From a virus: a stretch of DNA of 57,165 bases. Position 1 is the first letter of the stretch. Each line of letters starts with the position of its first letter. The position numbers and the translations under genes are program-made. The notes beneath the pieces are model-generated. The model ran no database searches and was not told the origin of the DNA. It worked only from the letters and a program-made list of their open reading frames with translations. Shown here one piece after another: positions 1-57,165 of this stretch. The stretch is taken from positions 1 through 57,165 of the IMG/VR virus record IMGVR_UViG_3300032087_006388. One strand, given 5' to 3'.

Positions 1-56
1 AAACTGATGTTTAACTATATAATTATCAATTATTTACAACTTTTTCATCATAATGC

Positions 57-85
57 TTGACATATCATGCAAATTAGCCTAGTTT
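57..85 (+). promoter_or_regulatory. sigma70-type promoter, leaderless type
   Basis: TTGACA (57-62), 17-bp spacer, TAGTTT (80-85). The ATG of the next gene is 7 nt after the -10 box, so the transcript should begin at or within 1-2 nt of the start codon. Confidence 0.7.
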
Positions 86-92
86 AGTTGAC

Positions 93-353
93 ATGAAGAA
101 AATTGACTTACAATCACACATGAGAAAATTATTTAAAGAACAAGGTCTTTTAGATCATTTACCAACATACGAAGAATATACTAAAGATATGCCATTGGTA
201 GAGCAAATTAAATTCTATTATGATGTTGACATTGATAACTTCGTAGGTGACCCTTGGGAAGTGGTTGCAGAAGTTGCAGAAAATCCATTATGGTTAAATG
301 AATTTCACGATAACTTTGAAGAATATTTAAGAGAAAGGGATTATATCAAATGA
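93..353 (+). CDS. small acidic protein of unknown function (86 aa)
   Basis: I do not recognise this protein. It is acidic and helical-looking, with several aromatic residues and no signal peptide or membrane segment. The start is set by a promoter whose -10 box ends 7 nt upstream, implying leaderless translation. It is the first of three genes joined by ATGA overlaps (93, 350, 577), so the three are probably translationally coupled. Coding is supported by the promoter and the tight packing. Confidence 0.7.
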   Translation: MKKIDLQSHMRKLFKEQGLLDHLPTYEEYTKDMPLVEQIKFYYDVDIDNFVGDPWEVVAEVAENPLWLNEFHDNFEEYLRERDYIK

Positions 354-580
354 GTAAAATTGTTCACATGGTTTGGAATGTTAAAGATCAAGATATGTTA
401 GACACTATCATTAGAATGGATAGAGAGCAAGGGTATTCTGCTCCCGACTATGGTGCGTCTTTTTATATAGGAAAAAGTGTTGAATATATTCGTGAGGTTT
501 ATGAGCAATATTTAGGTCTTGAGTCTTTAAGCAATAATGAATTAATTGAAAATGGTTATTATAGATTGGAAATAGCATGA
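350..580 (+). CDS. small protein of unknown function (76 aa)
   Basis: The ATG overlaps the stop of the preceding gene (ATGA), and a purine-rich GAGAAAGGGA stretch lies just upstream as a ribosome-binding site. No recognisable domain or signal peptide. It is the middle gene of a three-gene early unit. Function unknown. Confidence 0.65.
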   Translation: MSKIVHMVWNVKDQDMLDTIIRMDREQGYSAPDYGASFYIGKSVEYIREVYEQYLGLESLSNNELIENGYYRLEIA

Positions 581-789
581 AAGTAACAAGTGTTAGATAT
601 TTTGAAACAAATAGAGGCATTGGTTATCAATGCAAGACAAATATAAAAGGCATAGAGGTGCTTAATGATGGAAATGGCGGGGGAACTTATGTTGATGGTG
701 CATATAAAGATATTAAATTACTTAAAGACTATACAGAGGATGATTTAGAGAAATTAATAGATCAATATGAAAGTAATAATAATGATTGA
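577..789 (+). CDS. small protein of unknown function (70 aa)
   Basis: The start overlaps the previous stop by ATGA. The protein looks like a small beta-rich domain with a glycine-rich turn (DGNGGGTYVDG) followed by an acidic helical tail. I cannot assign a function. It is the last gene of the first early unit; a new promoter follows within about 25 nt. Confidence 0.6.
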   Translation: MKVTSVRYFETNRGIGYQCKTNIKGIEVLNDGNGGGTYVDGAYKDIKLLKDYTEDDLEKLIDQYESNNND

Positions 790-811
790 TGAAGAAAATG
801 AAGATTTATGG

Positions 812-840
812 TTGACAGGCATGAGTTAATGTGTTTATAT
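812..840 (+). promoter_or_regulatory. sigma70-type promoter with leader
   Basis: TTGACA (812-817), 17-bp spacer, TTATAT (835-840). The downstream gene at 889 has a good Shine-Dalgarno (AAAGGAG), so unlike many neighbours this transcript carries a short 5' leader. Confidence 0.6.
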
Positions 841-888
841 TGAGTACATATTATTAATTATACGTTTACAAAAGGAGAAAATATCGAC

Positions 889-1221
889 ATGAACATTACA
901 ACATTATCAGCAGATGAAGTTTGGAATAAAACAAATGGAACTCGTTATCAAGATACAATCGAAACAAGTTATTTTAATTTAATTAATTTATTTGGTTTGC
1001 CAACATTCGGCAAAGGAGATAAGACATTATGCGAGTGGGTTTTACAAAATACTTTGGGTGATATTGTAACTATTTACGATTGGAAATCCAATACAAATGA
1101 TCCCGAACTCGTAAGTCGTTGGAACTTAGGGGGTAACGGAGATACTTATTCAAATGTTTTTCTCGATCATGTTATGGAAAAAATTAAAAAAAGTGTTGAC
1201 GCAGAGAATCTTGTATGCTAA
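889..1221 (+). CDS. conserved-looking phage protein of unknown function (110 aa)
   Basis: The pattern FGLPTFGKGDKTLCEW, then a TIYDWK segment and WNLGG, resembles a small family I associate with phages and large DNA viruses, usually with a GDGYK-type loop. The family assignment is from memory and tentative, and its function is not known to me. Strong Shine-Dalgarno AAAGGAG upstream and a promoter at 812. The next gene starts 4 nt after its stop, so the two are probably co-translated. Confidence 0.7.
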   Translation: MNITTLSADEVWNKTNGTRYQDTIETSYFNLINLFGLPTFGKGDKTLCEWVLQNTLGDIVTIYDWKSNTNDPELVSRWNLGGNGDTYSNVFLDHVMEKIKKSVDAENLVC

Positions 1222-1224
1222 TTT

Positions 1225-1509
1225 ATGAGATATTCAACAATAGAGGGAGTAATTAGACAAACAATAGGAGAACCAATTATGCAGTATCAAACAGAAAAAA
1301 TGATTTTTCGTATTCCATCAAATGGTGGATATAATTATAGATTTAACGAATGTGTAGATCAAATTGCTGATCTTATAGATCGTTATTTTGACACTCAAAT
1401 AGAAGATGTTAGCAGAATAAGTGATTTACTTGACAGGGAAATTTGTGATGCAATAGATAGACAAGCAAAACAAAACGAATTAGATAATATAAATGGTGGT
1501 TCAAAATGA
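1225..1509 (+). CDS. small protein of unknown function (94 aa)
   Basis: Starts 3 nt after the preceding stop and ends in an ATGA overlap with the next gene, the signature of a coupled early operon. The sequence is mostly helical and acidic in its second half. No domain recognised. Confidence 0.65.
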   Translation: MRYSTIEGVIRQTIGEPIMQYQTEKMIFRIPSNGGYNYRFNECVDQIADLIDRYFDTQIEDVSRISDLLDREICDAIDRQAKQNELDNINGGSK

Positions 1510-1718
1510 GCAATTCATATTTTCAAAAATTACAAGAGTCTATGCAAGAAGAACTTGACAATGATGCAATGACAATTAAATTATATCATTATACAGATAA
1601 TGGTGATAAAGTATATGATACAGATTCAATCAGAGCAGAGTTTGAAGATAAATTAAATGTTTTGGATGTTAAAAATTCTATATATTATGGAAAAAATCCC
1701 GAAATCGAATTAAGATAA
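1506..1718 (+). CDS. small acidic protein of unknown function (70 aa)
   Basis: The start overlaps the upstream stop (ATGA). Acidic, Tyr/Asp/Asn-rich, no signal peptide or membrane segment. Third gene of the unit that starts at 889. Function unknown. Confidence 0.6.
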   Translation: MSNSYFQKLQESMQEELDNDAMTIKLYHYTDNGDKVYDTDSIRAEFEDKLNVLDVKNSIYYGKNPEIELR

Positions 1719-1737
1719 TTAAACTAATTAAATAATT

Positions 1738-1890
1738 ATGGCAAAATCAGAAATCGCAGGAGCAAAAGGAGTGCCTTTAAAGAAACGTGTATCTCATGGT
1801 GGAAAAAAACCACTTGTTGAGTCATTAACCAATAAGGGTTGTATGGTTCGTCCGAAAGTTAGAAAAGCACAAGAAAGAGGTCGTAATTGA
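1738..1890 (+). CDS. small very basic protein (50 aa)
   Basis: An ATG-initiated reading frame of 50 codons begins MAKSEIAGAKGVPLKKRVSH and continues with many Lys and Arg residues, ending RKAQERGRN. Its stop overlaps the start of the SET-domain gene (TGATG), which supports a real, coupled gene. The high positive charge suggests nucleic-acid binding, or a substrate of the methyltransferase encoded immediately downstream; the latter is only an inference from adjacency. Confidence 0.6.
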   Translation: MAKSEIAGAKGVPLKKRVSHGGKKPLVESLTNKGCMVRPKVRKAQERGRN

Positions 1891-2291
1891 TGGATATTAT
1901 AAACTATGTAAATCAACATAAAGTTCATTTAGGTTGTTCTGAAATTCATGGGGTTGGATTGTTTGCTTCAACTAAAATATATGAAGGTGAATTGATTTAT
2001 CGAAACGATTTAGAAAAAGAAGTTTATGCTTTTGAAATATTTGATCTTTTATCTCATGGTGCTAACGCAGATATTATTGAGCAATTAAAAATGTCTCGTT
2101 GTCAAGATAATGATGTATTACATATTCGTCAACCTAATTTTGTAGCATTTTCTGATTATATAAATCATTCTAAAAATTCAAATTGCAAATTGGTAGGTAA
2201 GGATTGGATTGCGACAAAGGAAATAGCAAAAAGTCAAGAGATTTTATTTAATTACAAATCCTTAAATATTGAATACAAGAAAGATTTTTAA
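1890..2291 (+). CDS. SET-domain protein, putative lysine methyltransferase (133 aa)
   Basis: The SET-domain signatures are visible in order: an N-terminal G-x-G segment in SEIHGVGLFASTKIYEGELI, the NHS...NC motif (DYINHSKNSNC), then an EILFNY segment matching the usual GEEL-x-x-DY core. This family transfers methyl groups from S-adenosylmethionine to lysine side chains. At 133 residues it is essentially the catalytic core, without pre- or post-SET cysteine clusters. I prefer the ATG at 1890, which overlaps the stop of the basic 50-residue protein, over the in-frame TTG one codon earlier. The substrate is unknown. Confidence 0.85.
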   Translation: MDIINYVNQHKVHLGCSEIHGVGLFASTKIYEGELIYRNDLEKEVYAFEIFDLLSHGANADIIEQLKMSRCQDNDVLHIRQPNFVAFSDYINHSKNSNCKLVGKDWIATKEIAKSQEILFNYKSLNIEYKKDF

Positions 2292-2299
2292 AAAAAAAT

Positions 2300-2328
2300 T
2301 TGACAATATTAAATTTATTTGCTAGTTT
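2300..2328 (+). promoter_or_regulatory. sigma70-type promoter
   Basis: TTGACA (2300-2305), 17-bp spacer, TAGTTT (2323-2328), preceded by an A-tract. A leader of about 40 nt separates it from the gene at 2373. Confidence 0.6.
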
Positions 2329-2372
2329 TAAATTATAACAAAAATTATTAACCTTAAAAATTATATTGCGAA

Positions 2373-2561
2373 ATGAGTAGTAAATCCTTAAAATCAAACA
2401 TAGCAAACAATGTTCTCAATGGCACTTATATTATGCAAAGAAAATGGAACAATTTTGGTTCTGTAATCGAAGATTCAATTTTCGCGCAACAAAGAGAGTT
2501 TCAAAGAAAATTAGTTATAATCCAACAAGCGAAACAAGATAAATTAAACAAAAAGAAATGA
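2373..2561 (+). CDS. small basic protein of unknown function (62 aa)
   Basis: A 62-residue basic, Gln/Lys-rich, largely helical protein with a lysine tail. No domain recognised. It is first in an operon: its end overlaps the next start by ATGA. No clear Shine-Dalgarno before the ATG; the promoter lies at 2300-2328. Confidence 0.6.
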   Translation: MSSKSLKSNIANNVLNGTYIMQRKWNNFGSVIEDSIFAQQREFQRKLVIIQQAKQDKLNKKK

Positions 2562-2839
2562 GGGTAGAAGATTTAGATGATTTAAAATGGTCTACAAAAT
2601 ATGAAATTGGCGATACAACCATTTCTATTATTCAAGGTAAGGGTTGTTTCGGGAAAAGACACTCAAACACCTTTGAGGTGCTTGTATGGGACTCAGATGG
2701 CAATATTCCGTTAGGGTTCAATGAAATTGGCGAGTATATGTCAGAAGACGAGATTATCGAATTAATTCATTCAATTAAGAATTGGAAGTATGGAGATAAA
2801 ACTTGGGCAGAATACCAAAGACATATTTGGGAGAATTAA
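2558..2839 (+). CDS. small protein, paralogue of the next gene (93 aa)
   Basis: This protein and the one at 2845 share a backbone: L-x-WS, then (I/V)G...SI(I/L)QG-x-GC-x-GK...NT(F/Y)EV, then IPL and a final helix. They are tandem duplicates. The conserved Gly-Cys-x-Gly-Lys turn is the most distinctive feature but does not match a Walker motif. The start overlaps the preceding stop (ATGA). Function unknown. Confidence 0.7.
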   Translation: MRVEDLDDLKWSTKYEIGDTTISIIQGKGCFGKRHSNTFEVLVWDSDGNIPLGFNEIGEYMSEDEIIELIHSIKNWKYGDKTWAEYQRHIWEN

Positions 2840-2844
2840 TTTAT

Positions 2845-3261
2845 ATGAGCTTTGTTCCGACAGAAGGGTATGTTGATAAAATAGATCAATTATCTTGGTC
2901 AGCAAGGCATCGAGTAGGTAATATTGTTCTTTCTATTTTACAAGGAGAGGGTTGCGTAGGCAAGAAAAAATTAAATACTTATGAAGTATATGCTTCAGAT
3001 CATTTTGGCGAAATACCTTTGTTTAAATCTTCCGTTGGTGCAAGTTATACAGAAAAAGAATTAATTAGTTTAATTAAAATGATAGCTAACTTTGATGGAG
3101 ATTGGGCAGAACACATGAGAACCATAAGTGAAGCAAATGGAATTTATGCTAATTTCAAGCAATTTAAAAGTTTGGGTCAACAAGATATTAAAGATTTAGT
3201 TAAATCAATTAAAGCAGATAAAGCAAATACTAGAAAGAAAACTGATGGATTTATTGAATAA
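2845..3261 (+). CDS. paralogue of the preceding small protein, extended C-terminus (138 aa)
   Basis: Residues 12-85 align with the upstream 93-residue protein (WSARHRVGNIVLSILQGEGC). A helical, lysine-rich tail of about 50 residues is added. I place the start at ATG 2845, 6 nt after the upstream stop, rather than further upstream inside the neighbouring gene, because the homology begins just after it. Function unknown; tandem duplication followed by divergence is the best explanation. Confidence 0.65.
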   Translation: MSFVPTEGYVDKIDQLSWSARHRVGNIVLSILQGEGCVGKKKLNTYEVYASDHFGEIPLFKSSVGASYTEKELISLIKMIANFDGDWAEHMRTISEANGIYANFKQFKSLGQQDIKDLVKSIKADKANTRKKTDGFIE

Positions 3262-3472
3262 TCAAGAAGATTTTATACAAAATGTTTTGTCTTTCGCAGA
3301 ACAAGCGGATAAATTAACGCAACAATACTTAAACGAACAATTCATTGAGATGAATAAAGATTTGACAAATTGGGATAATTTAGATACAAAGGATAAAATG
3401 AATTTAAGACTTGCATTTAAAGAAATTATTAATATGAGCGAGATAGGCAAATTAATAAAAGAAAACTCTTGA
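3245..3472 (+). CDS. small helical protein of unknown function (75 aa)
   Basis: Overlaps the end of the previous gene by 17 nt in another frame and starts with ATG after an AGAAAG stretch. Predominantly helical and acidic, Asn/Gln-rich. No domain recognised. Last gene of the unit; its 3' end overlaps the next promoter. Confidence 0.6.
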   Translation: MDLLNNQEDFIQNVLSFAEQADKLTQQYLNEQFIEMNKDLTNWDNLDTKDKMNLRLAFKEIINMSEIGKLIKENS

Positions 3473-3497
3473 CAAATTATAAATTATAAGGTATATT
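3469..3497 (+). promoter_or_regulatory. sigma70-type promoter
   Basis: TTGACA (3469-3474), 17-bp spacer, TATATT (3492-3497); about 24 nt of leader before the ATG at 3528. Confidence 0.6.
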
Positions 3498-3527
3498 ACA
3501 AACATATTATAAATTATTACAACATAT

Positions 3528-3788
3528 ATGAGATATTCAGTATTCGATAAGTATGGAAATTGGCAAGCAAGCTATTCACATAGCTTCCCGAATGTACCGC
3601 TCAAAACGATCAAGGAATGGGCGATTCATACAGGAAAACTATGTGCAGGGAAAGTCTTTGAGACTATCGTTCCCAAGGATCAACGATACGAACGCAAGGA
3701 ACATTTACTCTATGATTTTACCCATCTTCATAGTAAATTACAAGAACCTTCTAAATACAAGAAGAAACAAGCATCTAATAAACAATAA
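3528..3788 (+). CDS. small basic protein of unknown function (86 aa)
   Basis: Basic protein with a lysine-rich C-terminus, many aromatic and histidine residues and no recognised domain. I chose this frame over the overlapping frame starting at 3553 because it begins just downstream of a promoter and its codon use matches its neighbours. Confidence 0.65.
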   Translation: MRYSVFDKYGNWQASYSHSFPNVPLKTIKEWAIHTGKLCAGKVFETIVPKDQRYERKEHLLYDFTHLHSKLQEPSKYKKKQASNKQ

Positions 3789-3956
3789 CTATATATAAAG
3801 AATATAAGGGAATATATACAATAACTTATACAGAGTTTATATACAAATTAAGTTGTTGATTATTATGAGTAATTAGTTTATTTGCAGTAGTGCGCGACTT
3901 AAATATATCCAAATATTAATTATATCACACATTTACAAATTAGTCAAGCAAAAAAA

Positions 3957-4292
3957 ATGGGAAATGATTTAGAAGAATTTAATAAAGAAAAAGAAGAATA
4001 CATAGAAGAATTAAATATATTAAAGAATGAAATAGATTTAGATTATTTTAATTTAGATACAGAAGATAAAAAAGACTTAAATAAATTGCTTGACATTCAT
4101 ATTAACTTTCTATCTAATGTAGGTAATGAAATATATGATTTGAAATATAAATTAAATAATAATAAACTAAATAAACAAGAAAGAAAAGAAATAGAAGACA
4201 AAGCAAATAGAATATTATTATTTTTTATAGAAGAATTAGAAGAAAGATCAGAAAAATTAACAAAAGAAATAAATAAATACATATTTAAATAA
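3957..4292 (+). CDS. acidic coiled-coil protein of unknown function (111 aa)
   Basis: Almost entirely Glu/Lys/Leu/Ile/Asn in heptad-like spacing, so one or two long helices or a coiled coil are expected. No Shine-Dalgarno or clear promoter is visible; the ATG follows an A7 run. It ends 4 nt before the tRNA gene, so gene and tRNA may share a transcript. The 168 nt before it (3789-3956) hold nothing I can identify. Confidence 0.55.
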   Translation: MGNDLEEFNKEKEEYIEELNILKNEIDLDYFNLDTEDKKDLNKLLDIHINFLSNVGNEIYDLKYKLNNNKLNKQERKEIEDKANRILLFFIEELEERSEKLTKEINKYIFK

Positions 4293-4296
4293 ATAA

Positions 4297-4370
4297 GGGT
4301 TCTTAGCTCAGTTGGTTAGAGCATCCGACTCATAATCGGCAGGTCGAGAGTTCAAGTCTCTCAGAACCCA
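4297..4370 (+). tRNA. tRNA with CAT anticodon (Met or Ile2 type)
   Basis: Full cloverleaf: the acceptor GGGTTCT pairs with AGAACCC, the D-arm contains AGCTCAGTTGGTTAGAGC, the anticodon loop is CTCATAA, and the T-arm has loop TTCAAGT closed by GAGAG/CTCTC (one G-T). The discriminator is A and no CCA is encoded. CAT can mean elongator Met or, if the C34 is modified to lysidine, isoleucine AUA. In such an AT-rich, AUA-rich genome the latter is plausible, but sequence alone does not decide it. The A-T rich flanks read AAATAAATAA on both sides. Confidence 0.95.
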
Positions 4371-4421
4371 CTATTAAATTAAATAAATAAAAAACAAAAA
4401 TAAACTAAATAAATAAGAGTT

Positions 4422-4607
4422 ATGAATGAATTAAATAAAACGGCAAACATTGATGTGTTAGAAATGTGGAGAGACGGCAAATATTATGAGGTCGGCAAAG
4501 TAATTAATAGCGAGGCATGGACTCCATCTGAGGTTGCACACTTTGCTTTCTATATGATGAAATATGAAGGCACAAAACAATTAGAAACCTTTTACAAGTT
4601 TTTATAA
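4422..4607 (+). CDS. small protein of unknown function (61 aa)
   Basis: Short acidic protein with a WRDGKYYEVGKVINSE segment and an aromatic C-terminus; nothing recognised. The sequence just before it (AAATAAATAAGAGTT) has only a weak GAG as ribosome-binding site. It lies 51 nt after the tRNA. Confidence 0.6.
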   Translation: MNELNKTANIDVLEMWRDGKYYEVGKVINSEAWTPSEVAHFAFYMMKYEGTKQLETFYKFL

Positions 4608-4661
4608 TATCTAGCGGAATTTAAAATAATTTAATTAATTTTAAAATAATTTAAAAAAGAT

Positions 4662-4690
4662 TTGACATATCCAACTTATTCTAGTATTGT
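4662..4690 (+). promoter_or_regulatory. sigma70-type promoter, leaderless type
   Basis: TTGACA (4662-4667), 17-bp spacer, TATTGT (4685-4690); the ATG at 4697 is exactly 6 nt after the -10 box. Confidence 0.75.
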
Positions 4691-4696
4691 TATAGT

Positions 4697-4858
4697 ATGA
4701 ATGAAAATAAAGAATTATTAGCGGAAATCAAAAATACTTATGAACAAAATATTAAATGGGCAGAAGATGATATTCAATCTGCGTTAGAAGTATTGGGTGA
4801 TTTAATATATGATTTACAAAAATTAGAAGAGGAGTCAGTAGAGTGCGATGTGTTTTAA
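4697..4858 (+). CDS. small acidic helical protein (53 aa)
   Basis: A 53-codon frame beginning MNENKELLAEIKNTYEQNIK, rich in Glu, Leu and Ile with helical periodicity, ending ECDVF. The start codon lies 6 nt after a good -10 box and 35 nt after the start of a perfect TTGACA. It overlaps the next gene (GTG start at 4843) by 16 nt. Function unknown. Confidence 0.65.
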   Translation: MNENKELLAEIKNTYEQNIKWAEDDIQSALEVLGDLIYDLQKLEEESVECDVF

Positions 4859-5061
4859 TATTATTTATTCTATTTAATATAGGATGTAATACAAATAATT
4901 ATATAAATAAAGAGTGCCCGATATTATCTCATGTTAAATATACAGATCATAGTTGTCCCGAAGCAGGACATGGAGTGTGTTATGTCTGCTATGATCCAAA
5001 TTTAAATCAATTTAATAAACAAGAAAATATTTCAAAAAATAATTTGACAAATATTAAATAA
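4843..5061 (+). CDS. small predicted lipoprotein (72 aa)
   Basis: A GTG start inside the end of the previous gene, with a GAAGAGGAG ribosome-binding site 7-8 nt upstream. The N-terminus MRCVLILFILFNIGCNTN is a signal peptide with a lipobox-like IGC, so Cys15 should be lipidated. The mature part is short, with four more cysteines (CPI, CPEAG, CYVC), possibly disulfide-bonded outside the cytoplasm. Small phage lipoproteins can serve in superinfection exclusion or lysis; neither is shown here. Confidence 0.65.
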   Translation: MRCVLILFILFNIGCNTNNYINKECPILSHVKYTDHSCPEAGHGVCYVCYDPNLNQFNKQENISKNNLTNIK

Positions 5062-5072
5062 TAGTATATAAT
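5044..5072 (+). promoter_or_regulatory. perfect consensus sigma70 promoter of the structured RNA
   Basis: TTGACA (5044-5049), 17-bp spacer, TATAAT (5067-5072): an exact match to the bacterial housekeeping consensus, the strongest in the window. No start codon follows at the leaderless distance, which fits a promoter for a non-coding RNA. Confidence 0.85.
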
Positions 5073-5078
5073 AAATAA

Positions 5079-5504
5079 ATAATTGAGAAATAAACTCAAT
5101 CTAAACAAATAAATTGATCTTTTACATTTTAAATAAAACCTAAAGGCATAGGGTCTGTGGATGTCGCAGAACAAAATTGCTCGGTTGCATAATTGTGTTA
5201 AAAAAATAACACTTTAGGTTTTATGACTTTGGAAGGGCTTATAATCCTTCCTGTGGGTGACCCGAATGTCTCTTCGTGTTCGAGATAAGGTATATGCTTC
5301 TTCATGGTGAAGTGCTGATGGACAAATGTCTGAGGTAGGACGACCAATCCAAGTGTAGTGCGAGTAGGTTACACTATTGAACTGATGTTCACGCCGAAAG
5401 TTGAGGGTATTCAGTAGTCCCTCCCCACATCTATTTTATTCCGTGGTTTATCCCCTCCTTCCTCCTCTGAGTTCTCCTTTTGGCTCAGGGGAGGATTTTT
5501 TTTT
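5079..5504 (+). ncRNA. large structured non-coding RNA, about 430 nt
   Basis: No significant reading frame fills this stretch, but it is full of complementary arms. There is a 13-bp perfect helix between 5133-5145 and 5212-5224. Hairpins are seen at 5195-5212 (GTGTTA/TAACAC), 5231-5251 (GGAAGG/CCTTCC), 5352-5375 (AGTGTA/TACACT), 5379-5390 (GAAC/GTTC) and 5403-5423 (GAGGG/CCCTC). It has its own consensus promoter and ends in a strong terminator. It lies about 700 nt downstream of a tRNA, the setting of large ornate phage RNAs such as GOLLD and ROOL. I could not match it to those, nor to tmRNA, RNase P RNA, 6S RNA or a group I intron. Confidence 0.75.
5461..5504 (+). terminator. intrinsic terminator of the structured RNA
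   Basis: An 11-bp stem CCTCCTCTGAG (5461-5471) pairs with CTCAGGGGAGG (5484-5494) with one G-U pair, followed by A and nine Ts. Confidence 0.9.
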
Positions 5505-5513
5505 GCATTTTAT

Positions 5514-5543
5514 TTGACAGGCATTTGGGTTTTTGTATATATT
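5514..5543 (+). promoter_or_regulatory. sigma70-type promoter, leaderless type
   Basis: TTGACA (5514-5519), 18-bp spacer, TATATT (5538-5543); ATG 5550 follows 6 nt later. This decides the start of the next gene. Confidence 0.7.
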
Positions 5544-5549
5544 GTCTGC

Positions 5550-5939
5550 ATGAAATTAACAAAAGCCAACGACCCAAGATATAAAATCAATTTGGATAAA
5601 CCAATTAAAGTGTATCGTAATCTACATAAACAATGTTGGAGTGTTCAACAGGATGGATTAGTTAAAGCCCACACTAATCTAATTAAATTATTTGATTGCG
5701 AATTTATTGTAAATCAAGCGGGCAGGGAAAAAGTAATTAAAGAGAGGAGAAAAAATGTTCATGCATTTATCAAAGGATATCTAAGTGAATTGTTTGATTC
5801 TTTACTAGATTCCAACAGTGGAACCGAAGTAACATACAATCCGTACAAAAACGAATTCTTTTACGAGAAAGAAAGTGGCAACTCAGTGCACAGTGCTGAT
5901 GCAGTACTTCTCGATGATAGAAAAGTTTTTTCATTTTAA
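5550..5939 (+). CDS. conserved phage protein of unknown function (129 aa)
   Basis: The segment KVYRNLHKQCWSVQQDGLVKAHTN and the later AGREKVIKERRKNVHAFIKG match a family I know from many phages and mobile elements (YRNLxxGCWSV ... GRxRVxREKRKNVHAFxxG). Its function is not known to me. The open frame extends upstream to 5514, but that part is the promoter; the ATG 6 nt after the -10 box is the start and agrees with the family N-terminus. Confidence 0.8.
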   Translation: MKLTKANDPRYKINLDKPIKVYRNLHKQCWSVQQDGLVKAHTNLIKLFDCEFIVNQAGREKVIKERRKNVHAFIKGYLSELFDSLLDSNSGTEVTYNPYKNEFFYEKESGNSVHSADAVLLDDRKVFSF

Positions 5940-5941
5940 AT

Positions 5942-5970
5942 TTGACTTATGGAACTTTTACTTATAATTT
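5942..5970 (+). promoter_or_regulatory. possible sigma70-type promoter overlapping a micropeptide gene
   Basis: TTGACT (5942-5947), 17-bp spacer, TAATTT (5965-5970). It would start transcription near 5977, inside the micropeptide frame, and so could only serve the gene at 6012. Confidence 0.45.
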
Positions 5971-6005
5971 TATTTATATTCTTATTATCAACAACATTAC
6001 CTTAA
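5949..6005 (+). CDS. 18-residue hydrophobic micropeptide, copy 1
   Basis: Reads MELLLIILFIFLLSTTLP. It starts 10 nt after the stop of the upstream gene and ends 6 nt before the next start. Two other peptides of exactly 18 residues in this window end in LTLP (10745 and 15531) and align without gaps; all start with M, are Leu/Ile/Phe-rich and end in TLP. The central stretch is long enough to cross or insert into a membrane. It lacks its own ribosome-binding site, so re-initiation after the upstream gene is likely. Function unknown. Confidence 0.65.
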   Translation: MELLLIILFIFLLSTTLP

Positions 6006-6011
6006 TACATT

Positions 6012-6290
6012 ATGAATAATATTACAGCAATCAAAGCAATGACATCATGGATCAACACCAACGGCAGAACTCCTGCTCCCGAAAACTATATAGATTTATA
6101 TTTAGATAAAATAGGTTTTGATAATTTTGTTGAAACAGAAGATGTTGACAATGAAGTAGATTATGTTCTTGATTATGATGAACAAGATGTTTACGAAGAA
6201 ATAGAATTAATGGAAAATAGTGTAAATACATTTTATACGGAAGACTGCGAAAATATGCAAGAATTTGTCAATACATTAATGGAGGGTTAA
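6012..6290 (+). CDS. acidic protein of unknown function (92 aa)
   Basis: Strongly acidic (many Asp/Glu, with runs such as EDVDNEVDYVLDYDEQDVYEE), no membrane segment, no domain recognised. Acidic early phage proteins of this size are often DNA mimics or binders of host enzymes, but this is only a general possibility. The start follows 6 nt after the micropeptide stop; there is no clear Shine-Dalgarno. Confidence 0.65.
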   Translation: MNNITAIKAMTSWINTNGRTPAPENYIDLYLDKIGFDNFVETEDVDNEVDYVLDYDEQDVYEEIELMENSVNTFYTEDCENMQEFVNTLMEG

Positions 6291-6293
6291 AAT

Positions 6294-6542
6294 ATGGATT
6301 TTGGAGAAGAAAATTTTTCAGCGTGGGGAATTCCCAAGAAAAAAAGAAGAAGCAAGAATGATTATCCCGAACCTGTCGAGCATAAAACTCGATTGGGTGA
6401 AATAAATGAGTTATTAGATAAAAGGATAGATCAAAAGAAAGCATTAGATGAAGCAAATAAAATAAAAGGATCAAATAAGTTGATTTCTGAGATAAATAAG
6501 ACTATAATAGAAATAGACAAAGAATTATATAAACTTAGATAA
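6294..6542 (+). CDS. small basic helical protein (82 aa)
   Basis: A good GGAGGG ribosome-binding site precedes the ATG. An N-terminal basic patch (PKKKRRSKNDYPEP) is followed by a long charged helix resembling a coiled coil. Function unknown. The stop overlaps the next start (TAATG). Confidence 0.65.
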   Translation: MDFGEENFSAWGIPKKKRRSKNDYPEPVEHKTRLGEINELLDKRIDQKKALDEANKIKGSNKLISEINKTIIEIDKELYKLR

Positions 6543-6871
6543 TGTATTTTAATAATGAAAATTCAGGTGAATCAGATGAATTAAATGAATTCTATAAAAA
6601 ATTAGATGAGTCTGTTGATTTTCATTCAAGAAATTTACAAAGCAAAAGTCACGAAGAAGTCGCTAGGTTTATTGCAACAGTAACAAATAGTATAATTGAC
6701 TTGTTAGATCAAATAGATGATGATCAGTTGGCAATTACTCTAACTCAATTAGTTGGCGCCACAATAGGTGGCATGGGTCAAGCAGTATTAGAATTGAGAG
6801 AAGAGAATGATATGTTGAAGCACGATATATTATATAAACTACAAGGGGACATTGATCCCGAATTAAATTAA
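6542..6871 (+). CDS. acidic helical protein of unknown function (109 aa)
   Basis: Coupled to the previous gene by a TAATG overlap. Mostly helical, with a central alanine/glycine segment (LVGATIGGMGQAVLELREEN) that could be an oligomerisation helix and an acidic C-terminus. No recognised domain. Confidence 0.65.
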   Translation: MYFNNENSGESDELNEFYKKLDESVDFHSRNLQSKSHEEVARFIATVTNSIIDLLDQIDDDQLAITLTQLVGATIGGMGQAVLELREENDMLKHDILYKLQGDIDPELN

Positions 6872-6883
6872 TTAAAAAAAAAT

Positions 6884-6912
6884 TTGACTTTATTTGAATG
6901 TCTGATTAAGGT
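6884..6912 (+). promoter_or_regulatory. possible sigma70-type promoter
   Basis: TTGACT (6884-6889), 17-bp spacer, TAAGGT (6907-6912). The -10 box is weak. It lies upstream of the DUF932 gene, which also has a Shine-Dalgarno at its preferred start. Confidence 0.45.
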
Positions 6913-6955
6913 ATTGGTATAGATTATGATTAACCCTCAAACAAAAGGAATAAAA

Positions 6956-7807
6956 ATGAATGTATCAAGTTGTGAATCAGTAAGTGAAGTATTAACCGCA
7001 ATCGGAGCAGAGAATGATTACTCTCTTCGTCCGATTCATGATTTCCCAACCTATCGTGGAGTATTCGATGGCAACGATAATCCTGTCGCTATTGTAAACA
7101 AAACATATAAATTAATGCAACCTGCTAAAGCATTTAGTTATGTAAATGATCTTCGTGAAGAATTAGACATGAAGTTTGATACTGCAGGTTTTACCAAAGG
7201 TGGTCGCAGAATGTATCTTACCTTACGCAAGGAAAATGCTATTGAGATTGACCCTAAAGTTGGCGACACTATGGATGAATTGATTTATTTTTGGACATCA
7301 TTCGATGGTTCTATTCAGCATACTTTAAACAAAATGTTAGAAAGATTGGTCTGCACAAATGGTATGGTAGCTAAAGATGTTCAATCTAGTGTAAAGGTTA
7401 AACATTCTTCTCAAATGGAGTCTAAGTTAGATTCTTATATTTCTAGTGAGATTGAAAACATTAAAGCAACCTACGAAGAAACTAAACAAATTATTTATAG
7501 TTTAGCAGATACTAAGGTTTCTAAGTCTCAAGCTAAGGAAACTATCAATCGCTTATTCGCAGGTGAGAGCAAGAGAGCAGAGAAGACTAGAGAAGATATT
7601 CTTCAGAGATTTACCAATGGTATGGGTAACAGAGGTGAAACTGCTTGGGATTTGCTCAATGGTATTACCGAATACCAAAATCATGGCAAGACATTTCGCT
7701 CAACTGATGGTTCTAGCGCTTCAGAGAATAGATTGACTTCTTTAACTATGGGTCAAGACTCTAACTTGATGCACAGAGTTTGGAGCGAGTTAGTTAGTTT
7801 AAATTAA
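6956..7807 (+). CDS. DUF932 family protein (283 aa)
   Basis: Residues about 25-140 carry the DUF932 pattern (FPTYRGVFDGNDNPVAIVNKTYKLMQPAKAFSYV..., then GGRRMYLTLR and WTSFDGS). The window has a second member at 14599, and the two align through most of their length. DUF932 proteins are common on phages and plasmids; their biochemical role is not established. I prefer ATG 6956, preceded by AAAGGA, over ATG 6926, which would add ten unaligned residues. A strong terminator follows. Confidence 0.85.
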   Translation: MNVSSCESVSEVLTAIGAENDYSLRPIHDFPTYRGVFDGNDNPVAIVNKTYKLMQPAKAFSYVNDLREELDMKFDTAGFTKGGRRMYLTLRKENAIEIDPKVGDTMDELIYFWTSFDGSIQHTLNKMLERLVCTNGMVAKDVQSSVKVKHSSQMESKLDSYISSEIENIKATYEETKQIIYSLADTKVSKSQAKETINRLFAGESKRAEKTREDILQRFTNGMGNRGETAWDLLNGITEYQNHGKTFRSTDGSSASENRLTSLTMGQDSNLMHRVWSELVSLN

Positions 7808-7818
7808 TTTGTTTGGGG

Positions 7819-8070
7819 TTATTGTTGGTACCCCCCCTCCTTCGGGAGGGGGGTTTTTTTGTTTCTGTTTAAATAACGCTCACGCAGGTAATATGGCCAA
7901 AAGAAATAGAAAGCAACATCATCACCATGAAATAAAGCGCGTTCTAATTCAATAGCATACAACTCTTCCCAATTTTTATCTTCTTCTTTAAATAAAGTAT
8001 CACTAGGTTTTAATTTATTTGAATTATTACAAGAGCAAATAAAAAATAATAAAATAAGTAATAACCTCAC
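7819..8070 (-). CDS. predicted lipoprotein on the minus strand (83 aa)
   Basis: MRLLLILLFFICSCNNSNK is a signal peptide with a lipobox-like CSC. The remaining 65 residues are acidic, then Tyr/Arg-rich (FYFFWPYYLRERYLNR). It is the only minus-strand gene I support in the first 17 kb. A GTG start at 8070 is directly preceded by GTGTAAATACATTT, which matches the motif found before late genes. A late gene sitting among early ones, with lipoprotein character, would fit lysis or envelope work, but this is inference. Its last codons overlap the terminator of the plus-strand gene. Confidence 0.6.
   Translation of the reverse strand: MRLLLILLFFICSCNNSNKLKPSDTLFKEEDKNWEELYAIELERALFHGDDVAFYFFWPYYLRERYLNRNKKTPLPKEGGYQQ
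7832..7861 (+). terminator. intrinsic terminator after the DUF932 gene
   Basis: A 9-bp GC stem CCCCCCTCC/GGAGGGGGG closed by a TTCG tetraloop and followed by at least seven Ts. On the other strand the same sequence lies in the last codons of the minus-strand lipoprotein gene. Confidence 0.9.
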
Positions 8071-8084
8071 AAATGTATTTACAC
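8071..8084 (-). promoter_or_regulatory. late-type promoter motif GTGTA before the minus-strand lipoprotein
   Basis: On the minus strand GTGTAAATACATTT runs directly into the GTG start codon at 8070. It resembles GTGTAATACATTAG before the 847-residue late gene at 33954. Confidence 0.5.
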
Positions 8085-8214
8085 TAAATAAAATTTCACA
8101 AATTATAATAAATTGTATAAATAAAACTTGATACCCTTTGGTTAAAATAGTCTAGTACATAACAGGTTGGTATCGGGTGGGTAAGTGGGAATTATATTTT
8201 TTTAAACTTTTAGT

Positions 8215-8243
8215 TTGACATCAAATAAACTATATGGTTTATT
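8215..8243 (+). promoter_or_regulatory. sigma70-type promoter, cassette copy 1 (RNA gene)
   Basis: TTGACA (8215-8220), 17-bp spacer ending AACTATATGG, TTTATT (8238-8243). The same cassette recurs at 8395 and 8602, where an ATG follows 6 nt after the -10 box. Here that position reads AGT, so the product is probably an RNA. Confidence 0.7.
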
Positions 8244-8249
8244 GGTATC

Positions 8250-8370
8250 AGTTCTTTAATATATGCCAACGTGTTCAACCTTAACTGCAATTAAGGGGAG
8301 ATGAGAGAGGTTTGCTTTGCAGAGTTAACTATCCTCTTGCAGGTTCGACTCCTGCCACGTATGGCACGCC
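8250..8370 (+). ncRNA. tRNA-like structured RNA
   Basis: Segment 8339-8355 is a canonical T-arm: GCAGG and CCTGC closing the loop TTCGACT. It is followed directly by CACGT-A-TGGCA (8356-8366), which pairs with TGCCA-ACGTG (8264-8273) over 10 bp with one bulged A. Between them lie a hairpin CCTTAA/TTAAGG (8279-8296) and a 6-bp stem GAGAGG/CCTCTT (8305-8310/8333-8338) with a 22-nt loop. The whole is a cloverleaf-like fold of about 103 nt, too long and irregular for an ordinary tRNA and without a normal anticodon arm or encoded CCA. It has its own promoter at 8215. Confidence 0.55.
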
Positions 8371-8394
8371 TTTTAAAAAAAATTAAAATTTTAT

Positions 8395-8423
8395 TTGACA
8401 CCGATTAAACTATATGCTTTATT
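8395..8423 (+). promoter_or_regulatory. sigma70-type promoter, cassette copy 2, leaderless
   Basis: TTGACA (8395-8400), 17-bp spacer ending AACTATATGC, TTTATT (8418-8423), AGGATT, then ATG at 8430. The TGC before the -10 box is an extended -10 element. Confidence 0.8.
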
Positions 8424-8429
8424 AGGATT

Positions 8430-8600
8430 ATGAACAGAAGAAAGATAACTCTACATCACACTAGCGCCGAGGATTATAAGAAGAGTTTTGAGGAACTTGC
8501 CGATGATCCAAATTTACTTTTAGCACATAATTATGCAGGAAAGTATTACATCATCACTTTTTACGACAGATGGTATTGCGGAAAGTTAATTGAAAATTAA
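8430..8600 (+). CDS. small protein of unknown function (56 aa)
   Basis: Begins MNRRKITLHHTSAEDYKKSF and ends WYCGKLIEN. A helical first half is followed by a short beta-like, aromatic segment (YYIITFYDRWYC). The ATG is 6 nt after the -10 box. The next promoter begins immediately after the stop. Function unknown. Confidence 0.7.
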   Translation: MNRRKITLHHTSAEDYKKSFEELADDPNLLLAHNYAGKYYIITFYDRWYCGKLIEN

Positions 8601-8601
8601 T

Positions 8602-8630
8602 TTGACATCACCTTAACTATATGGTTTATT
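8602..8630 (+). promoter_or_regulatory. sigma70-type promoter, cassette copy 3, leaderless
   Basis: TTGACA (8602-8607), 17-bp spacer ending AACTATATGG, TTTATT (8625-8630), AGTATT, ATG at 8637. Confidence 0.8.
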
Positions 8631-8636
8631 AGTATT

Positions 8637-8831
8637 ATGAACAAAACAATATACTACAAAGAAAAAAACAACTTCGGCACAACTCACTTCTATATTGTAT
8701 CCGAGCATAAAGATGCAATTAAGAGATTGACAGGTCGTTTAACTATAACTTCAGAAGATGCAAAGGCATTGCAGGAATTAGGTTTCAACTTTCAGTTGCA
8801 ACAATCTTTTGCAAAATTACTTGACAACTAA
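8637..8831 (+). CDS. small protein of unknown function (64 aa)
   Basis: N-terminal beta-like half (TIYYKEKNNFGTTHFYIVSE), then a LTGRLTITSEDAKALQELGF segment that looks like a small alpha/beta fold I associate with phage hypothetical proteins. Leaderless start 6 nt after the -10 box. The next promoter's TTGACA overlaps its last codons. Confidence 0.7.
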   Translation: MNKTIYYKEKNNFGTTHFYIVSEHKDAIKRLTGRLTITSEDAKALQELGFNFQLQQSFAKLLDN

Positions 8832-8849
8832 AAACAACTCAACTATATT
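8821..8849 (+). promoter_or_regulatory. sigma70-type promoter, leaderless type
   Basis: TTGACA (8821-8826), inside the end of the previous gene, 17-bp spacer, TATATT (8844-8849), ATTATC, ATG at 8856. Confidence 0.75.
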
Positions 8850-8855
8850 ATTATC

Positions 8856-9170
8856 ATGTACCAAACAATATCACAGTGGGATTTCGTTAGAGCATTTACA
8901 GAAATGAACAGAGAAAGCAATTTCTCCGAAGAAGGCAGGATTGCTTTGTTTGATTTCTTGGAAGAGGTTAATCCCGATTCCGAATTAGATGTTATCGCAA
9001 TTTGTTGCGATTTTACAGAGTATTCTAATTTAAATGAATTAAAGCAAGAATATTCTCATTTATTAGAAGATGAAGATTTAAGCGATGACGATGAAGTGCT
9101 TGATTTCTTCAGAGATGAAACTGTCGTGCTAGAATTGAGCAATGGCGGGATAATAATTCAACAGTTTTAA
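8856..9170 (+). CDS. conserved phage protein of unknown function (104 aa)
   Basis: The core (NFSEEGRIALFDFLEEVNPDSELDVIAICCDFTEY) matches a very common small phage family with the same GR...LFDYLEE...ELDVIAICC-x-(Y/F)-x-E(Y/F) pattern. No biochemical role is established. The acidic C-terminus ends in a short hydrophobic strand. Leaderless start 6 nt after the -10 box. Confidence 0.85.
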   Translation: MYQTISQWDFVRAFTEMNRESNFSEEGRIALFDFLEEVNPDSELDVIAICCDFTEYSNLNELKQEYSHLLEDEDLSDDDEVLDFFRDETVVLELSNGGIIIQQF

Positions 9171-9206
9171 ATAGAATAAAATAATATCATACATATTATA
9201 AATAAT

Positions 9207-9449
9207 ATGAAAGATTTAGATTTAGCTCTTAAATATATACAATATAGATTAAAAGAAAACGAAGAAGTAATAATAAATAAACAAGGCATACAAGTTAATT
9301 TAATTAAAGCGAAAAATAGTATGCCACCAATGGATGCAGAAGATGCTAGAGACATGATTAATGGATTAATGGAAGATGCAGACAGAGGAATTCCAAGAGG
9401 TGTGGACGGCATAGATGTCGAGATGTATCAAAGGATGTACGAAGTTTAG
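9207..9449 (+). CDS. small acidic protein of unknown function (80 aa)
   Basis: Helical acidic protein with many Asp, Glu and Met in the second half (AEDARDMINGLMEDADRG). TATTAT at 9194-9199 lies 7 nt before the ATG and could be a -10 box, but no good -35 is visible, so its promoter is uncertain. Function unknown. Confidence 0.6.
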   Translation: MKDLDLALKYIQYRLKENEEVIINKQGIQVNLIKAKNSMPPMDAEDARDMINGLMEDADRGIPRGVDGIDVEMYQRMYEV

Positions 9450-9514
9450 TTGTAGTTGGTGTTCATCGGAGTTTTAGAAGTTTTCTCCGTTATCAAAAAA
9501 ACTTCGATTTTTAT

Positions 9515-9543
9515 TTGACTCGAGTTGTTTCTTATGGTTATGT
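9515..9543 (+). promoter_or_regulatory. sigma70-type promoter, leaderless type
   Basis: TTGACT (9515-9520), 17-bp spacer ending TATGG (extended -10), TTATGT (9538-9543), then ATG at 9549 after 5 nt. Upstream, 9466-9490 can form a CGGAG/CTCCG hairpin, a weak terminator candidate for the previous gene. Confidence 0.6.
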
Positions 9544-9548
9544 AAGGC

Positions 9549-9737
9549 ATGACAACATTACAAGACATTAAAAATTATCTCGTTATTTACTCCGATGGAG
9601 AAAATGAATACTCAACAAAAATCAAAGCAGTTTCCAAAGAAGATGCTTATTTAAAATTTGATCCATGGGAAGAGTTTGAAATTGTACAGGTAACTAAAAT
9701 AGTTACTTTAGAAGAAGATTTAAATTTTATTAAATAG
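9549..9737 (+). CDS. small protein of unknown function (62 aa)
   Basis: Acidic protein with the pattern YLVIYSDGENEYSTKIKAVSKEDAYLKF. This looks like the short phage proteins that begin with a beta hairpin and a SKEDAY helix. No known function. Leaderless start; followed 12 nt later by a Shine-Dalgarno-led gene. Confidence 0.65.
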   Translation: MTTLQDIKNYLVIYSDGENEYSTKIKAVSKEDAYLKFDPWEEFEIVQVTKIVTLEEDLNFIK

Positions 9738-9749
9738 GAGGGAAATAAA

Positions 9750-9941
9750 ATGATTAAAATAATTAGAAATAATTTTGATAATTGGATAGATATTAGAATA
9801 TTTGATAAATTGATTGACAATGCAAGAACAGAAGCACAGGCAATTGCGCTAGCGCAGGAAATTCAATTAAAACAAAGGGAAGAAGGAAACTTATTAGCTA
9901 TTTCAAACAGATTAAAAAAAAGTAAAAAAAAGTTTGCATGA
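9750..9941 (+). CDS. small basic protein of unknown function (63 aa)
   Basis: Strong AGGAGGG ribosome-binding site, as expected for an internal operon gene. The basic C-terminal tail KKSKKKFA is encoded by A-tracts that also form the upstream part of the next promoter, so coding and promoter overlap here. The middle is an alanine-rich helix. Function unknown. Confidence 0.65.
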   Translation: MIKIIRNNFDNWIDIRIFDKLIDNARTEAQAIALAQEIQLKQREEGNLLAISNRLKKSKKKFA

Positions 9942-9962
9942 TATCTATTTATGCGCGATAGT
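9934..9962 (+). promoter_or_regulatory. sigma70-type promoter with A-tract upstream element, leaderless
   Basis: A8-GT-A8-G (9914-9932), TTGCAT (9934-9939), 17-bp spacer, GATAGT (9957-9962), ATG at 9969 after 6 nt. Confidence 0.65.
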
Positions 9963-9968
9963 ATGATT

Positions 9969-10694
9969 ATGAACAACAAAACAATCAACTTATTATCCTC
10001 TCCAAGCAAGATGCCTTGCGTTGGTTTCAATCTTCCTGCATTAAAATTTTGTCCTGCCGCGACTATCTTATTAAAGAAAGCAAAAGATAATTTAGATAAA
10101 TTAATTTGTTCAAGTTGCTATGCCTGCAAAGGATTTTATCAATTTTCTAACACAAAACAATCGTTGCAAAACAAAGCGGATTTTGTTTTATCTAGTTTAA
10201 GACAAGACAACGGCAAAACTTTTGTTAAAGCAATGGCAAGCCAAATCTTTAAAAAGTATTATAACAAGGACGGAACACGCAAGACATTAAAGAATATAAA
10301 CACAAAACTTTTTCGTGTTCATGATAGTGGTGACTTGTTTAGTGTTGCATATATCAAAGCTTGGATAAACATATGCAAAATTTTTCCTACTATTCGCTTT
10401 TGGTTTCCTACTAGGGAATGGATTAGAGAAAGCCAATTGGATGCATTAAAAGAATTAGCAAGTTTGCCCAATGTATCACTTAAACCAAGCGCGTTAGAAA
10501 TTGATCAGCCTGCACCAAAGATTGAAGGTTTAGATTCAGGAACAGCAGTTTATAGTTGCGCAGAAAAAGCCAAACAGGACGGGCATTTTGTTTGTCCTGC
10601 CACAGCGACAGATGATCATACTTGCGCAGGTAACAATTGTCAAAATTGCTTTATCAAAAATTTCAAAAAACCTATAGCCTATCTTGCCCACTAA
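9969..10694 (+). CDS. Gp88-like cysteine-rich phage protein (241 aa)
   Basis: The layout matches the phage Gp88 family: CPAA...CSSCYACKG near residue 50, an R-HDSGD(L/F)-S-xxYI-xxW segment in the middle, RFWFPTRE, and a C-terminal cysteine group (CPAT, C-x4-NC-xx-CF). The cysteine spacing suggests a metal or iron-sulfur site; the enzyme activity is not known. I prefer ATG 9969 over ATG 9951 because 9957-9962 is the -10 box. The stop codon sits in the loop of a 9-bp hairpin (10681-10704). Confidence 0.8.
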   Translation: MNNKTINLLSSPSKMPCVGFNLPALKFCPAATILLKKAKDNLDKLICSSCYACKGFYQFSNTKQSLQNKADFVLSSLRQDNGKTFVKAMASQIFKKYYNKDGTRKTLKNINTKLFRVHDSGDLFSVAYIKAWINICKIFPTIRFWFPTREWIRESQLDALKELASLPNVSLKPSALEIDQPAPKIEGLDSGTAVYSCAEKAKQDGHFVCPATATDDHTCAGNNCQNCFIKNFKKPIAYLAH

Positions 10695-10704
10695 GGGGCA
10701 AGAT
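10681..10704 (+). other. hairpin with the stop codon in its loop
   Basis: ATCTTGCCC (10681-10689) pairs perfectly with GGGCAAGAT (10696-10704). The TAA stop of the Gp88-like gene is in the 6-nt loop. The T-run after it is poor, so it is at best a weak terminator; mRNA protection is an alternative. Confidence 0.5.
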
Positions 10705-10744
10705 TTAAATAATCTAAATAAAATAATAAATAAACTAAATAAAT

Positions 10745-10801
10745 ATGTTATTAATATTTTTAATTTGTTTCATTTGTCTTGTAGGATTAACATTACCTTA
10801 A
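10745..10801 (+). CDS. 18-residue hydrophobic micropeptide, copy 2
   Basis: Reads MLLIFLICFICLVGLTLP. Same length and same LTLP ending as the copy at 15531, and the same TLP ending as the copy at 5949. It follows an AAATAAATAAAC-type spacer and is followed by a strong terminator, so it is the last frame of its transcript. Two cysteines lie in the hydrophobic stretch. Membrane location is likely; function unknown. Confidence 0.65.
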   Translation: MLLIFLICFICLVGLTLP

Positions 10802-10827
10802 TTTAATTTGGTGTTCATAGTAGTGGT

Positions 10828-10871
10828 CTCCTGCTCAGGTTTTTGGGTTACCTGGGCAGGAGTTTTTTTTT
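10828..10871 (+). terminator. intrinsic terminator
   Basis: A 13-bp stem CTCCTGCTCAGGT (10828-10840) pairs with ACCTGGGCAGGAG (10850-10862) with one G-U pair, followed by a T-run to 10871. Confidence 0.9.
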
Positions 10872-10881
10872 GGTTTAGGTG

Positions 10882-10910
10882 TTGACGTGGGTTCATTCCT
10901 TTGCTTTATT
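10882..10910 (+). promoter_or_regulatory. sigma70-type promoter, leaderless type
   Basis: TTGACG (10882-10887), 17-bp spacer, TTTATT (10905-10910), GTTTGT, ATG at 10917. Confidence 0.7.
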
Positions 10911-10916
10911 GTTTGT

Positions 10917-11093
10917 ATGAACACTATACAACAAGATTTAAAGTTCGTTGCAAAAAGGAAAGACTCTCCTGCATTCGAACAAATTTGGAGAGCATTCAAG
11001 AAAAGCAAATTCAATCCTTCTCTTAGTCAAGGCAATGGAAACAAGGCATGGAAAAGATTAAGAAAAATTAAAAAAGAATTGAATTTAATTTGA
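10917..11093 (+). CDS. small basic protein of unknown function (58 aa)
   Basis: Begins MNTIQQDLKFVAKRKDSPAF and is strongly basic in its C-terminal half (KAWKRLRKIKKELNLI). The basic helix could contact nucleic acid, but nothing specific is recognised. The frame is open back to 10887, but that part is promoter; the ATG 6 nt after the -10 box is the start. Confidence 0.7.
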   Translation: MNTIQQDLKFVAKRKDSPAFEQIWRAFKKSKFNPSLSQGNGNKAWKRLRKIKKELNLI

Positions 11094-11118
11094 CACCACC
11101 ACCAACACGTGCAAAGTT
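11090..11118 (+). promoter_or_regulatory. probable sigma70-type promoter, leaderless type
   Basis: TTGACA (11090-11095) overlapping the previous stop, 17-bp spacer ending TGC, AAAGTT (11113-11118), ATATTT, ATG at 11125. The -10 box is poor but the TGn extension and geometry fit the others. Confidence 0.55.
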
Positions 11119-11124
11119 ATATTT

Positions 11125-11331
11125 ATGAGCAGTAAACATATATCCAACGGCATGAAGAAAGTCATGAAACAACTAAAGAAAAATGGAGTAGCATTTCGGG
11201 AAACCAAGAAAGGAGTTTTCCTCACACATCCGAAAGCAAAAACTCAGTATCTTATGCATTTTTCGGAGAAAGCTATTCATCCCGTCCGTAGGTGGGCAAG
11301 ATTAGAATTAGGTTTAGATTTAAAATTCTAA
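11125..11331 (+). CDS. HicA-like small basic protein (68 aa)
   Basis: Residues 14-55 (KQLKKNGVAFRETKKGVFLTHPKAKTQYLMHFSEKAIHPVRRW) resemble the double-stranded-RNA-binding-like fold of HicA/YcfA proteins: a helix, a beta hairpin, the HP turn and a final helix. HicA toxins are mRNA interferases with a catalytic His. No HicB antitoxin is adjacent, so a toxin role is not supported. The stop overlaps the next ATG by one base. Confidence 0.5.
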   Translation: MSSKHISNGMKKVMKQLKKNGVAFRETKKGVFLTHPKAKTQYLMHFSEKAIHPVRRWARLELGLDLKF

Positions 11332-11447
11332 TGAAAGCGCTTGCAATAAGAAAGAAAGTTTTCTTTATTAGTTCAATACCTCATAAGAATAAAAAGAAAA
11401 TAATACCCAGGAAAGCTAAATACAAAAGAAATGAAAAAGATTGCTGA
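11331..11447 (+). CDS. small highly basic protein (38 aa)
   Basis: A 38-codon frame beginning MKALAIRKKVFFISSIPHKN and continuing with many Lys and Arg residues. The start overlaps the stop of the HicA-like gene by one base (TAATG), the main reason to believe it. Very high positive charge; function unknown. It overlaps the next frame by 17 nt. Confidence 0.4.
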   Translation: MKALAIRKKVFFISSIPHKNKKKIIPRKAKYKRNEKDC

Positions 11448-11544
11448 AATACTATACCATTATAAATTATTTAATTTAGATGTAAAAGAATATATCTCTC
11501 TCATAAAGAGAAGTAAATCAATCAAATCATTTAAAACAAAATAA
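11431..11544 (+). CDS. small basic protein (37 aa)
   Basis: A 37-codon frame beginning MKKIAEILYHYKLFNLDVKE and ending in a Lys/Ser-rich tail. It looks helical and amphipathic. It has no good Shine-Dalgarno (the purine run GGAAAG is about 20 nt away) and its start lies inside the previous small frame, so support is limited. Confidence 0.35.
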   Translation: MKKIAEILYHYKLFNLDVKEYISLIKRSKSIKSFKTK

Positions 11545-11547
11545 AAT

Positions 11548-11576
11548 TTGACTAAATAGGTGAAAGGAATTAATTT
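11548..11576 (+). promoter_or_regulatory. sigma70-type promoter, leaderless type
   Basis: TTGACT (11548-11553), 17-bp spacer, TAATTT (11571-11576), GTTTAT, ATG at 11583. Confidence 0.65.
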
Positions 11577-11582
11577 GTTTAT

Positions 11583-11714
11583 ATGAATAGAAAAGACAGA
11601 ATCATCCGAGCAATGCAAAAAGCGACCAAGAGGAAAAGCAAGAGCGCTTGGTTACTTTATACTTTAATTGATTTATTTGATATTGAATTCAAAAAAACTT
11701 TAAAAAAGATTTGA
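11583..11714 (+). CDS. small basic protein (43 aa)
   Basis: Begins MNRKDRIIRAMQKATKRKSK, followed by SAWLLYTLIDLFDIEFKK and a lysine tail. The basic N-terminal helix and hydrophobic centre suggest a nucleic-acid or membrane-surface binder; no family is recognised. Leaderless start 6 nt after the -10 box. Its last codons overlap the next promoter's -35 box. Confidence 0.6.
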   Translation: MNRKDRIIRAMQKATKRKSKSAWLLYTLIDLFDIEFKKTLKKI

Positions 11715-11740
11715 CTCAGAGAACCAACTAGCATTATATT
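11711..11740 (+). promoter_or_regulatory. sigma70-type promoter, leaderless type
   Basis: TTGACT (11711-11716), 18-bp spacer, TATATT (11735-11740), AACCTT, ATG at 11747. Confidence 0.7.
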
Positions 11741-11746
11741 AACCTT

Positions 11747-12070
11747 ATGAATACAACACCAATCATTGAAATTGAGGAGTTCGACGCTGAAACGTTTGAA
11801 CTGAATTATCATTGCGCAAACTCTTACGATTCCTTTTATTTAAAAGGAACAATTGTATTAGAAGAAGAGGAAAGTCTTTGGGGAGATCAAGTCAGCGCTT
11901 GCCACTTGGTGGCAAAAGTTAACGAGATCACTGAAGTATTTCAGTTTGACGAAGAAGGGGAAGAAATGAATCATGTAAATTTAGAACTTGCAAGGGAAGC
12001 AATGCAAGCGATAGAAAGAAAAGAGGAAGTACTTGACACCAAGTATTATTCAATAAATTATAACTTATAA
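11747..12070 (+). CDS. acidic protein of unknown function (107 aa)
   Basis: Strongly acidic, with a predicted beta-rich first half (FELNYHCANSYDSFYLKGTIVLEEEE) and a helical second half. No recognised family. The start is 6 nt after the -10 box. A hairpin AATCAG/CTGATT (12088-12113) follows the stop and could be a weak terminator. Confidence 0.7.
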   Translation: MNTTPIIEIEEFDAETFELNYHCANSYDSFYLKGTIVLEEEESLWGDQVSACHLVAKVNEITEVFQFDEEGEEMNHVNLELAREAMQAIERKEEVLDTKYYSINYNL

Positions 12071-12112
12071 CGATAGAAGAAAAAAAGAATCAGTTTTCTC
12101 TCGCTTTCTGAT

Positions 12113-12141
12113 TTGACAAAAAAGCGAATATCTTTTAAATA
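12113..12141 (+). promoter_or_regulatory. sigma70-type promoter
   Basis: TTGACA (12113-12118), 17-bp spacer, TAAATA (12136-12141), then an AT-only leader of about 35 nt (AATAAATAATAATAATTA type) to the ATG at 12177. Confidence 0.5.
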
Positions 12142-12176
12142 AAATAAATAATAATAATTATTAAATAAATTAAGTT

Positions 12177-12311
12177 ATGACAACATTAGATATTAAAAAC
12201 AAAATTAAACAAATTAAAATTAAGATGCGGGAAGCAGAATCATGGGATGAGCTCGCCAATCTCGCAATTCGATTAAAAGGCTGGCAATTAGAACTCGCCA
12301 AAAAAAAGTAA
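12177..12311 (+). CDS. small helical protein (44 aa)
   Basis: Begins MTTLDIKNKIKQIKIKMREA, then ESWDELANLAIRLKGWQLEL and a lysine tail. Two amphipathic helices are expected, as in small DNA-binding or adaptor proteins. The final AKKK is encoded by the A-tract that forms the next promoter's upstream element. Function unknown. Confidence 0.55.
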   Translation: MTTLDIKNKIKQIKIKMREAESWDELANLAIRLKGWQLELAKKK

Positions 12312-12319
12312 AAAAAGAT

Positions 12320-12348
12320 TTGACAGGGTTTGGTTTATATAGTTTATT
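12320..12348 (+). promoter_or_regulatory. sigma70-type promoter with A-tract upstream element
   Basis: A-tracts (12300-12316), TTGACA (12320-12325), 17-bp spacer, TTTATT (12343-12348). The transcript has a leader of about 38 nt ending in a GAAAGGA Shine-Dalgarno, so this one is not leaderless. Confidence 0.7.
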
Positions 12349-12392
12349 AAGGTTACAGTTTATTTATTTTAATCTAAAGAGAAAGGAAAACC

Positions 12393-12683
12393 ATGAAAGA
12401 ACAAGAGTTATATAATCAACCTCACCTGTTATTTAATACAGGTTGTCGTTATACAGAACACGGTCAAAGAATCCTAGCGCTTCAGCTGGGCAATGACGTT
12501 CTTTGTCACGATTACGATAGATCAATTAGTTATTTCTTTAAAGATTGCCCACTTGACGCGCGGAAAATCGAAGCAAGAGAAAAAGCGAGTGGATCTCATA
12601 CTTCAATTTATGATTTTAAAGAGGATATTATACTTTGGAGAGTTTGGGATCATTGGGCAGAAAAATTAAATTTAGAGTTTTAA
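12393..12683 (+). CDS. conserved-looking phage protein of unknown function (96 aa)
   Basis: The segment LLFNTGCRYTEHGQRILALQLGNDVLCHDYDRSISYFF resembles small phage proteins with the GRxYTxxGQRI pattern. Family role unknown. A good Shine-Dalgarno (AAAGGA) precedes the ATG, and a terminator follows 8 nt after the stop. Confidence 0.75.
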   Translation: MKEQELYNQPHLLFNTGCRYTEHGQRILALQLGNDVLCHDYDRSISYFFKDCPLDARKIEAREKASGSHTSIYDFKEDIILWRVWDHWAEKLNLEF

Positions 12684-12689
12684 TAAAAC

Positions 12690-12720
12690 AAAGGGGGGGA
12701 AGAAATTCCTCCCCTTTTTT
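12690..12720 (+). terminator. intrinsic terminator
   Basis: AAAGGGGGGG (12690-12699) pairs with CCTCCCCTTT (12708-12717) around an 8-nt loop, merging into a T-run. Confidence 0.85.
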
Positions 12721-12779
12721 AATAAATAAAACAAATAGAACAAAAATAAAATAAATAAAATAAATAGGAGGAAATAAAA

Positions 12780-12971
12780 TTGAAAGATAGAGAAATATTA
12801 AAAACAGAATTAAATAGATTAGTTAAAGAGGAAGGTTTCAATCTTCAGTATGCAAATGATATACTTTTATTATTTGATGACGAGATCGAAGACGGGCACA
12901 GCGCAAACACAGCCTACGACAAGGCAATGCAAGACATCGACAACGTAAAGGCTGGAGAATGGGATTTATAA
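12780..12971 (+). CDS. small acidic protein, TTG start (63 aa)
   Basis: AGGAGGA stands 8 nt before a TTG codon, which is therefore the start; no in-frame ATG is closer. The protein is acidic and helical (LVKEEGFNLQYANDILLLFDDEIEDGHSANTAYDKAM). No family recognised. No clear promoter, only AT-rich AAATAAATAA spacer upstream. Confidence 0.6.
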   Translation: MKDREILKTELNRLVKEEGFNLQYANDILLLFDDEIEDGHSANTAYDKAMQDIDNVKAGEWDL

Positions 12972-12998
12972 TTTAATTAAAAAAAAGTAAAAAAAAGT

Positions 12999-13027
12999 TT
13001 GCAATTTGATTTCACCTGTAGGATAGT
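12999..13027 (+). promoter_or_regulatory. sigma70-type promoter with A-tract upstream element, leaderless
   Basis: A8-GT-A8-G (12979-12997), TTGCAA (12999-13004), 17-bp spacer ending TAG, GATAGT (13022-13027), AAGGTT, ATG at 13034. Nearly the same module as the promoter at 9934. Confidence 0.7.
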
Positions 13028-13033
13028 AAGGTT

Positions 13034-13288
13034 ATGAGAAACAGCACCACCACCTACCACGAAACACTTCACACCTTAGTTCAAGACGTACAGGAGAATT
13101 ACCTGGATCTGAACAGCGCAACCAGTGAAGAGTTTGCAAATCACTTCTGGCAACCAGTTGGATATAACGAGACAGTGCGCGAGTCTTTCAAGTTGGATTC
13201 CATAAAGGGAAAGGGCACACGTCGTTATTTACAAGTTGTGATTTATCGATTTGAAACAGGAAGATACGAACTAGTTTGCTACTCCTAA
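13034..13288 (+). CDS. conserved small phage protein of unknown function (84 aa)
   Basis: The C-terminal pattern YLQVVIYRFETGRYELVCY recalls small phage proteins ending in YR...SGRYEL-x-x-Y. No function known. Leaderless start. The stop codon lies in the loop of a 12-bp hairpin (13274-13300), as with the Gp88-like gene. Confidence 0.75.
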   Translation: MRNSTTTYHETLHTLVQDVQENYLDLNSATSEEFANHFWQPVGYNETVRESFKLDSIKGKGTRRYLQVVIYRFETGRYELVCYS

Positions 13289-13300
13289 GGGGTAGCAAAC
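13274..13300 (+). other. hairpin with the stop codon in its loop
   Basis: GTTTGCTACTCC (13274-13285) pairs with GGGGTAGCAAAC (13289-13300) with one G-U pair. The loop is exactly the TAA stop codon (13286-13288). Confidence 0.55.
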
Positions 13301-13338
13301 GTTTAAATTAAATAAAATAAAATAGGAGATAAAAGAAA

Positions 13339-13509
13339 ATGACAAGGAAACACTTCACCATCGTAGCAAAAGAATTAAACTTCTCATTGCGTAATGCGCC
13401 TAACAGCGCTCCAATCATTCGGGATCTCGCCACAGCGCTAGCAAACGAGTTCGAGCAATTAAATCCAAACTTTAACAGGTCGAAATTCCTAGCAGTTGCG
13501 CTAGGATAA
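13339..13509 (+). CDS. conserved small phage protein (56 aa)
   Basis: Starts MTRKHFTIVAKELNFSLRNA and ends RSKFLAVALG. It matches a widespread small phage/bacterial family: KHF-x-x-(I/V)A at the start, then a helix with A-x-x-LA and the F-NPNF-(D/N)R-x-(K/R)F-L ending. Family function unknown. Shine-Dalgarno AGGAGA upstream. In related genomes this family often sits beside the W-EFAV-IYIEVLENG family, as here. Confidence 0.85.
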   Translation: MTRKHFTIVAKELNFSLRNAPNSAPIIRDLATALANEFEQLNPNFNRSKFLAVALG

Positions 13510-13526
13510 AAAAAGTAAAAAAAGAT

Positions 13527-13555
13527 TTGCAATTTAAGCAAAAGAATGAGATCTT
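13527..13555 (+). promoter_or_regulatory. probable promoter with A-tract upstream element, leaderless
   Basis: A7-GT-A7-GA (13508-13525), TTGCAA (13527-13532), 17-bp spacer, GATCTT (13550-13555), AATTTT, ATG at 13562. The -10 box is poor; geometry and A-tracts match the other two TTGCAA promoters. Confidence 0.5.
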
Positions 13556-13561
13556 AATTTT

Positions 13562-13726
13562 ATGTTTGAAAACGACGTAGACCTCACACCAACTTGGGAG
13601 TTCGCTGTAAAGATTTACATCGAAGTTCTCGAAAATGCAAACGCCTCTTTTGAGGGAAAACAAGCTGCGCGGGAGGAGCTTTTAAAGCTTGCGCAACTTG
13701 TAGACAGGCAAAACAAGGAAGCCTGA
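13562..13726 (+). CDS. conserved small phage protein (54 aa)
   Basis: Begins MFENDVDLTPTWEFAVKIYI, then a helical EGKQAAREELLKLAQLVD segment. This is the common small phage family with W-x-x-AV-x-IYI-x-VLENG...GK-x-AREEL-x-(K/R)-(L/M)A. Function unknown. The start lies 6 nt after the -10 box, and a strong terminator begins 7 nt after the stop. Confidence 0.85.
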   Translation: MFENDVDLTPTWEFAVKIYIEVLENANASFEGKQAAREELLKLAQLVDRQNKEA

Positions 13727-13732
13727 AATTTC

Positions 13733-13761
13733 AGCCCCCTAGAAATAGGGGGCTTTTTTTT
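13733..13761 (+). terminator. intrinsic terminator
   Basis: A 9-bp stem AGCCCCCTA/TAGGGGGCT with a GAAA loop followed by a T-run. Confidence 0.9.
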
Positions 13762-13904
13762 ACCTACAAATAGAAATAATTTATTTAAATAGAAATAAAA
13801 AATAGAAATAAAAATAATTTATTGAAATAGAAATAGTAAAGATCTTATTTTAATTTATTTATTTAATTTGTATATTTAGTTTATTTATAGCGGCTATTAG
13901 CTGA

Positions 13905-13923
13905 ACTAATGGATCTTATTAGT
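13905..13923 (+). repeat. palindromic site A: ACTAAT-N7-ATTAGT
   Basis: ACTAAT, seven bases, ATTAGT: a 19-bp interrupted palindrome, one of three identical-arm copies. A further half site TATTAG lies just upstream (13895-13900). Confidence 0.6.
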
Positions 13924-13931
13924 AAAACTTC

Positions 13932-13940
13932 TGTGAATAA
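13932..13940 (-). promoter_or_regulatory. DnaA-box-like site 1
   Basis: TGTGAATAA on the plus strand is TTATTCACA on the minus strand and fits the bacterial DnaA-box consensus TTATNCACA. Confidence 0.35.
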
Positions 13941-13952
13941 CTTTTTTAATTT

Positions 13953-13961
13953 TGTGAATAA
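13953..13961 (-). promoter_or_regulatory. DnaA-box-like site 2
   Basis: Second TGTGAATAA, 21 bp (two helical turns) after the first, same orientation. Confidence 0.35.
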
Positions 13962-13967
13962 CTAGCG

Positions 13968-13996
13968 TTGACAATTTTGATTTTTTCCTTTTGATT
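13968..13996 (+). promoter_or_regulatory. possible promoter
   Basis: TTGACA (13968-13973), 17-bp spacer, TTGATT (13991-13996). The -10 box is weak. The same arrangement, TTGACAATTT with a CCTTTT before the -10, is seen at 14526. Confidence 0.4.
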
Positions 13997-14050
13997 AGTT
14001 TTATCGTTCTTTTAATTCTTTTAAACTTAAACTCTTAAATTCTTATTATT

Positions 14051-14347
14051 ATGAAAGATTATAGCAACCTCACACGTGAAGAAATGGCAAACCTTACAAG
14101 TAAAGAAATGGCAAACCTTACAAACGAACAAATGAAAAAAATTCACACTGACATACTTTGCGCTTTAGCGGATAAATTTCAACGTGAAGAACCACCACAT
14201 GAGCGCTTGGTTTGTGAGAATGGTTGCAACTCATGGGCGGACGAAGATATAAAACTTTTTTGTGATGATGAGAATTATGCGCCAAGTGATGATTATCATT
14301 ATGGCAACGATTATTTCAAACAAGAATGGATAGATGACGAGTTTTAA
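14051..14347 (+). CDS. protein with N-terminal NLT-x-EEMA repeats (98 aa)
   Basis: Residues 5-30 contain three tandem copies of an 8-residue repeat (NLTREEMA, NLTSKEMA, NLTNEQMK), with matching repeats in the DNA. The rest is acidic, with two cysteines (CENGC) and a DDYHYGNDYF segment. The repeats would give one amphipathic helix. No Shine-Dalgarno is seen. Function unknown. Confidence 0.65.
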   Translation: MKDYSNLTREEMANLTSKEMANLTNEQMKKIHTDILCALADKFQREEPPHERLVCENGCNSWADEDIKLFCDDENYAPSDDYHYGNDYFKQEWIDDEF

Positions 14348-14434
14348 ACTTGTCGTTTTTTTTACTTGCTTTTTATTCAAACCTCGCTTTTATTATAATC
14401 TCACACTTATTAACTCAAACAAAGGAAAACTAAA

Positions 14435-14518
14435 ATGATTCTTGAAATTTTATTCGTTGCAAACTTCGCTTTTGCTTTTTATATCATCACTAAATTAGGA
14501 AAATTGGATTGTGAATAA
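14435..14518 (+). CDS. 27-residue membrane micropeptide
   Basis: Begins MILEILFVANFAFAFYIITK and ends LGKLDCE. A single hydrophobic segment followed by a charged tail fits a one-pass membrane peptide. The AAAGGA Shine-Dalgarno with spacing to the ATG (AAAGGAAAACTAAA) closely matches that of the DUF932 gene at 14599. The last three codons (TGT GAA TAA) are also the third DnaA-box-like sequence. It is distinct from the 18-residue TLP family. Confidence 0.6.
   Translation: MILEILFVANFAFAFYIITKLGKLDCE
14510..14518 (-). promoter_or_regulatory. DnaA-box-like site 3
   Basis: Third TGTGAATAA, here inside the end of the 27-residue gene and followed, like site 1, by CTTTTTT. Confidence 0.25.
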
Positions 14519-14525
14519 CTTTTTT

Positions 14526-14554
14526 TTGACAATTTCAAAAAACTCCTTTTAATT
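14526..14554 (+). promoter_or_regulatory. possible sigma70-type promoter
   Basis: TTGACA (14526-14531), 17-bp spacer, TTAATT (14549-14554), upstream of the second DUF932 gene. Confidence 0.45.
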
Positions 14555-14598
14555 AAATTAAATTCTTATTATTAACCAACCAACCAAAGGAAACTAAA

Positions 14599-15534
14599 AT
14601 GTACCTAATCAATCCAACTGAAGTATCAAACCTTGCCAACGTAGTACAAACTACCGCACGGGAATTCAAATTGCATGACGTTAGCGAATGTGATGACGTA
14701 AACGACGTATTGAATCACTTGAACGTCGGGCGCTATTCTAAAGTAGATATTCCACACGTTTGCAAGGGCTATTCTGTTATTAAAGACGATTTCGGGAATC
14801 CTTTAAGTATCGTTCAAGATACTTATGATTTGCTCCAACCACAAAGGGCTTTTGCTTTCATGGACTCACTACGTGAGCAAGTGGGCTTTACATATAGCAA
14901 AGCGGGCTTCTTACAGAATGGACGTCAGCTTTTCATTCAAGGCAAACTTGGCGATTTCGAAGTACCAACCACTAGCGCAAGACGTAAGGGCGATATACTG
15001 AACAAAATCATCACCGCAAAAACTTCATTTGATGGAAGTATTGCAACCACAATCGCCATTGAAATCTTAAGAGTTTGGTGTGACAATGGTTGCGCATCAT
15101 GGGAAAACGATTCCATAATTGGCAAGGTAAAGCATACCAAGAATCAAACCGCAAGAATGAATCTTGCCCTTTCCCATGCAACGGGCTTGCGTCAAGTGGT
15201 TCAAGATTTGGAAAACGATATTTCCACACTTTCCAATGTACAAATGACGGGCGAACAATTCGAGCAGATTGCCAATCGTGTATTTGCGGGCGATTCGACA
15301 AGGGCAGAAAATCAGCGCGATGCGGTAAAGGCTCAATTTGCAAACGAGCGTTTAGGCGCATTTGGAAGTACCGCGTGGGATGCAATGAATGCTTTCACCG
15401 CATGGGCGACTCATGAGCGCACGTCTCGCAATACAGAACAAACCACACGTGAAGAGAATCACTTTCGCGCACAATCCGATTCTGCTTTTCCTCGCAAGGT
15501 TCGCAAGGCAATTCAAGAGGTAATGGCGGTATGA
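14599..15534 (+). CDS. DUF932 family protein, second copy (311 aa)
   Basis: Shares the family core with the protein at 6956: CKGYSVIKDDFGNPLSIVQDTYDLLQPQRAFAFMDSLREQ..., FDGSIATT, then a helical C-terminal half with IANRVFAGDSTRAENQRD and GSTAWDAMNAFTAWATHE. Codon use is distinctly richer in GC (GCG, CGC, GGC) than the 6956 copy, so the two probably came from different sources rather than a recent duplication. The Shine-Dalgarno is AAAGGAAAC. Its stop overlaps the start of the micropeptide at 15531. Confidence 0.85.
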   Translation: MYLINPTEVSNLANVVQTTAREFKLHDVSECDDVNDVLNHLNVGRYSKVDIPHVCKGYSVIKDDFGNPLSIVQDTYDLLQPQRAFAFMDSLREQVGFTYSKAGFLQNGRQLFIQGKLGDFEVPTTSARRKGDILNKIITAKTSFDGSIATTIAIEILRVWCDNGCASWENDSIIGKVKHTKNQTARMNLALSHATGLRQVVQDLENDISTLSNVQMTGEQFEQIANRVFAGDSTRAENQRDAVKAQFANERLGAFGSTAWDAMNAFTAWATHERTSRNTEQTTREENHFRAQSDSAFPRKVRKAIQEVMAV

Positions 15535-15587
15535 TACTACTTGCCATAATAGCGGGCGCGTTCCTTATCAGTTTGACGTTGCCATAA
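15531..15587 (+). CDS. 18-residue hydrophobic micropeptide, copy 3
   Basis: Reads MILLAIIAGAFLISLTLP. The ATG overlaps the TGA of the DUF932 gene (ATGA), the usual sign of coupled translation. Compared with copies 1 and 2, the last codons (ACG TTG CCA) differ at every third position from ACA TTA CCT but encode the same TLP, so the protein rather than the DNA is conserved. A strong terminator follows. Confidence 0.7.
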   Translation: MILLAIIAGAFLISLTLP

Positions 15588-15595
15588 TCTAAACC

Positions 15596-15622
15596 AAGCG
15601 CCCGAAAGGGCGCTTTTTTTTG
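15596..15622 (+). terminator. intrinsic terminator
   Basis: AAGCGCCC/GGGCGCTT stem with a GAAA loop, followed by a T-run. Confidence 0.9.
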
Positions 15623-15734
15623 CGCTTAATCAAATACAAAAAACATTTGCAGGAAATACTTAAATAAAACAAATACTTACATACATACATATACATATAT
15701 ATACCAACAACACCAACAAAGCGGTATTATCTCA

Positions 15735-15753
15735 ACTAATGAAGGCTATTAGT
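15735..15753 (+). repeat. palindromic site B: ACTAAT-N7-ATTAGT
   Basis: Same arms and same 7-bp spacing as site A, followed by CTTATG eight to thirteen bases later in line with copy C. Confidence 0.6.
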
Positions 15754-15782
15754 TCGGCTTATGTCATCATGCTATAAAACAA

Positions 15783-15801
15783 ACTAATGAGATTGATTAG
15801 T
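15783..15801 (+). repeat. palindromic site C: ACTAAT-N7-ATTAGT
   Basis: Third copy, 48 bp after site B and about 42 bp before the -35 box of the next promoter, a position suited to an operator or activator site. Confidence 0.6.
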
Positions 15802-15842
15802 TAAACTTATGAAAAAAAACTAAAAAAAAAGAGTCTATTTGC

Positions 15843-15871
15843 TTGCAATCGTTTCCATATGTGCTTACTTT
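15843..15871 (+). promoter_or_regulatory. probable promoter, leaderless or near-leaderless
   Basis: TTGCAA (15843-15848), 17-bp spacer, TACTTT (15866-15871), then ATG at 15880 after 8 nt. Palindromes B and C lie upstream. Confidence 0.55.
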
Positions 15872-15879
15872 GTTTGTAT

Positions 15880-16401
15880 ATGAAAATTCAAATCGACTCA
15901 CAACTCGCCTCGCGCATCAGGGATGCACTTATCAATTCAAACGCAATCGGATTTGCTCGCCTAGTATCTTTTACTGATGCAAAGGTTTTGAAACGTAACA
16001 ATCCGAACCCTATCGTTTACAAACTATCGGATAGTTTGGTAAACCTAGGTTTTCATTATATCAATTCACTAAAGGCTCAGGCTAAGCGCGAGGGTAAAAC
16101 TTGCGAGTTTGACGTAAAGCCTCGCCAATGGGGAAGACGTATTGACGGCACAAGCCTAGTTCATCACGTGCTTAAAGACGGCACAGAAAAGTATTATCTA
16201 GAGGCTAAGGTTGAAAAAACCTTTTCAACTCGCTATTTCACCCCTGAAGGCTTGGAATTGACAAAGGATGAAGTTGAGCCTTATTTGCGCAAACCAAGCC
16301 ATAGCTCAACGCAAGAGCCTTTAGAAAAGAAAATTTTCTTACGTGATTATTCTCTAGAGAATATCGTTTCGATTAAGTTTGGCAAAAATGAGTTGAGTTG
16401 A
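15880..16401 (+). CDS. conserved phage protein of unknown function (173 aa)
   Basis: The RQWGRRIDGTSLVHHVLKDGTEKYYLEAKVEKTFSTRYF segment matches a phage family I know with RQWG-x-R-(I/V)-x-GTPLVEH...YLE-x-(K/V)VEKS. Its function is not established. The frame is open back to 15859 but the upstream part is the promoter; ATG 15880 is 8 nt from the -10 box. Codon use is GC-richer than in most of the window, like the DUF932 gene before it. Confidence 0.75.
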   Translation: MKIQIDSQLASRIRDALINSNAIGFARLVSFTDAKVLKRNNPNPIVYKLSDSLVNLGFHYINSLKAQAKREGKTCEFDVKPRQWGRRIDGTSLVHHVLKDGTEKYYLEAKVEKTFSTRYFTPEGLELTKDEVEPYLRKPSHSSTQEPLEKKIFLRDYSLENIVSIKFGKNELS

Positions 16402-16703
16402 AAACCAAGGGGGGGGGAAACCCCCCCCTATTTTCCAAAATTTTAAAATTTTCTAAAATTTTTTTTTGAAGCGGGGGGCCCTATTTTCAATATCGAAACA
16501 AAAAATCACATTTTTAATAAATAAAAGAAAATTAAACTATATAAGACTATATATCGATTTATATATACCCCCCCCTATTAAAAGAAAACAAAAGAATGAA
16601 TATTTGTATTGAAATATATAAAAACTTAAAAAAAATCCAAGGGGTATTTTTCGAAAAGGTGTAATATATAGTATATATTAAAAGATAAAAGGAGGGAAAA
16701 CAA
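16402..16703 (+). other. boundary between early and late modules
   Basis: The first part holds a G9/C8 hairpin with an AAA loop (16409-16428), a likely terminator despite a short T-run. Then come AT-rich sequence, a GGGGGGCCC patch and a C8 run (16567 onward). The late motif GTGTAATATA lies at 16659. I see no gene in it. Confidence 0.5.
16659..16668 (+). promoter_or_regulatory. late-type promoter motif GTGTAATATA
   Basis: Identical to the motif on the minus strand upstream of PhoH (32064-32055). About 35 nt before the start codon of the transglutaminase-like lipoprotein, which has its own AAAGGAGGG Shine-Dalgarno. Confidence 0.55.
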
Positions 16704-17285
16704 ATGCTTAGAATAATTTGCTTAATATTTATATTGGTTATGCCTGCATGCTTAAATAAGGACTTTAACGAGCTCAAGGACATACCTAGAACTGGAGATG
16801 AACAAAAATACAGGATAATAGACAGAAATCGACTTGGATTTCATTTTAACTACCAAAAAGGACACAATTCAGTAAATATTGAAGTTCCTAGGGATGTTCA
16901 AATGATTTTGCTTGATAATAGATATCAAGAGGTTGATTACTTCTTCTTCTTAAAATTCAATAAATGGTTTAAAGATTTAGTCTTTCATAATGGAATTATG
17001 CCAATTATGCAAAACGAGACAATTGATTGTGATAATTTCGCAATGTTGTATAAGTCTTTATTTGGCGTGGCCGCCTATGCGTCGAAAAATAGTCAAGAAT
17101 TTGCTGTAGCAAGTATGGTTGTTGTGCAAATGCATGAATTTGGAGGAATTCCAAAAGGGGGAGTTCATATGCTAAATTTAGTATTTACAAATAAAGACTG
17201 GTATGTATTTGAGCCTCAAACTGGAGAATTTATAGAATTGCACAAATACCCAAACCAAAAATATATAAAATATATTATACTATAA
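16704..17285 (+). CDS. lipoprotein with transglutaminase/cysteine-peptidase-like domain (193 aa)
   Basis: A signal peptide MLRIICLIFILVMPAC has a lipobox with Cys16. The body shows a Cys-His-acid order typical of papain-like or transglutaminase-like enzymes: C109 in TIDCDNFAML, H155 in GVHMLNLVF, then WYVFEPQTGEF with E170. This is motif-level evidence; I cannot name a subfamily. The product should be membrane-attached and exported. It could act on peptidoglycan or surface peptides, at lysis or entry. Strong Shine-Dalgarno AAAGGAGGG. Its stop abuts the stop of the convergent gene without a gap. Confidence 0.6.
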   Translation: MLRIICLIFILVMPACLNKDFNELKDIPRTGDEQKYRIIDRNRLGFHFNYQKGHNSVNIEVPRDVQMILLDNRYQEVDYFFFLKFNKWFKDLVFHNGIMPIMQNETIDCDNFAMLYKSLFGVAAYASKNSQEFAVASMVVVQMHEFGGIPKGGVHMLNLVFTNKDWYVFEPQTGEFIELHKYPNQKYIKYIIL

Positions 17286-17867
17286 TTAAAAAGAATATTG
17301 GAATCGGTCTATTATGTCTTGAAATTTTGATCTAATAATTTGTATAGATTCATCATTATAAAGAGTGCGATAATCGTCTGGTCTAATAAAGTTTTTATTG
17401 AAATTTCTTAATTTTGCTTTTGGTATATTGCATATATTGCAAAATTTATCAAATCCTGATTGTAATTCTTCAAATTTAATTATATAGTGATATCTATCAT
17501 AGTAATGAGAAGGAAGTGGCTCTATCAGCTTTACAAATTCATTAAAATCTTTATTTATCTTTTTTTTATATATTTTTTTTGTTTTTTCTTCTATTGTTTT
17601 GATGTAGCCATTTTCAGCATCTAATATATAGTGATAAAGAGATACCGCCCGATCCCAAGGATTTCTTACTGATACTAACCTCCTGAATTCTAGTGGATTT
17701 GCATTATTGGATTTAATTTCTTTGAAAAGAAAATCTAAACCGCAGTGGGGATTACATCTATAAAAATCAGAACCTATAGATTCTTGCAGGCCAGCCATAA
17801 TTGTACTTCCTGCACATTTGGCCACATGAGAAAATATAATTTTGTGTTTTATACTATAAGCTCCCAT
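17286..17867 (-). CDS. sulfotransferase family protein 1 (193 aa)
   Basis: Carries both signatures of PAPS-dependent carbohydrate sulfotransferases. The 5'-phosphosulfate loop FSHVAKCAGSTI is at residues 12-23, with Lys17. The 3'-phosphate site VRNPWDRAVSLYHY is at 67-80, with Arg68 and Ser76. At 193 residues it is a minimal catalytic domain, soluble, with no signal peptide, so it should act in the host cytoplasm on a nucleotide-sugar-built or lipid-linked glycan. It ends the long leftward operon and is coupled to the gene before it. Confidence 0.85.
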   Translation of the reverse strand: MGAYSIKHKIIFSHVAKCAGSTIMAGLQESIGSDFYRCNPHCGLDFLFKEIKSNNANPLEFRRLVSVRNPWDRAVSLYHYILDAENGYIKTIEEKTKKIYKKKINKDFNEFVKLIEPLPSHYYDRYHYIIKFEELQSGFDKFCNICNIPKAKLRNFNKNFIRPDDYRTLYNDESIQIIRSKFQDIIDRFQYSF

Positions 17868-18067
17868 TAAAAAACCTCATATTCAATTGATAAAAGATAA
17901 AAAACGTGCAAAGTCCTCTTGATTTCTATATAACAATAATAGTTTGATAATTTGTCCTTAAGTTCGTCAAAGTATTTTTGATTAATTAGCATTAAAATAG
18001 CACCAGAATCGGTGTATTTTATTTCATCTGAAAATTCATAGCATATATTGTATATAGAATCATTCAT
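17867..18067 (-). CDS. small protein of unknown function (66 aa)
   Basis: Starts at 18067, overlapping the end of the preceding gene, and its stop overlaps the sulfotransferase start at 17867 by one base. Acidic with several Tyr and Cys residues; no domain recognised. Its place between a glycosyltransferase-like and a sulfotransferase gene suggests a role in the same pathway, but nothing in the sequence shows it. Confidence 0.55.
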   Translation of the reverse strand: MNDSIYNICYEFSDEIKYTDSGAILMLINQKYFDELKDKLSNYYCYIEIKRTLHVFYLLSIEYEVF

Positions 18068-18779
18068 TTGAGGTCAAAAAGGCCCTTAAAGTCTTAATTA
18101 ATTTGCCAAAGCTTGCTCCATCAAGAACAACATGTTTAGCGCTGCAAAGAGATATAAAGTCATTATCTATATCAATGAGATCAATGCCAGTACTTTTATT
18201 AACTAAAACTTGCATGTTGAAAATATTACTAATATCATTAAAAATATTATTTAATCTCAATTTGTTTTCATCCACAGCTTCTTGACTAAACCTCCAGGTA
18301 TTATTTTTTTCATTATCGCCAAAATGCATTGCTCCAATAAATTTTATTTTATTTATTTCTGGGAAATTTTGAATTTTTTCTTTTATTTTTGCAATCAATT
18401 GATCTGGATAAAAAATAAATAACTTATGAACATGAGCATATGCTCTATCAGAATTTATTTCACCAAAAGGTTCCATTACGCAATCTCCTATTCGCATATT
18501 AATGTAAAGAGTTTCATCATCTAAATTAAGATTTTTTTTAGACTTGGAAATTAATTTTGCTATAGCTTTTTTATTTATCGATTCATCATCGTCAACGGAA
18601 AGCAAATATTTTTTCAAAAAAGTATTATCGTAATCAGGACTTCTAAGTATTTTGTCTCTATCTAAATGCCATCTCAAGCCTTTTTTAAATATCAGATCTC
18701 CAATTCTATAATGTTTATTTGAATTTAAGACAGGAATTAAACTAGCTAAATCTAATTCTTTTTTTTGAAAATTCTTCAT
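18060..18779 (-). CDS. glycosyltransferase-like protein, fucosyltransferase-type motifs (239 aa)
   Basis: A YINMRIGDCV segment resembles the H-x-RRGD motif of GT-B-fold fucosyltransferases. The C-terminal DFISLCSAKHVVLDGASFGKLI resembles their D-x-x-x-L-x-x-A...S-x-SSF motif, which binds GDP-sugar. The match is partial (Met for the usual His/Val before RxGD), so I call it glycosyltransferase-like. Sits between sulfotransferase genes. Function inferred: adds a sugar to the glycan the neighbours sulfate. Confidence 0.5.
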   Translation of the reverse strand: MKNFQKKELDLASLIPVLNSNKHYRIGDLIFKKGLRWHLDRDKILRSPDYDNTFLKKYLLSVDDDESINKKAIAKLISKSKKNLNLDDETLYINMRIGDCVMEPFGEINSDRAYAHVHKLFIFYPDQLIAKIKEKIQNFPEINKIKFIGAMHFGDNEKNNTWRFSQEAVDENKLRLNNIFNDISNIFNMQVLVNKSTGIDLIDIDNDFISLCSAKHVVLDGASFGKLIKTLRAFLTSNE

Positions 18780-19386
18780 AACCTAACCGCGAAATATCGC
18801 CCAAATATTTTTCGTATACAATATTGTAACTTGTATGATTGTAATATTTTTTATAATCATCATGATTGCTTGTGTTTAGCTTTTTAAGCAAAGGCCTGTT
18901 GATTCCAATTTTTTCACATATTATACTAAAAGAAGATTCTATTTCCTCAAGTGGAAATACATCTATATTTGTTAGATCATGATCTAGCCATCTAAGTTGA
19001 GGCATTAAATGTTGATATCTCTTGGATATATCTAAATCTTTCAAACGAAGAACAAACTCATAAAATGAAATTTCATTCAGATTCAATTCGTGCATTACAC
19101 GCAAGTCATCTTCTACCATGCCACCACATTTTAAATAATGATATGCACTGACTACCCTATCAAATGGATTTCTAGAAATAGCAAACTGGTAGTAATCCTG
19201 AACTTCTGGGAATTCTTTGTAATATTGACTTTGAAATGCATGTCCATACTTAAAAACATCTTCATCGCAAAAAGGATGTAATGCATCAATAATTGAACAT
19301 CCTCCATTTTTAGGTATATGAACAAAAACAAATTTATATCTATGACTTATCACAATATATGATATATTGTGTTTCATGAATATCAA
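18742..19386 (-). CDS. sulfotransferase family protein 2 (214 aa)
   Basis: FVFVHIPKNGGCSIIDAL (PAPS 5' loop, Lys26) and ISRNPFDRVVSAYHYL (3'-phosphate site, Arg72 and Ser80) are both present. The spacing fits the Sulfotransfer_2 type found in polysaccharide-sulfating enzymes. It overlaps the next gene by 38 nt. Cytosolic, using PAPS supplied by the host, since no PAPS synthase gene is seen in the window. Confidence 0.85.
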   Translation of the reverse strand: MIFMKHNISYIVISHRYKFVFVHIPKNGGCSIIDALHPFCDEDVFKYGHAFQSQYYKEFPEVQDYYQFAISRNPFDRVVSAYHYLKCGGMVEDDLRVMHELNLNEISFYEFVLRLKDLDISKRYQHLMPQLRWLDHDLTNIDVFPLEEIESSFSIICEKIGINRPLLKKLNTSNHDDYKKYYNHTSYNIVYEKYLGDISRLGYEEFSKKRIRFS

Positions 19387-19412
19387 AATTTAAGCCATAC
19401 TTCTCGACAAAT

Positions 19413-20039
19413 TCATCCATAGCCAAATCTTTCAAAATCCTCTTTATATTTAGATATTACCAAGTTTTTAGATTCTTCATTATAATAATCAAGATAATTA
19501 TCTTTTATCGTTCGATTAAAGTGCGGCAAGCTCAACCCTTCTATTTTTGCTTTTTCAAATACATGGTCAATATCATTAGATATATCTTCAAGTTTTCCCA
19601 CAAAATCTACATCCAGGGGTATGAAGTCGCTTTGAGGTTGCCAATGATGGTTGTCTTTTTCATTGGTAAAATTCAAAAAATCAATAAAAGTTAATTCGTT
19701 AGGTTTATCCAAAAATTCTTTCATTTGCTCAACTTTTATTTTTTCATTTTCATTGATGGATTTTCCTGTAAACATTTTGAAATTAGATACCGCTCTCGCA
19801 AAAGGATTTCTGACAAAAGAGAACTTGAAGTATTCGCCAATGGGTCTTTTTGGAGTGGTTAGGCATTGAGCTCTTGAGAATAATAATTTTGTGATTGATG
19901 TAGATGCAACCTTGGGCACATTATAATAAATAATATTTAATTCTTCATCAATATATCTAAATGTATATTTCTTATCTTGTTTTTTTAGATGTTGTGCTGA
20001 AGGACAGGAGCACTTGATAAATTCACATTTTGGATTCAT
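19413..20039 (-). CDS. sulfotransferase family protein 3 (208 aa)
   Basis: 5' loop IIYYNVPKVASTSITKLLFS (Lys43, with the PKVAST variant seen in HNK-1 and chondroitin-type enzymes) and 3' site FVRNPFARAVSNFKMF (Arg77, Ser85). The end FNRTIKDNYLDYYNEESKNLVISKYKEDFERFGYG is the usual family C-terminus. An N-terminal cysteine group (C5, C10, C12) is unusual. Probably sulfates a different position or sugar than its neighbours. Confidence 0.85.
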   Translation of the reverse strand: MNPKCEFIKCSCPSAQHLKKQDKKYTFRYIDEELNIIYYNVPKVASTSITKLLFSRAQCLTTPKRPIGEYFKFSFVRNPFARAVSNFKMFTGKSINENEKIKVEQMKEFLDKPNELTFIDFLNFTNEKDNHHWQPQSDFIPLDVDFVGKLEDISNDIDHVFEKAKIEGLSLPHFNRTIKDNYLDYYNEESKNLVISKYKEDFERFGYG

Positions 20040-20074
20040 TTATAATAATAAATAAATTACGAATAAAATCTATT

Positions 20075-22336
20075 TCAAAAATCAAAATTTGGAAGCTCTG
20101 AAAAATCTCCAGAGAAGTTATACTTTAATTTTTCAAAATCTTTCTTGTAAACATTGTATACAATTTCCTTTTCTTCATTTGAATAATCGTACATCAATGA
20201 CTCAGAGCCTGTTTTTCTGATTTCGGATGTGTTTTTGTATTCAGAAATATTATTCATAATCTTTATATCTCTATCTATAGATTCAACCCTACCTATATAG
20301 TCAAAATCGCCACCTTCTAGAAAATAAATTTGAGGAAAAAAGTGTATTATATTTGTACTAGCATCCCTTATCCCATGATGTAGAAAATCAGAAAATGTGG
20401 CAAAATTATTTAAAAGATGACCTGCATATGCCAAATCATAATTATTAGAAGATCCTCCGTTAATTAAATATTTGTAGGCACTATAACATCTATCAAAAGG
20501 ATTTCTTACTAATGCAAAAACTTTTTTATCTTTAAGATCCTCTTTGCTTAAATCCAAAAATTTACAATGAGAATCTCCAGAGAAAACTCCTATATTTTTT
20601 TTTGTAAAATTCCCTGCACATTTAGGTATATGTATATATACTAATCCATTTTCGGAATCTATCGCATTCTTGATACTTTCTTCTTGACTTGATGTGTTTT
20701 TATTTTTTGAAAGAGATGCGATCAAGGGCTCTCTTTTCTTGCAAGAAGTTTGATATAAATTTGAAATTTCATAAAAATGATCTTTCACAAAAACATCTAT
20801 ATTTTTATTTGTAGAAATTTTTAGATTAAAATCTTTGCAAGAGTCGACGAAATCTATCCCCAGGAATGCTTTTCCAATTTCTGAAAAAATAAAATCTAAT
20901 AGAGGGGGCTCGTATATATTTATATAATTTAATATTTTTAATGTTTTCTTGTAAGCTTCTTGTTTTGGAAAAAAATAACCAGAAAAAATATAAAAAATAG
21001 AATTAATATTTATATATGGGTATGTTTTATTCAAACAACCCATTTTTTGATATTTAAATGCTGCAGAGACTATAGGATTCTCAAGAAAAATAAACGGCCA
21101 AAACCCAACCTTAAATGCTAAAGCTATCTTTTCTAGGTAAAGAGGTACGTCATTATCGAATTTATCGATAAAAAATTGATTGCATTCGATAAATAAAATA
21201 TGAATTTCTTGCTCTAAGTCGATCAATAAATTTAAATCTAAAAAATTCTTTATTTTATATTGATCAACAAGTTTTTGAGAAATAATCAAGTTTAAAAAAA
21301 TAGGTGTATGAGAATTATTCGACGTTAAATTCAATTTAAGAAAAACTGAATCAGGAGCCACTTCAGAATCGTTTGAATAAAATTCATCACAGACTCTATA
21401 AATATTTTTTTGACAAGAGATGTCTGTTTCTTGGTTTAAGTTGAAATAGAGGGGTATTTTAAACTTAGAATTATTTTCAAAATAGTGAATATTATATTCA
21501 TTTATATCAGGCTCTCTGGAAAAGCTTTTCTTTTGATGTAAAATCTTTCCATTATTGTATTGTTTTAAAATATCTTCACTTGAGATAACAAAGTCCCTAG
21601 GGTCACTAATATTCAAAATAAAATCTGTATCTAATGAGATAAAGTGTTTCTCATCCAGATCTTTTGTTACAAGATGTAAAGCAATATCAAAATTAAGATA
21701 TCCGTAATTATTATGCAAATTGTTTTTTATATATTTTTTAGAATTTAATATGGCTTTTTTTGTGGCCAAACTGTTTTTATAAATTGCCACTCCATTTAAA
21801 TGTTCTTTATATGGAGATTGATAGTGACTTTCGACCCGCCCTTTATATTTACTTCCAGCAATATTGAATTCATTTTTAATGCAAAAATCTTCGCAAGTAT
21901 CAAACCAAAAATCACTTAGTGGTCTGGTATCACACTCAAGCATTAAGAAGTATTCATGTTTGCTTTCGAACATTTTTTCCATTGCTTTATAGAAAAGCAA
22001 ATTAGCACCAGAAGTATAACCTAGATCTGGGATATTATCAGGCAATCTTTTTCTAACCCAAGGATACCAAAATAAATCTTCATCCTTTTCGATATTACAA
22101 TTAATTATTGTTAGAGAATTACAGTTCTTTTTATTGTTTATTGATTTTTTAAAAACTTCTAATTTAGAAACTAGTTTTTTTTCATCAAAATTATTTACAA
22201 AAACATATATATCAAAAGATTTTTTTTTACTAGGTTTAGCTTCTAAAAATTCACCCAAACTTTCACTTAGGTCTCCGCTTAAGATTTCTTCTATTGTGCA
22301 TATATAAAACACACATAATGTATCAGACGCAATCAT
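20075..22336 (-). CDS. fused glycosyltransferase-sulfotransferase (753 aa)
   Basis: Two modules are visible. Residues about 1-270 look like a GT-A glycosyltransferase: YFLMLECDTRPLSDFWFD carries a DxD-type acidic motif (ECDTRP), followed by HLNGVAIYKNS. Residues about 565-753 are a sulfotransferase with YIHIPKCAGNFTKKNI and LVRNPFDRCYSAYKYL. The middle 290 residues are helical and unassigned. A single protein that adds and then sulfates a sugar would be efficient and is rare in phages as far as I know. It overlaps the upstream gene by 4 nt. Confidence 0.75.
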   Translation of the reverse strand: MIASDTLCVFYICTIEEILSGDLSESLGEFLEAKPSKKKSFDIYVFVNNFDEKKLVSKLEVFKKSINNKKNCNSLTIINCNIEKDEDLFWYPWVRKRLPDNIPDLGYTSGANLLFYKAMEKMFESKHEYFLMLECDTRPLSDFWFDTCEDFCIKNEFNIAGSKYKGRVESHYQSPYKEHLNGVAIYKNSLATKKAILNSKKYIKNNLHNNYGYLNFDIALHLVTKDLDEKHFISLDTDFILNISDPRDFVISSEDILKQYNNGKILHQKKSFSREPDINEYNIHYFENNSKFKIPLYFNLNQETDISCQKNIYRVCDEFYSNDSEVAPDSVFLKLNLTSNNSHTPIFLNLIISQKLVDQYKIKNFLDLNLLIDLEQEIHILFIECNQFFIDKFDNDVPLYLEKIALAFKVGFWPFIFLENPIVSAAFKYQKMGCLNKTYPYININSIFYIFSGYFFPKQEAYKKTLKILNYINIYEPPLLDFIFSEIGKAFLGIDFVDSCKDFNLKISTNKNIDVFVKDHFYEISNLYQTSCKKREPLIASLSKNKNTSSQEESIKNAIDSENGLVYIHIPKCAGNFTKKNIGVFSGDSHCKFLDLSKEDLKDKKVFALVRNPFDRCYSAYKYLINGGSSNNYDLAYAGHLLNNFATFSDFLHHGIRDASTNIIHFFPQIYFLEGGDFDYIGRVESIDRDIKIMNNISEYKNTSEIRKTGSESLMYDYSNEEKEIVYNVYKKDFEKLKYNFSGDFSELPNFDF

Positions 22337-22908
22337 TCAAAATTGTAGTCACAGACTTCGATTAAATCTTTATTTTTTTCAAAAACATCGATGAATAGTT
22401 TTTCGTTATACATATTTTTATAATTAAATTTGACAAAATTTAAGGGTGGGATAGATTTAAAATGAACTCCAATTACTTCTCCTAGAGCCTTAATATCTTC
22501 TTTGTAATTTTCGGCCCTAATAAAATATTTATCCATGTACAAGTAGGGAGGCTTCCAGTGTTCCGTTGTTTTATATTTTATATAATCATCAAAGCTTGAA
22601 ATTTTTAATTTAACTTGTTTTTTACCAGTATTATACCCAATGTATCCATTTCCATTTTTGCGAAAAAAATTATAATTATAAGCTATATACTTCCAGGGAT
22701 TTCCTACTATATAAACAAGTCTATAATTTCGGAAATCTTTGATTTTTTCTTTTATAAAATTTAATGTTATGTAATCATCTGGAAAGTTTGAAAATGTGAT
22801 TTGATTGTTTATAGATGAAGATATATAAGAAATTATGTTCAAACTTCGATTATCAAAAGGAATCTTGTTAATCAAGATAATTTTGTATTGTTCGGAAAAT
22901 AAAATCAT
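22333..22908 (-). CDS. degenerate sulfotransferase-like protein (191 aa)
   Basis: The overall order matches its neighbours: a hydrophobic start, YIVGNPWKYIAYNYNFF in place of VRNPWDRAVSLYHY, KYFIRAENYKEDI in place of the usual FI-x-x-E-x-L-x-x-DF, and the C-terminal MYNEKLFIDVFEKNKDLIEVCDYNFE. But the PAPS 5' loop is reduced to INKIPFDNRSLN, and the Arg of the 3' site is Gly. It is probably catalytically dead, or binds something other than PAPS. Start and stop overlap its neighbours, so the frame is intact. Confidence 0.55.
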   Translation of the reverse strand: MILFSEQYKIILINKIPFDNRSLNIISYISSSINNQITFSNFPDDYITLNFIKEKIKDFRNYRLVYIVGNPWKYIAYNYNFFRKNGNGYIGYNTGKKQVKLKISSFDDYIKYKTTEHWKPPYLYMDKYFIRAENYKEDIKALGEVIGVHFKSIPPLNFVKFNYKNMYNEKLFIDVFEKNKDLIEVCDYNFE

Positions 22909-22909
22909 A

Positions 22910-23650
22910 CTAAAATAAACCTCTTTCTATGGAGTCATGTATTATAACTGAATTGATCATTCTTTCAAGACAAAATGGAAGGCATGGAAAATATTCCAAG
23001 CCAGTAGATTGAATGAAAGAATTGCTGGGTTTAAAAGTTTCAAAATTTTCATCACCCTCGTGAGGATTCACATAATAAGACTCCTTGTTCATTATAAAAT
23101 TCACACGCGAATCTGAATAGTACAGTTCAAGAATAGGGCCGATAATTTTTTTAAAAAAATTAATATAGAAATCAGATCTAGCGACCCAGAAGTTACAATA
23201 AATTGGGTTTTTGATTAAAGTCAGTTCTCGCGTGATAAATTCTTTTTCAAATATATTATGTTGATATAATTTTTTTAATAAATCAAAATAGTGAATTCTG
23301 ATTTCGGGGTGGTCATCAAAAATGTCTTGAATTTTATCTGTTTTTTTATTTGGAAATATTTTGTAGTTATTTATCTTTGGTGAGATTATGGATGCTTGCG
23401 GGTTTTTATCTATAGCTTTTTCTATGGTTTTTAGAGAGTAATTCTTTAGCTTATTTCCCACAGAATGAGAGAAAAAACCTATCCATTCAGAATCAACATT
23501 CCATTTCTCATTTTTCAGGAAATGAAAAATAATTTCTGATTCAAATCCTGGAAAATGAAAGTCATTTCTGAGCCAAACAAAATCTTTATCAAGACTTGCC
23601 TCTTGGTCTTCCTTGTAATATATTTGATATATCTTTAACTTTTCTTTCAT
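22910..23650 (-). CDS. glycosyltransferase-like protein of unknown type (246 aa)
   Basis: Segments such as WIGFFSHSVGNKL, the YCNFWVARSDFYINF stretch and YFPCLPFCLERMINSV recall bacterial glycan-synthesis glycosyltransferases of the DUF4422/rhamnan type, in which CNMFIM-x-x-x-x-F and a P-x-x-ERL element recur. The match is by eye only. Neighbouring genes on both sides encode sulfotransferase-like proteins, and it overlaps the upstream one by 4 nt. Confidence 0.45.
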   Translation of the reverse strand: MKEKLKIYQIYYKEDQEASLDKDFVWLRNDFHFPGFESEIIFHFLKNEKWNVDSEWIGFFSHSVGNKLKNYSLKTIEKAIDKNPQASIISPKINNYKIFPNKKTDKIQDIFDDHPEIRIHYFDLLKKLYQHNIFEKEFITRELTLIKNPIYCNFWVARSDFYINFFKKIIGPILELYYSDSRVNFIMNKESYYVNPHEGDENFETFKPSNSFIQSTGLEYFPCLPFCLERMINSVIIHDSIERGLF

Positions 23651-24540
23651 TTTGATAATTCTTCAATTAATTTATAATCATACCTGCAATAATTCTTGAA
23701 ACTATTTTGAGTACTTTGACTCAATTCATTCCATTTAAAATCTATTTTTTGGGAGGTTTTGTTTTTGCTTAAATTTAAATAAGAGTCGGGAACCATCTTA
23801 GTTGAAATACCATAACAGATTGAGAATATTTCATCAATAAAATCATGCAGGTTATTTTTGCCTAAAACATGACATCTTATGCCCCTTAATACCTTCAATG
23901 TATGATTGAAGTCATCATCTGTAATTAGAAGATCGTCATGCAATCCGCAGACAGATCTTATGACATAAGAATCCTCAACTGCATAACTTCTTAAATATGT
24001 TTCAATGGTTAAACCATCATAAATATTGTGAGTTTTTTCATGAATTGAATCACTTGATTGCAAGTAAGAGAATAAAGAAAGCGCTCTATCAAAAGGGTCT
24101 CTCAATATTGTAAAGTAACAAAGCTTTTTCTTTACAATTTTAGCAATATTATCTGCAAAGATGAAGTTATTTAAAAATGAATTACCTACTGGATCAAATG
24201 TAATAGAAAATAAATGCAAATTTTTACATTTTAAATTCTCAAAAAACACATCCTCAGAAATTCTGTCTACATGAGGATTTGATTCAACCTCTAACTTGAA
24301 GTCATTAGAATTTGCATGTATATTATTAGGGCTAATAACACAACAAGTAGACTGGCCACCACCTTTTAAGTCTACTATACATTTTCTGATTTGTTTATTT
24401 GTTGACACAGACTGCTTATCGAATTTTCCATTTTCGCAGTGGTAAAAATTATTAAATGTTTGCATCCAGCTTAGCATATATGTACCCGCATTTTTAGGTA
24501 TATGAATGTATACAGGTAGAAATATAGGGCTAGAAATCAT
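23647..24540 (-). CDS. sulfotransferase family protein 5 (297 aa)
   Basis: 5' loop VYIHIPKNAGTYML (Lys16) near the N-terminus and 3' site ILRDPFDRALSLFSYL (Arg147, Ser155). A long insert of about 130 residues between them makes it larger than its neighbours and may shape a different acceptor pocket. Its start overlaps the terminase stop by ATGA, so it is translated with the terminase and must be expressed during assembly. Confidence 0.85.
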   Translation of the reverse strand: MISSPIFLPVYIHIPKNAGTYMLSWMQTFNNFYHCENGKFDKQSVSTNKQIRKCIVDLKGGGQSTCCVISPNNIHANSNDFKLEVESNPHVDRISEDVFFENLKCKNLHLFSITFDPVGNSFLNNFIFADNIAKIVKKKLCYFTILRDPFDRALSLFSYLQSSDSIHEKTHNIYDGLTIETYLRSYAVEDSYVIRSVCGLHDDLLITDDDFNHTLKVLRGIRCHVLGKNNLHDFIDEIFSICYGISTKMVPDSYLNLSKNKTSQKIDFKWNELSQSTQNSFKNYCRYDYKLIEELSK

Positions 24541-26408
24541 TTTATAAACATAGGTGTAAATGAAGGTTGAGTTTTTTCTTCATTCAAATTCATCATATCA
24601 TGATAAATTTTACTCATCCAATTTCCAAGAACTAATGCAGAATAACTATCTTTTCTTGCCTTATTGGGGCCCGTAGTTCTTTTTAATGTATCAGGAAGGT
24701 CAAAGGTTTGAGTGCCCTGAGAAGTGGTTTTAATTTGTATTAATGCACATTCAGCTTTCGTGAGATTAATCATATCATTCTGATGCTCCACAAAGTCTAT
24801 CATTAAAGAACCGCTATTTTGTTTTTCTTCTAGTTCTGCAGTATTGATAAACTTTAAATCGGTGATTGGTATTTTTTTTCGTATTTGATTGGTGTAAGAT
24901 TCATTAATCGCTCTAGAAGCAAATAAAATTCGCTTATGGTCAAAGTTTGCCTGAAGCAATTCGTTCGCAATACGAATCCAAGAACTTGTAGGCTTTCTTA
25001 AGATGCAATATTTATATTGATTTGGATCATACTCATTTCTTGCATTCCTTAGGTCATCTGAATAATTTTCTGGTCGTTCAAAATCAGAAGATAGCATCTT
25101 GATCGAAATTTGACTCTGCTTAAAGATTTGGCTTTCATTACATGCATTAATAAATTGAACTCCTCCATTATAATCCCCAACCATAGCTACAATATTAAAA
25201 TGTTTTATTAAATAATGAAAATATTTTATATGATGTTTAAGGTTAGTTCCAGCAAGTGCATAGCTATGAACAAGGGTGCTAATTCCGCTCTCTTTATTTA
25301 ATTTAAAAACTTGGATAGCGAAATCATCTGAACTTTCTGACTCGGCCCAACTTGGGTCAAAGGCAAGCAAATACTGATCTCCAGGGTTACCCGAAACTTC
25401 CACAGAAGGTGCGTCTCCATCAGGTATTGTACATGCAGCCATCCTTGATGTTTTAAAGTAACCAGAACTATCATCTGTGAAAATTGCTCCAAACTCTCTA
25501 TCGAACTGAGATTGACTCATTGTGGCTTTTGATTGCATGATCAAATTTTCATCATATAACTTCTTAGGGGCACAATCATAACTAAACTGCATAATGCATC
25601 TAGTAGCATTGCCATCTTCTTCTATTTTTTTGTCAATCAGGAGTTCGAATTGTTCATATAGCTTATACAAATATTCAAATTTATAACTAGCAGAAGACAA
25701 GGCTATAAGTTTATTATTTGGCCACACGTACCTATCTTCTTCTTTCATTTTGCCTTTTTCTATTAATTCACTCTCTATATTATAAAGCCTTTCTCTTTCA
25801 ACAGGATTTTCTACAACAGAAAGAAATGGCACAATAACTTCGTTATAAATTCTTTCGGGCATCAACAGAAATTCGTCAATTATTATTCTATGAAATCTAA
25901 ATCCACGCAATTTTGATCCGTCACCAAGAGGCAGTGCTCTTATCCGCGATGAGCCGATTTCCATTAACCATTCATCATTGCTTTTTGACTTGTGAGTAAT
26001 GCATTGGGCTAAAAGACTTGCCTCTGGTTTTGCGGCTATATCTTCTATTTTTTTAAAAATCATTTTAGACTGCCTAAATGATTTTGATAGAATACCTATT
26101 TCAACCCCTTGGTTTAAAATGGCATCTAAAAAAGCATAAATGCCTGTGGTGAAAGATTTAGACATACCTCGTGACCATACCCCTAATGTATAGTCAGTCT
26201 CAAACATTGCCTTTATTGCCATATGTTGAAACGGGAATAATTCAACACCCGCTATAAGGCTAGTAGTGAATGTAATATTTTCTTTTAAAAATTTATAGAG
26301 AAGCACCTTGGCCTCTTCTTCGTCTTCAATGTATCCTTGAATCTTGGAAAGTTCTTCGTTGAATTTTTCCTTTTTTTTTCTGGATTGAAGACCTTCTTCC
26401 CAGCTCAT
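24537..26408 (-). CDS. terL: terminase large subunit (623 aa)
   Basis: Packaging motor with ATPase and nuclease. Walker A is in GVWSRGMSKSFTTG (residues 76-89), Walker B in RIIIDEFLLMP (174-184), and the coupling motif is near LIALSSASY (234-242). The C-terminal RNase H-like nuclease has Asp351 in YLLAFDPSWAE and Asp412 in VAMVGDYNGG. The length is normal for the family. Its start overlaps the preceding stop (TAATG) and its stop overlaps the first sulfotransferase gene. Confidence 0.95.
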   Translation of the reverse strand: MSWEEGLQSRKKKEKFNEELSKIQGYIEDEEEAKVLLYKFLKENITFTTSLIAGVELFPFQHMAIKAMFETDYTLGVWSRGMSKSFTTGIYAFLDAILNQGVEIGILSKSFRQSKMIFKKIEDIAAKPEASLLAQCITHKSKSNDEWLMEIGSSRIRALPLGDGSKLRGFRFHRIIIDEFLLMPERIYNEVIVPFLSVVENPVERERLYNIESELIEKGKMKEEDRYVWPNNKLIALSSASYKFEYLYKLYEQFELLIDKKIEEDGNATRCIMQFSYDCAPKKLYDENLIMQSKATMSQSQFDREFGAIFTDDSSGYFKTSRMAACTIPDGDAPSVEVSGNPGDQYLLAFDPSWAESESSDDFAIQVFKLNKESGISTLVHSYALAGTNLKHHIKYFHYLIKHFNIVAMVGDYNGGVQFINACNESQIFKQSQISIKMLSSDFERPENYSDDLRNARNEYDPNQYKYCILRKPTSSWIRIANELLQANFDHKRILFASRAINESYTNQIRKKIPITDLKFINTAELEEKQNSGSLMIDFVEHQNDMINLTKAECALIQIKTTSQGTQTFDLPDTLKRTTGPNKARKDSYSALVLGNWMSKIYHDMMNLNEEKTQPSFTPMFIK

Positions 26409-26773
26409 TATTCTCTATATATGCGTTTCCATGTAAAATGCTCAGGATCTACTTCGTTAACTAAGAATTCTAAAAATTCATTAGTTTTAAATCCAATACA
26501 TGAATGTATATTTAAATAAGCATTTTTTGTTTTTTGAACAAAATGACCTGTGATTAAAATGTTCTGACCTTCATGAACTACACGAAATCCTTTCATGTCT
26601 TCATTATGTTTTCCGAATTCAGTGACGACACCCATAACCTCTGTGTTAGGATCTAATTTTTCGTTTATTTTTTGAGCTAAATTTTTTATAGCTTTATCTT
26701 TAAAGAAAGAAGCTTTTATATTTTTTAGATCTACACAAAGGTCTATAGACCATAAGGTTTTATTTTCTTTCAT
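26408..26773 (-). CDS. protein of unknown function (121 aa)
   Basis: A lysine-rich first part is followed by beta-like segments (VMGVVTEFGKHNEDMKGFRVVHEGQNILITGHFV). No family recognised. It lies between the ERCC4 nuclease gene (14-nt overlap) and the large terminase (1-nt overlap), which suggests a role in DNA packaging or processing by position only. Confidence 0.6.
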   Translation of the reverse strand: MKENKTLWSIDLCVDLKNIKASFFKDKAIKNLAQKINEKLDPNTEVMGVVTEFGKHNEDMKGFRVVHEGQNILITGHFVQKTKNAYLNIHSCIGFKTNEFLEFLVNEVDPEHFTWKRIYRE

Positions 26774-27692
26774 AATGTTTGTTTAAAAAATATTGCACAT
26801 CTACTTTCCATAGTTTTTTCCCATAGAATAATATTCGAGGAATCATATTTTTCAACTCAGAACGATTATTTAAAAATAAAATCTGCAAGCAATCTTGATA
26901 GTTTTGTGCCAAAACTTTTGTGTTATGCCAAATGTATGGCATCTTGGATTTATGCGGAGAAAATAGATTATTTTTATTTATAGATTCTATACTGCTTTCT
27001 ACAGCCATAAAGATATAAGAGTTGAAACTGCGAGCCCTATCAAGTTCTCGCTTAAATCTATCAAAATTATTCCCACTCATTGTGGACTTAAAGTCCTGCT
27101 CACTTTTTCTGTCAATAAAAGTGTAATCGTACAGTTCTCCGCCTACGGCATAATCTCCAAAATCAAGCTTCATAATTTGAGAATTTTTATATTTTATAGG
27201 CTTCTGCTCTCTACTGTCAATAAAAATATTAAACTCATCATTGTACTCAAAATCAAAAAAATCGCTTGGGATAGGTTTAGAAAAATTAAAATTTAAATTT
27301 AAATTTTTACAGTAAGAAACATAACTTTTAAAAAAATATTTGTATAAATTTATGTCAGGAAGACTTGACAAATTTAATTCGATAGAACATAAAGCATTTT
27401 TTATTTGCTTTTCTTTTATTCTTTTTTTATATAAATTATCTATGTAATCAGCGGCGACATTATTATCGGTGGTCATCAGCCATTCGTTCATTTCTTCATC
27501 GCTTGAAAAATTTGTATCAAAATAGTCTTTTATATTTTTGAATTTTATTTTTTTGTTATAAAGTTTTGAAAATCTAGGGTAGAATTTCTCATAATATTTT
27601 TTTTGAGAGATTTTATGAGTTCGTGAAAGGTGAGCGTGCAAACCCTTATGCGAAGAAAAAGATTTATCACAAAGTTTGCATTCGAGATTCAT
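26760..27692 (-). CDS. C2H2 zinc finger plus ERCC4-type nuclease (310 aa)
   Basis: Residues 5-26 form a classical zinc finger: Cys5, Cys8, His21, His26 with C-x2-C-x12-H-x4-H spacing. Residues 153-215 carry the ERCC4 (XPF-type) nuclease motif: IFIDSRE (Asp158, Arg160, Glu161), FGDYAVGG, and FIDRKSEQDF (Arg194, Lys195, Asp199). This family cleaves branched or flap DNA. The position before the terminase suggests processing of replication branches before packaging. The stop/start contact with the upstream gene is one base. Confidence 0.85.
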   Translation of the reverse strand: MNLECKLCDKSFSSHKGLHAHLSRTHKISQKKYYEKFYPRFSKLYNKKIKFKNIKDYFDTNFSSDEEMNEWLMTTDNNVAADYIDNLYKKRIKEKQIKNALCSIELNLSSLPDINLYKYFFKSYVSYCKNLNLNFNFSKPIPSDFFDFEYNDEFNIFIDSREQKPIKYKNSQIMKLDFGDYAVGGELYDYTFIDRKSEQDFKSTMSGNNFDRFKRELDRARSFNSYIFMAVESSIESINKNNLFSPHKSKMPYIWHNTKVLAQNYQDCLQILFLNNRSELKNMIPRILFYGKKLWKVDVQYFLNKHYERK

Positions 27693-28747
27693 TATATGAC
27701 ATCTTCCCTCCTTAATCCCATAACTCTTGCCTTCCAGGAGTCCATAGTTTCAAGTCTGTCCGCCTCGTTTTCTACGAGTATCTTTTGTTTTTCAGCAATG
27801 TCTATCATTCTTTGCCTTTCTTCGAATTCTTGAAATGATTGTACTATATTTAAAACAGAGGCGAATTGGCCCTCCCTATTCTTCATTCTAACAGCTCTGT
27901 CTCCATTTAATTTTTTAATCAAGGACTCCTGCCTTTGTTCGCATTGATGATATTCCGCACTTTTGGCTTTTAATATCTCAGCTAACTTTACAGACATTTC
28001 TGTTTGGTCTTCACACGAATCAAACATTGCGTTTAATTTTTCCATGTTTTTTTGAATGGTTTTTAAGTTGATATAATCAACGCAAACATTGATATAAAGA
28101 TTTACTTCATCTACTGTAAGATCAGGCTTGTTCCATATGGCTCTAATAAATTCTGACTCAAATAAAATGGCGTCTTCATTATTATAGGTATTCATTAAGC
28201 TTATAAACCTTGGAGAAGATAAGCATTTTTTTAAATTTTCTACACAATCCTTTTCGTTCTTTTTTAAGTTCGAAATATCTGGGCCGATGTCAGCTTGCGC
28301 ATGATCATTTATTTTTTTTATTACTTTAACATCTGACTTGGGTGGACAATATAAATCTTTTTCGACCTCTTTATCAAAAGTGGGTTTGACAAAGTCTGGA
28401 GAATTTGTTTTAAGAAAATCAGCCACAGTTCTTTGCTCCATACTTAAATTTTTAACATTCCTGTCTTGAAATATTAATTGGGCTATTTGAAGGCTGTTAA
28501 GATCATCCATTGCATATTCTTTGATCAGATTTTCTTGATCTTCTGTAAGGGTAATTTTAGCTACTTTTTTGTGAACTTTGGTTTTGTAGCCATACCCTTT
28601 TTCGAGCATGTATGAAGCAACAGCCTTGCCTTCTTTGTTTCTACCATCTAGAGAGTCGTCATTAAATAAAGACCTTGTTAACTGATCAATATCTGGTATG
28701 TGAAGATAATTTTTATCAATAAAATCTTTTTGAGCGTCATTTAACAT
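27692..28747 (-). CDS. helical protein, candidate small terminase or DNA-binding protein (351 aa)
   Basis: The N-terminal 115 residues contain two similar blocks (QKDFIDKNYLHIPDIDQLTRSLFND..., and QENLIKEYAMDDLNSLQIAQLIFQD...), each followed by GKAVA/RTVA-x-(Y/F)-(M/L). These look like tandem helix-turn-helix units. The C-terminal 200 residues are long charged helices. Small terminases combine such DNA-binding and helical parts, and it sits in the terminase operon, but it is longer than usual and two genes away from terL, so this stays a candidate. Confidence 0.5.
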   Translation of the reverse strand: MLNDAQKDFIDKNYLHIPDIDQLTRSLFNDDSLDGRNKEGKAVASYMLEKGYGYKTKVHKKVAKITLTEDQENLIKEYAMDDLNSLQIAQLIFQDRNVKNLSMEQRTVADFLKTNSPDFVKPTFDKEVEKDLYCPPKSDVKVIKKINDHAQADIGPDISNLKKNEKDCVENLKKCLSSPRFISLMNTYNNEDAILFESEFIRAIWNKPDLTVDEVNLYINVCVDYINLKTIQKNMEKLNAMFDSCEDQTEMSVKLAEILKAKSAEYHQCEQRQESLIKKLNGDRAVRMKNREGQFASVLNIVQSFQEFEERQRMIDIAEKQKILVENEADRLETMDSWKARVMGLRREDVI

Positions 28748-28749
28748 AA

Positions 28750-29451
28750 TTAATGTAATATATCCTTTTTCTCAATTAAATTTGAAATTATTTTCTTGTA
28801 TTTAACTTTTAAATTTTTAATCTGTTTGTATCCAGCTTTTCTCCCCTTTTCTGTAGTCTTATAGCCAAGTGATTCAGCAACTTCTTCTTCTCCCATTTCA
28901 TCTATAAATAACATTTTGTATATTAAATACTGTTTCTCTGTCAAATTCTCTTTGAGAAGTTTATTGATTTTTTGAACAAAAAAATCTATATTATCAATGC
29001 TGTTTTCATTCTCTACTCGACTATTTCCTGCCGCATCAATAGAAACTGGTATTTTTATATTGCAAGCGTACTTTTTTGATTTTTCCCATTTTTTATATAA
29101 TGGACAGCTTTTGTCCTGGATTCCACTTTTTGTCCAATCGCAAGATATATCCTCTTCTGCATAACCAGTATTAAAGGGGCATCCTACGCATGGTTTTACA
29201 AAGCTATGATAATGGTTTCTTAATAAATTTTTAAGTTGATTTGTTATTAATTTATTTACCCAAGGTAAAAGAGGTCTCGATTGGTCCCATTGATCCCATT
29301 TTTTATGTATATGAACGGCTATTATTTGCGAAACATCTTCAAAGTCCATCCAGCAAATGGAGGTTAATCTCCATTTGTTTTTTCTTTTTTTTATCTCAAT
29401 AGATATATCTTCATACATGTCTTCAAAAGACAATTTCTTGTCTTCTCTCAT
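28750..29451 (-). CDS. phage sigma factor, ECF/sigma70 family with cysteine insert (233 aa)
   Basis: Region 2 is visible as DVSQIIAVHIHKKWDQWD and SRPLLPWVNKLITNQLKNLLR (residues 39-78). Region 4 is LTEKQYLIYKMLFIDEMGEEEVAESLGY followed by a recognition helix (about 175-225). Between them is an insert with Cys88, Cys91, Cys104, Cys116 and Cys130, which could bind zinc or an iron-sulfur cluster. It probably directs RNA polymerase to the GTGTA-type late promoters. Part of the leftward operon it may itself help to transcribe. Confidence 0.75.
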   Translation of the reverse strand: MREDKKLSFEDMYEDISIEIKKRKNKWRLTSICWMDFEDVSQIIAVHIHKKWDQWDQSRPLLPWVNKLITNQLKNLLRNHYHSFVKPCVGCPFNTGYAEEDISCDWTKSGIQDKSCPLYKKWEKSKKYACNIKIPVSIDAAGNSRVENENSIDNIDFFVQKINKLLKENLTEKQYLIYKMLFIDEMGEEEVAESLGYKTTEKGRKAGYKQIKNLKVKYKKIISNLIEKKDILH

Positions 29452-29454
29452 GAT

Positions 29455-29700
29455 TTATGAATCTATAAGATCAGAACCTTTGTATTTGTTTTTTTCGTAT
29501 TCTACTTCATATTCAAGATTTCTTATTCTAGGAACATGTGTAGAATCAGAAGAAGATTCATCCGCAAATGATTGCGGATTTGCATTTGGAGCAGTAGAGC
29601 TAACTCCCCCAAAGGGAGTTCCGCATGATGAACAAAAAGAAGGTCTACGAGAAGTGAATTCATTTTTGAATCCACAATTAGGACAGTATATTTTACCCAT
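29455..29700 (-). CDS. small zinc-ribbon protein (81 aa)
   Basis: Residues 1-30 (KIYCPNCGFKN...SFCSSCGTPFGG) are a C-x2-C...C-x2-C zinc ribbon. The rest is Ser/Asn-rich and ends acidic, probably disordered. It lies directly upstream of the sigma factor gene, 3 nt apart, and overlaps the upstream gene by 8 nt. A partner role in transcription is possible from position; not shown. Confidence 0.7.
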   Translation of the reverse strand: MGKIYCPNCGFKNEFTSRRPSFCSSCGTPFGGVSSTAPNANPQSFADESSSDSTHVPRIRNLEYEVEYEKNKYKGSDLIDS

Positions 29701-30010
29701 ATATTAACCTTTCTATTGATTTAGTTAAAGTGTTCATTTTGGATTCATCAAATTCATTTAAATTTAAATTTTCAGCCCAATCTATAGAATAGTCTATATT
29801 AATTTTAGATTCATTTTTATTAAAACTAGCAGAAGCCTTGTCGTTTTTTAAAGGTTTATTTTTTATATAAAGTTTAATTGTATGGAAGTTTGGATTAGAA
29901 ATGATTTCAAGCAATTCTTTTTGTTTATTTTTTGATTTAAATTTTAAAACAAAAAATGTTGATAGAATAGTTGTTACAGAAGAGATTAGAGCTATAATTA
30001 TTTCTGTCAT
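29693..30010 (-). CDS. small membrane protein (105 aa)
   Basis: One N-terminal membrane helix (EIIIALISSVTTILSTFFVL, residues 3-22) is followed by a lysine-rich junction and a soluble acidic C-terminal domain with its hydrophilic part probably inside. The start codon is directly preceded by the late motif GTGTATATTAA. One-pass phage proteins of this form include pinholin-like and i-spanin-like proteins; the lysis role is only a possibility. Confidence 0.6.
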   Translation of the reverse strand: MTEIIIALISSVTTILSTFFVLKFKSKNKQKELLEIISNPNFHTIKLYIKNKPLKNDKASASFNKNESKINIDYSIDWAENLNLNEFDESKMNTLTKSIERLIYG

Positions 30011-30021
30011 TTAATATACAC
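30011..30021 (-). promoter_or_regulatory. late-type promoter motif GTGTATATTAA
   Basis: Read on the minus strand, it runs directly into the ATG at 30010. A transcript from here would be leaderless. Confidence 0.5.
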
Positions 30022-30061
30022 TAAATAGTATAAATTTAATAATGTATATTTCTATATTTTT

Positions 30062-31285
30062 TTATTTTTTTAAAAATTTTTCCAATTCATATTTTTTATC
30101 CCAATCTACATTACCATCTTGATCTATATAAGGAGGGGTTTCTTTATCGCAAGATTTCAAGAAAACTGCCACAAGAAATATTAAAAAACCCATCGATAAT
30201 GCAGCTATCCATGCAAAATATTTCTTAAACCAATGTGGCTCAGGTTTAGGCTCAGGTTTGGGCTCTGGTTTAGGATCAGGTTTGGGTTCAGGTTTGGGCT
30301 CTGGTTTAGGATCAGGTTTGGGTTCAGGTTTGGGTTCAGGTTTAGGATCAGGCTTGGGCTCAGGCTTGGGCTCAGGTTTGGGTTCGGGGTCCGAAACATT
30401 TATAACCATTTGGTCTGCGTCAATAATTCCGTAACCCCAGTCATTATCTTTGCCAGGAGCCCCCATTTCATCGGCAGTTGTTTTTATTAATTCTCTAATT
30501 TCCTCAACAGATAATTTTATTTTTTCTTTTTTGTTTTTTGATATTAATAAAGCTACAACTCCCGCCACAAAAGGACATGCCATGGAAGTACCACTTAGCT
30601 TTGCATAAGATTTGTTTGTATATGTGCTAAGAATAGAAACTCCAGGAGCGGCAATTTCAACCTGTTTACCTCTCGAAGAGAAATACGCTATCTTTTTATT
30701 TTGAGAGTATGCAGCAACTGCAATACATTCATCAAAAGCAGCTGGATAATTTACGCCAGAGAGACCGCTGTTTCCTGCCGCGCAAATAACTGGAATATTT
30801 TTCAGGTAAGCCTTTCTGATAGCTTCTTGTATTTCTGGACTAGGACTTGGCGAACCAAGAGACATGCTAATTAAATCAACATTTTGGGATATGCAATAAT
30901 AAATAGCCTCAGATATCCCCTTGCTGCTTCCACTGCCTTGATTACTTAAACCTTTAACACATAAGCATTTTGCTTTGGGTGCAACTCCAACCACTCCGAA
31001 CTCGTTATTTTTAGCACATATAATGCCCACGCAATGAGTTTGGTGTCCATGTTTATCTAATATAGATTCATTACTTATAAAACTTTTGCCCTCTATTAAA
31101 TTACCTTCGAGATCAGGATGTTCAGGCAAACCAGTATCTATGACACCAATTATGGTATCCTCTCCCATAGTTTCCTTCCATATAGATGGAATATTTAAAG
31201 AAGATATTCCCCAGTCTTGAGATTGACTATATGTTGAAAAAGTTTCTTCAACGACAAATTCTGGCAATTTATATTCATTTTTCAT
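30062..31285 (-). CDS. subtilisin-like serine protease with C-terminal membrane anchor (407 aa)
   Basis: Peptidase S8 triad: Asp50 in [14 protein letters not shown], His81 in GHQTHCVG (usual G-H-G-T-H), Asn172 oxyanion in AAGNSG, and Ser234 in [12 protein letters not shown]. Residues about 298-350 are tandem Pro-Glu-Pro-Lys / Pro-Asp-Pro-Lys repeats forming a stiff spacer. A single membrane helix follows ([21 protein letters not shown]) and a short tail. There is no N-terminal signal peptide, so the topology is probably a C-terminal anchor with the protease in the cytoplasm. Targets could be phage assembly or host proteins; unknown. Confidence 0.9.
30236..30392 (-). repeat. tandem repeats encoding Pro-Glu/Asp-Pro-Lys units
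   Basis: Roughly a dozen 12-bp units, in a higher-order pattern of about 48 bp (GAGCCCAAACCTGAACCC-like), in the protease gene. Such repeats change length readily by slippage, so unit number may vary between related phages. Confidence 0.8.
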
Positions 31286-32000
31286 TTTTGTGATTACTTA
31301 ATTTTTTAATTATAAACTTTAAGATTTTACTTCTTTTAATATCTGATATATTAAATCGAAAACAATGAATCCCAGATTCTTCGCTTTCACTGTCGTCGAA
31401 TAAATCCATCATATCACCAAAACCACTTCTTCCATTAATATCACTTTGAAGCAGGTCTCCACAAATAAAAAGTTTGCAGTTTTCGCCTATTCTAGTTACT
31501 AAGGTTGTAAGTTCTTTAAATGTTGCATTTTGAGCTTCGTCCATTATGATAATTTTGTCTTTCCATGAAACTCCCCTAAGGAAATTTATGGGCATTGCCT
31601 CAACCCTGCCGCTTTCAATCAATTCTTTTTTGGAGGTATTGTTCCTTGGTAAAACTTCGTCAAGTTTTTCAATCAAAGGTATCATATAGGGGTTAAATTT
31701 TTCATTTAAGTCTCCAGGTAAAGCTCCCAGACCTTTTTCAGCACTCTCAATAATAGTCCTTACATATATTAGATCAAGTTCTGCACTAGAGGAAAGCATT
31801 CTTAGGGCACTGTATACAGATATGAATGTTTTAGAACTTCCCGCAGGGCCAGAAATAAACATTATTTTCGTATTTTCATCTGATGCTATATCATAAAATT
31901 TTTTCTGTTTCTCTGTGAATGAAACTTTGTTTAGATGAAACTTGTCGACGTTAGAATTTAAAATTAAGCTTTCGTTTTTTTTAGTTCTTTTTTTATTCAT
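31275..32000 (-). CDS. phoH: PhoH-like ATPase (241 aa)
   Basis: Walker A GPAGSSKT (residues 51-58) and Walker B with MDEAQN ([15 protein letters not shown]), plus the [17 protein letters not shown] context typical of PhoH. These are RNA-linked P-loop ATPases, common in marine phages; the exact role is unclear. It is the first gene of the leftward operon, about 55 nt downstream of a palindromic late-motif site. It overlaps the protease gene by 11 nt. Confidence 0.9.
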
Positions 32001-32042
32001 TAAATAAATTATTGTTACTCAAATAGACTTTTGAGTTAAAGA

Positions 32043-32064
32043 CTGTAATATATTTATATTACAC
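32043..32064. promoter_or_regulatory. palindromic late promoter site, possibly bidirectional
   Basis: TGTAATATATTTATATTACA (32044-32063) is a perfect 9-bp inverted repeat around TT. On the minus strand it reads GTGTAATATA toward phoH, and on the plus strand CTGTAATATA toward the GT61-like gene at 32072, so it could serve both genes. Confidence 0.55.
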
Positions 32065-32071
32065 ATGATAT

Positions 32072-33127
32072 ATGAATATAATAGGCAAAACAGAAGAAAA
32101 TTACAACGAAAAAGAAGTTATTAAAAATCTGAACGAAGTCAAAAAAAATTATTCAAAAAAACCTAATTTCAAAAAAGAATCTTTAATATTTGATCACGAA
32201 ACAGCTGTGAGAGTATGGAAAAATGAAACGAAAAGTTCCAGTGTTTTATCAATTTCATTAGAGCAAAAATGGAGAAGAACTCCAACAGGAATAGGTTTTT
32301 TTGATAATGTTTGTATTTTAAATTTAAAATTTAACAAAACATTTTCTCATTGCTGGACTGACTCTTTAAGAACTCTATTAAAGTTCGATGCGGAATCCAA
32401 TTACGATGCAATATTTGTTCCGAAAACAAAACAATTTGACGAATTAATTCATAGCATAAAAATTAAATTTAAAAAAATAATTTTTATTTCAAATTCAGAA
32501 TGTTTTTTTGCAAAAAAAATAACATTCGAACTTGAAGGTGTGTTCAGGAGAAATATCAATGATGTAAAAAGAATTAAAAATTTGGTTGATTCAATCGGTG
32601 AGCCTTGTCAGGCAAGGTTCTTCTTATATTGCACAAGAAACAAGGGTGGAAATGCTTCGAATGGAAGATTAATGAAAGAAGATAACGAGGAGAAAATAAT
32701 AAATTTATCTAAAGAGTATTGTGAAAATCAAAATTTGATTTTTAAAATATTTGATGGAAATAATGGGAGAGGCGAGAAAATGAGTATAAGACAACAAATA
32801 GATGTCTTCAAAAAGGCCAAGGTAGTTGTTGGGCCACATGGAGGTGCATTTTCTAATATAATATCTATGCAAAAAGATCGGGATGCTGTCGTGTGCGAAT
32901 TTACGAGTGGATCAAACACGTGCCTTCAAGACATTGCTCATTTCGGAAAAAACTATAATCAAATATTAGGGTTTTTACCTGAAACCTATTTAAATTACTA
33001 TCTTATACCTTTCGAAAGCGGATCAAATCAAGAAAGAACATTTATAGATATAAATAATTATAGAAAATTCTTGGAAGATATAAAGATTAATTCAATGAAT
33101 TTAAAAACTCAAAAAACTATTTCTTAG
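32072..33127 (+). CDS. GT61-like glycosyltransferase (351 aa)
   Basis: The conserved GT61 (DUF563) elements are visible: SHCWTDSLRTLLKF near residue 90, a middle RNKGGNASNGRLM basic segment, the KAKVVVGPHGGAFSNIISM motif at about 247-265 (usual GAHGAGL-x-N), and a late EFTSGS. GT61 enzymes transfer xylose, GlcNAc or similar sugars. No signal peptide or membrane helix. It stands alone on the plus strand between leftward units and may supply a sugar to the sulfation island's glycan. Its stop overlaps the convergent gene by 4 nt. Confidence 0.75.
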   Translation: MNIIGKTEENYNEKEVIKNLNEVKKNYSKKPNFKKESLIFDHETAVRVWKNETKSSSVLSISLEQKWRRTPTGIGFFDNVCILNLKFNKTFSHCWTDSLRTLLKFDAESNYDAIFVPKTKQFDELIHSIKIKFKKIIFISNSECFFAKKITFELEGVFRRNINDVKRIKNLVDSIGEPCQARFFLYCTRNKGGNASNGRLMKEDNEEKIINLSKEYCENQNLIFKIFDGNNGRGEKMSIRQQIDVFKKAKVVVGPHGGAFSNIISMQKDRDAVVCEFTSGSNTCLQDIAHFGKNYNQILGFLPETYLNYYLIPFESGSNQERTFIDINNYRKFLEDIKINSMNLKTQKTIS

Positions 33128-33666
33128 GTTTTTTTCATTTGATTAATTATATTCGATATAATCAAATTTCTATTTTTGTTGTTTTCATGGTACCAAAGCC
33201 AGTGGACAGAGCCTCTTATCTCATTTATTTCAGCCTCCAGATCTTCCAGGTTTTTCTCTAGCATATCGAGATGAGAAATTGTTAGTTCATCAATATCGAC
33301 AGATTCTTTTTTTCCTATATCAATAATTGTTGCTAAATCCCCAGAATCTTTCGCTTCAATTAATTTATTAAAAACTTCATGCGAATCTGACTTAGTTGCA
33401 TCTGGGTGGCATTGCTTAGCCACATTTCGAAACGCTTTTTTGAATTCATCTTCATCGACAATTGAATCTTTTTTTTTGTGTTTTTTGGGTTTAGCTGAAA
33501 ACGGGCTTTCTAGTCCCAGTTTATTAACTTCTATCATTAATGAATCATAAAAACATTTAAAAGCAATTTTTTCTATTTTTTTAAGCTCAGATAGCTCTTG
33601 AGAACATTTTTTCCAATTGAATCTTAATTTGTTGTAAGAATTGTTTATGTAATTATTTATTACCAT
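33124..33666 (-). CDS. J-domain protein (180 aa)
   Basis: Residues 72-120 show a J-domain: a helix DEFKKAFRNVAKQ, the diagnostic His-Pro-Asp (87-89) in QCHPDA, then SHEVFNKLIEAKDSGDLATI. J-domains stimulate the ATPase of Hsp70 (DnaK). There is no Gly/Phe linker or zinc finger, so this is a class III J-protein, with flanking basic helices. It probably recruits host DnaK for virion assembly. Overlaps the next leftward frame by 14 nt. Confidence 0.75.
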   Translation of the reverse strand: MVINNYINNSYNKLRFNWKKCSQELSELKKIEKIAFKCFYDSLMIEVNKLGLESPFSAKPKKHKKKDSIVDEDEFKKAFRNVAKQCHPDATKSDSHEVFNKLIEAKDSGDLATIIDIGKKESVDIDELTISHLDMLEKNLEDLEAEINEIRGSVHWLWYHENNKNRNLIISNIINQMKKT

Positions 33667-33874
33667 TTTTTTTCATCAATAGGCATAGTGTTAATGTGAA
33701 TATAATAATCCCAAAGGTAGACGCAATTGGAGTTTTATAGTTATATGTTTTTGCCTCAAAATTTTGATCAAATCTATCATTTTCTTTAATTTTTGCAATA
33801 TTTGGTTTTGGGATAGAATTGCAACCAAGCATTAATGCAAATACGATTAATAAAAAAGATTTATGGAATTTCAT
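33653..33874 (-). CDS. small lipoprotein with C-terminal membrane helix, possible u-spanin (73 aa)
   Basis: The signal peptide MKFHKSFLLIVFALMLGC has a lipobox LMLGC (Cys18). Then comes a 33-residue polar segment and a membrane helix (IASTFGIIIFTLTLCLL) ending in KKNGNK. Outer-membrane lipidation at one end and an inner-membrane helix at the other is the layout of unimolecular spanins such as T1 gp11. The linker is much shorter than usual, so reach across the periplasm is doubtful. The late motif is 8 nt upstream of the ATG. Confidence 0.55.
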   Translation of the reverse strand: MKFHKSFLLIVFALMLGCNSIPKPNIAKIKENDRFDQNFEAKTYNYKTPIASTFGIIIFTLTLCLLMKKNGNK

Positions 33875-33881
33875 ACAAAAA

Positions 33882-33891
33882 ATATATACAC
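33882..33891 (-). promoter_or_regulatory. late-type promoter motif GTGTATATAT
   Basis: Minus-strand GTGTATATAT starts 17 nt before the lipoprotein ATG at 33874. Confidence 0.5.
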
Positions 33892-33930
33892 CCTTTTTTT
33901 AAAAAAAAAAACAGAATTAAAAACCTAACC

Positions 33931-33940
33931 GTGTAATACA
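33931..33940 (+). promoter_or_regulatory. late-type promoter motif GTGTAATACA
   Basis: Starts 23 nt before the ATG at 33954; followed by TTAGTAGGATACT, in which AGGA may act as ribosome-binding site. Confidence 0.55.
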
Positions 33941-33953
33941 TTAGTAGGATACT

Positions 33954-36497
33954 ATGGCGAATAATAATTTAGTTTTTAAGACTGTTGACAACACTGATTT
34001 TGTGGCGATACCATTGGGAAAGCCAAAATACTTTAACGGGGATTCGTTTTTAATTTGGGTTAACTGGGGAGATGGATCGACCGCAGAAGTAATTGACAGC
34101 TATGATCACGATTCCGTGGCATGGGACAGGCAAAATGGCACATTGCCCGAAGGAGAATGTGTGACAATTTGGAAAAAGTACGAATTTCCTGGTCAATATT
34201 CTATTAGAATAGAAGGCGGGTTTGGTCAGGCAGCAGATGTAGTGCAAGATCCTTTCTTGTTAGCAAATGGAACTTTAAGTATATCAAAATTTAGAAAAGG
34301 TCACAATTTAGAATTATGCCTCGCCGACTCGAGGGAAAGAGGTCAATGTGCAACTCCAGAAGCATTCGAAGAATTAAGTATGGTTCGTACATTTATTCAT
34401 GGGCAAGGCGATTTTGAAGGCTTTAAATATTTAAAAAAATTAACTGGCCAGCAGGTGCTTAGGTTAACATCAAACTATGTAGATTCCAATTACGAAGACG
34501 GGTATATTCCTTACGAGAATGCAAGTATAGCTTATGATCCAGACGGAGTCTGTTTTTTTGTGAATACTTTTAAAAATTGCCAGAGTCTAGAGTCTTTTGA
34601 TAGCTCAATAAATTGGAATCCAGGAACAGAGTACACAATTAATCAAAAGGTATATTATAATGGAATAACTTGGAAGGCTGTGGCTGTAAATACAGGAGAA
34701 ACACCGTCCACTAGTAATGCAAATTGGACGAAAGATAATATTGCTGGTGGAGTAGGACCCTATACATACAGAGAACTATGGAGTCTTTTTAGGGGCCTAA
34801 ACTCTTTGGTTAGGCTGGATTCCTGCTTCGAGAACTGTCCATTAGATTACAATAATTGCATGTCATGGACTACCCAGACATCATTAGTAAGTGCTGACAG
34901 AACTTTCTCTTTTCTATATCCATTAGACGAAGCAACTGATGTTGTAAATACTGGAATTAAAAGTGAAACCAATAATGACGAAGATATATTTAATTGGCCA
35001 GTTTGGTTTCAGCCAAACAATATTATATCAGCAAAACAGATGCTTGCAGGAAGAATGATCGGAACCCCTTCAGTGAGAGAATTGACCATGCACAATAAAT
35101 TCATGAGGCATTTTGATAATTGCAAATATTTTGATGGAATTTTCGAAGGATGCTATGTTAATTCAATTTTGCAAAATATGTTCGGAAACACAAATGTAGC
35201 TAATACTTTTACTGGACAAAGAAAATCTAGTCTGAAAAATATGTTTAAAGATGCTACCATAAAATATTCTGACATGAGAAAATGGTCTGATACAGGAATA
35301 GGAAATATCGCCCCAACATCTCTTTCTGGATTTTTTGAAAATGTAAAAGTTTTGGCTGGGGGAAATGTACACATGTTCTTTCCTCATACCACAAGAACTT
35401 CATTAAAGTTTTGTCCTGATTTTTCTAGATATGCATATAATGCTGACCTAAACAATTTGGGATCTAGTTTAAATATAAAAATACCTAATAGAAATAATTT
35501 AGATGGATCCATTGATACTATAGACTTATCTTACGCGTTCGCCGAGACATCGGAAAAAATAAAAAGTCAATATTTGTTTTCCCTATGGAATGCTGGAACC
35601 GCGACGATAAAGGCAAAAATAGATGGAATATATATGGGCAATACAAGTGGAGTATATGACATGAATTGGGCCAAAGTGATTCCAGAGAGTTTTAATTATT
35701 TATTTGTTAATGCTATATCTCCACAAGCAGACACAGTTATAAATTTTAGATTTGCAGACACAAGTTTAATAGAAGAAGCTAACTATACATTCGCAGCAAC
35801 CAATATTAAAGTTAAAATTACAAATGCAAATATAACCCCCTATGTTAGCCAATTAACAAGCATTACATTACCTTCAGTAAAGAGTGCTAAATCTATGTTT
35901 GAGAATGCCGTTAATTTTAATGAAAGAATACTCAACATGTTCAGGAATGCGTCCGCATTGGAAGATGCATCAAGAATGTTTGCTGGATCCTGTGGAATAG
36001 AATCTGGGTTGATTAAATTCTGGGGTCCACAACTTAGAACATCATTAAAAAAATGCAGGGCGATGTTTCAAGGAAATACGACCATGGATTTCGCTCAAGT
36101 TGGAGAGTGGTTTTTGAGTACCACAGAAACTCCTACTACAAATGTATTAACAGACATTACTGAAATGTTTGCGGATTCAGGGCTGGATGACATAAGTCAT
36201 CAATATTACTTCAGAAGGTGGAATTTGGCTAATTTGTATCAACAATCTCTAAGAAGCTATAATGTTGTAAAAAATACTAGTTATACCACAATGTTTGGAG
36301 ATTTGTCCGATCAACCTGATTATGCATTAAATTACACAGGTATAACCACCCCATCGGTATTATGCCCAAATGCAATACTAAACCCAACAGATATTTACGA
36401 AAATTTAGATGTAAAAGTAAAAGATGAATTGAACTGTTCTGATCTGCACCCATACCAACCGTATGATACAGTTTTTGTTAATTATGCTACAATATAA
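33954..36497 (+). CDS. BspA-like repeat protein with PKD-like and carbohydrate-binding-like segments (847 aa)
   Basis: Residues about 20-90 contain WVNWGDGSTAEVI and a Y-x-F-PGQYSIRIEG strand, the PKD/immunoglobulin-like core. A segment near 222-258 (EYTINQKVYYNGITWKAV...NWT) resembles small chitin/cellulose-binding CBM5/12 modules. The rest has many F-x-N/G-C-x-x-L and SMFENA/NMFGN-type units of the BspA (DUF285) leucine-rich repeat kind. Likely a virion protein that binds the host surface. The next gene, only 12 nt downstream, shares the same modules. Confidence 0.65.
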   Translation: MANNNLVFKTVDNTDFVAIPLGKPKYFNGDSFLIWVNWGDGSTAEVIDSYDHDSVAWDRQNGTLPEGECVTIWKKYEFPGQYSIRIEGGFGQAADVVQDPFLLANGTLSISKFRKGHNLELCLADSRERGQCATPEAFEELSMVRTFIHGQGDFEGFKYLKKLTGQQVLRLTSNYVDSNYEDGYIPYENASIAYDPDGVCFFVNTFKNCQSLESFDSSINWNPGTEYTINQKVYYNGITWKAVAVNTGETPSTSNANWTKDNIAGGVGPYTYRELWSLFRGLNSLVRLDSCFENCPLDYNNCMSWTTQTSLVSADRTFSFLYPLDEATDVVNTGIKSETNNDEDIFNWPVWFQPNNIISAKQMLAGRMIGTPSVRELTMHNKFMRHFDNCKYFDGIFEGCYVNSILQNMFGNTNVANTFTGQRKSSLKNMFKDATIKYSDMRKWSDTGIGNIAPTSLSGFFENVKVLAGGNVHMFFPHTTRTSLKFCPDFSRYAYNADLNNLGSSLNIKIPNRNNLDGSIDTIDLSYAFAETSEKIKSQYLFSLWNAGTATIKAKIDGIYMGNTSGVYDMNWAKVIPESFNYLFVNAISPQADTVINFRFADTSLIEEANYTFAATNIKVKITNANITPYVSQLTSITLPSVKSAKSMFENAVNFNERILNMFRNASALEDASRMFAGSCGIESGLIKFWGPQLRTSLKKCRAMFQGNTTMDFAQVGEWFLSTTETPTTNVLTDITEMFADSGLDDISHQYYFRRWNLANLYQQSLRSYNVVKNTSYTTMFGDLSDQPDYALNYTGITTPSVLCPNAILNPTDIYENLDVKVKDELNCSDLHPYQPYDTVFVNYATI

Positions 36498-36509
36498 AAT
36501 ATTTTTAAT

Positions 36510-39500
36510 ATGAATCAAGAATTAAAATCCAATCAACTAATAAAACGACAGCAAGCATTGTTTGATCAAATTATTGCAAAATATGGAGATCAGTTTCATT
36601 CTATATGTTTAGATAAAGCTCAAAAAGGAAGCAGTATAGAAAATTGTGTGGTTTTTGGCTTGCCCAAGAAAAAGCCATTGTCGGAACTTAAAGATTCAGA
36701 AGTTTTACCTACGGAAATAGATGTTCCAGGAATTGGAGTAATGAAGGTGGATGTCCAAGAAACCAGAATAGCTACACTAGATGGAAATTTTATAGATGGA
36801 TATTTAAATCAAGAGATCAATAGTTCGATAGATCAAGCCCAAGAGCAAGCAAGTTTATCAAAAAATTATCCACATTATCTATTGGATGGATTTCTTGATC
36901 CATCATCAGGGGTTAATTATGAAGCATCAATAGAGACAATGGGGCATTCTGAAGAAAGTCCCACCCCAATTGAAAACTGGAAATATGCTGAAGTAAACCA
37001 AACAGACGATGGGTCTTTATTATGGACTCAAATTTATACAAGATGTGCATCTGAAAGCTCAAGAGATCTCTCTCCCCAAAATCAAAAAAATGATTTTATA
37101 AAAAGCGGTATAGTGATTAGCGCTGAAGGCATGGGAGGGGCCATAGGAACCCTTGGTGCATTAGTTGTTGATAAAGATGATAATTCTTTATGTGCATTAA
37201 CTAATGGACATGTCGTTTCAAAAAATTTATTTGTAACCAAAAAAAGAGTTGGAGAATACTCAGAAAATATATTGGGCAAAAAAGTTTATCACGGAGACCT
37301 AGTTCAGCAAAATCGAGATGCATGGACCGAGGACGACCAGATTGGAATCATAAAAAAATCAGTGCCCCTAGGTATTGTTGGGACAGATACTAGCGCAGAT
37401 CTTTTTACAGCGGAAGATGTTTCATGTGACGCCGCATTGATTGCAATAAAAGCATCAAAGGTAAATGTTGATTCATGGAAGCTTGCGGGAGATGATGCGA
37501 ATGCATTAATGAACCAAGCTGCAAAATTTATGGATGCAGAAGATTTTTCATTTTTCCTCGAAGATAGCATGGCATATAACTACATCTCAGACATTGGGGG
37601 AGGAAAAAAAGATGAGCCTCTAATGGTTTTCTCTGGAAGAAGTTCTGGGTTTCATAATAGTCACGAAAACAACAACAGAATTAGGAGTCTTGGGCCTGCA
37701 TATGGAGTTAAAGTTGGTTATTCACAAGGAGGGGTAACGAAATATTTATGGATAAGGGGAGCATTTGTTATTGCAGATCAAGATTGGGATTTTAGATATG
37801 CAGACCATGTTGATGGTGCTGAAGGGGATCCACAAATTTCTCAAGGTTCTTTATTTTGCCAGAATACAATAATGGCGGGAGATTCGGGATCTGTAATTTA
37901 TGCATATACAAATACATTTGCAAAAAATAGCGACGGCTCTCCTCACAAAATAGCTGTGCCTCAAAACGAAGCTGTATTAAATGAATTGAATCGAACTGCA
38001 GATGCAAATGGAAAATGGACAAAAACATTAACCGAGGTTATGGAAGATTTGGGAATAAACTCGGTAGTATCACACATTTATTATGATTTTGGACCACACA
38101 TTGCTCAAAAATTAGATACAAGCTTATTGTCCGAAGATAATGTTCTAAAAGCTTTGCAGGGTCAAACACTCGACCCAAATGGAGATAATGGAACCGAGAA
38201 ACGTTGGAGAATGGCTGGACAGGCTTTTGCAGCAGAGATTGTTACACAAGACATTATTAATGAGGAAGGCGAGTCCGAGACGATCCAATACTCTACAAGA
38301 GGATTTTGCCAACCAATGCACAGAATCGCCGATCTTTTAAATATTAAAGAATGGGACGGAGGTTTAGATAATATAAATTACAATATAAGAGAAGACAACT
38401 CTTATACAGAAAGTTTGGTTTTTTCAAAGGGGCAAAGTGATGTATACAATATATCTTTAAATGAGAAAAATTATTATCAAGCGGGAGGTATTACAAAAGC
38501 AGAAGGTAGGGAATACACTGCAGCTATAGAAGCAAAAACAAATTTAACAAAAAGCAATTATCCATTCGATGAAACCATGCCTCCATTGTCAGAATGGATG
38601 ACATTTGATAGTTTTGATATAGAAGTCGCAGAGGGGGGATCCGTTCAGTCTGGACTAAATAATCCCAGAAAGTACCCAATTTGGCTAAAATTAAATAATC
38701 TATCTATTGATTTATCAAAGCTGCCAGAAGAAGTTTTGAGAATGCCCACGGGGGCCATGCATATGGATGCCGTATTAATGGATGCAAATGCAGTATTCAA
38801 TGTAGAGGATTGGTACACCGATACAAAATTATCAGGAATGCCCGACCAGGGCCTATTTTATCATCAAGAAAATTCTACTACAAAAGCCTATGCTTCTTGG
38901 AGAATTTTTTCTCGTGCGGGAGAGATAGCATCCAAAGATACCGTAAAGAAAAGTTACCCTTTATACTTAAAAGAGTTTGATGGAAAAACTAAATTCAAAG
39001 GTTATCAAATAAAATTTCCATTAGGGGGCGGAATTGGATATGATTTCGACTTAGATCAAACTTCTCAAACTTATAGTTTTAACAAAGAGAAAACAGAACT
39101 TTCGGCATATTTTGAGTATTTACCATGGACTGTTTCTGGAAACTCTATTTCATTTAATGCTACACCTAACGACATTGAGTCTTGGCTAGGAACCAAGAGT
39201 CTGAAATTAGTTTTTGTCTTGTGGAAAAACGATACATTTGATGTGGGAAATTCTACAAGAATAGGAAGAAGTGTAAATTTCAGCAGACAAACCCAATCAT
39301 ACCTGATACAAACTACAGCAATTGCTGATGATATAACTTCGGCAGATGTGGTATCTTATACTCCTGGAATACAAGAATCAGATGACAAATTAAGCAGGTA
39401 TGAATCCTTAGATCAAGCCCAAAGAAAGTTAAGAATTTTATTCGATTCAGATCATTTAGGTGGCCCAAATCCGCATAAAGGAATTAAAGACTCAAACGGT

Positions 39501-42500
39501 TTGAGTGTTGGCAATAAATTTAAGTGTCAACAAATAAAATTAAGCCAAAGTGCCAGCAAGTATACATACAAATTTGAGACAACTGCAATAGCGACAAAAG
39601 GCTTTCAGGAGTTAATGCCTGGAGCTGTATTAACAATAGATTGGAGTGATGCTCCAGATCATCCAGTTGGAATCAGTACAACTCCTGATGGAACGCACGG
39701 AGGCGGAGATTTATATAGCGAAGTAGAAATAGATTTGGCAACAAAAACTACAAAATGTTATTTTAAGATGGCTGATACTTTGGGCGGAGAATACTATGTT
39801 CCAGATTCAGCAGCTCCTGGGCTTAAGGAATTTAGGACGACAACAAAGCTAGATTTTTATGTATATTGCACAAGTCATTCAGGAATGGGTTTTCCATTAC
39901 AATTTATAGATATTCGAGATGACCACAAAGAGCTATATATAAACTCTTGGCTACCTAAGAAAATATTCTTGCCAATTAATCATGTGGGCCCAGGCGGAGC
40001 AACAATATTATGGAATTCATTAGATAGAACTAGTGATGTTTTACCTGTTGTGAATTTAGAGGGCAACACAAAATTTAGTGCAAGACAAATGTATTGGACT
40101 GCAACAGAACTTACTGGAGCCTCAACATACAATGGATGGAGGCATCCATATAATCCATGGAGAGATGATTGGACCCTGGAATCTAGCGATGCCAATTTAG
40201 CAAAATGCCTTAATTACGGAGACTGTGAAGATTTACAACAAGCACAAAGAACTACTTATGTAGATGAGGCAGAGATTGGAACTGATGATGCATACAGCAA
40301 TCAAGAAAAGTTTAATTTGCACGGTCAAGGCTGGGAGATGAATGATAAAGTCAATGATTTGACTTATTCTTTAGACAATCAATGGATTATACTTGAAGAA
40401 AATCAAGTTCAAAGAGGTGATGTTTTTGAGGTTGTTGTACTTGGAGATGTCAGAAGTTTTGGATTGCATGAAGATTGGTTCAATGAAAATAATGAATTAA
40501 AATCTTTTTCTAGAAATAAAGATAAATGGGCGAAAAAATATTTAGCCGCATATAAAAGCTCATTTTCTTTTGGAATCAAAAACATTTCCTATCCATCATG
40601 GATTGACTGTAAATGGTATCATACTTTTGACGGATCTTCGCTTGATACAATATCTGGTCTCAATAAGCCGATTAGTAATCCAAGCGTAATGGTTAATACA
40701 TTTTCAAATTTAGTTAATGTTCTAGACCATACAAGTTTCAATCTTGCATTTAGTGATTTTTCCAATGCTCAAATTATGGAACAAATTTTTGCAAACTCAA
40801 GAATAAGCTCAGATTTGCAAAAAATTGTTTTTGATAGTAATTATCAAATCACAAATGGTATAGCAGAAAATTTGGCAGAATTAGCTGAGAGGTCTGGATG
40901 TCAATTGGAAATAAAACAAGCAAATTTAGCTAAATATAATGCTAGATTTAATGAATTTGCAATAGTAGAAAGAGCACTAGATCCTGCAGATACAACAGTT
41001 GTTTTCGCGGAAAGTTTAGTTGATTTTGCGGTGGGAGTAGAAATTAAATTTTTAAGAGACAGAACCTTTGGAAACGGTGATACAATAACAGCGGGAACAG
41101 TTATAGAAATATCTGGATACACCGAAGGAAATCTTAACTTTCAGATAAATTATCTAGATGTTATTAGAGATATCTCTACTTCTGAGTTAGATGATTTATA
41201 TGAGTTTGTGAACGGAGATAAGCCTGTATTATATTTTAATGGAGGCAGTCTGCCATCTGTGGATTTACAACAAAGGCTTCTAGCCGCTGGAGTCGTGGCT
41301 CATATTGGAAGGTCTAGTTCTTTGGGTAAGATAAAAGATCTTACGAAATATTTTGCAGGTAAAAGTGTAAACGGTCAAGATTTAAATTATTTAATAGGAT
41401 TAATTAATCAGAGAGGAATAGATCCGAACGCTAATTTCACAAAATTTTGTTATAATGCAAATATATCTAATGCAGATTTCTCAAGTATAACATTAGAATC
41501 TCCTGATTTTACAAAAATGTTTCAAGGAAGTATTATTTCTGGTTTGAAGTTACCTACAGTACTTAACGGAGCGTATTCTGTAAAAGATATGTTTGAGTCT
41601 TCAACTATAACAGGAACTTTAGATTTGGATGCCATTGTTGATGTAGGAACTGAAAGTGTAGAGAGTTGTTTTTACAATACAACAACATCTACTTCAATTG
41701 ATATAACATCTTGGAAATTCAGCGAAATTAAATTGTTTGAATACATGGATGAGTTCATTTTAAATTCTTATCTACACGACTTTAAAGTATCACAAACTTC
41801 CCAATCCATTATTTTAAATTCTGCTGATTTTTGGTTTAGAAGTTTAAACATAACAGACGTAAGAAAAGTTGGGCGATCCGAATACAGAACTTACGAAGAT
41901 ACATCAAACGGGGTTTATATTCCTTATGAAGATGATACTGAATGGAATAATTTCAATAGAATTGGAGTAGAACCAGGAGAAGAAGACTTTTCGGATCCAG
42001 ACTGGACATGGAAGCCAGTAGGAAAAATTAAAAATAGTTGGTTTGAGATGGATCATTCTCCAGATTATTCCACATGGTCATGGAGGAATGATGGAGGCCA
42101 AGATCTTTATGACGGCGACGGCCAATGGTATAATGGAAAATTTTTAACGAATTTAACCTTTGACGATGTAACTACAGATTATGATAGTGCAATCAGAGGC
42201 TTTGGCAGATTTGACTTTGAGGTAGATGAGGTTGAATGGAATCATCTTAATGGATCACCCACAAATACGTTTGCTACTAGATCTGCCCATCTACGTTTAA
42301 ATTGGGAAACTAATAATTTTGAAATAGTTAATGGATACAGAGATATATTGACTATAATTTCTGATGCAGGAAATTACACAGGAGGAATTAATGGGAATTT
42401 TTCGGCAACTCCTGATTTATTTCCAAGCGGAAAAGGTGTTCAAAAGTATATCACACAAACAAACGGGCTAGAAGTTTTTACATCTCATATAAAACTGGAA

Positions 42501-45500
42501 CTCACCTTGGATGTTTATAGATTGCACTTTTTTGTTCATTTAGGAAAATATTATAATAGTGAATCAAAATTATTTAGTTATGATAAATATAAAGGAGTGA
42601 ATGGAAAATTCCCCATGGTTCATTTTTACTTTGAAAAACAAGTAAACGATTTTACCGAATCCGAGAAATCAGAAATATATAATTATATAGAAACATTAAA
42701 TATAAAAGATTATGCAGTTTCTCCAACAAATCCACGTTATAATATTACTAACAAGAAATATGCGAATGAATCTCCATTTTTATTTGGACCAAAAATCGCA
42801 GATAAATATCTCACAATTTCAGAGCAATATTCAAATACAGGAGGAACTGGAACCCCAGCAAGATTCTACAGTAAAAATGTAAGCTTTGGGGAAGGTGGTA
42901 GTGGAGATGTTGAAGTGTTAGATGTTAGGGCTAAATTTTACCCTTATAATTTATTGTCAGAAAATAAATTGACTGAAAATAATGAGCTTCACATCCCCGT
43001 TCCATTTGTTGAGTATAACAGCTGGAATCATGGAACGCAAAATTCATATGCTTATCCATTGATGCTTAGATGGGGTGGTGTAGAAGAAGATGTTCATCTA
43101 AGATTTCTAGGAAGTTACATCCAGTCAATGGGGAATCATCCAATGTACGACCTTTCGATTAGAAATAAAAATGTAAAGTCCGAGCCTGCTCAAATATATG
43201 TTATCGCTGATGGTACCGAAGTTCTTGGTGAAACATATTATATTACAAATGGATCATCAGTTCAAGCTATAGAATTAGAAGAGCAAAATATTTTAATATT
43301 AGTATTGGGTATTGAAATATTAGATGTAAATAGTATAGAGTCGAACCAAATCACACAAAGATTAGAGGCGTGGGTTGATAGTATGATCACAATCAATCAG
43401 CCTTATCCAGATATGGACCCAAGTTATTATGTGATTGATTATTCAGGGCTAGAGACTGCTCTACAAGACGCTGTAAGTTCAACAAATAACTTTGAAGTTT
43501 TTATTCCTGGATGGACTGTAGATCCTCAACAAGTATTTTTAACTCTTTTTTATCCAAGATGGAATACTGATTTTAATAAAGGCACAAGTGCATTAAGCAG
43601 CTTGAGTTTGTATAAAGACGCGGATCGAACCATTCCAGCAAATAGCGACGGTGGTTATGTATACGCAGGAAACGGCCAACATTTGCTTAATTTGTATTAC
43701 AAATGGTCTTATTCTTACGACACTCAAGATTTCTTGAGACCTGGGTCATTGATAGTGCTAGACCCTTCAGAAACTGATATTACATATACAACAAACACTA
43801 CAAATAATTCTACCACAACTATTACTCCAAGCAATATATGCATGGTTGTTAAAGTGGATAAAAATAATATTTATTTTGTAAAAACTGGAGATACAGTAAA
43901 TGTAAGCAATGATTCTATCAATTATGGCGTGCATGATAACAACGATTTTTCTGGATTTGCCTTCAGGGCTCCAAATATAGGAATGTCTCCTACTGTCGAT
44001 TTGATAGTTACTGGTGGAACAACAGAAGAGCCAACATATGCAAAGCATTCAGAATACCCTTCATTGTCAAAGTCGCTGAGAAACACGACTTTCCACAAAA
44101 TAACTCCTAGGATAATGCATACAGACCAATCATGGACTTCTGTAACAAACAATGACTGGGAAGAAAACAAAGTATACTTTACAGCCCAGAAGACTAATGG
44201 AGAAACTTTAGATGGAACAATAATATTGCATCCAATAAGAGAAGGAGAAGATGAGGGCAAGCTTATCGATCAATATCCAATTGGAGAAACTGAAAAATTG
44301 TTTGGTGTAAAGGGAACATATGCAATTTATATTGACAGCAATGATTTTCAAGATACCAATTTTTATAAAGCAGAATTGGAATCTGAATATGAATCAGTAT
44401 TGGATATTCCAACAATTGATTCGAGCAAATACGATGAATATCCTGTCCCAAAATCAAACTTGGGGCATTACAAAGGAGCTGTAGGAAGCAAATGGGTTAT
44501 CTTGAATTACGATCCATTAGAAGATGGTTTTACAAAAATTCGAGGAAAATATACCAACGGAAACAATGAGGTTTTAAGCACCGCTCCTTTTCAAAAATTC
44601 AATCATATAATAGGATTAGTCCCTAATGGAGAGTATAATAATCCATATGATCCAGGCAAAGACTCTCTTAGAGATAGTCTCGATAGTGACTTCGATGGAT
44701 ATCCAGACATAATTGACCCAGCACCTTTTGATCAAAGTATACCAGGAAATACAATTATTACTGTAGAGTATCACGATGCAACTGAGTACCAAAATGCATA
44801 TGCTAGCTTTGGTCTTGGGTCGCATAAAGGAGATTTTGGATCGTCAGGTAGACTGAGTTCAGATGTGCAAACAATAAATATGTTCAATGACGACCCTTCC
44901 AATATTACACAATTGTATAATTGGAACGCGGGTGCAAATCAAGTCACAATAGCATTGGTTGCGGGCGATGTTGAAATTGAAGATGATTGGCAAAATCATG
45001 ATTTGCCAGTTACATACCCTTGGACCTCGCCAACTTATACTCAAACCCATGATGGATTTGGTATACCAGATGGAGTTTTAATTAATTGGGGGGATGGGCA
45101 GGTAACATCCGCTCATGTAAACAATGCAGATTCCTATGTAGAAGAGACTAAAGAATTACTGGGGTATTCTCAGAATTTTTATTCAGGAAGTGTGCCTCAA
45201 GATCAATGGAAAAACCTTGAGCCAGGAACATATCGAATATATTTCTTTAAACACACATATCTAGATGCGGGCGACAAGACTGTGAATATAACAGGTCCCT
45301 TAAAGCATTTTACAATAATGGCTGATGATATCGGACAAATGGGTGTGGACGAGAGAGATAGGTCCAGAAATCTAGGACTTGTTTCGAAAAGCTTGCTGAG
45401 TAACAGCGAATATTTAAATTGGACAGAATCTAATTTTAGAATAAAAGGGTTTAGTGTCGTTGGTGGAGCAGATACATTCACTTTAGGATCTCCTTTCTAT

Positions 45501-48500
45501 TCTCTATTTCCAAGAGATTTCTTTGATGATGATAGGGATGAAGTTATCGAAGCGCATATTGATGGGATTTCATGGATAAAAGAACCTATTTTATACCAAC
45601 ACGCGAGACCAAGTGCATGGACACTTCCTTCGGATATAACTTTTAGATCTTATGTGTGGGAAACGAATTGGGGCGAAAATAGTCAAGAGGGTGTTTCTAA
45701 TGATTATATAGATCAAACATGGCATGCTAATAATTATAAATTTTCATCATATTTCATAAATGACCTGGGAGTACCTGCAGGGCTAAATAACAATCAATGG
45801 ACACAAGGATTTTATGAGGGAGAATTTTTCTGGAGCTCATTTTCCAGCCCCATCACTCCTTTGGGTATAATGACATCTTTGTTAAGTACTTATCCTTACG
45901 GATCGGAATCTGATAGGTATTCCAATAGCGATTTGCAGTCAATATGGGTAAAGAATCCAAACCATCTACCACAAAGCGACTTTTTTGATTGGGATGAAAC
46001 TAGTCCTGTAGTTGCAGGAGATATGATTGGATGTTTGGGCCAGGAACTTAGCTTGACACCCCAAATATTGATTGATAATATTTCTGACAATAACGAAGAA
46101 TTTTTAGAAAAAATTAAAGATGCTGTGGGCAGTGGCAATACTCACAATTTAGAAACTGAGTTCGGATATCTTTATTATGAGATGCACATTGACAGAAACA
46201 ACAAAGCTCCAGATGGAATTATCAGAGATGATACTGGACAAATTGCAGACACAATGACAGCATATGGGGTCTATCAGTCCAGGGTCCACCAGCCACCTAC
46301 AGAAACAGATTTTATTGATTTCGATGGAACACAAACAGATGGCACATACCTAGCCTATGGAGATTGGCAATTTACTGGAAATATGCAATACGAATATGAC
46401 GTGAGAGGGTCCACCAAAACATTAAAATCTGCGGATCATAAAAATGATAGATTTAGGGTACTATGGTTGCCATCTATAGGAGACCAAGAAAAAATAACAG
46501 TTACATTAACTGGAGACGGAACCTCAACTGTAGCCACTCTTTTTATAGCAGCGGCTGCTAGTCAAGTCTATCAAAATAGTAATATTCAATCAACCGTTCC
46601 ATCTGAAATTAGCGGTCATAACCCTTTGTTTAATGTTCCTATAATATATTCTGAAATTATACTTCCTTCTGGTTGGACATGGGAATTGGAATTAAAGATA
46701 GATTTATACTTGAATGAAAAGCATATGTTCAAGACTAGAAAATTAATTAATGGAAATCATGTAGAAACCAAAACATGTCCATCTGAAACTTGGTTGGTGG
46801 TAGAAAGAAATGATACTGAAATTACAGTAGTTCCAAACAATCTAAAATCTATATTCAATAGAGAGCAAGATGAACTTTTAAATGATTCTTTACACCAAAG
46901 AGTAATGACTCAAATTGATGGAGCTAATTCTACTGGATTTATAGGAAAAGATTTATATTATGATGTATTACTAGACCATGAAAAAGCAAGCAATGCAGAT
47001 TACGGTCATGCTACTGACGGATCACTTGTTCTAAATCATGATATATCAAGCTTGCCTTTGGTTAAACTTTTGGGTTCTAATAATCATACTGATTTCAGGC
47101 AATGGAACAGAAATTCATCTAATCCAATATCGAGTTTTGTCTCATCGAATGACAGTCCAGTATTATTAAATAATGTTCATTATCTGGAAGCTACAGGAAC
47201 TGCATTAACGAATTCGTATGGTCAAACTAGAACTACGGTAACTAGAGATTCGGAACTTGCCGTATTGGCTTGGAATAAATTGAATGCTAATGGAAATGTT
47301 CCTAGCAGCATTAGCTATACCTTTGAAGACATTGGATATGCAAATAGCACAACATATCAAGCTGGAGAGCATCCATTAAATGAAAAATTTGAGGGTTTGA
47401 TCAGGAATGACCTTAATTTGGGAAAAAAGATTATAAAATACCATAATTATGGTAATCCTCACACGGGATTTGGTGTATTTTTTAATCACACAAGAAAAGA
47501 GATTGTTGATTGGAGCTGGGGAAGTTACTCGGCGCAAAATAAACATATAGATGGAACCACTGGTCATATTTCACCTTTGATGTTTTCTGATGTAGGAATG
47601 TTTGAACCTGTTTTAACAAGCTACCATACTGGAGGATTGAGAAATAGATTTGTGCCGAATTCCAGAGTTTACAATGAAATTCAAAACCCATTTTTTAATC
47701 CTTCAGCATTATTAAAAGAGCAAAATATTTTAAAAAGAGTTGAAATTGCCGTTCCTTCATTCTCATGGACAGATCCAGAAAGCGAGTGGGCCGAACCAAG
47801 CGCGTCTTTAAAATTTCTTGATGTTATTGATAGATATAAGGGCGGCGAAGAAGGGGTGATGAAATTACTTGAGGATTCTCAGTTAGCTGGCGTTTTTAAT
47901 GGTGACGGTCATTATGCTACGAGTCGTTTTGGAAGTACTCATCAATTTAGATTTAAGGATTTAATTAAAAGCGAATCCATCCAAAACAAACCTCAATTAA
48001 TTAAAATTACTACCATCCAAGAAGGTGGTAGTTATGGAAGATCTCAATTAGCTATGCCAGTTGGATTAATAGAAGGTGGAAGCAAGATTGTTTTAGGTTT
48101 AATTACACAAGACACAGGCAATAGCCTCTATTTTTACGATTCTGTTCAGGGCTCATACCATTTATACAACAGCTTAAACTCATTAACTCCGAAAGTATCT
48201 CATAGAAATTGGCTAGTTTATCATTCAATGTATTACAATAGAATCGAAGGAATTGCTGCATTCGCTGTATTTAATGTTTCTGACAGGGGGACCGTTTGGG
48301 ACGTTTATAAAGAAGATTTGTACGAATGGAATCTAAAATATACTAATTCTAAAAACCCACTCAAGTTAAAATTAAAATTTTCCGAAAGAGGGTCATTTTG
48401 GGAAAAAACGAAGCCAAAACATCATGATCCAGACATTGTAAACACAAATCAAACCAGAAAATATTTTGGATTAGATTGTTCTCAGCCGATGAAAGTTTTG

Positions 48501-51131
48501 GCACCAACAGTTGGAGCAAGCAATAGATACAATGAAAATGAATATATACAAGATTATACATGGAGTAATGTGTCCGCAGATTTAAGCTCAATAACACTGC
48601 CTGCAAAATCTTCTAATAATGATGGATCAGGCTCTCATTACACAATGAATTACATGGTAAATTTAGGTCAAGGAAATCTAATTCCAGCTGGTGCATTTAA
48701 TTGTTATGGATGTAATGATATGGTTACATTGAAAGATGATCTTTGGGCGAACCCTCCAATACCTTTTGGCCCTAGCAGTTACAGCTTCTCATCGTTTGGT
48801 TTCATGAGAAGGAATGATGGATTTGTATATAGCAATGCATTTGAACAAAGGGTATATTCCAGCGGCAGGAGCTTTACGACAGCGCCTCAATATAATAACA
48901 TTAATACAGGATTGCCTCCGTTTTTTGTAGGAAGATTTCCTGCAAGAAAAATTTCTGAATTGCAAGGGACATCCGTAATTTTTAGATGTGAGTCAGCTAG
49001 TGAAAACGGAAAATTTATACAAAAACCCCTTTCTATTCTAGAGAGAATTCCTTCCAGGAAAAACATGACAGTTTATGGCAGATATGGTGATTTGATGCGG
49101 GGTGGAGACAAAAGTTTATTAGAAAATAATTACAATGATCATAATTTATCAAATTTTTCGGAAAGCTTGATGTTTTTTGCAGACAACCTTTCCAATCCAT
49201 CAGGCAGTGGAATAGGATCTGGACTTAACAAGAAAAACAAAATAGAATATATCGATCTTAGTAAAATGGTAGTCTTTAATGGAGCAAGCAGAATGCTGGG
49301 AGGATTTTTCAATAATTTAATTGTTGATGACCTTGATTTAAGTTCTATAGATTTGACAAACAATTCTATTACTACTCCTTGTATAGAGGGTGCGAAAATA
49401 AAAAACCTTAAGTATTTTACGATCAATGATGACAACTTGTCAGTCGAAACATTACTGGGATCTCGTTTAGACATGACATCCAAACTTGAAGAGCTTCACA
49501 CAAACCTAAATAAACCTTCTTCTTTACCTATAGAAGACAGATATTGGTACAAAATATTAAGACCTCACTTGAGTGGAGATAAAAATTGGGGAGCTGATGC
49601 AAGTCCATATATATATGGTACTACAAATTACCCTGATGGCGTTTCATCATGGCCGCAGCCCGAAATGGGACAACTTTATAAACATAGTACCGATGCTTAT
49701 GGATACATAAACTCATACGGCAATAACATAAGACTCGGTATTGTTAAAATGGATAGTGGTCCGAAAAATTTTTATAATGGAGACTGGAGTGCAGGCGATA
49801 TAGTTTGGATGGGAATGTCAGTTGCAGAAGATATAGATGAAAGCGGAGAGCTTTACATTGAAGGATCAACTCTTCCTGGAGGAAAAATTATTCTAAAAAA
49901 AGCAGGTTCAACAGATGCGGTATCTCATGGAGGACAAACTTATACATATACAGCAATAGCTCCAGAGCTTGAACATAGCATACCTTCATACAATTATAAT
50001 TGGAGTGATTCGAAAAATCGAAGGTTTAGATTTACTAACCAATTTATAAAAATGGATTTTGATTTGCGAGATGATGTACAGCTAAAATGCGATTATACAC
50101 ATTATCAAAACAAGTCATTAACCCAGATTATTAACGAATTGCCTAAAAAGTATTATAAAGATGGAGAATACTATTATGATTTTGAAAAGGCTAGAAAATT
50201 GATGCCCTTTTTGTTATACAGAATGATCTGTACAGATCACTTGCATTCAACAAGGGGATCTCATACATTTGACTCTACTACCGCTCTGGAAGTTGAGGCA
50301 TCAATACTAGGTAGTCAAAAAACAATTAGATCATTTGGTACAATTTGCGCCTCTGAATTTTCCTCTTTAGAAAATTTAGATATGTCTAATGTTAAGGCCA
50401 GATATGCTGGTATTCACAATCTTTCAGTCCATGGAATGAATATCAAAAAGGGCGCTAATTTAGATATTGGTTGGATGAAGCATTTGCCTCAGTTCGGAGG
50501 TAATCCAGCTCATAATAGAAGGTCGGGCAATCCTTTGGTTTTCAATATAGATTGCTATGTCAACTCTCAATCTAAATTTTTAGATTGGATCGAATCTTTT
50601 GAGAAATTAAAAGATAGTGAAATACAAATGCCGTCTTGGTTTATAGGATCCAGAAATGAAAAATATTTAAATGAGTTTTATGATTACTTAAAGAGTACAG
50701 GTGAGTATTCTGCTAATACTGGCGATATGAGCACAACTGTTGCTGGAAGCCCGCCGATAGATTCAGATGCCCTAGGTTCTTTTTCGAATGCTAGATATGC
50801 CAAATCACTTTATTTTCTTTCAGATACGGAAAATGCAGACGATAATCAAATTCCCTTGCCTGATCATTTAAATGTCACAATTAGCAATTATGATTTTGTT
50901 ATTGAGCGAGGAGCGCGGTATAAGTATTCTTTGCTCTTTAATTACGAACCAATTGTTTTGAAATCTTTTATGGATAATAATTCTTGGCCAAATTCTCAAG
51001 ACTACATAAAAGAAGGAAGAAATAAATTAGGACCATTAAGTTCTTATTCAATTGCTAGGCCACACATAAATATTGGTAGAGCAGATCTGGAAAATTATGG
51101 TTATTATAGTAGATTGTGGATGCAAAAATAA
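36510..51131 (+). CDS. giant virion protein with embedded trypsin-like protease domain (4873 aa)
   Basis: One uninterrupted frame of 14.6 kb. Residues about 195-475 form a chymotrypsin-type protease: His234 in CALTNGHVV, Asp307 in SCDAALIAIK, and Ser459 in AGDSGSVIYAY. Further on are stretches of BspA-like repeats, a calcium-binding thrombospondin-3-like segment (residues 2722-2740, DSLDSDFDGYPDIIDPAP) and a PKD-like GVLINWGDGQV near 2855. No signal peptide. Best guess: a fibre or adhesin of the tail, possibly processed by its own protease domain. It could instead be several structural parts cleaved apart. It follows the 847-residue relative by 12 nt. Confidence 0.75.
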   Translation: MNQELKSNQLIKRQQALFDQIIAKYGDQFHSICLDKAQKGSSIENCVVFGLPKKKPLSELKDSEVLPTEIDVPGIGVMKVDVQETRIATLDGNFIDGYLNQEINSSIDQAQEQASLSKNYPHYLLDGFLDPSSGVNYEASIETMGHSEESPTPIENWKYAEVNQTDDGSLLWTQIYTRCASESSRDLSPQNQKNDFIKSGIVISAEGMGGAIGTLGALVVDKDDNSLCALTNGHVVSKNLFVTKKRVGEYSENILGKKVYHGDLVQQNRDAWTEDDQIGIIKKSVPLGIVGTDTSADLFTAEDVSCDAALIAIKASKVNVDSWKLAGDDANALMNQAAKFMDAEDFSFFLEDSMAYNYISDIGGGKKDEPLMVFSGRSSGFHNSHENNNRIRSLGPAYGVKVGYSQGGVTKYLWIRGAFVIADQDWDFRYADHVDGAEGDPQISQGSLFCQNTIMAGDSGSVIYAYTNTFAKNSDGSPHKIAVPQNEAVLNELNRTADANGKWTKTLTEVMEDLGINSVVSHIYYDFGPHIAQKLDTSLLSEDNVLKALQGQTLDPNGDNGTEKRWRMAGQAFAAEIVTQDIINEEGESETIQYSTRGFCQPMHRIADLLNIKEWDGGLDNINYNIREDNSYTESLVFSKGQSDVYNISLNEKNYYQAGGITKAEGREYTAAIEAKTNLTKSNYPFDETMPPLSEWMTFDSFDIEVAEGGSVQSGLNNPRKYPIWLKLNNLSIDLSKLPEEVLRMPTGAMHMDAVLMDANAVFNVEDWYTDTKLSGMPDQGLFYHQENSTTKAYASWRIFSRAGEIASKDTVKKSYPLYLKEFDGKTKFKGYQIKFPLGGGIGYDFDLDQTSQTYSFNKEKTELSAYFEYLPWTVSGNSISFNATPNDIESWLGTKSLKLVFVLWKNDTFDVGNSTRIGRSVNFSRQTQSYLIQTTAIADDITSADVVSYTPGIQESDDKLSRYESLDQAQRKLRILFDSDHLGGPNPHKGIKDSNGLSVGNKFKCQQIKLSQSASKYTYKFETTAIATKGFQELMPGAVLTIDWSDAPDHPVGISTTPDGTHGGGDLYSEVEIDLATKTTKCYFKMADTLGGEYYVPDSAAPGLKEFRTTTKLDFYVYCTSHSGMGFPLQFIDIRDDHKELYINSWLPKKIFLPINHVGPGGATILWNSLDRTSDVLPVVNLEGNTKFSARQMYWTATELTGASTYNGWRHPYNPWRDDWTLESSDANLAKCLNYGDCEDLQQAQRTTYVDEAEIGTDDAYSNQEKFNLHGQGWEMNDKVNDLTYSLDNQWIILEENQVQRGDVFEVVVLGDVRSFGLHEDWFNENNELKSFSRNKDKWAKKYLAAYKSSFSFGIKNISYPSWIDCKWYHTFDGSSLDTISGLNKPISNPSVMVNTFSNLVNVLDHTSFNLAFSDFSNAQIMEQIFANSRISSDLQKIVFDSNYQITNGIAENLAELAERSGCQLEIKQANLAKYNARFNEFAIVERALDPADTTVVFAESLVDFAVGVEIKFLRDRTFGNGDTITAGTVIEISGYTEGNLNFQINYLDVIRDISTSELDDLYEFVNGDKPVLYFNGGSLPSVDLQQRLLAAGVVAHIGRSSSLGKIKDLTKYFAGKSVNGQDLNYLIGLINQRGIDPNANFTKFCYNANISNADFSSITLESPDFTKMFQGSIISGLKLPTVLNGAYSVKDMFESSTITGTLDLDAIVDVGTESVESCFYNTTTSTSIDITSWKFSEIKLFEYMDEFILNSYLHDFKVSQTSQSIILNSADFWFRSLNITDVRKVGRSEYRTYEDTSNGVYIPYEDDTEWNNFNRIGVEPGEEDFSDPDWTWKPVGKIKNSWFEMDHSPDYSTWSWRNDGGQDLYDGDGQWYNGKFLTNLTFDDVTTDYDSAIRGFGRFDFEVDEVEWNHLNGSPTNTFATRSAHLRLNWETNNFEIVNGYRDILTIISDAGNYTGGINGNFSATPDLFPSGKGVQKYITQTNGLEVFTSHIKLELTLDVYRLHFFVHLGKYYNSESKLFSYDKYKGVNGKFPMVHFYFEKQVNDFTESEKSEIYNYIETLNIKDYAVSPTNPRYNITNKKYANESPFLFGPKIADKYLTISEQYSNTGGTGTPARFYSKNVSFGEGGSGDVEVLDVRAKFYPYNLLSENKLTENNELHIPVPFVEYNSWNHGTQNSYAYPLMLRWGGVEEDVHLRFLGSYIQSMGNHPMYDLSIRNKNVKSEPAQIYVIADGTEVLGETYYITNGSSVQAIELEEQNILILVLGIEILDVNSIESNQITQRLEAWVDSMITINQPYPDMDPSYYVIDYSGLETALQDAVSSTNNFEVFIPGWTVDPQQVFLTLFYPRWNTDFNKGTSALSSLSLYKDADRTIPANSDGGYVYAGNGQHLLNLYYKWSYSYDTQDFLRPGSLIVLDPSETDITYTTNTTNNSTTTITPSNICMVVKVDKNNIYFVKTGDTVNVSNDSINYGVHDNNDFSGFAFRAPNIGMSPTVDLIVTGGTTEEPTYAKHSEYPSLSKSLRNTTFHKITPRIMHTDQSWTSVTNNDWEENKVYFTAQKTNGETLDGTIILHPIREGEDEGKLIDQYPIGETEKLFGVKGTYAIYIDSNDFQDTNFYKAELESEYESVLDIPTIDSSKYDEYPVPKSNLGHYKGAVGSKWVILNYDPLEDGFTKIRGKYTNGNNEVLSTAPFQKFNHIIGLVPNGEYNNPYDPGKDSLRDSLDSDFDGYPDIIDPAPFDQSIPGNTIITVEYHDATEYQNAYASFGLGSHKGDFGSSGRLSSDVQTINMFNDDPSNITQLYNWNAGANQVTIALVAGDVEIEDDWQNHDLPVTYPWTSPTYTQTHDGFGIPDGVLINWGDGQVTSAHVNNADSYVEETKELLGYSQNFYSGSVPQDQWKNLEPGTYRIYFFKHTYLDAGDKTVNITGPLKHFTIMADDIGQMGVDERDRSRNLGLVSKSLLSNSEYLNWTESNFRIKGFSVVGGADTFTLGSPFYSLFPRDFFDDDRDEVIEAHIDGISWIKEPILYQHARPSAWTLPSDITFRSYVWETNWGENSQEGVSNDYIDQTWHANNYKFSSYFINDLGVPAGLNNNQWTQGFYEGEFFWSSFSSPITPLGIMTSLLSTYPYGSESDRYSNSDLQSIWVKNPNHLPQSDFFDWDETSPVVAGDMIGCLGQELSLTPQILIDNISDNNEEFLEKIKDAVGSGNTHNLETEFGYLYYEMHIDRNNKAPDGIIRDDTGQIADTMTAYGVYQSRVHQPPTETDFIDFDGTQTDGTYLAYGDWQFTGNMQYEYDVRGSTKTLKSADHKNDRFRVLWLPSIGDQEKITVTLTGDGTSTVATLFIAAAASQVYQNSNIQSTVPSEISGHNPLFNVPIIYSEIILPSGWTWELELKIDLYLNEKHMFKTRKLINGNHVETKTCPSETWLVVERNDTEITVVPNNLKSIFNREQDELLNDSLHQRVMTQIDGANSTGFIGKDLYYDVLLDHEKASNADYGHATDGSLVLNHDISSLPLVKLLGSNNHTDFRQWNRNSSNPISSFVSSNDSPVLLNNVHYLEATGTALTNSYGQTRTTVTRDSELAVLAWNKLNANGNVPSSISYTFEDIGYANSTTYQAGEHPLNEKFEGLIRNDLNLGKKIIKYHNYGNPHTGFGVFFNHTRKEIVDWSWGSYSAQNKHIDGTTGHISPLMFSDVGMFEPVLTSYHTGGLRNRFVPNSRVYNEIQNPFFNPSALLKEQNILKRVEIAVPSFSWTDPESEWAEPSASLKFLDVIDRYKGGEEGVMKLLEDSQLAGVFNGDGHYATSRFGSTHQFRFKDLIKSESIQNKPQLIKITTIQEGGSYGRSQLAMPVGLIEGGSKIVLGLITQDTGNSLYFYDSVQGSYHLYNSLNSLTPKVSHRNWLVYHSMYYNRIEGIAAFAVFNVSDRGTVWDVYKEDLYEWNLKYTNSKNPLKLKLKFSERGSFWEKTKPKHHDPDIVNTNQTRKYFGLDCSQPMKVLAPTVGASNRYNENEYIQDYTWSNVSADLSSITLPAKSSNNDGSGSHYTMNYMVNLGQGNLIPAGAFNCYGCNDMVTLKDDLWANPPIPFGPSSYSFSSFGFMRRNDGFVYSNAFEQRVYSSGRSFTTAPQYNNINTGLPPFFVGRFPARKISELQGTSVIFRCESASENGKFIQKPLSILERIPSRKNMTVYGRYGDLMRGGDKSLLENNYNDHNLSNFSESLMFFADNLSNPSGSGIGSGLNKKNKIEYIDLSKMVVFNGASRMLGGFFNNLIVDDLDLSSIDLTNNSITTPCIEGAKIKNLKYFTINDDNLSVETLLGSRLDMTSKLEELHTNLNKPSSLPIEDRYWYKILRPHLSGDKNWGADASPYIYGTTNYPDGVSSWPQPEMGQLYKHSTDAYGYINSYGNNIRLGIVKMDSGPKNFYNGDWSAGDIVWMGMSVAEDIDESGELYIEGSTLPGGKIILKKAGSTDAVSHGGQTYTYTAIAPELEHSIPSYNYNWSDSKNRRFRFTNQFIKMDFDLRDDVQLKCDYTHYQNKSLTQIINELPKKYYKDGEYYYDFEKARKLMPFLLYRMICTDHLHSTRGSHTFDSTTALEVEASILGSQKTIRSFGTICASEFSSLENLDMSNVKARYAGIHNLSVHGMNIKKGANLDIGWMKHLPQFGGNPAHNRRSGNPLVFNIDCYVNSQSKFLDWIESFEKLKDSEIQMPSWFIGSRNEKYLNEFYDYLKSTGEYSANTGDMSTTVAGSPPIDSDALGSFSNARYAKSLYFLSDTENADDNQIPLPDHLNVTISNYDFVIERGARYKYSLLFNYEPIVLKSFMDNNSWPNSQDYIKEGRNKLGPLSSYSIARPHINIGRADLENYGYYSRLWMQK

Positions 51132-51173
51132 AAGTAAAGTATAAAGTTAACTTTTAGACTTTTATAATTTGCC

Positions 51174-51183
51174 GTGTATAATA
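51174..51183 (+). promoter_or_regulatory. late-type promoter motif GTGTATAATA
   Basis: Starts 14 nt before the portal ATG. The contained TATAAT-like element lies too close for a long leader. Confidence 0.55.
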
Positions 51184-51187
51184 TTAC

Positions 51188-53200
51188 ATGGGAGAAAAAA
51201 GAAAATACATCAAGAAGTCTAATTATTGGTCTAAATTCAAAGATAAACCTATTGAAAAATCTATAGCAAATACTGTGGAGCCAGTGAGTGCTGGAGATAC
51301 ATACTATGTTTCTTCTGCGGCTTGCTATACAGGGGGACAATCGGGGTCTACGCGTGGAAGATCATCGCATAATCCATCAAGAGTAAAAAACAACAAATAT
51401 ACCAACATAAGAGAGGGTATGCTTCCATATACAACTTCAAGAGATGGGGTTGACGTAAGAGATGCAATAGAACTTTGTCAAAAAGCATATGCAAATGTTC
51501 CTATATTTAGGAACGCAATAGATATTATGGCGGAGCTGGCAAATTCTCCAATTTATGTAGAAGGAGGAAATGAAGCTGCTAGAAATTTTGTGGAAAAATG
51601 GTTTTCTAAAATTAATCTATGGGCATTAAAAGATCAGTATTTTAGAGAGTACTATAGGAGCGGAAACGTATTTCTTTATAGATTGGACGGGAAATTTACA
51701 ACCGAAGATTTTATTAAATTAAATAAAATATATGGATCTACGAATTTAATTAAACCTAATCATATACCAGTTAGATATGTTTTACTTAATCCTTATGATA
51801 TAATCGCAACACGCAGCACATCTTTTAAAACAAATTCTTACAAGAAAATACTTTCTGAATATGAACTAGAAAGACTTCAAACTCCCAAAACAGAAGAAGA
51901 TAAAGAAATATTTAATAGTTTGCCTGAGGAAGTCAAAAAAAGAATAAAAGAAGGTGGTTGGGCACAGCAAGGAATTAATGTAGATTTAGATCCAGCAAAA
52001 TTAAGCCATTCTTTTTATAAGAAGCAAGATTACGAACCATTTGCAATACCTTTTGGATTTCCTGTGCTTGATGATATAAATTGGAAAATAGAATTAAAAA
52101 AGGTTGACCAAGCAATCAGCAGAACCATAGAGAATGTTATTCTTTTAATAACAATGGGTAATGATCCAGATAAAGGAGGAATCAATCCAAATAATTTAAA
52201 TGCCATGCAATCTCTATTTCAGAACGAAAGTGTGGGAAGAGTTTTAGTTGCAGATTACACAACCAAAGCAGAATTTATTTTACCTGACATAAGCAAGATT
52301 ATTGGCCCGCAAAAATATGAAATTGTAAATGAAGATATTCGTCAAGGATTGCAAAATGTCATAGTTGGGGATGAAAAATACAAAAACACCCAAGTTAAAG
52401 CAGAAATTTTTCTAGAAAGATTAAAAGAAGCGAGACAATCATTTGTTCATAATTTTTTACAGCCTCAAATTAAATTAGTTTGCCAGCATATGGGATTTAA
52501 GTCTTATCCGACTGCAAAATTTGAGGAAATTGACATCAAGGACGAAGTTCAATTACAGCGGGTTGTAACTAGATTAATAGAGATGGGGATCTTAACTCCA
52601 GAGCAAGGAATAAATGCGATTAAAACTGGAATATATCCAAGAGCTGAAGATATTGAACCTGCACAAGAAAGATATCTTGAAAAAAGAAAAGAAGGAATGT
52701 ACAATCCATTAGTTGGCGGACTTCCAATGATTGATGTTGATGGAGATGGAACTGTCGACACCGCTGGCCCAAGTCAAGATGAAACGCCAAATAGCAATAA
52801 AACTCCAACAAAAAAGAGTGGGGGTAGACCAGTCGGGAGACCGAAGGGAACTACTGGAATTCCTCGCAGCGTTAATGCTAAAGAAATATATTCAAGAAAA
52901 GATATTCAAAACATTGTTTACAAGATAGAAGAATTGAAAAGCTATATCGATGCATCTTTAATAGAAAAATACAAAGTTAAACAATTAAATGATGATCAAA
53001 AAGATTTGAGTCAAAATTTATGTACATCCATTGTTTTATCTAAAGAAAAGAATATGTGGAAAAGAACTGCAACCAGCTGTTTAAAGAATTTTGAAAACAT
53101 AGAAAAGCTTTCTTTTATTAGTGATATTGTGGAAATATCTGAAGACCATCAACTTGAGACTTATCCAGCCGCATTGCTATATCATAGTAAAAATAAGTAA
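51188..53200 (+). CDS. portal protein (670 aa)
   Basis: Portal signatures: an N-terminal segment with RDAIELCQKAYANVPIFRNAIDIMAELA, the stem-region DQYFREYYRSGNVFLYRL, VLLNPYDI, and the long C-terminal helices (VDQAISRTIENVILLITMG, later QLQRVVTRLIEMGILTPEQGINAIKTG). The portal forms the dodecameric DNA gate of the head. After residue about 510 come a calcium-loop-like DVDGDGTVD and an AT-hook-like GGRPVGRPKG, then a helical tail of about 100 residues not usual for portals. Start is by ATG after the late motif. Confidence 0.85.
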   Translation: MGEKRKYIKKSNYWSKFKDKPIEKSIANTVEPVSAGDTYYVSSAACYTGGQSGSTRGRSSHNPSRVKNNKYTNIREGMLPYTTSRDGVDVRDAIELCQKAYANVPIFRNAIDIMAELANSPIYVEGGNEAARNFVEKWFSKINLWALKDQYFREYYRSGNVFLYRLDGKFTTEDFIKLNKIYGSTNLIKPNHIPVRYVLLNPYDIIATRSTSFKTNSYKKILSEYELERLQTPKTEEDKEIFNSLPEEVKKRIKEGGWAQQGINVDLDPAKLSHSFYKKQDYEPFAIPFGFPVLDDINWKIELKKVDQAISRTIENVILLITMGNDPDKGGINPNNLNAMQSLFQNESVGRVLVADYTTKAEFILPDISKIIGPQKYEIVNEDIRQGLQNVIVGDEKYKNTQVKAEIFLERLKEARQSFVHNFLQPQIKLVCQHMGFKSYPTAKFEEIDIKDEVQLQRVVTRLIEMGILTPEQGINAIKTGIYPRAEDIEPAQERYLEKRKEGMYNPLVGGLPMIDVDGDGTVDTAGPSQDETPNSNKTPTKKSGGRPVGRPKGTTGIPRSVNAKEIYSRKDIQNIVYKIEELKSYIDASLIEKYKVKQLNDDQKDLSQNLCTSIVLSKEKNMWKRTATSCLKNFENIEKLSFISDIVEISEDHQLETYPAALLYHSKNK

Positions 53201-53213
53201 TTAAGTTTTTTTT

Positions 53214-53223
53214 GTGTATATAA
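53214..53223 (+). promoter_or_regulatory. late-type promoter motif GTGTATATAA
   Basis: Starts 16 nt before the protease-scaffold ATG at 53230. Confidence 0.55.
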
Positions 53224-53229
53224 TATAAT

Positions 53230-54861
53230 ATGCGCAAGCCATTTAAATATACAACATCGTTTGATAGCGAAATAGTAGCGTCAGATGAAAACATAAAAGA
53301 GTCTCCTCAGATTCTGCAGGCATCATTAGATTCATTAAAAAGTTTAATGCCTGCTGATATTGACTTAGAGGCTAATATTGATTTGCTTGCTGTAGCATTT
53401 AACGCCGCAGTAGTCAATGTTTTTAATAGAAATCATGATGGTATAAATACAGATGTGGCGAAAGCAGTATACAAATACTTTTTACATAAGCCAACTAATA
53501 TAGAACACAAAAAAGAAAAAGTAGTTGGGCATATTGTATCTTCTGGTCTTTCTTCTTTTGGTGATAATAAATTAATTTCAGAAGAGGCAATTGGAGGAGA
53601 GTATGATCCATTTAATATAGCGTTATCCGCCGTTATATATAAAACTGTAAATAAAGATTTCGCTAATTTAGTAGAAAGATCTTTAAATAAAGAAGATTCA
53701 TTATTTAACGCAATATCCGCAAGCTGGGAAATTGGATTTAATGATTTTGTTATTGCAGTGGGAAGCAAGAACCTAAAAGAGGCTGAAATTATATCTGACC
53801 CAAAACACATAGAAGAATTCAAGGGATACTTAAAAGCTTTTGACGGAGAAGGGTTGATGGATGACGGAACCGAAATATACCGCTTGGTTTCTGGGGATGT
53901 ATATCCTCTGGGAATCGGATTTACTACCAATCCAGCAGCTAATGTAAAGGGATTAGTACAGTTAGAAAATAAAAAAAAAGAGGAAGAAGTTGTTGAGGCC
54001 GAACATGAAGAACCAGAAAAAATAGAGATCGATTTGAGTAATTTTTTAAAAAAAATAATAAAAAGTAAAAAAAATTTTTCACATAACACAAAAGAAACTG
54101 TAATTTCAAACAAAGATAATTTTAATTCAGACATTAATACAATGGAAATGAAAGACCTAATCAAAGAACTAAAAGAAACCATTCAGGCTTCTACTTCTGA
54201 TAAATTTTCGGAAGAAGCTGTCGCGAATGTAATTAAAGTAGTAACTGAAGCCATCAAGGATCGCAGTGAATCTTATGTTGCTGAGCGCGCAGAAATCGAA
54301 AAACAAAAAGAAGAATTGGCTCAAGCCAAAACTGAAGCTGAAGAAAAAGTTAAACAAATGGAAGAGCAACTTGCTTCCACTCAAGAGAAACTCACTCAAA
54401 TCGAGTCAGAACAACAAGCCGCTAAGGCATCTCAGTTGTTTAATGATCGAATGGATTCGCTTGATTCAGAATACGAATTATCAGACGAAGATCGTAAGAT
54501 CATCGCTTCTGACATAAAAGATCTTGATGATTCTGAAGAAGGTTTTGCTTCTTATCAAGAGAGAATGGCTGTTGTATATAGCCACAAGAGCAAAAAGTTC
54601 CTCGAAGAGCAAGAAAAACAATTTAACGAAAAAGTAGAAGCTGCTGTACAGGAAAAGATTTCTAAAATGTCTTCATCTGAGGCCTCTACTGAAGAAGTTA
54701 CCGAAGAAGTTGTCGAAGAAAGCGTAGAAGAAGTTCTTGACAGCGTTGAAGCTTCGGAAGATATTTCCTCGAACAACGGTGAGTCGACGGAAAAAGAACT
54801 TACGCTGGCGGAAAAGTTCCAACAAGCGTTTTCAAAAGAATCTATAACAATTAAATATTAA
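53230..54861 (+). CDS. prohead protease fused to scaffold protein (543 aa)
   Basis: Residues 1-245 look like a prohead maturation protease: KPTNIEHKKEKVVGHIV with the catalytic-type His, then NAISASWEIGFNDF with the usual Ser of the SWE motif. Residues about 305-543 are a long acidic coiled coil (Glu/Lys/Gln/Ala), the scaffold around which the capsid assembles. Met305 (ATG at 54142) and Met307 begin the coiled-coil part, and codon use changes there toward that of the capsid gene. A separate scaffold product from an internal start is therefore plausible, though I see no strong Shine-Dalgarno. Confidence 0.8.
   Translation: MRKPFKYTTSFDSEIVASDENIKESPQILQASLDSLKSLMPADIDLEANIDLLAVAFNAAVVNVFNRNHDGINTDVAKAVYKYFLHKPTNIEHKKEKVVGHIVSSGLSSFGDNKLISEEAIGGEYDPFNIALSAVIYKTVNKDFANLVERSLNKEDSLFNAISASWEIGFNDFVIAVGSKNLKEAEIISDPKHIEEFKGYLKAFDGEGLMDDGTEIYRLVSGDVYPLGIGFTTNPAANVKGLVQLENKKKEEEVVEAEHEEPEKIEIDLSNFLKKIIKSKKNFSHNTKETVISNKDNFNSDINTMEMKDLIKELKETIQASTSDKFSEEAVANVIKVVTEAIKDRSESYVAERAEIEKQKEELAQAKTEAEEKVKQMEEQLASTQEKLTQIESEQQAAKASQLFNDRMDSLDSEYELSDEDRKIIASDIKDLDDSEEGFASYQERMAVVYSHKSKKFLEEQEKQFNEKVEAAVQEKISKMSSSEASTEEVTEEVVEESVEEVLDSVEASEDISSNNGESTEKELTLAEKFQQAFSKESITIKY
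54142..54861 (+). CDS. possible internally initiated scaffold protein (239 aa)
   Basis: In-frame within the protease-scaffold gene from ATG 54142 (MEMKDLIKELKETIQAST...). Nested scaffold genes of this type are known in lambda (C/Nu3) and other phages. Arg codons shift from mostly AGA to CGT/CGC after this point. No clear ribosome-binding site, so confidence is low. Confidence 0.35.
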   Translation: MEMKDLIKELKETIQASTSDKFSEEAVANVIKVVTEAIKDRSESYVAERAEIEKQKEELAQAKTEAEEKVKQMEEQLASTQEKLTQIESEQQAAKASQLFNDRMDSLDSEYELSDEDRKIIASDIKDLDDSEEGFASYQERMAVVYSHKSKKFLEEQEKQFNEKVEAAVQEKISKMSSSEASTEEVTEEVVEESVEEVLDSVEASEDISSNNGESTEKELTLAEKFQQAFSKESITIKY

Positions 54862-54867
54862 TACATC

Positions 54868-55500
54868 ATGGCACACAGATTATTACCATTCAGACAGTAT
54901 GACGAAAACGATGTTGTAAATCTTTTTGCGCTGGACATTTCTAGTATCTCAGATTTTCAAACAAAGTTGCCATCATCTGACGGCATTAACGCAGACGGAG
55001 TTCTGGTAAAAGTTTCCAATGGAGACGGTACTGGAGGAGACGTTAACGATTACGGAACAGAAAATGGCGACATTTTCGCTACTTATAGTTCCCCTATCGG
55101 ACGCAACCCTTATCCATTCAATCCATTGCGAGTACAACCAGCAGCTGCTGGAGACACAGCAGCTATTGGACTTACATTGAACCAAACTCTTCACGTTGAC
55201 GAAAACGGAGAAAAACTTCTTTTCAATCCTGTAAAGAAAGATGAGCTTCAAGCAGTTCTTTCTGGTCAAACAGTACCTGTTCTTTCCAAAGGGATAGTTA
55301 CATTAAGCGAGGTAGCATTTGAGGTAGCACCAACAACTGCTGGAGATGGACTTTATCCTGGCGCTGAAGGAAAACTAACCACAGTTGACGGTGGTGGATC
55401 AAAAGTAGCAACAGTATTGAGTTCTGGAACTCGTACATCTTCTGCAGTTGGAACCGACAGCTTGGCTGGAAACTACTTTGTAATCAAGCTCGATTGCTAA
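54868..55500 (+). CDS. probable capsid decoration protein (210 aa)
   Basis: Starts 6 nt after the scaffold stop. Glycine- and beta-strand-rich, no cysteine except near the end, no signal peptide. By position (between scaffold and major capsid) and composition it suits a head decoration or stabilising protein like lambda D or Psu-type proteins. No sequence motif proves this. Codon use resembles the capsid gene, which suggests high expression. Confidence 0.55.
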   Translation: MAHRLLPFRQYDENDVVNLFALDISSISDFQTKLPSSDGINADGVLVKVSNGDGTGGDVNDYGTENGDIFATYSSPIGRNPYPFNPLRVQPAAAGDTAAIGLTLNQTLHVDENGEKLLFNPVKKDELQAVLSGQTVPVLSKGIVTLSEVAFEVAPTTAGDGLYPGAEGKLTTVDGGGSKVATVLSSGTRTSSAVGTDSLAGNYFVIKLDC

Positions 55501-55533
55501 ACGATAACAATTTAACAAAAAAAAGGTTAAACA

Positions 55534-56613
55534 ATGAATATTACACTTAAAAGAACCGAAGAGCAAGTAGAGTTGGTTAAAGCTATGGCTTCCCGCGACC
55601 GCGACGTCGCTTATGAGGCACAACAAGCACTGGCCGCATTTATCGGACCAGTACTTGCTGAAGTTATTGACCAAGCTCCAACAATTAGTAATCTTTTCAC
55701 CTCGTTCAGTTTTGCTGCAGACGACAATCCAAGCATTCCTTTGGATCTGTACTATGACGTAACTGATGACGAGTACATCAAGGTTTACACAACCAATCGT
55801 CCTGGCGGATTGCCCTCCAGTCATGTAACTCCAACACATAGCGAAATGAAACTCGCCACTTACCGTTTGGAAAGTGCCGTTGATTTTGACAAACGCTATG
55901 CTTCTCGTTCCCGACTTGATGTGGTCAGCAAGACCATGACTCGTTTGGCTCAAGAAATTCTTCTTCAACAAGAAAGTGCTTCTGCAGGCTTGTTGTTTGG
56001 AACACTTGCGGATGCTGGCGCTACACACTTTTTAGATAGTGCAAATGCTGGAACTCTTACTCTTGACGATTTCAACAATCTTTTAACTCAAGCAAAACGC
56101 AACAATCCTGCATGGACAGGTGGCACACCCGAGCGTTCTCGTGGCATTACTGATCTGATTGTATCTCCAGAGGTCATTCAAAGCCTTCGTGAGCTCGCTT
56201 ACAATCCTATCAATACCAAGGGAGCTAATGATAGCACTGGTGCTGATACTTCAGGAGTAATTGCAGCAAATGATTCCCTACGTCAAGCATTGTTCTCTCA
56301 AGCTGGCATGCCTGAGTTCTATGGTGTTTCCCTTATGGAAATCTATGAACTTGGTAAGGGTCAAAAATACACTAATGTTGCTAAAAAGCTTATTGGCAGC
56401 AGCTTTACTCGTGATGATATTGTAGTGGGTCTCGACCGCTCTCGCGAATCTATGCTTCGTGCAGTTGCAGTTGACGCTGAGTCGGGCACAACCCTCACAG
56501 TTTCCGCTGACGATCAATATGTAACACGATCCAAGAAGATTGGTTACTACTGCGAACTTGAAGAAGGTCGTACAGTAATTAGTGATCGTGGATTGCTCGC
56601 TATGCAAGTATAA
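55534..56613 (+). CDS. major capsid protein (359 aa)
   Basis: Position, length and features fit an HK97-fold capsid protein: a helical N-terminal part, an E-loop-like SAVDFDKRYASRSRLDVVSK region, a long spine-helix type LAQEILLQQESASAGLLF, and a C-terminal A-domain with ITDLIVSPEVIQSLRELAYNP and GRTVISDRGLLAMQV. Codon use is the most selected in the window (many CGT/CGC Arg), as expected for the most abundant virion protein. AAAGG ribosome-binding site upstream; a terminator follows. Confidence 0.9.
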   Translation: MNITLKRTEEQVELVKAMASRDRDVAYEAQQALAAFIGPVLAEVIDQAPTISNLFTSFSFAADDNPSIPLDLYYDVTDDEYIKVYTTNRPGGLPSSHVTPTHSEMKLATYRLESAVDFDKRYASRSRLDVVSKTMTRLAQEILLQQESASAGLLFGTLADAGATHFLDSANAGTLTLDDFNNLLTQAKRNNPAWTGGTPERSRGITDLIVSPEVIQSLRELAYNPINTKGANDSTGADTSGVIAANDSLRQALFSQAGMPEFYGVSLMEIYELGKGQKYTNVAKKLIGSSFTRDDIVVGLDRSRESMLRAVAVDAESGTTLTVSADDQYVTRSKKIGYYCELEEGRTVISDRGLLAMQV

Positions 56614-56640
56614 TTTATACTTTAAATTATATTTCTTTTC

Positions 56641-56668
56641 AAAAAATCCACCTTCGGGTGGATTTTTT
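56641..56668 (+). terminator. intrinsic terminator after the major capsid gene
   Basis: AAAAATCCACC/GGTGGATTTTTT stem with a TTCG loop, running into Ts. Confidence 0.9.
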
Positions 56669-56690
56669 GTTTCTATAAATTACTATAAAA

Positions 56691-56700
56691 GTGTATTTAA
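56691..56700 (+). promoter_or_regulatory. late-type promoter motif GTGTATTTAA
   Basis: Lies after the capsid terminator and 28 nt before the next ATG, as needed to restart transcription. A Shine-Dalgarno AAGGAG follows. Confidence 0.5.
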
Positions 56701-56718
56701 AAATAAGGAGCAAATAAT

Positions 56719-57105
56719 ATGGCCAAGAAAAAAACAAAACAAATGAAATTGGAGGAACTAGAGTTTATGGACGGAAAAAATCATGATGAAAGTAATCATC
56801 AACTTGCGAAAGATATAGAAGACTTGTTAATGCCAGATACAAATCCATTTGGAACAAATTCAATGGAAGATCTGGAAAGCATGCTAGAAGGCATGAATTT
56901 AAGGCAAGTACAAGAAGTTGCTGTAAAAGCTAGTGTATTTCCATCTGGAAATAAAACCTCTTTAAAAAACAAAATTAAAAAAGAGTTTAAGATGAAATAT
57001 CTCACTAAAGATGGAGGTAGACGCAATTATGCAACCTCTGAAAGTCCAGTAGTGAAAGATAAAATTTTAGCTGAAGAGATTTCAAATATACTTAATGGGC
57101 GATGA
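56719..57105 (+). CDS. small head-region protein, SAP-like segment (128 aa)
   Basis: Lysine-rich start, acidic middle, then LESMLEGMNLRQVQEVAVKASVFPSGNKTSLKNKIKKEF, which resembles the helix-turn-helix of SAP or Rho-N domains (L...L..LA.....G.KS.LI..I). These often bind DNA. It is in the place where head-tail connector genes are usually found. Strong AAGGAG Shine-Dalgarno. Its stop overlaps the next start (ATGA). Confidence 0.6.
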   Translation: MAKKKTKQMKLEELEFMDGKNHDESNHQLAKDIEDLLMPDTNPFGTNSMEDLESMLEGMNLRQVQEVAVKASVFPSGNKTSLKNKIKKEFKMKYLTKDGGRRNYATSESPVVKDKILAEEISNILNGR

Positions 57106-57165
57106 CCTACCAATTCGATTCCTCTATAAATGAATATGGGAATCTGGCTTCTGGAATATTTCTAT
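57102..57165 (+). CDS. start of the next gene, cut by the window end
   Basis: ATG overlaps the previous stop (ATGA), and the frame stays open to the last base, beginning MTYQFDSSINEYGNLASGIF. By position it is probably a head-tail connector or other virion gene. Too short to identify. Confidence 0.5.
   Translation, partial: MTYQFDSSINEYGNLASGIFL

Follow-up and report, generated by a model that had tools for sequence, protein, structure and literature searches.

Can frames of only 18 codons, below the limits of gene callers, be genes, and if so what might their products do? The question is raised by an IMG/VR virus record of 57,165 bases and 33% G+C (the window), in which a preliminary description had pointed to a family of three 18-residue hydrophobic frames ending in TLP, conserved as protein and not as DNA. 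The first 16 kb of the window carries Phage_L5_gp82, GP88 and DUF932 genes, and a terminase lies near 25 kb. Our examination recovered the three frames with exactly the coordinates and sequences first given (Table 1), and the third is indeed recoded at its TLP end, which reads ACG TTG CCA as against ACA TTA CCT. Their placement, originally given as operon ends or gaps with two frames just before strong terminators, needs one correction: frames b and c precede terminators, and frame a is not at a terminator but lies between the gp82-like gene and a gene beginning MNNITAIKAM....

Table 1. Features of the window, with the contigs in which each class of micropeptide occurs; genes and hairpins were called with our own simple scripts.
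Feature	Position	Strand	Placement or remark	Contigs with the class
tRNA-Met (CAT) gene	4297-4371			
Phage_L5_gp82 gene (PF25735, phrog_586)	5514..5939	+	Upstream of micropeptide a	
Micropeptide a, MELLLIILFIFLLSTTLP	5949..6005	+	9 nt 3′ of Phage_L5_gp82-like gene, 6 nt 5′ of next gene	Class a (3′ of Phage_L5_gp82): window, G006, G013, G020
GP88 gene (PF17338, phrog_1392)	9951..10694	+	Upstream of micropeptide b	
Micropeptide b, MLLIFLICFICLVGLTLP	10745..10801	+	50 nt 3′ of GP88 gene	Class b (3′ of GP88): window, G003, G006, G010, G012, G019
Intrinsic terminator	10828..10862	+	26 nt past micropeptide b stop; fold −23.9 kcal/mol, then T-run	
DUF932 gene (PF06067, phrog_1221)	14599..15534	+	Upstream of micropeptide c	
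Micropeptide c, MILLAIIAGAFLISLTLP	15531..15587	+	Start overlaps DUF932 stop (ATGA)	Class c (ATGA overlap with DUF932): window, G001, G002, G003, G006, G009, G010, G011, G012, G019
Intrinsic terminator	15596..15615	+	8 nt past micropeptide c stop	
Single reading frame	36510-51131		4873 aa	
Class d micropeptides			ATGA overlap with 38-aa gene	G010, G012, G019; G006 peptide of same region grouped here

Frames of this kind could in principle arise by chance, or from the composition of AT-rich DNA. Frames a and b are themselves AT-rich and end in a common run of 12 bases, ACATTACCTTAA, found at only those two places in the record; the third, however, lies in a GC-richer stretch and uses other codons. 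The window holds no other TLP-ending frame of 10-40 aa (ATG, GTG or TTG starts, both strands). In 300 dinucleotide-preserving shuffles the number of TLP-ending ATG frames of this length averaged 0.13 per shuffled window, with a maximum of 2, and no shuffled window contained an 18-mer TLP frame with a GRAVY above 2. These shuffles, the positional conservation of the frames across a clade and the synonymous bias of their changes all contradict an artefact, to which we give next to no credence.

Relatives were collected from viral contigs by way of terminase, DUF932, GP88 and gp82, and 15 contigs were read. A first look after the matching genes found a micropeptide of diverged sequence at the same place, and a scan of gene gaps added more, which brought the total to 25 distinct peptides in corresponding positions (17-19 aa, with a single 21-mer) from about 15 related viral contigs. 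Each genome carries one to five diverged copies; one contig (G012) holds two beyond its members of classes b, c and d. The class a counterparts, for example, are MVLLLIILVIFLLSTTLP in G013, MELIILILTIFLLSTTLK in G020 and MELLILFLLTLFLSTQLPN in G006. Searching relatives for TLP ends, as had been proposed, returned near copies only, and it was a search at gene ends with the terminus left free that uncovered the family. C-terminal ends among its members include TTLP, SQMP, TQLP, FLLP and ILLP; the signature of the family is (L/I/M)P-stop, which together with a charge-free core is the constant feature, and TLP, although it marks the only such frames in the window, is merely a variant common in this genome. 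In 2.7 Mb of related loci, which partly overlap, a regular expression for the family matched 15 distinct peptides (17 rows, two of them alternative starts); it matched nothing in 8.1 Mb of shuffled sequence. Directly 3′ of DUF932 homologues at 45-48% identity (L086-L088) there is no such frame. Hydrophobic frames 3′ of GP88 in three further loci (L103, L104 and L115) were excluded, as their ends are not (L/I/M)P (two are DD/ND) and they overlap a Tyr-rich second frame.

Several features suggest that what is conserved is a protein. None of the 325 core residues of the 25 peptides is D, E, K, R or H, a figure that is partly due to selection because the scan that collected some members required a charge-free core; members found by position alone have charge-free cores too. 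At the second position of core codons T makes up 70% and A 1%, as against 30% and 38% A at positions 1 and 3. Pro closes 17 of the 25 micropeptides as against 16 of 1063 ordinary genes (1.5%), a large contrast, although part of the set was itself found by its (L/I/M)P end. For class c, which is the best-sampled class, the window and its closest counterpart (G001) differ by five synonymous and no replacement changes, G012 and G019 by four synonymous and one replacement, and pS exceeds pN in all pairs. In classes a and b pS is not clearly greater than pN, and hydrophobicity is kept; the case there therefore rests on the retained frame, length, place and hydrophobicity. The family rows are related to one another and the counts are not independent. 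We looked for absence of the frame from relatives and for frames broken as often as kept, and found neither. On these sequence comparisons, the view that the peptides would constitute one protein family conserved at the protein level is well supported, best of all for class c, and the classes likely share common descent.

The family is nearly exclusive to one virus clade. Three degenerate patterns, scanned over 2.9 million viral contigs, gave 18, 6 and 7 matched stretches or matches, and those free of longer genes were confined almost wholly to this clade, to which they added a new contig (G019); the patterns span only part of the range of the family, which bounds the claim of restriction. Outside the clade, the matches of the first and third scans fall within or next to long ORFs and appear to be chance hits. 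Of the matches not free of longer genes, which are contained in such ORFs or overlap them, two hold a stop that the pattern permitted. That the signature picks out essentially one clade among so many contigs means that comparison can find such families even at 17 codons. We assign no host, since the relatives of the terminase in genome contigs belong to bins of different phyla (Halobacteriovorax, Flavobacteriaceae, Verrucomicrobiales). No close cultured phage was found, the terminase matches to cultured phages all being distant, at below 60% identity.

What might such peptides do? We consider it rather probable that all three frames are genes that are translated, and that their products belong to one family of membrane micropeptides, which act in trans while the virus takes over its host. 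Of the functions first suggested, which included toxins, lysis timers and exclusion factors, membrane insertion is the most likely. Each peptide would fold into one hydrophobic helix, some 13-15 residues long and uncharged in its core, with a short polar end that as a rule terminates in (L/I/M)P. Ribosomes would make it at the tail of a polycistronic message, starting again where the preceding gene stops (at ATGA or within a few nt), or else it would have its own leader; once released, the peptide would enter the cytoplasmic membrane of the host and work there in trans. Its most likely effect would be to pack against a host membrane protein or to alter the membrane during takeover, so that other phages might be excluded, or energy or transport brought under control. 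As a precedent, PmrB is reportedly named in a colistin-resistance study of random-sequence peptides (PMC7790251). We infer translation, membrane insertion, early timing and an effect on the host, the timing from the neighboring genes only. That a genome holds one to five copies, diverged from one another, suggests several targets or fast turnover.

Consistent with a single-pass membrane micropeptide, the GRAVY of the peptides is about 2.0-2.9, and each has one hydrophobic segment, free of charge in its core, that could sit in a membrane. Random hydrophobic peptides of 22-25 residues with polar C-termini become embedded in the membrane and reduce its potential (PMC6550523), and the micropeptides share with these artificial peptides, Arp1-3, a very high hydropathy and a polar C-terminus; Arp1-3 were picked from random libraries, whereas the micropeptides are natural and conserved. 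Against membrane action, the hydrophobic segment has few residues with which to span a membrane completely and there are no basic residues to set topology. A clear Shine-Dalgarno sequence is missing at most micropeptide starts; by a crude test one is present in 10-32% of the longer genes of these viruses.

The C terminus and the placement of class c bring in a different explanation, in which translation of the micro-frame matters and its product does not. According to this cis-regulatory proposal, a ribosome that re-initiates at ATGA would stop 4-8 nt 5′ of the hairpin, perhaps slowed by the Pro, and prevent its folding, with read-through as the result. An 18-residue chain lies entirely within the exit tunnel at termination. 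The gap between stop and hairpin is 4-8 nt at nine of the ten class c loci, whereas nearly all ordinary genes in these contigs end with one of 16-32 nt; in the sole exception, G002, the Pro is lost and the gap is 14 nt, although this is one case. Moving a stop to 5 bp 5′ of a terminator lowered termination in E. coli from ~90% to under 10% (PMC4824070), and a C-terminal Pro is able to stall termination, according to Hayes 2002 as cited in PMC7246954. Eight of the 25 peptides, however, do not end in Pro (LK, TL, FN, PN, PL, KV, EL), hydrophobicity is kept along the entire frame, and gaps of 3-9 nt also follow a few ordinary genes (an Hsp20-like gene and one of 96 aa). Moreover, the same kind of peptide is kept in class b, with a gap of 26 nt in the window, and in class a, which lacks a terminator. 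As classes a and b lack the class c geometry, cis regulation cannot cover the whole family; we regard it as unlikely overall but as a serious rival for class c. It is also conceivable, though in our judgment quite improbable, that the peptide is both product and device: slow termination on the hydrophobic chain with its Pro-stop would park the ribosome on the terminator, read-through would hinge on re-initiation, and the released peptide would act in the membrane.

Leader peptides of the TnaC type consist of a very short frame with arrest at a Pro-stop. The micropeptides resemble them in length and, in 17 of 25, in the Pro before the stop, and class c in its position near a transcription-control element, just 5′ of a terminator. 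Unlike such leaders, the micropeptides stand at the ends of messages, their Pro is not strictly kept and their core is conserved as hydrophobic only; classes a and b do not fit the placement.

Returning to a released membrane peptide, size and composition also match those of the Ibs type I toxins, and a toxin-like peptide of this kind could depolarize the membrane of the host, either to aid takeover or to time lysis, and an antisense RNA might control it. Ibs genes occur in multiple copies per genome, which counts for this possibility. IbsC of E. coli has 19 aa, and a core of 15 residues, 10 or more of them hydrophobic, remains toxic (PMC8309996). The 25 micropeptides, at 17-21 aa with a charge-free core, share with it length, hydrophobic core, polar end and the several copies per genome. 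They differ in being viral, in their C-terminal Pro and in being tied to ordinary genes at gene ends within a shared message, whereas toxin loci stand alone. An Rfam scan of the window found one tRNA and no other RNA family, and hence no antisense Sib RNA of a described family overlapping the micropeptide genes. Promoter-like sites in the first 18 kb number 102 on both strands together, as against 87 ± 10 in shuffled sequence, a rate so near the shuffled one that none can be called an antisense promoter. Although size and composition fit, we would not on present sequence evidence file the family under Ibs/Sib, and we rate a toxin of this type as doubtful.

A much weaker candidate, which we think very improbable, is that the peptides are communication signals: cleavage of the hydrophobic part within the membrane would set free the polar tail (e.g. 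TTQMP). Gram-positive bacteria use short hydrophobic pre-peptides of similar size in this way, and the polar tail does differ from member to member. In the window, however, the tail is common to three separate loci; the micropeptides lack a basic N-terminus, and no receptor gene was recognized near them.

Membrane micropeptides, the reading that we prefer, are a kind already known when hydrophobic; what appears unusual here, as judged from sequence, is the combination of 17-19 residues, an (L/I/M)P end, several copies per genome and the near restriction to one clade. Conserved tiny genes have been predicted in phage genomes (Fremin et al. 2022, as cited in PMC11323111), and insofar as that citation describes them the micropeptides are alike in being conserved tiny phage genes. 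If translated, they would rank among the shortest natural proteins conserved in viruses of prokaryotes, and genomes would hold several diverged copies that standard annotation misses. The peptides form a ready test set for how minimal membrane helices affect cells.

Other observations were made at these gene ends. Ordinary gene ends in G001-G013, G019 and G020 have a tight stop-to-terminator distance, mostly ~16-32 nt. The A-rich leader-like words AAATAAACTAAATA and AAATAGAA recur in window positions 10695-10744 and in similar intergenic gaps of relatives. A second small hydrophobic frame of 25 aa lies 3′ of class b in G010 (MNVLISLLISISMPIIFFNFLFAIV; L160, reverse strand, 1048-1125), with a similar one in G019. 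Finally, G012 encodes at 23145-23297 a likely membrane protein of 51 aa (MKNFILKNLLITMPIWSLALADLTGG...) directly 5′ of a micropeptide, with an ATGA overlap; it has a relative in G007 and weaker ones in G009, G011 and G019.
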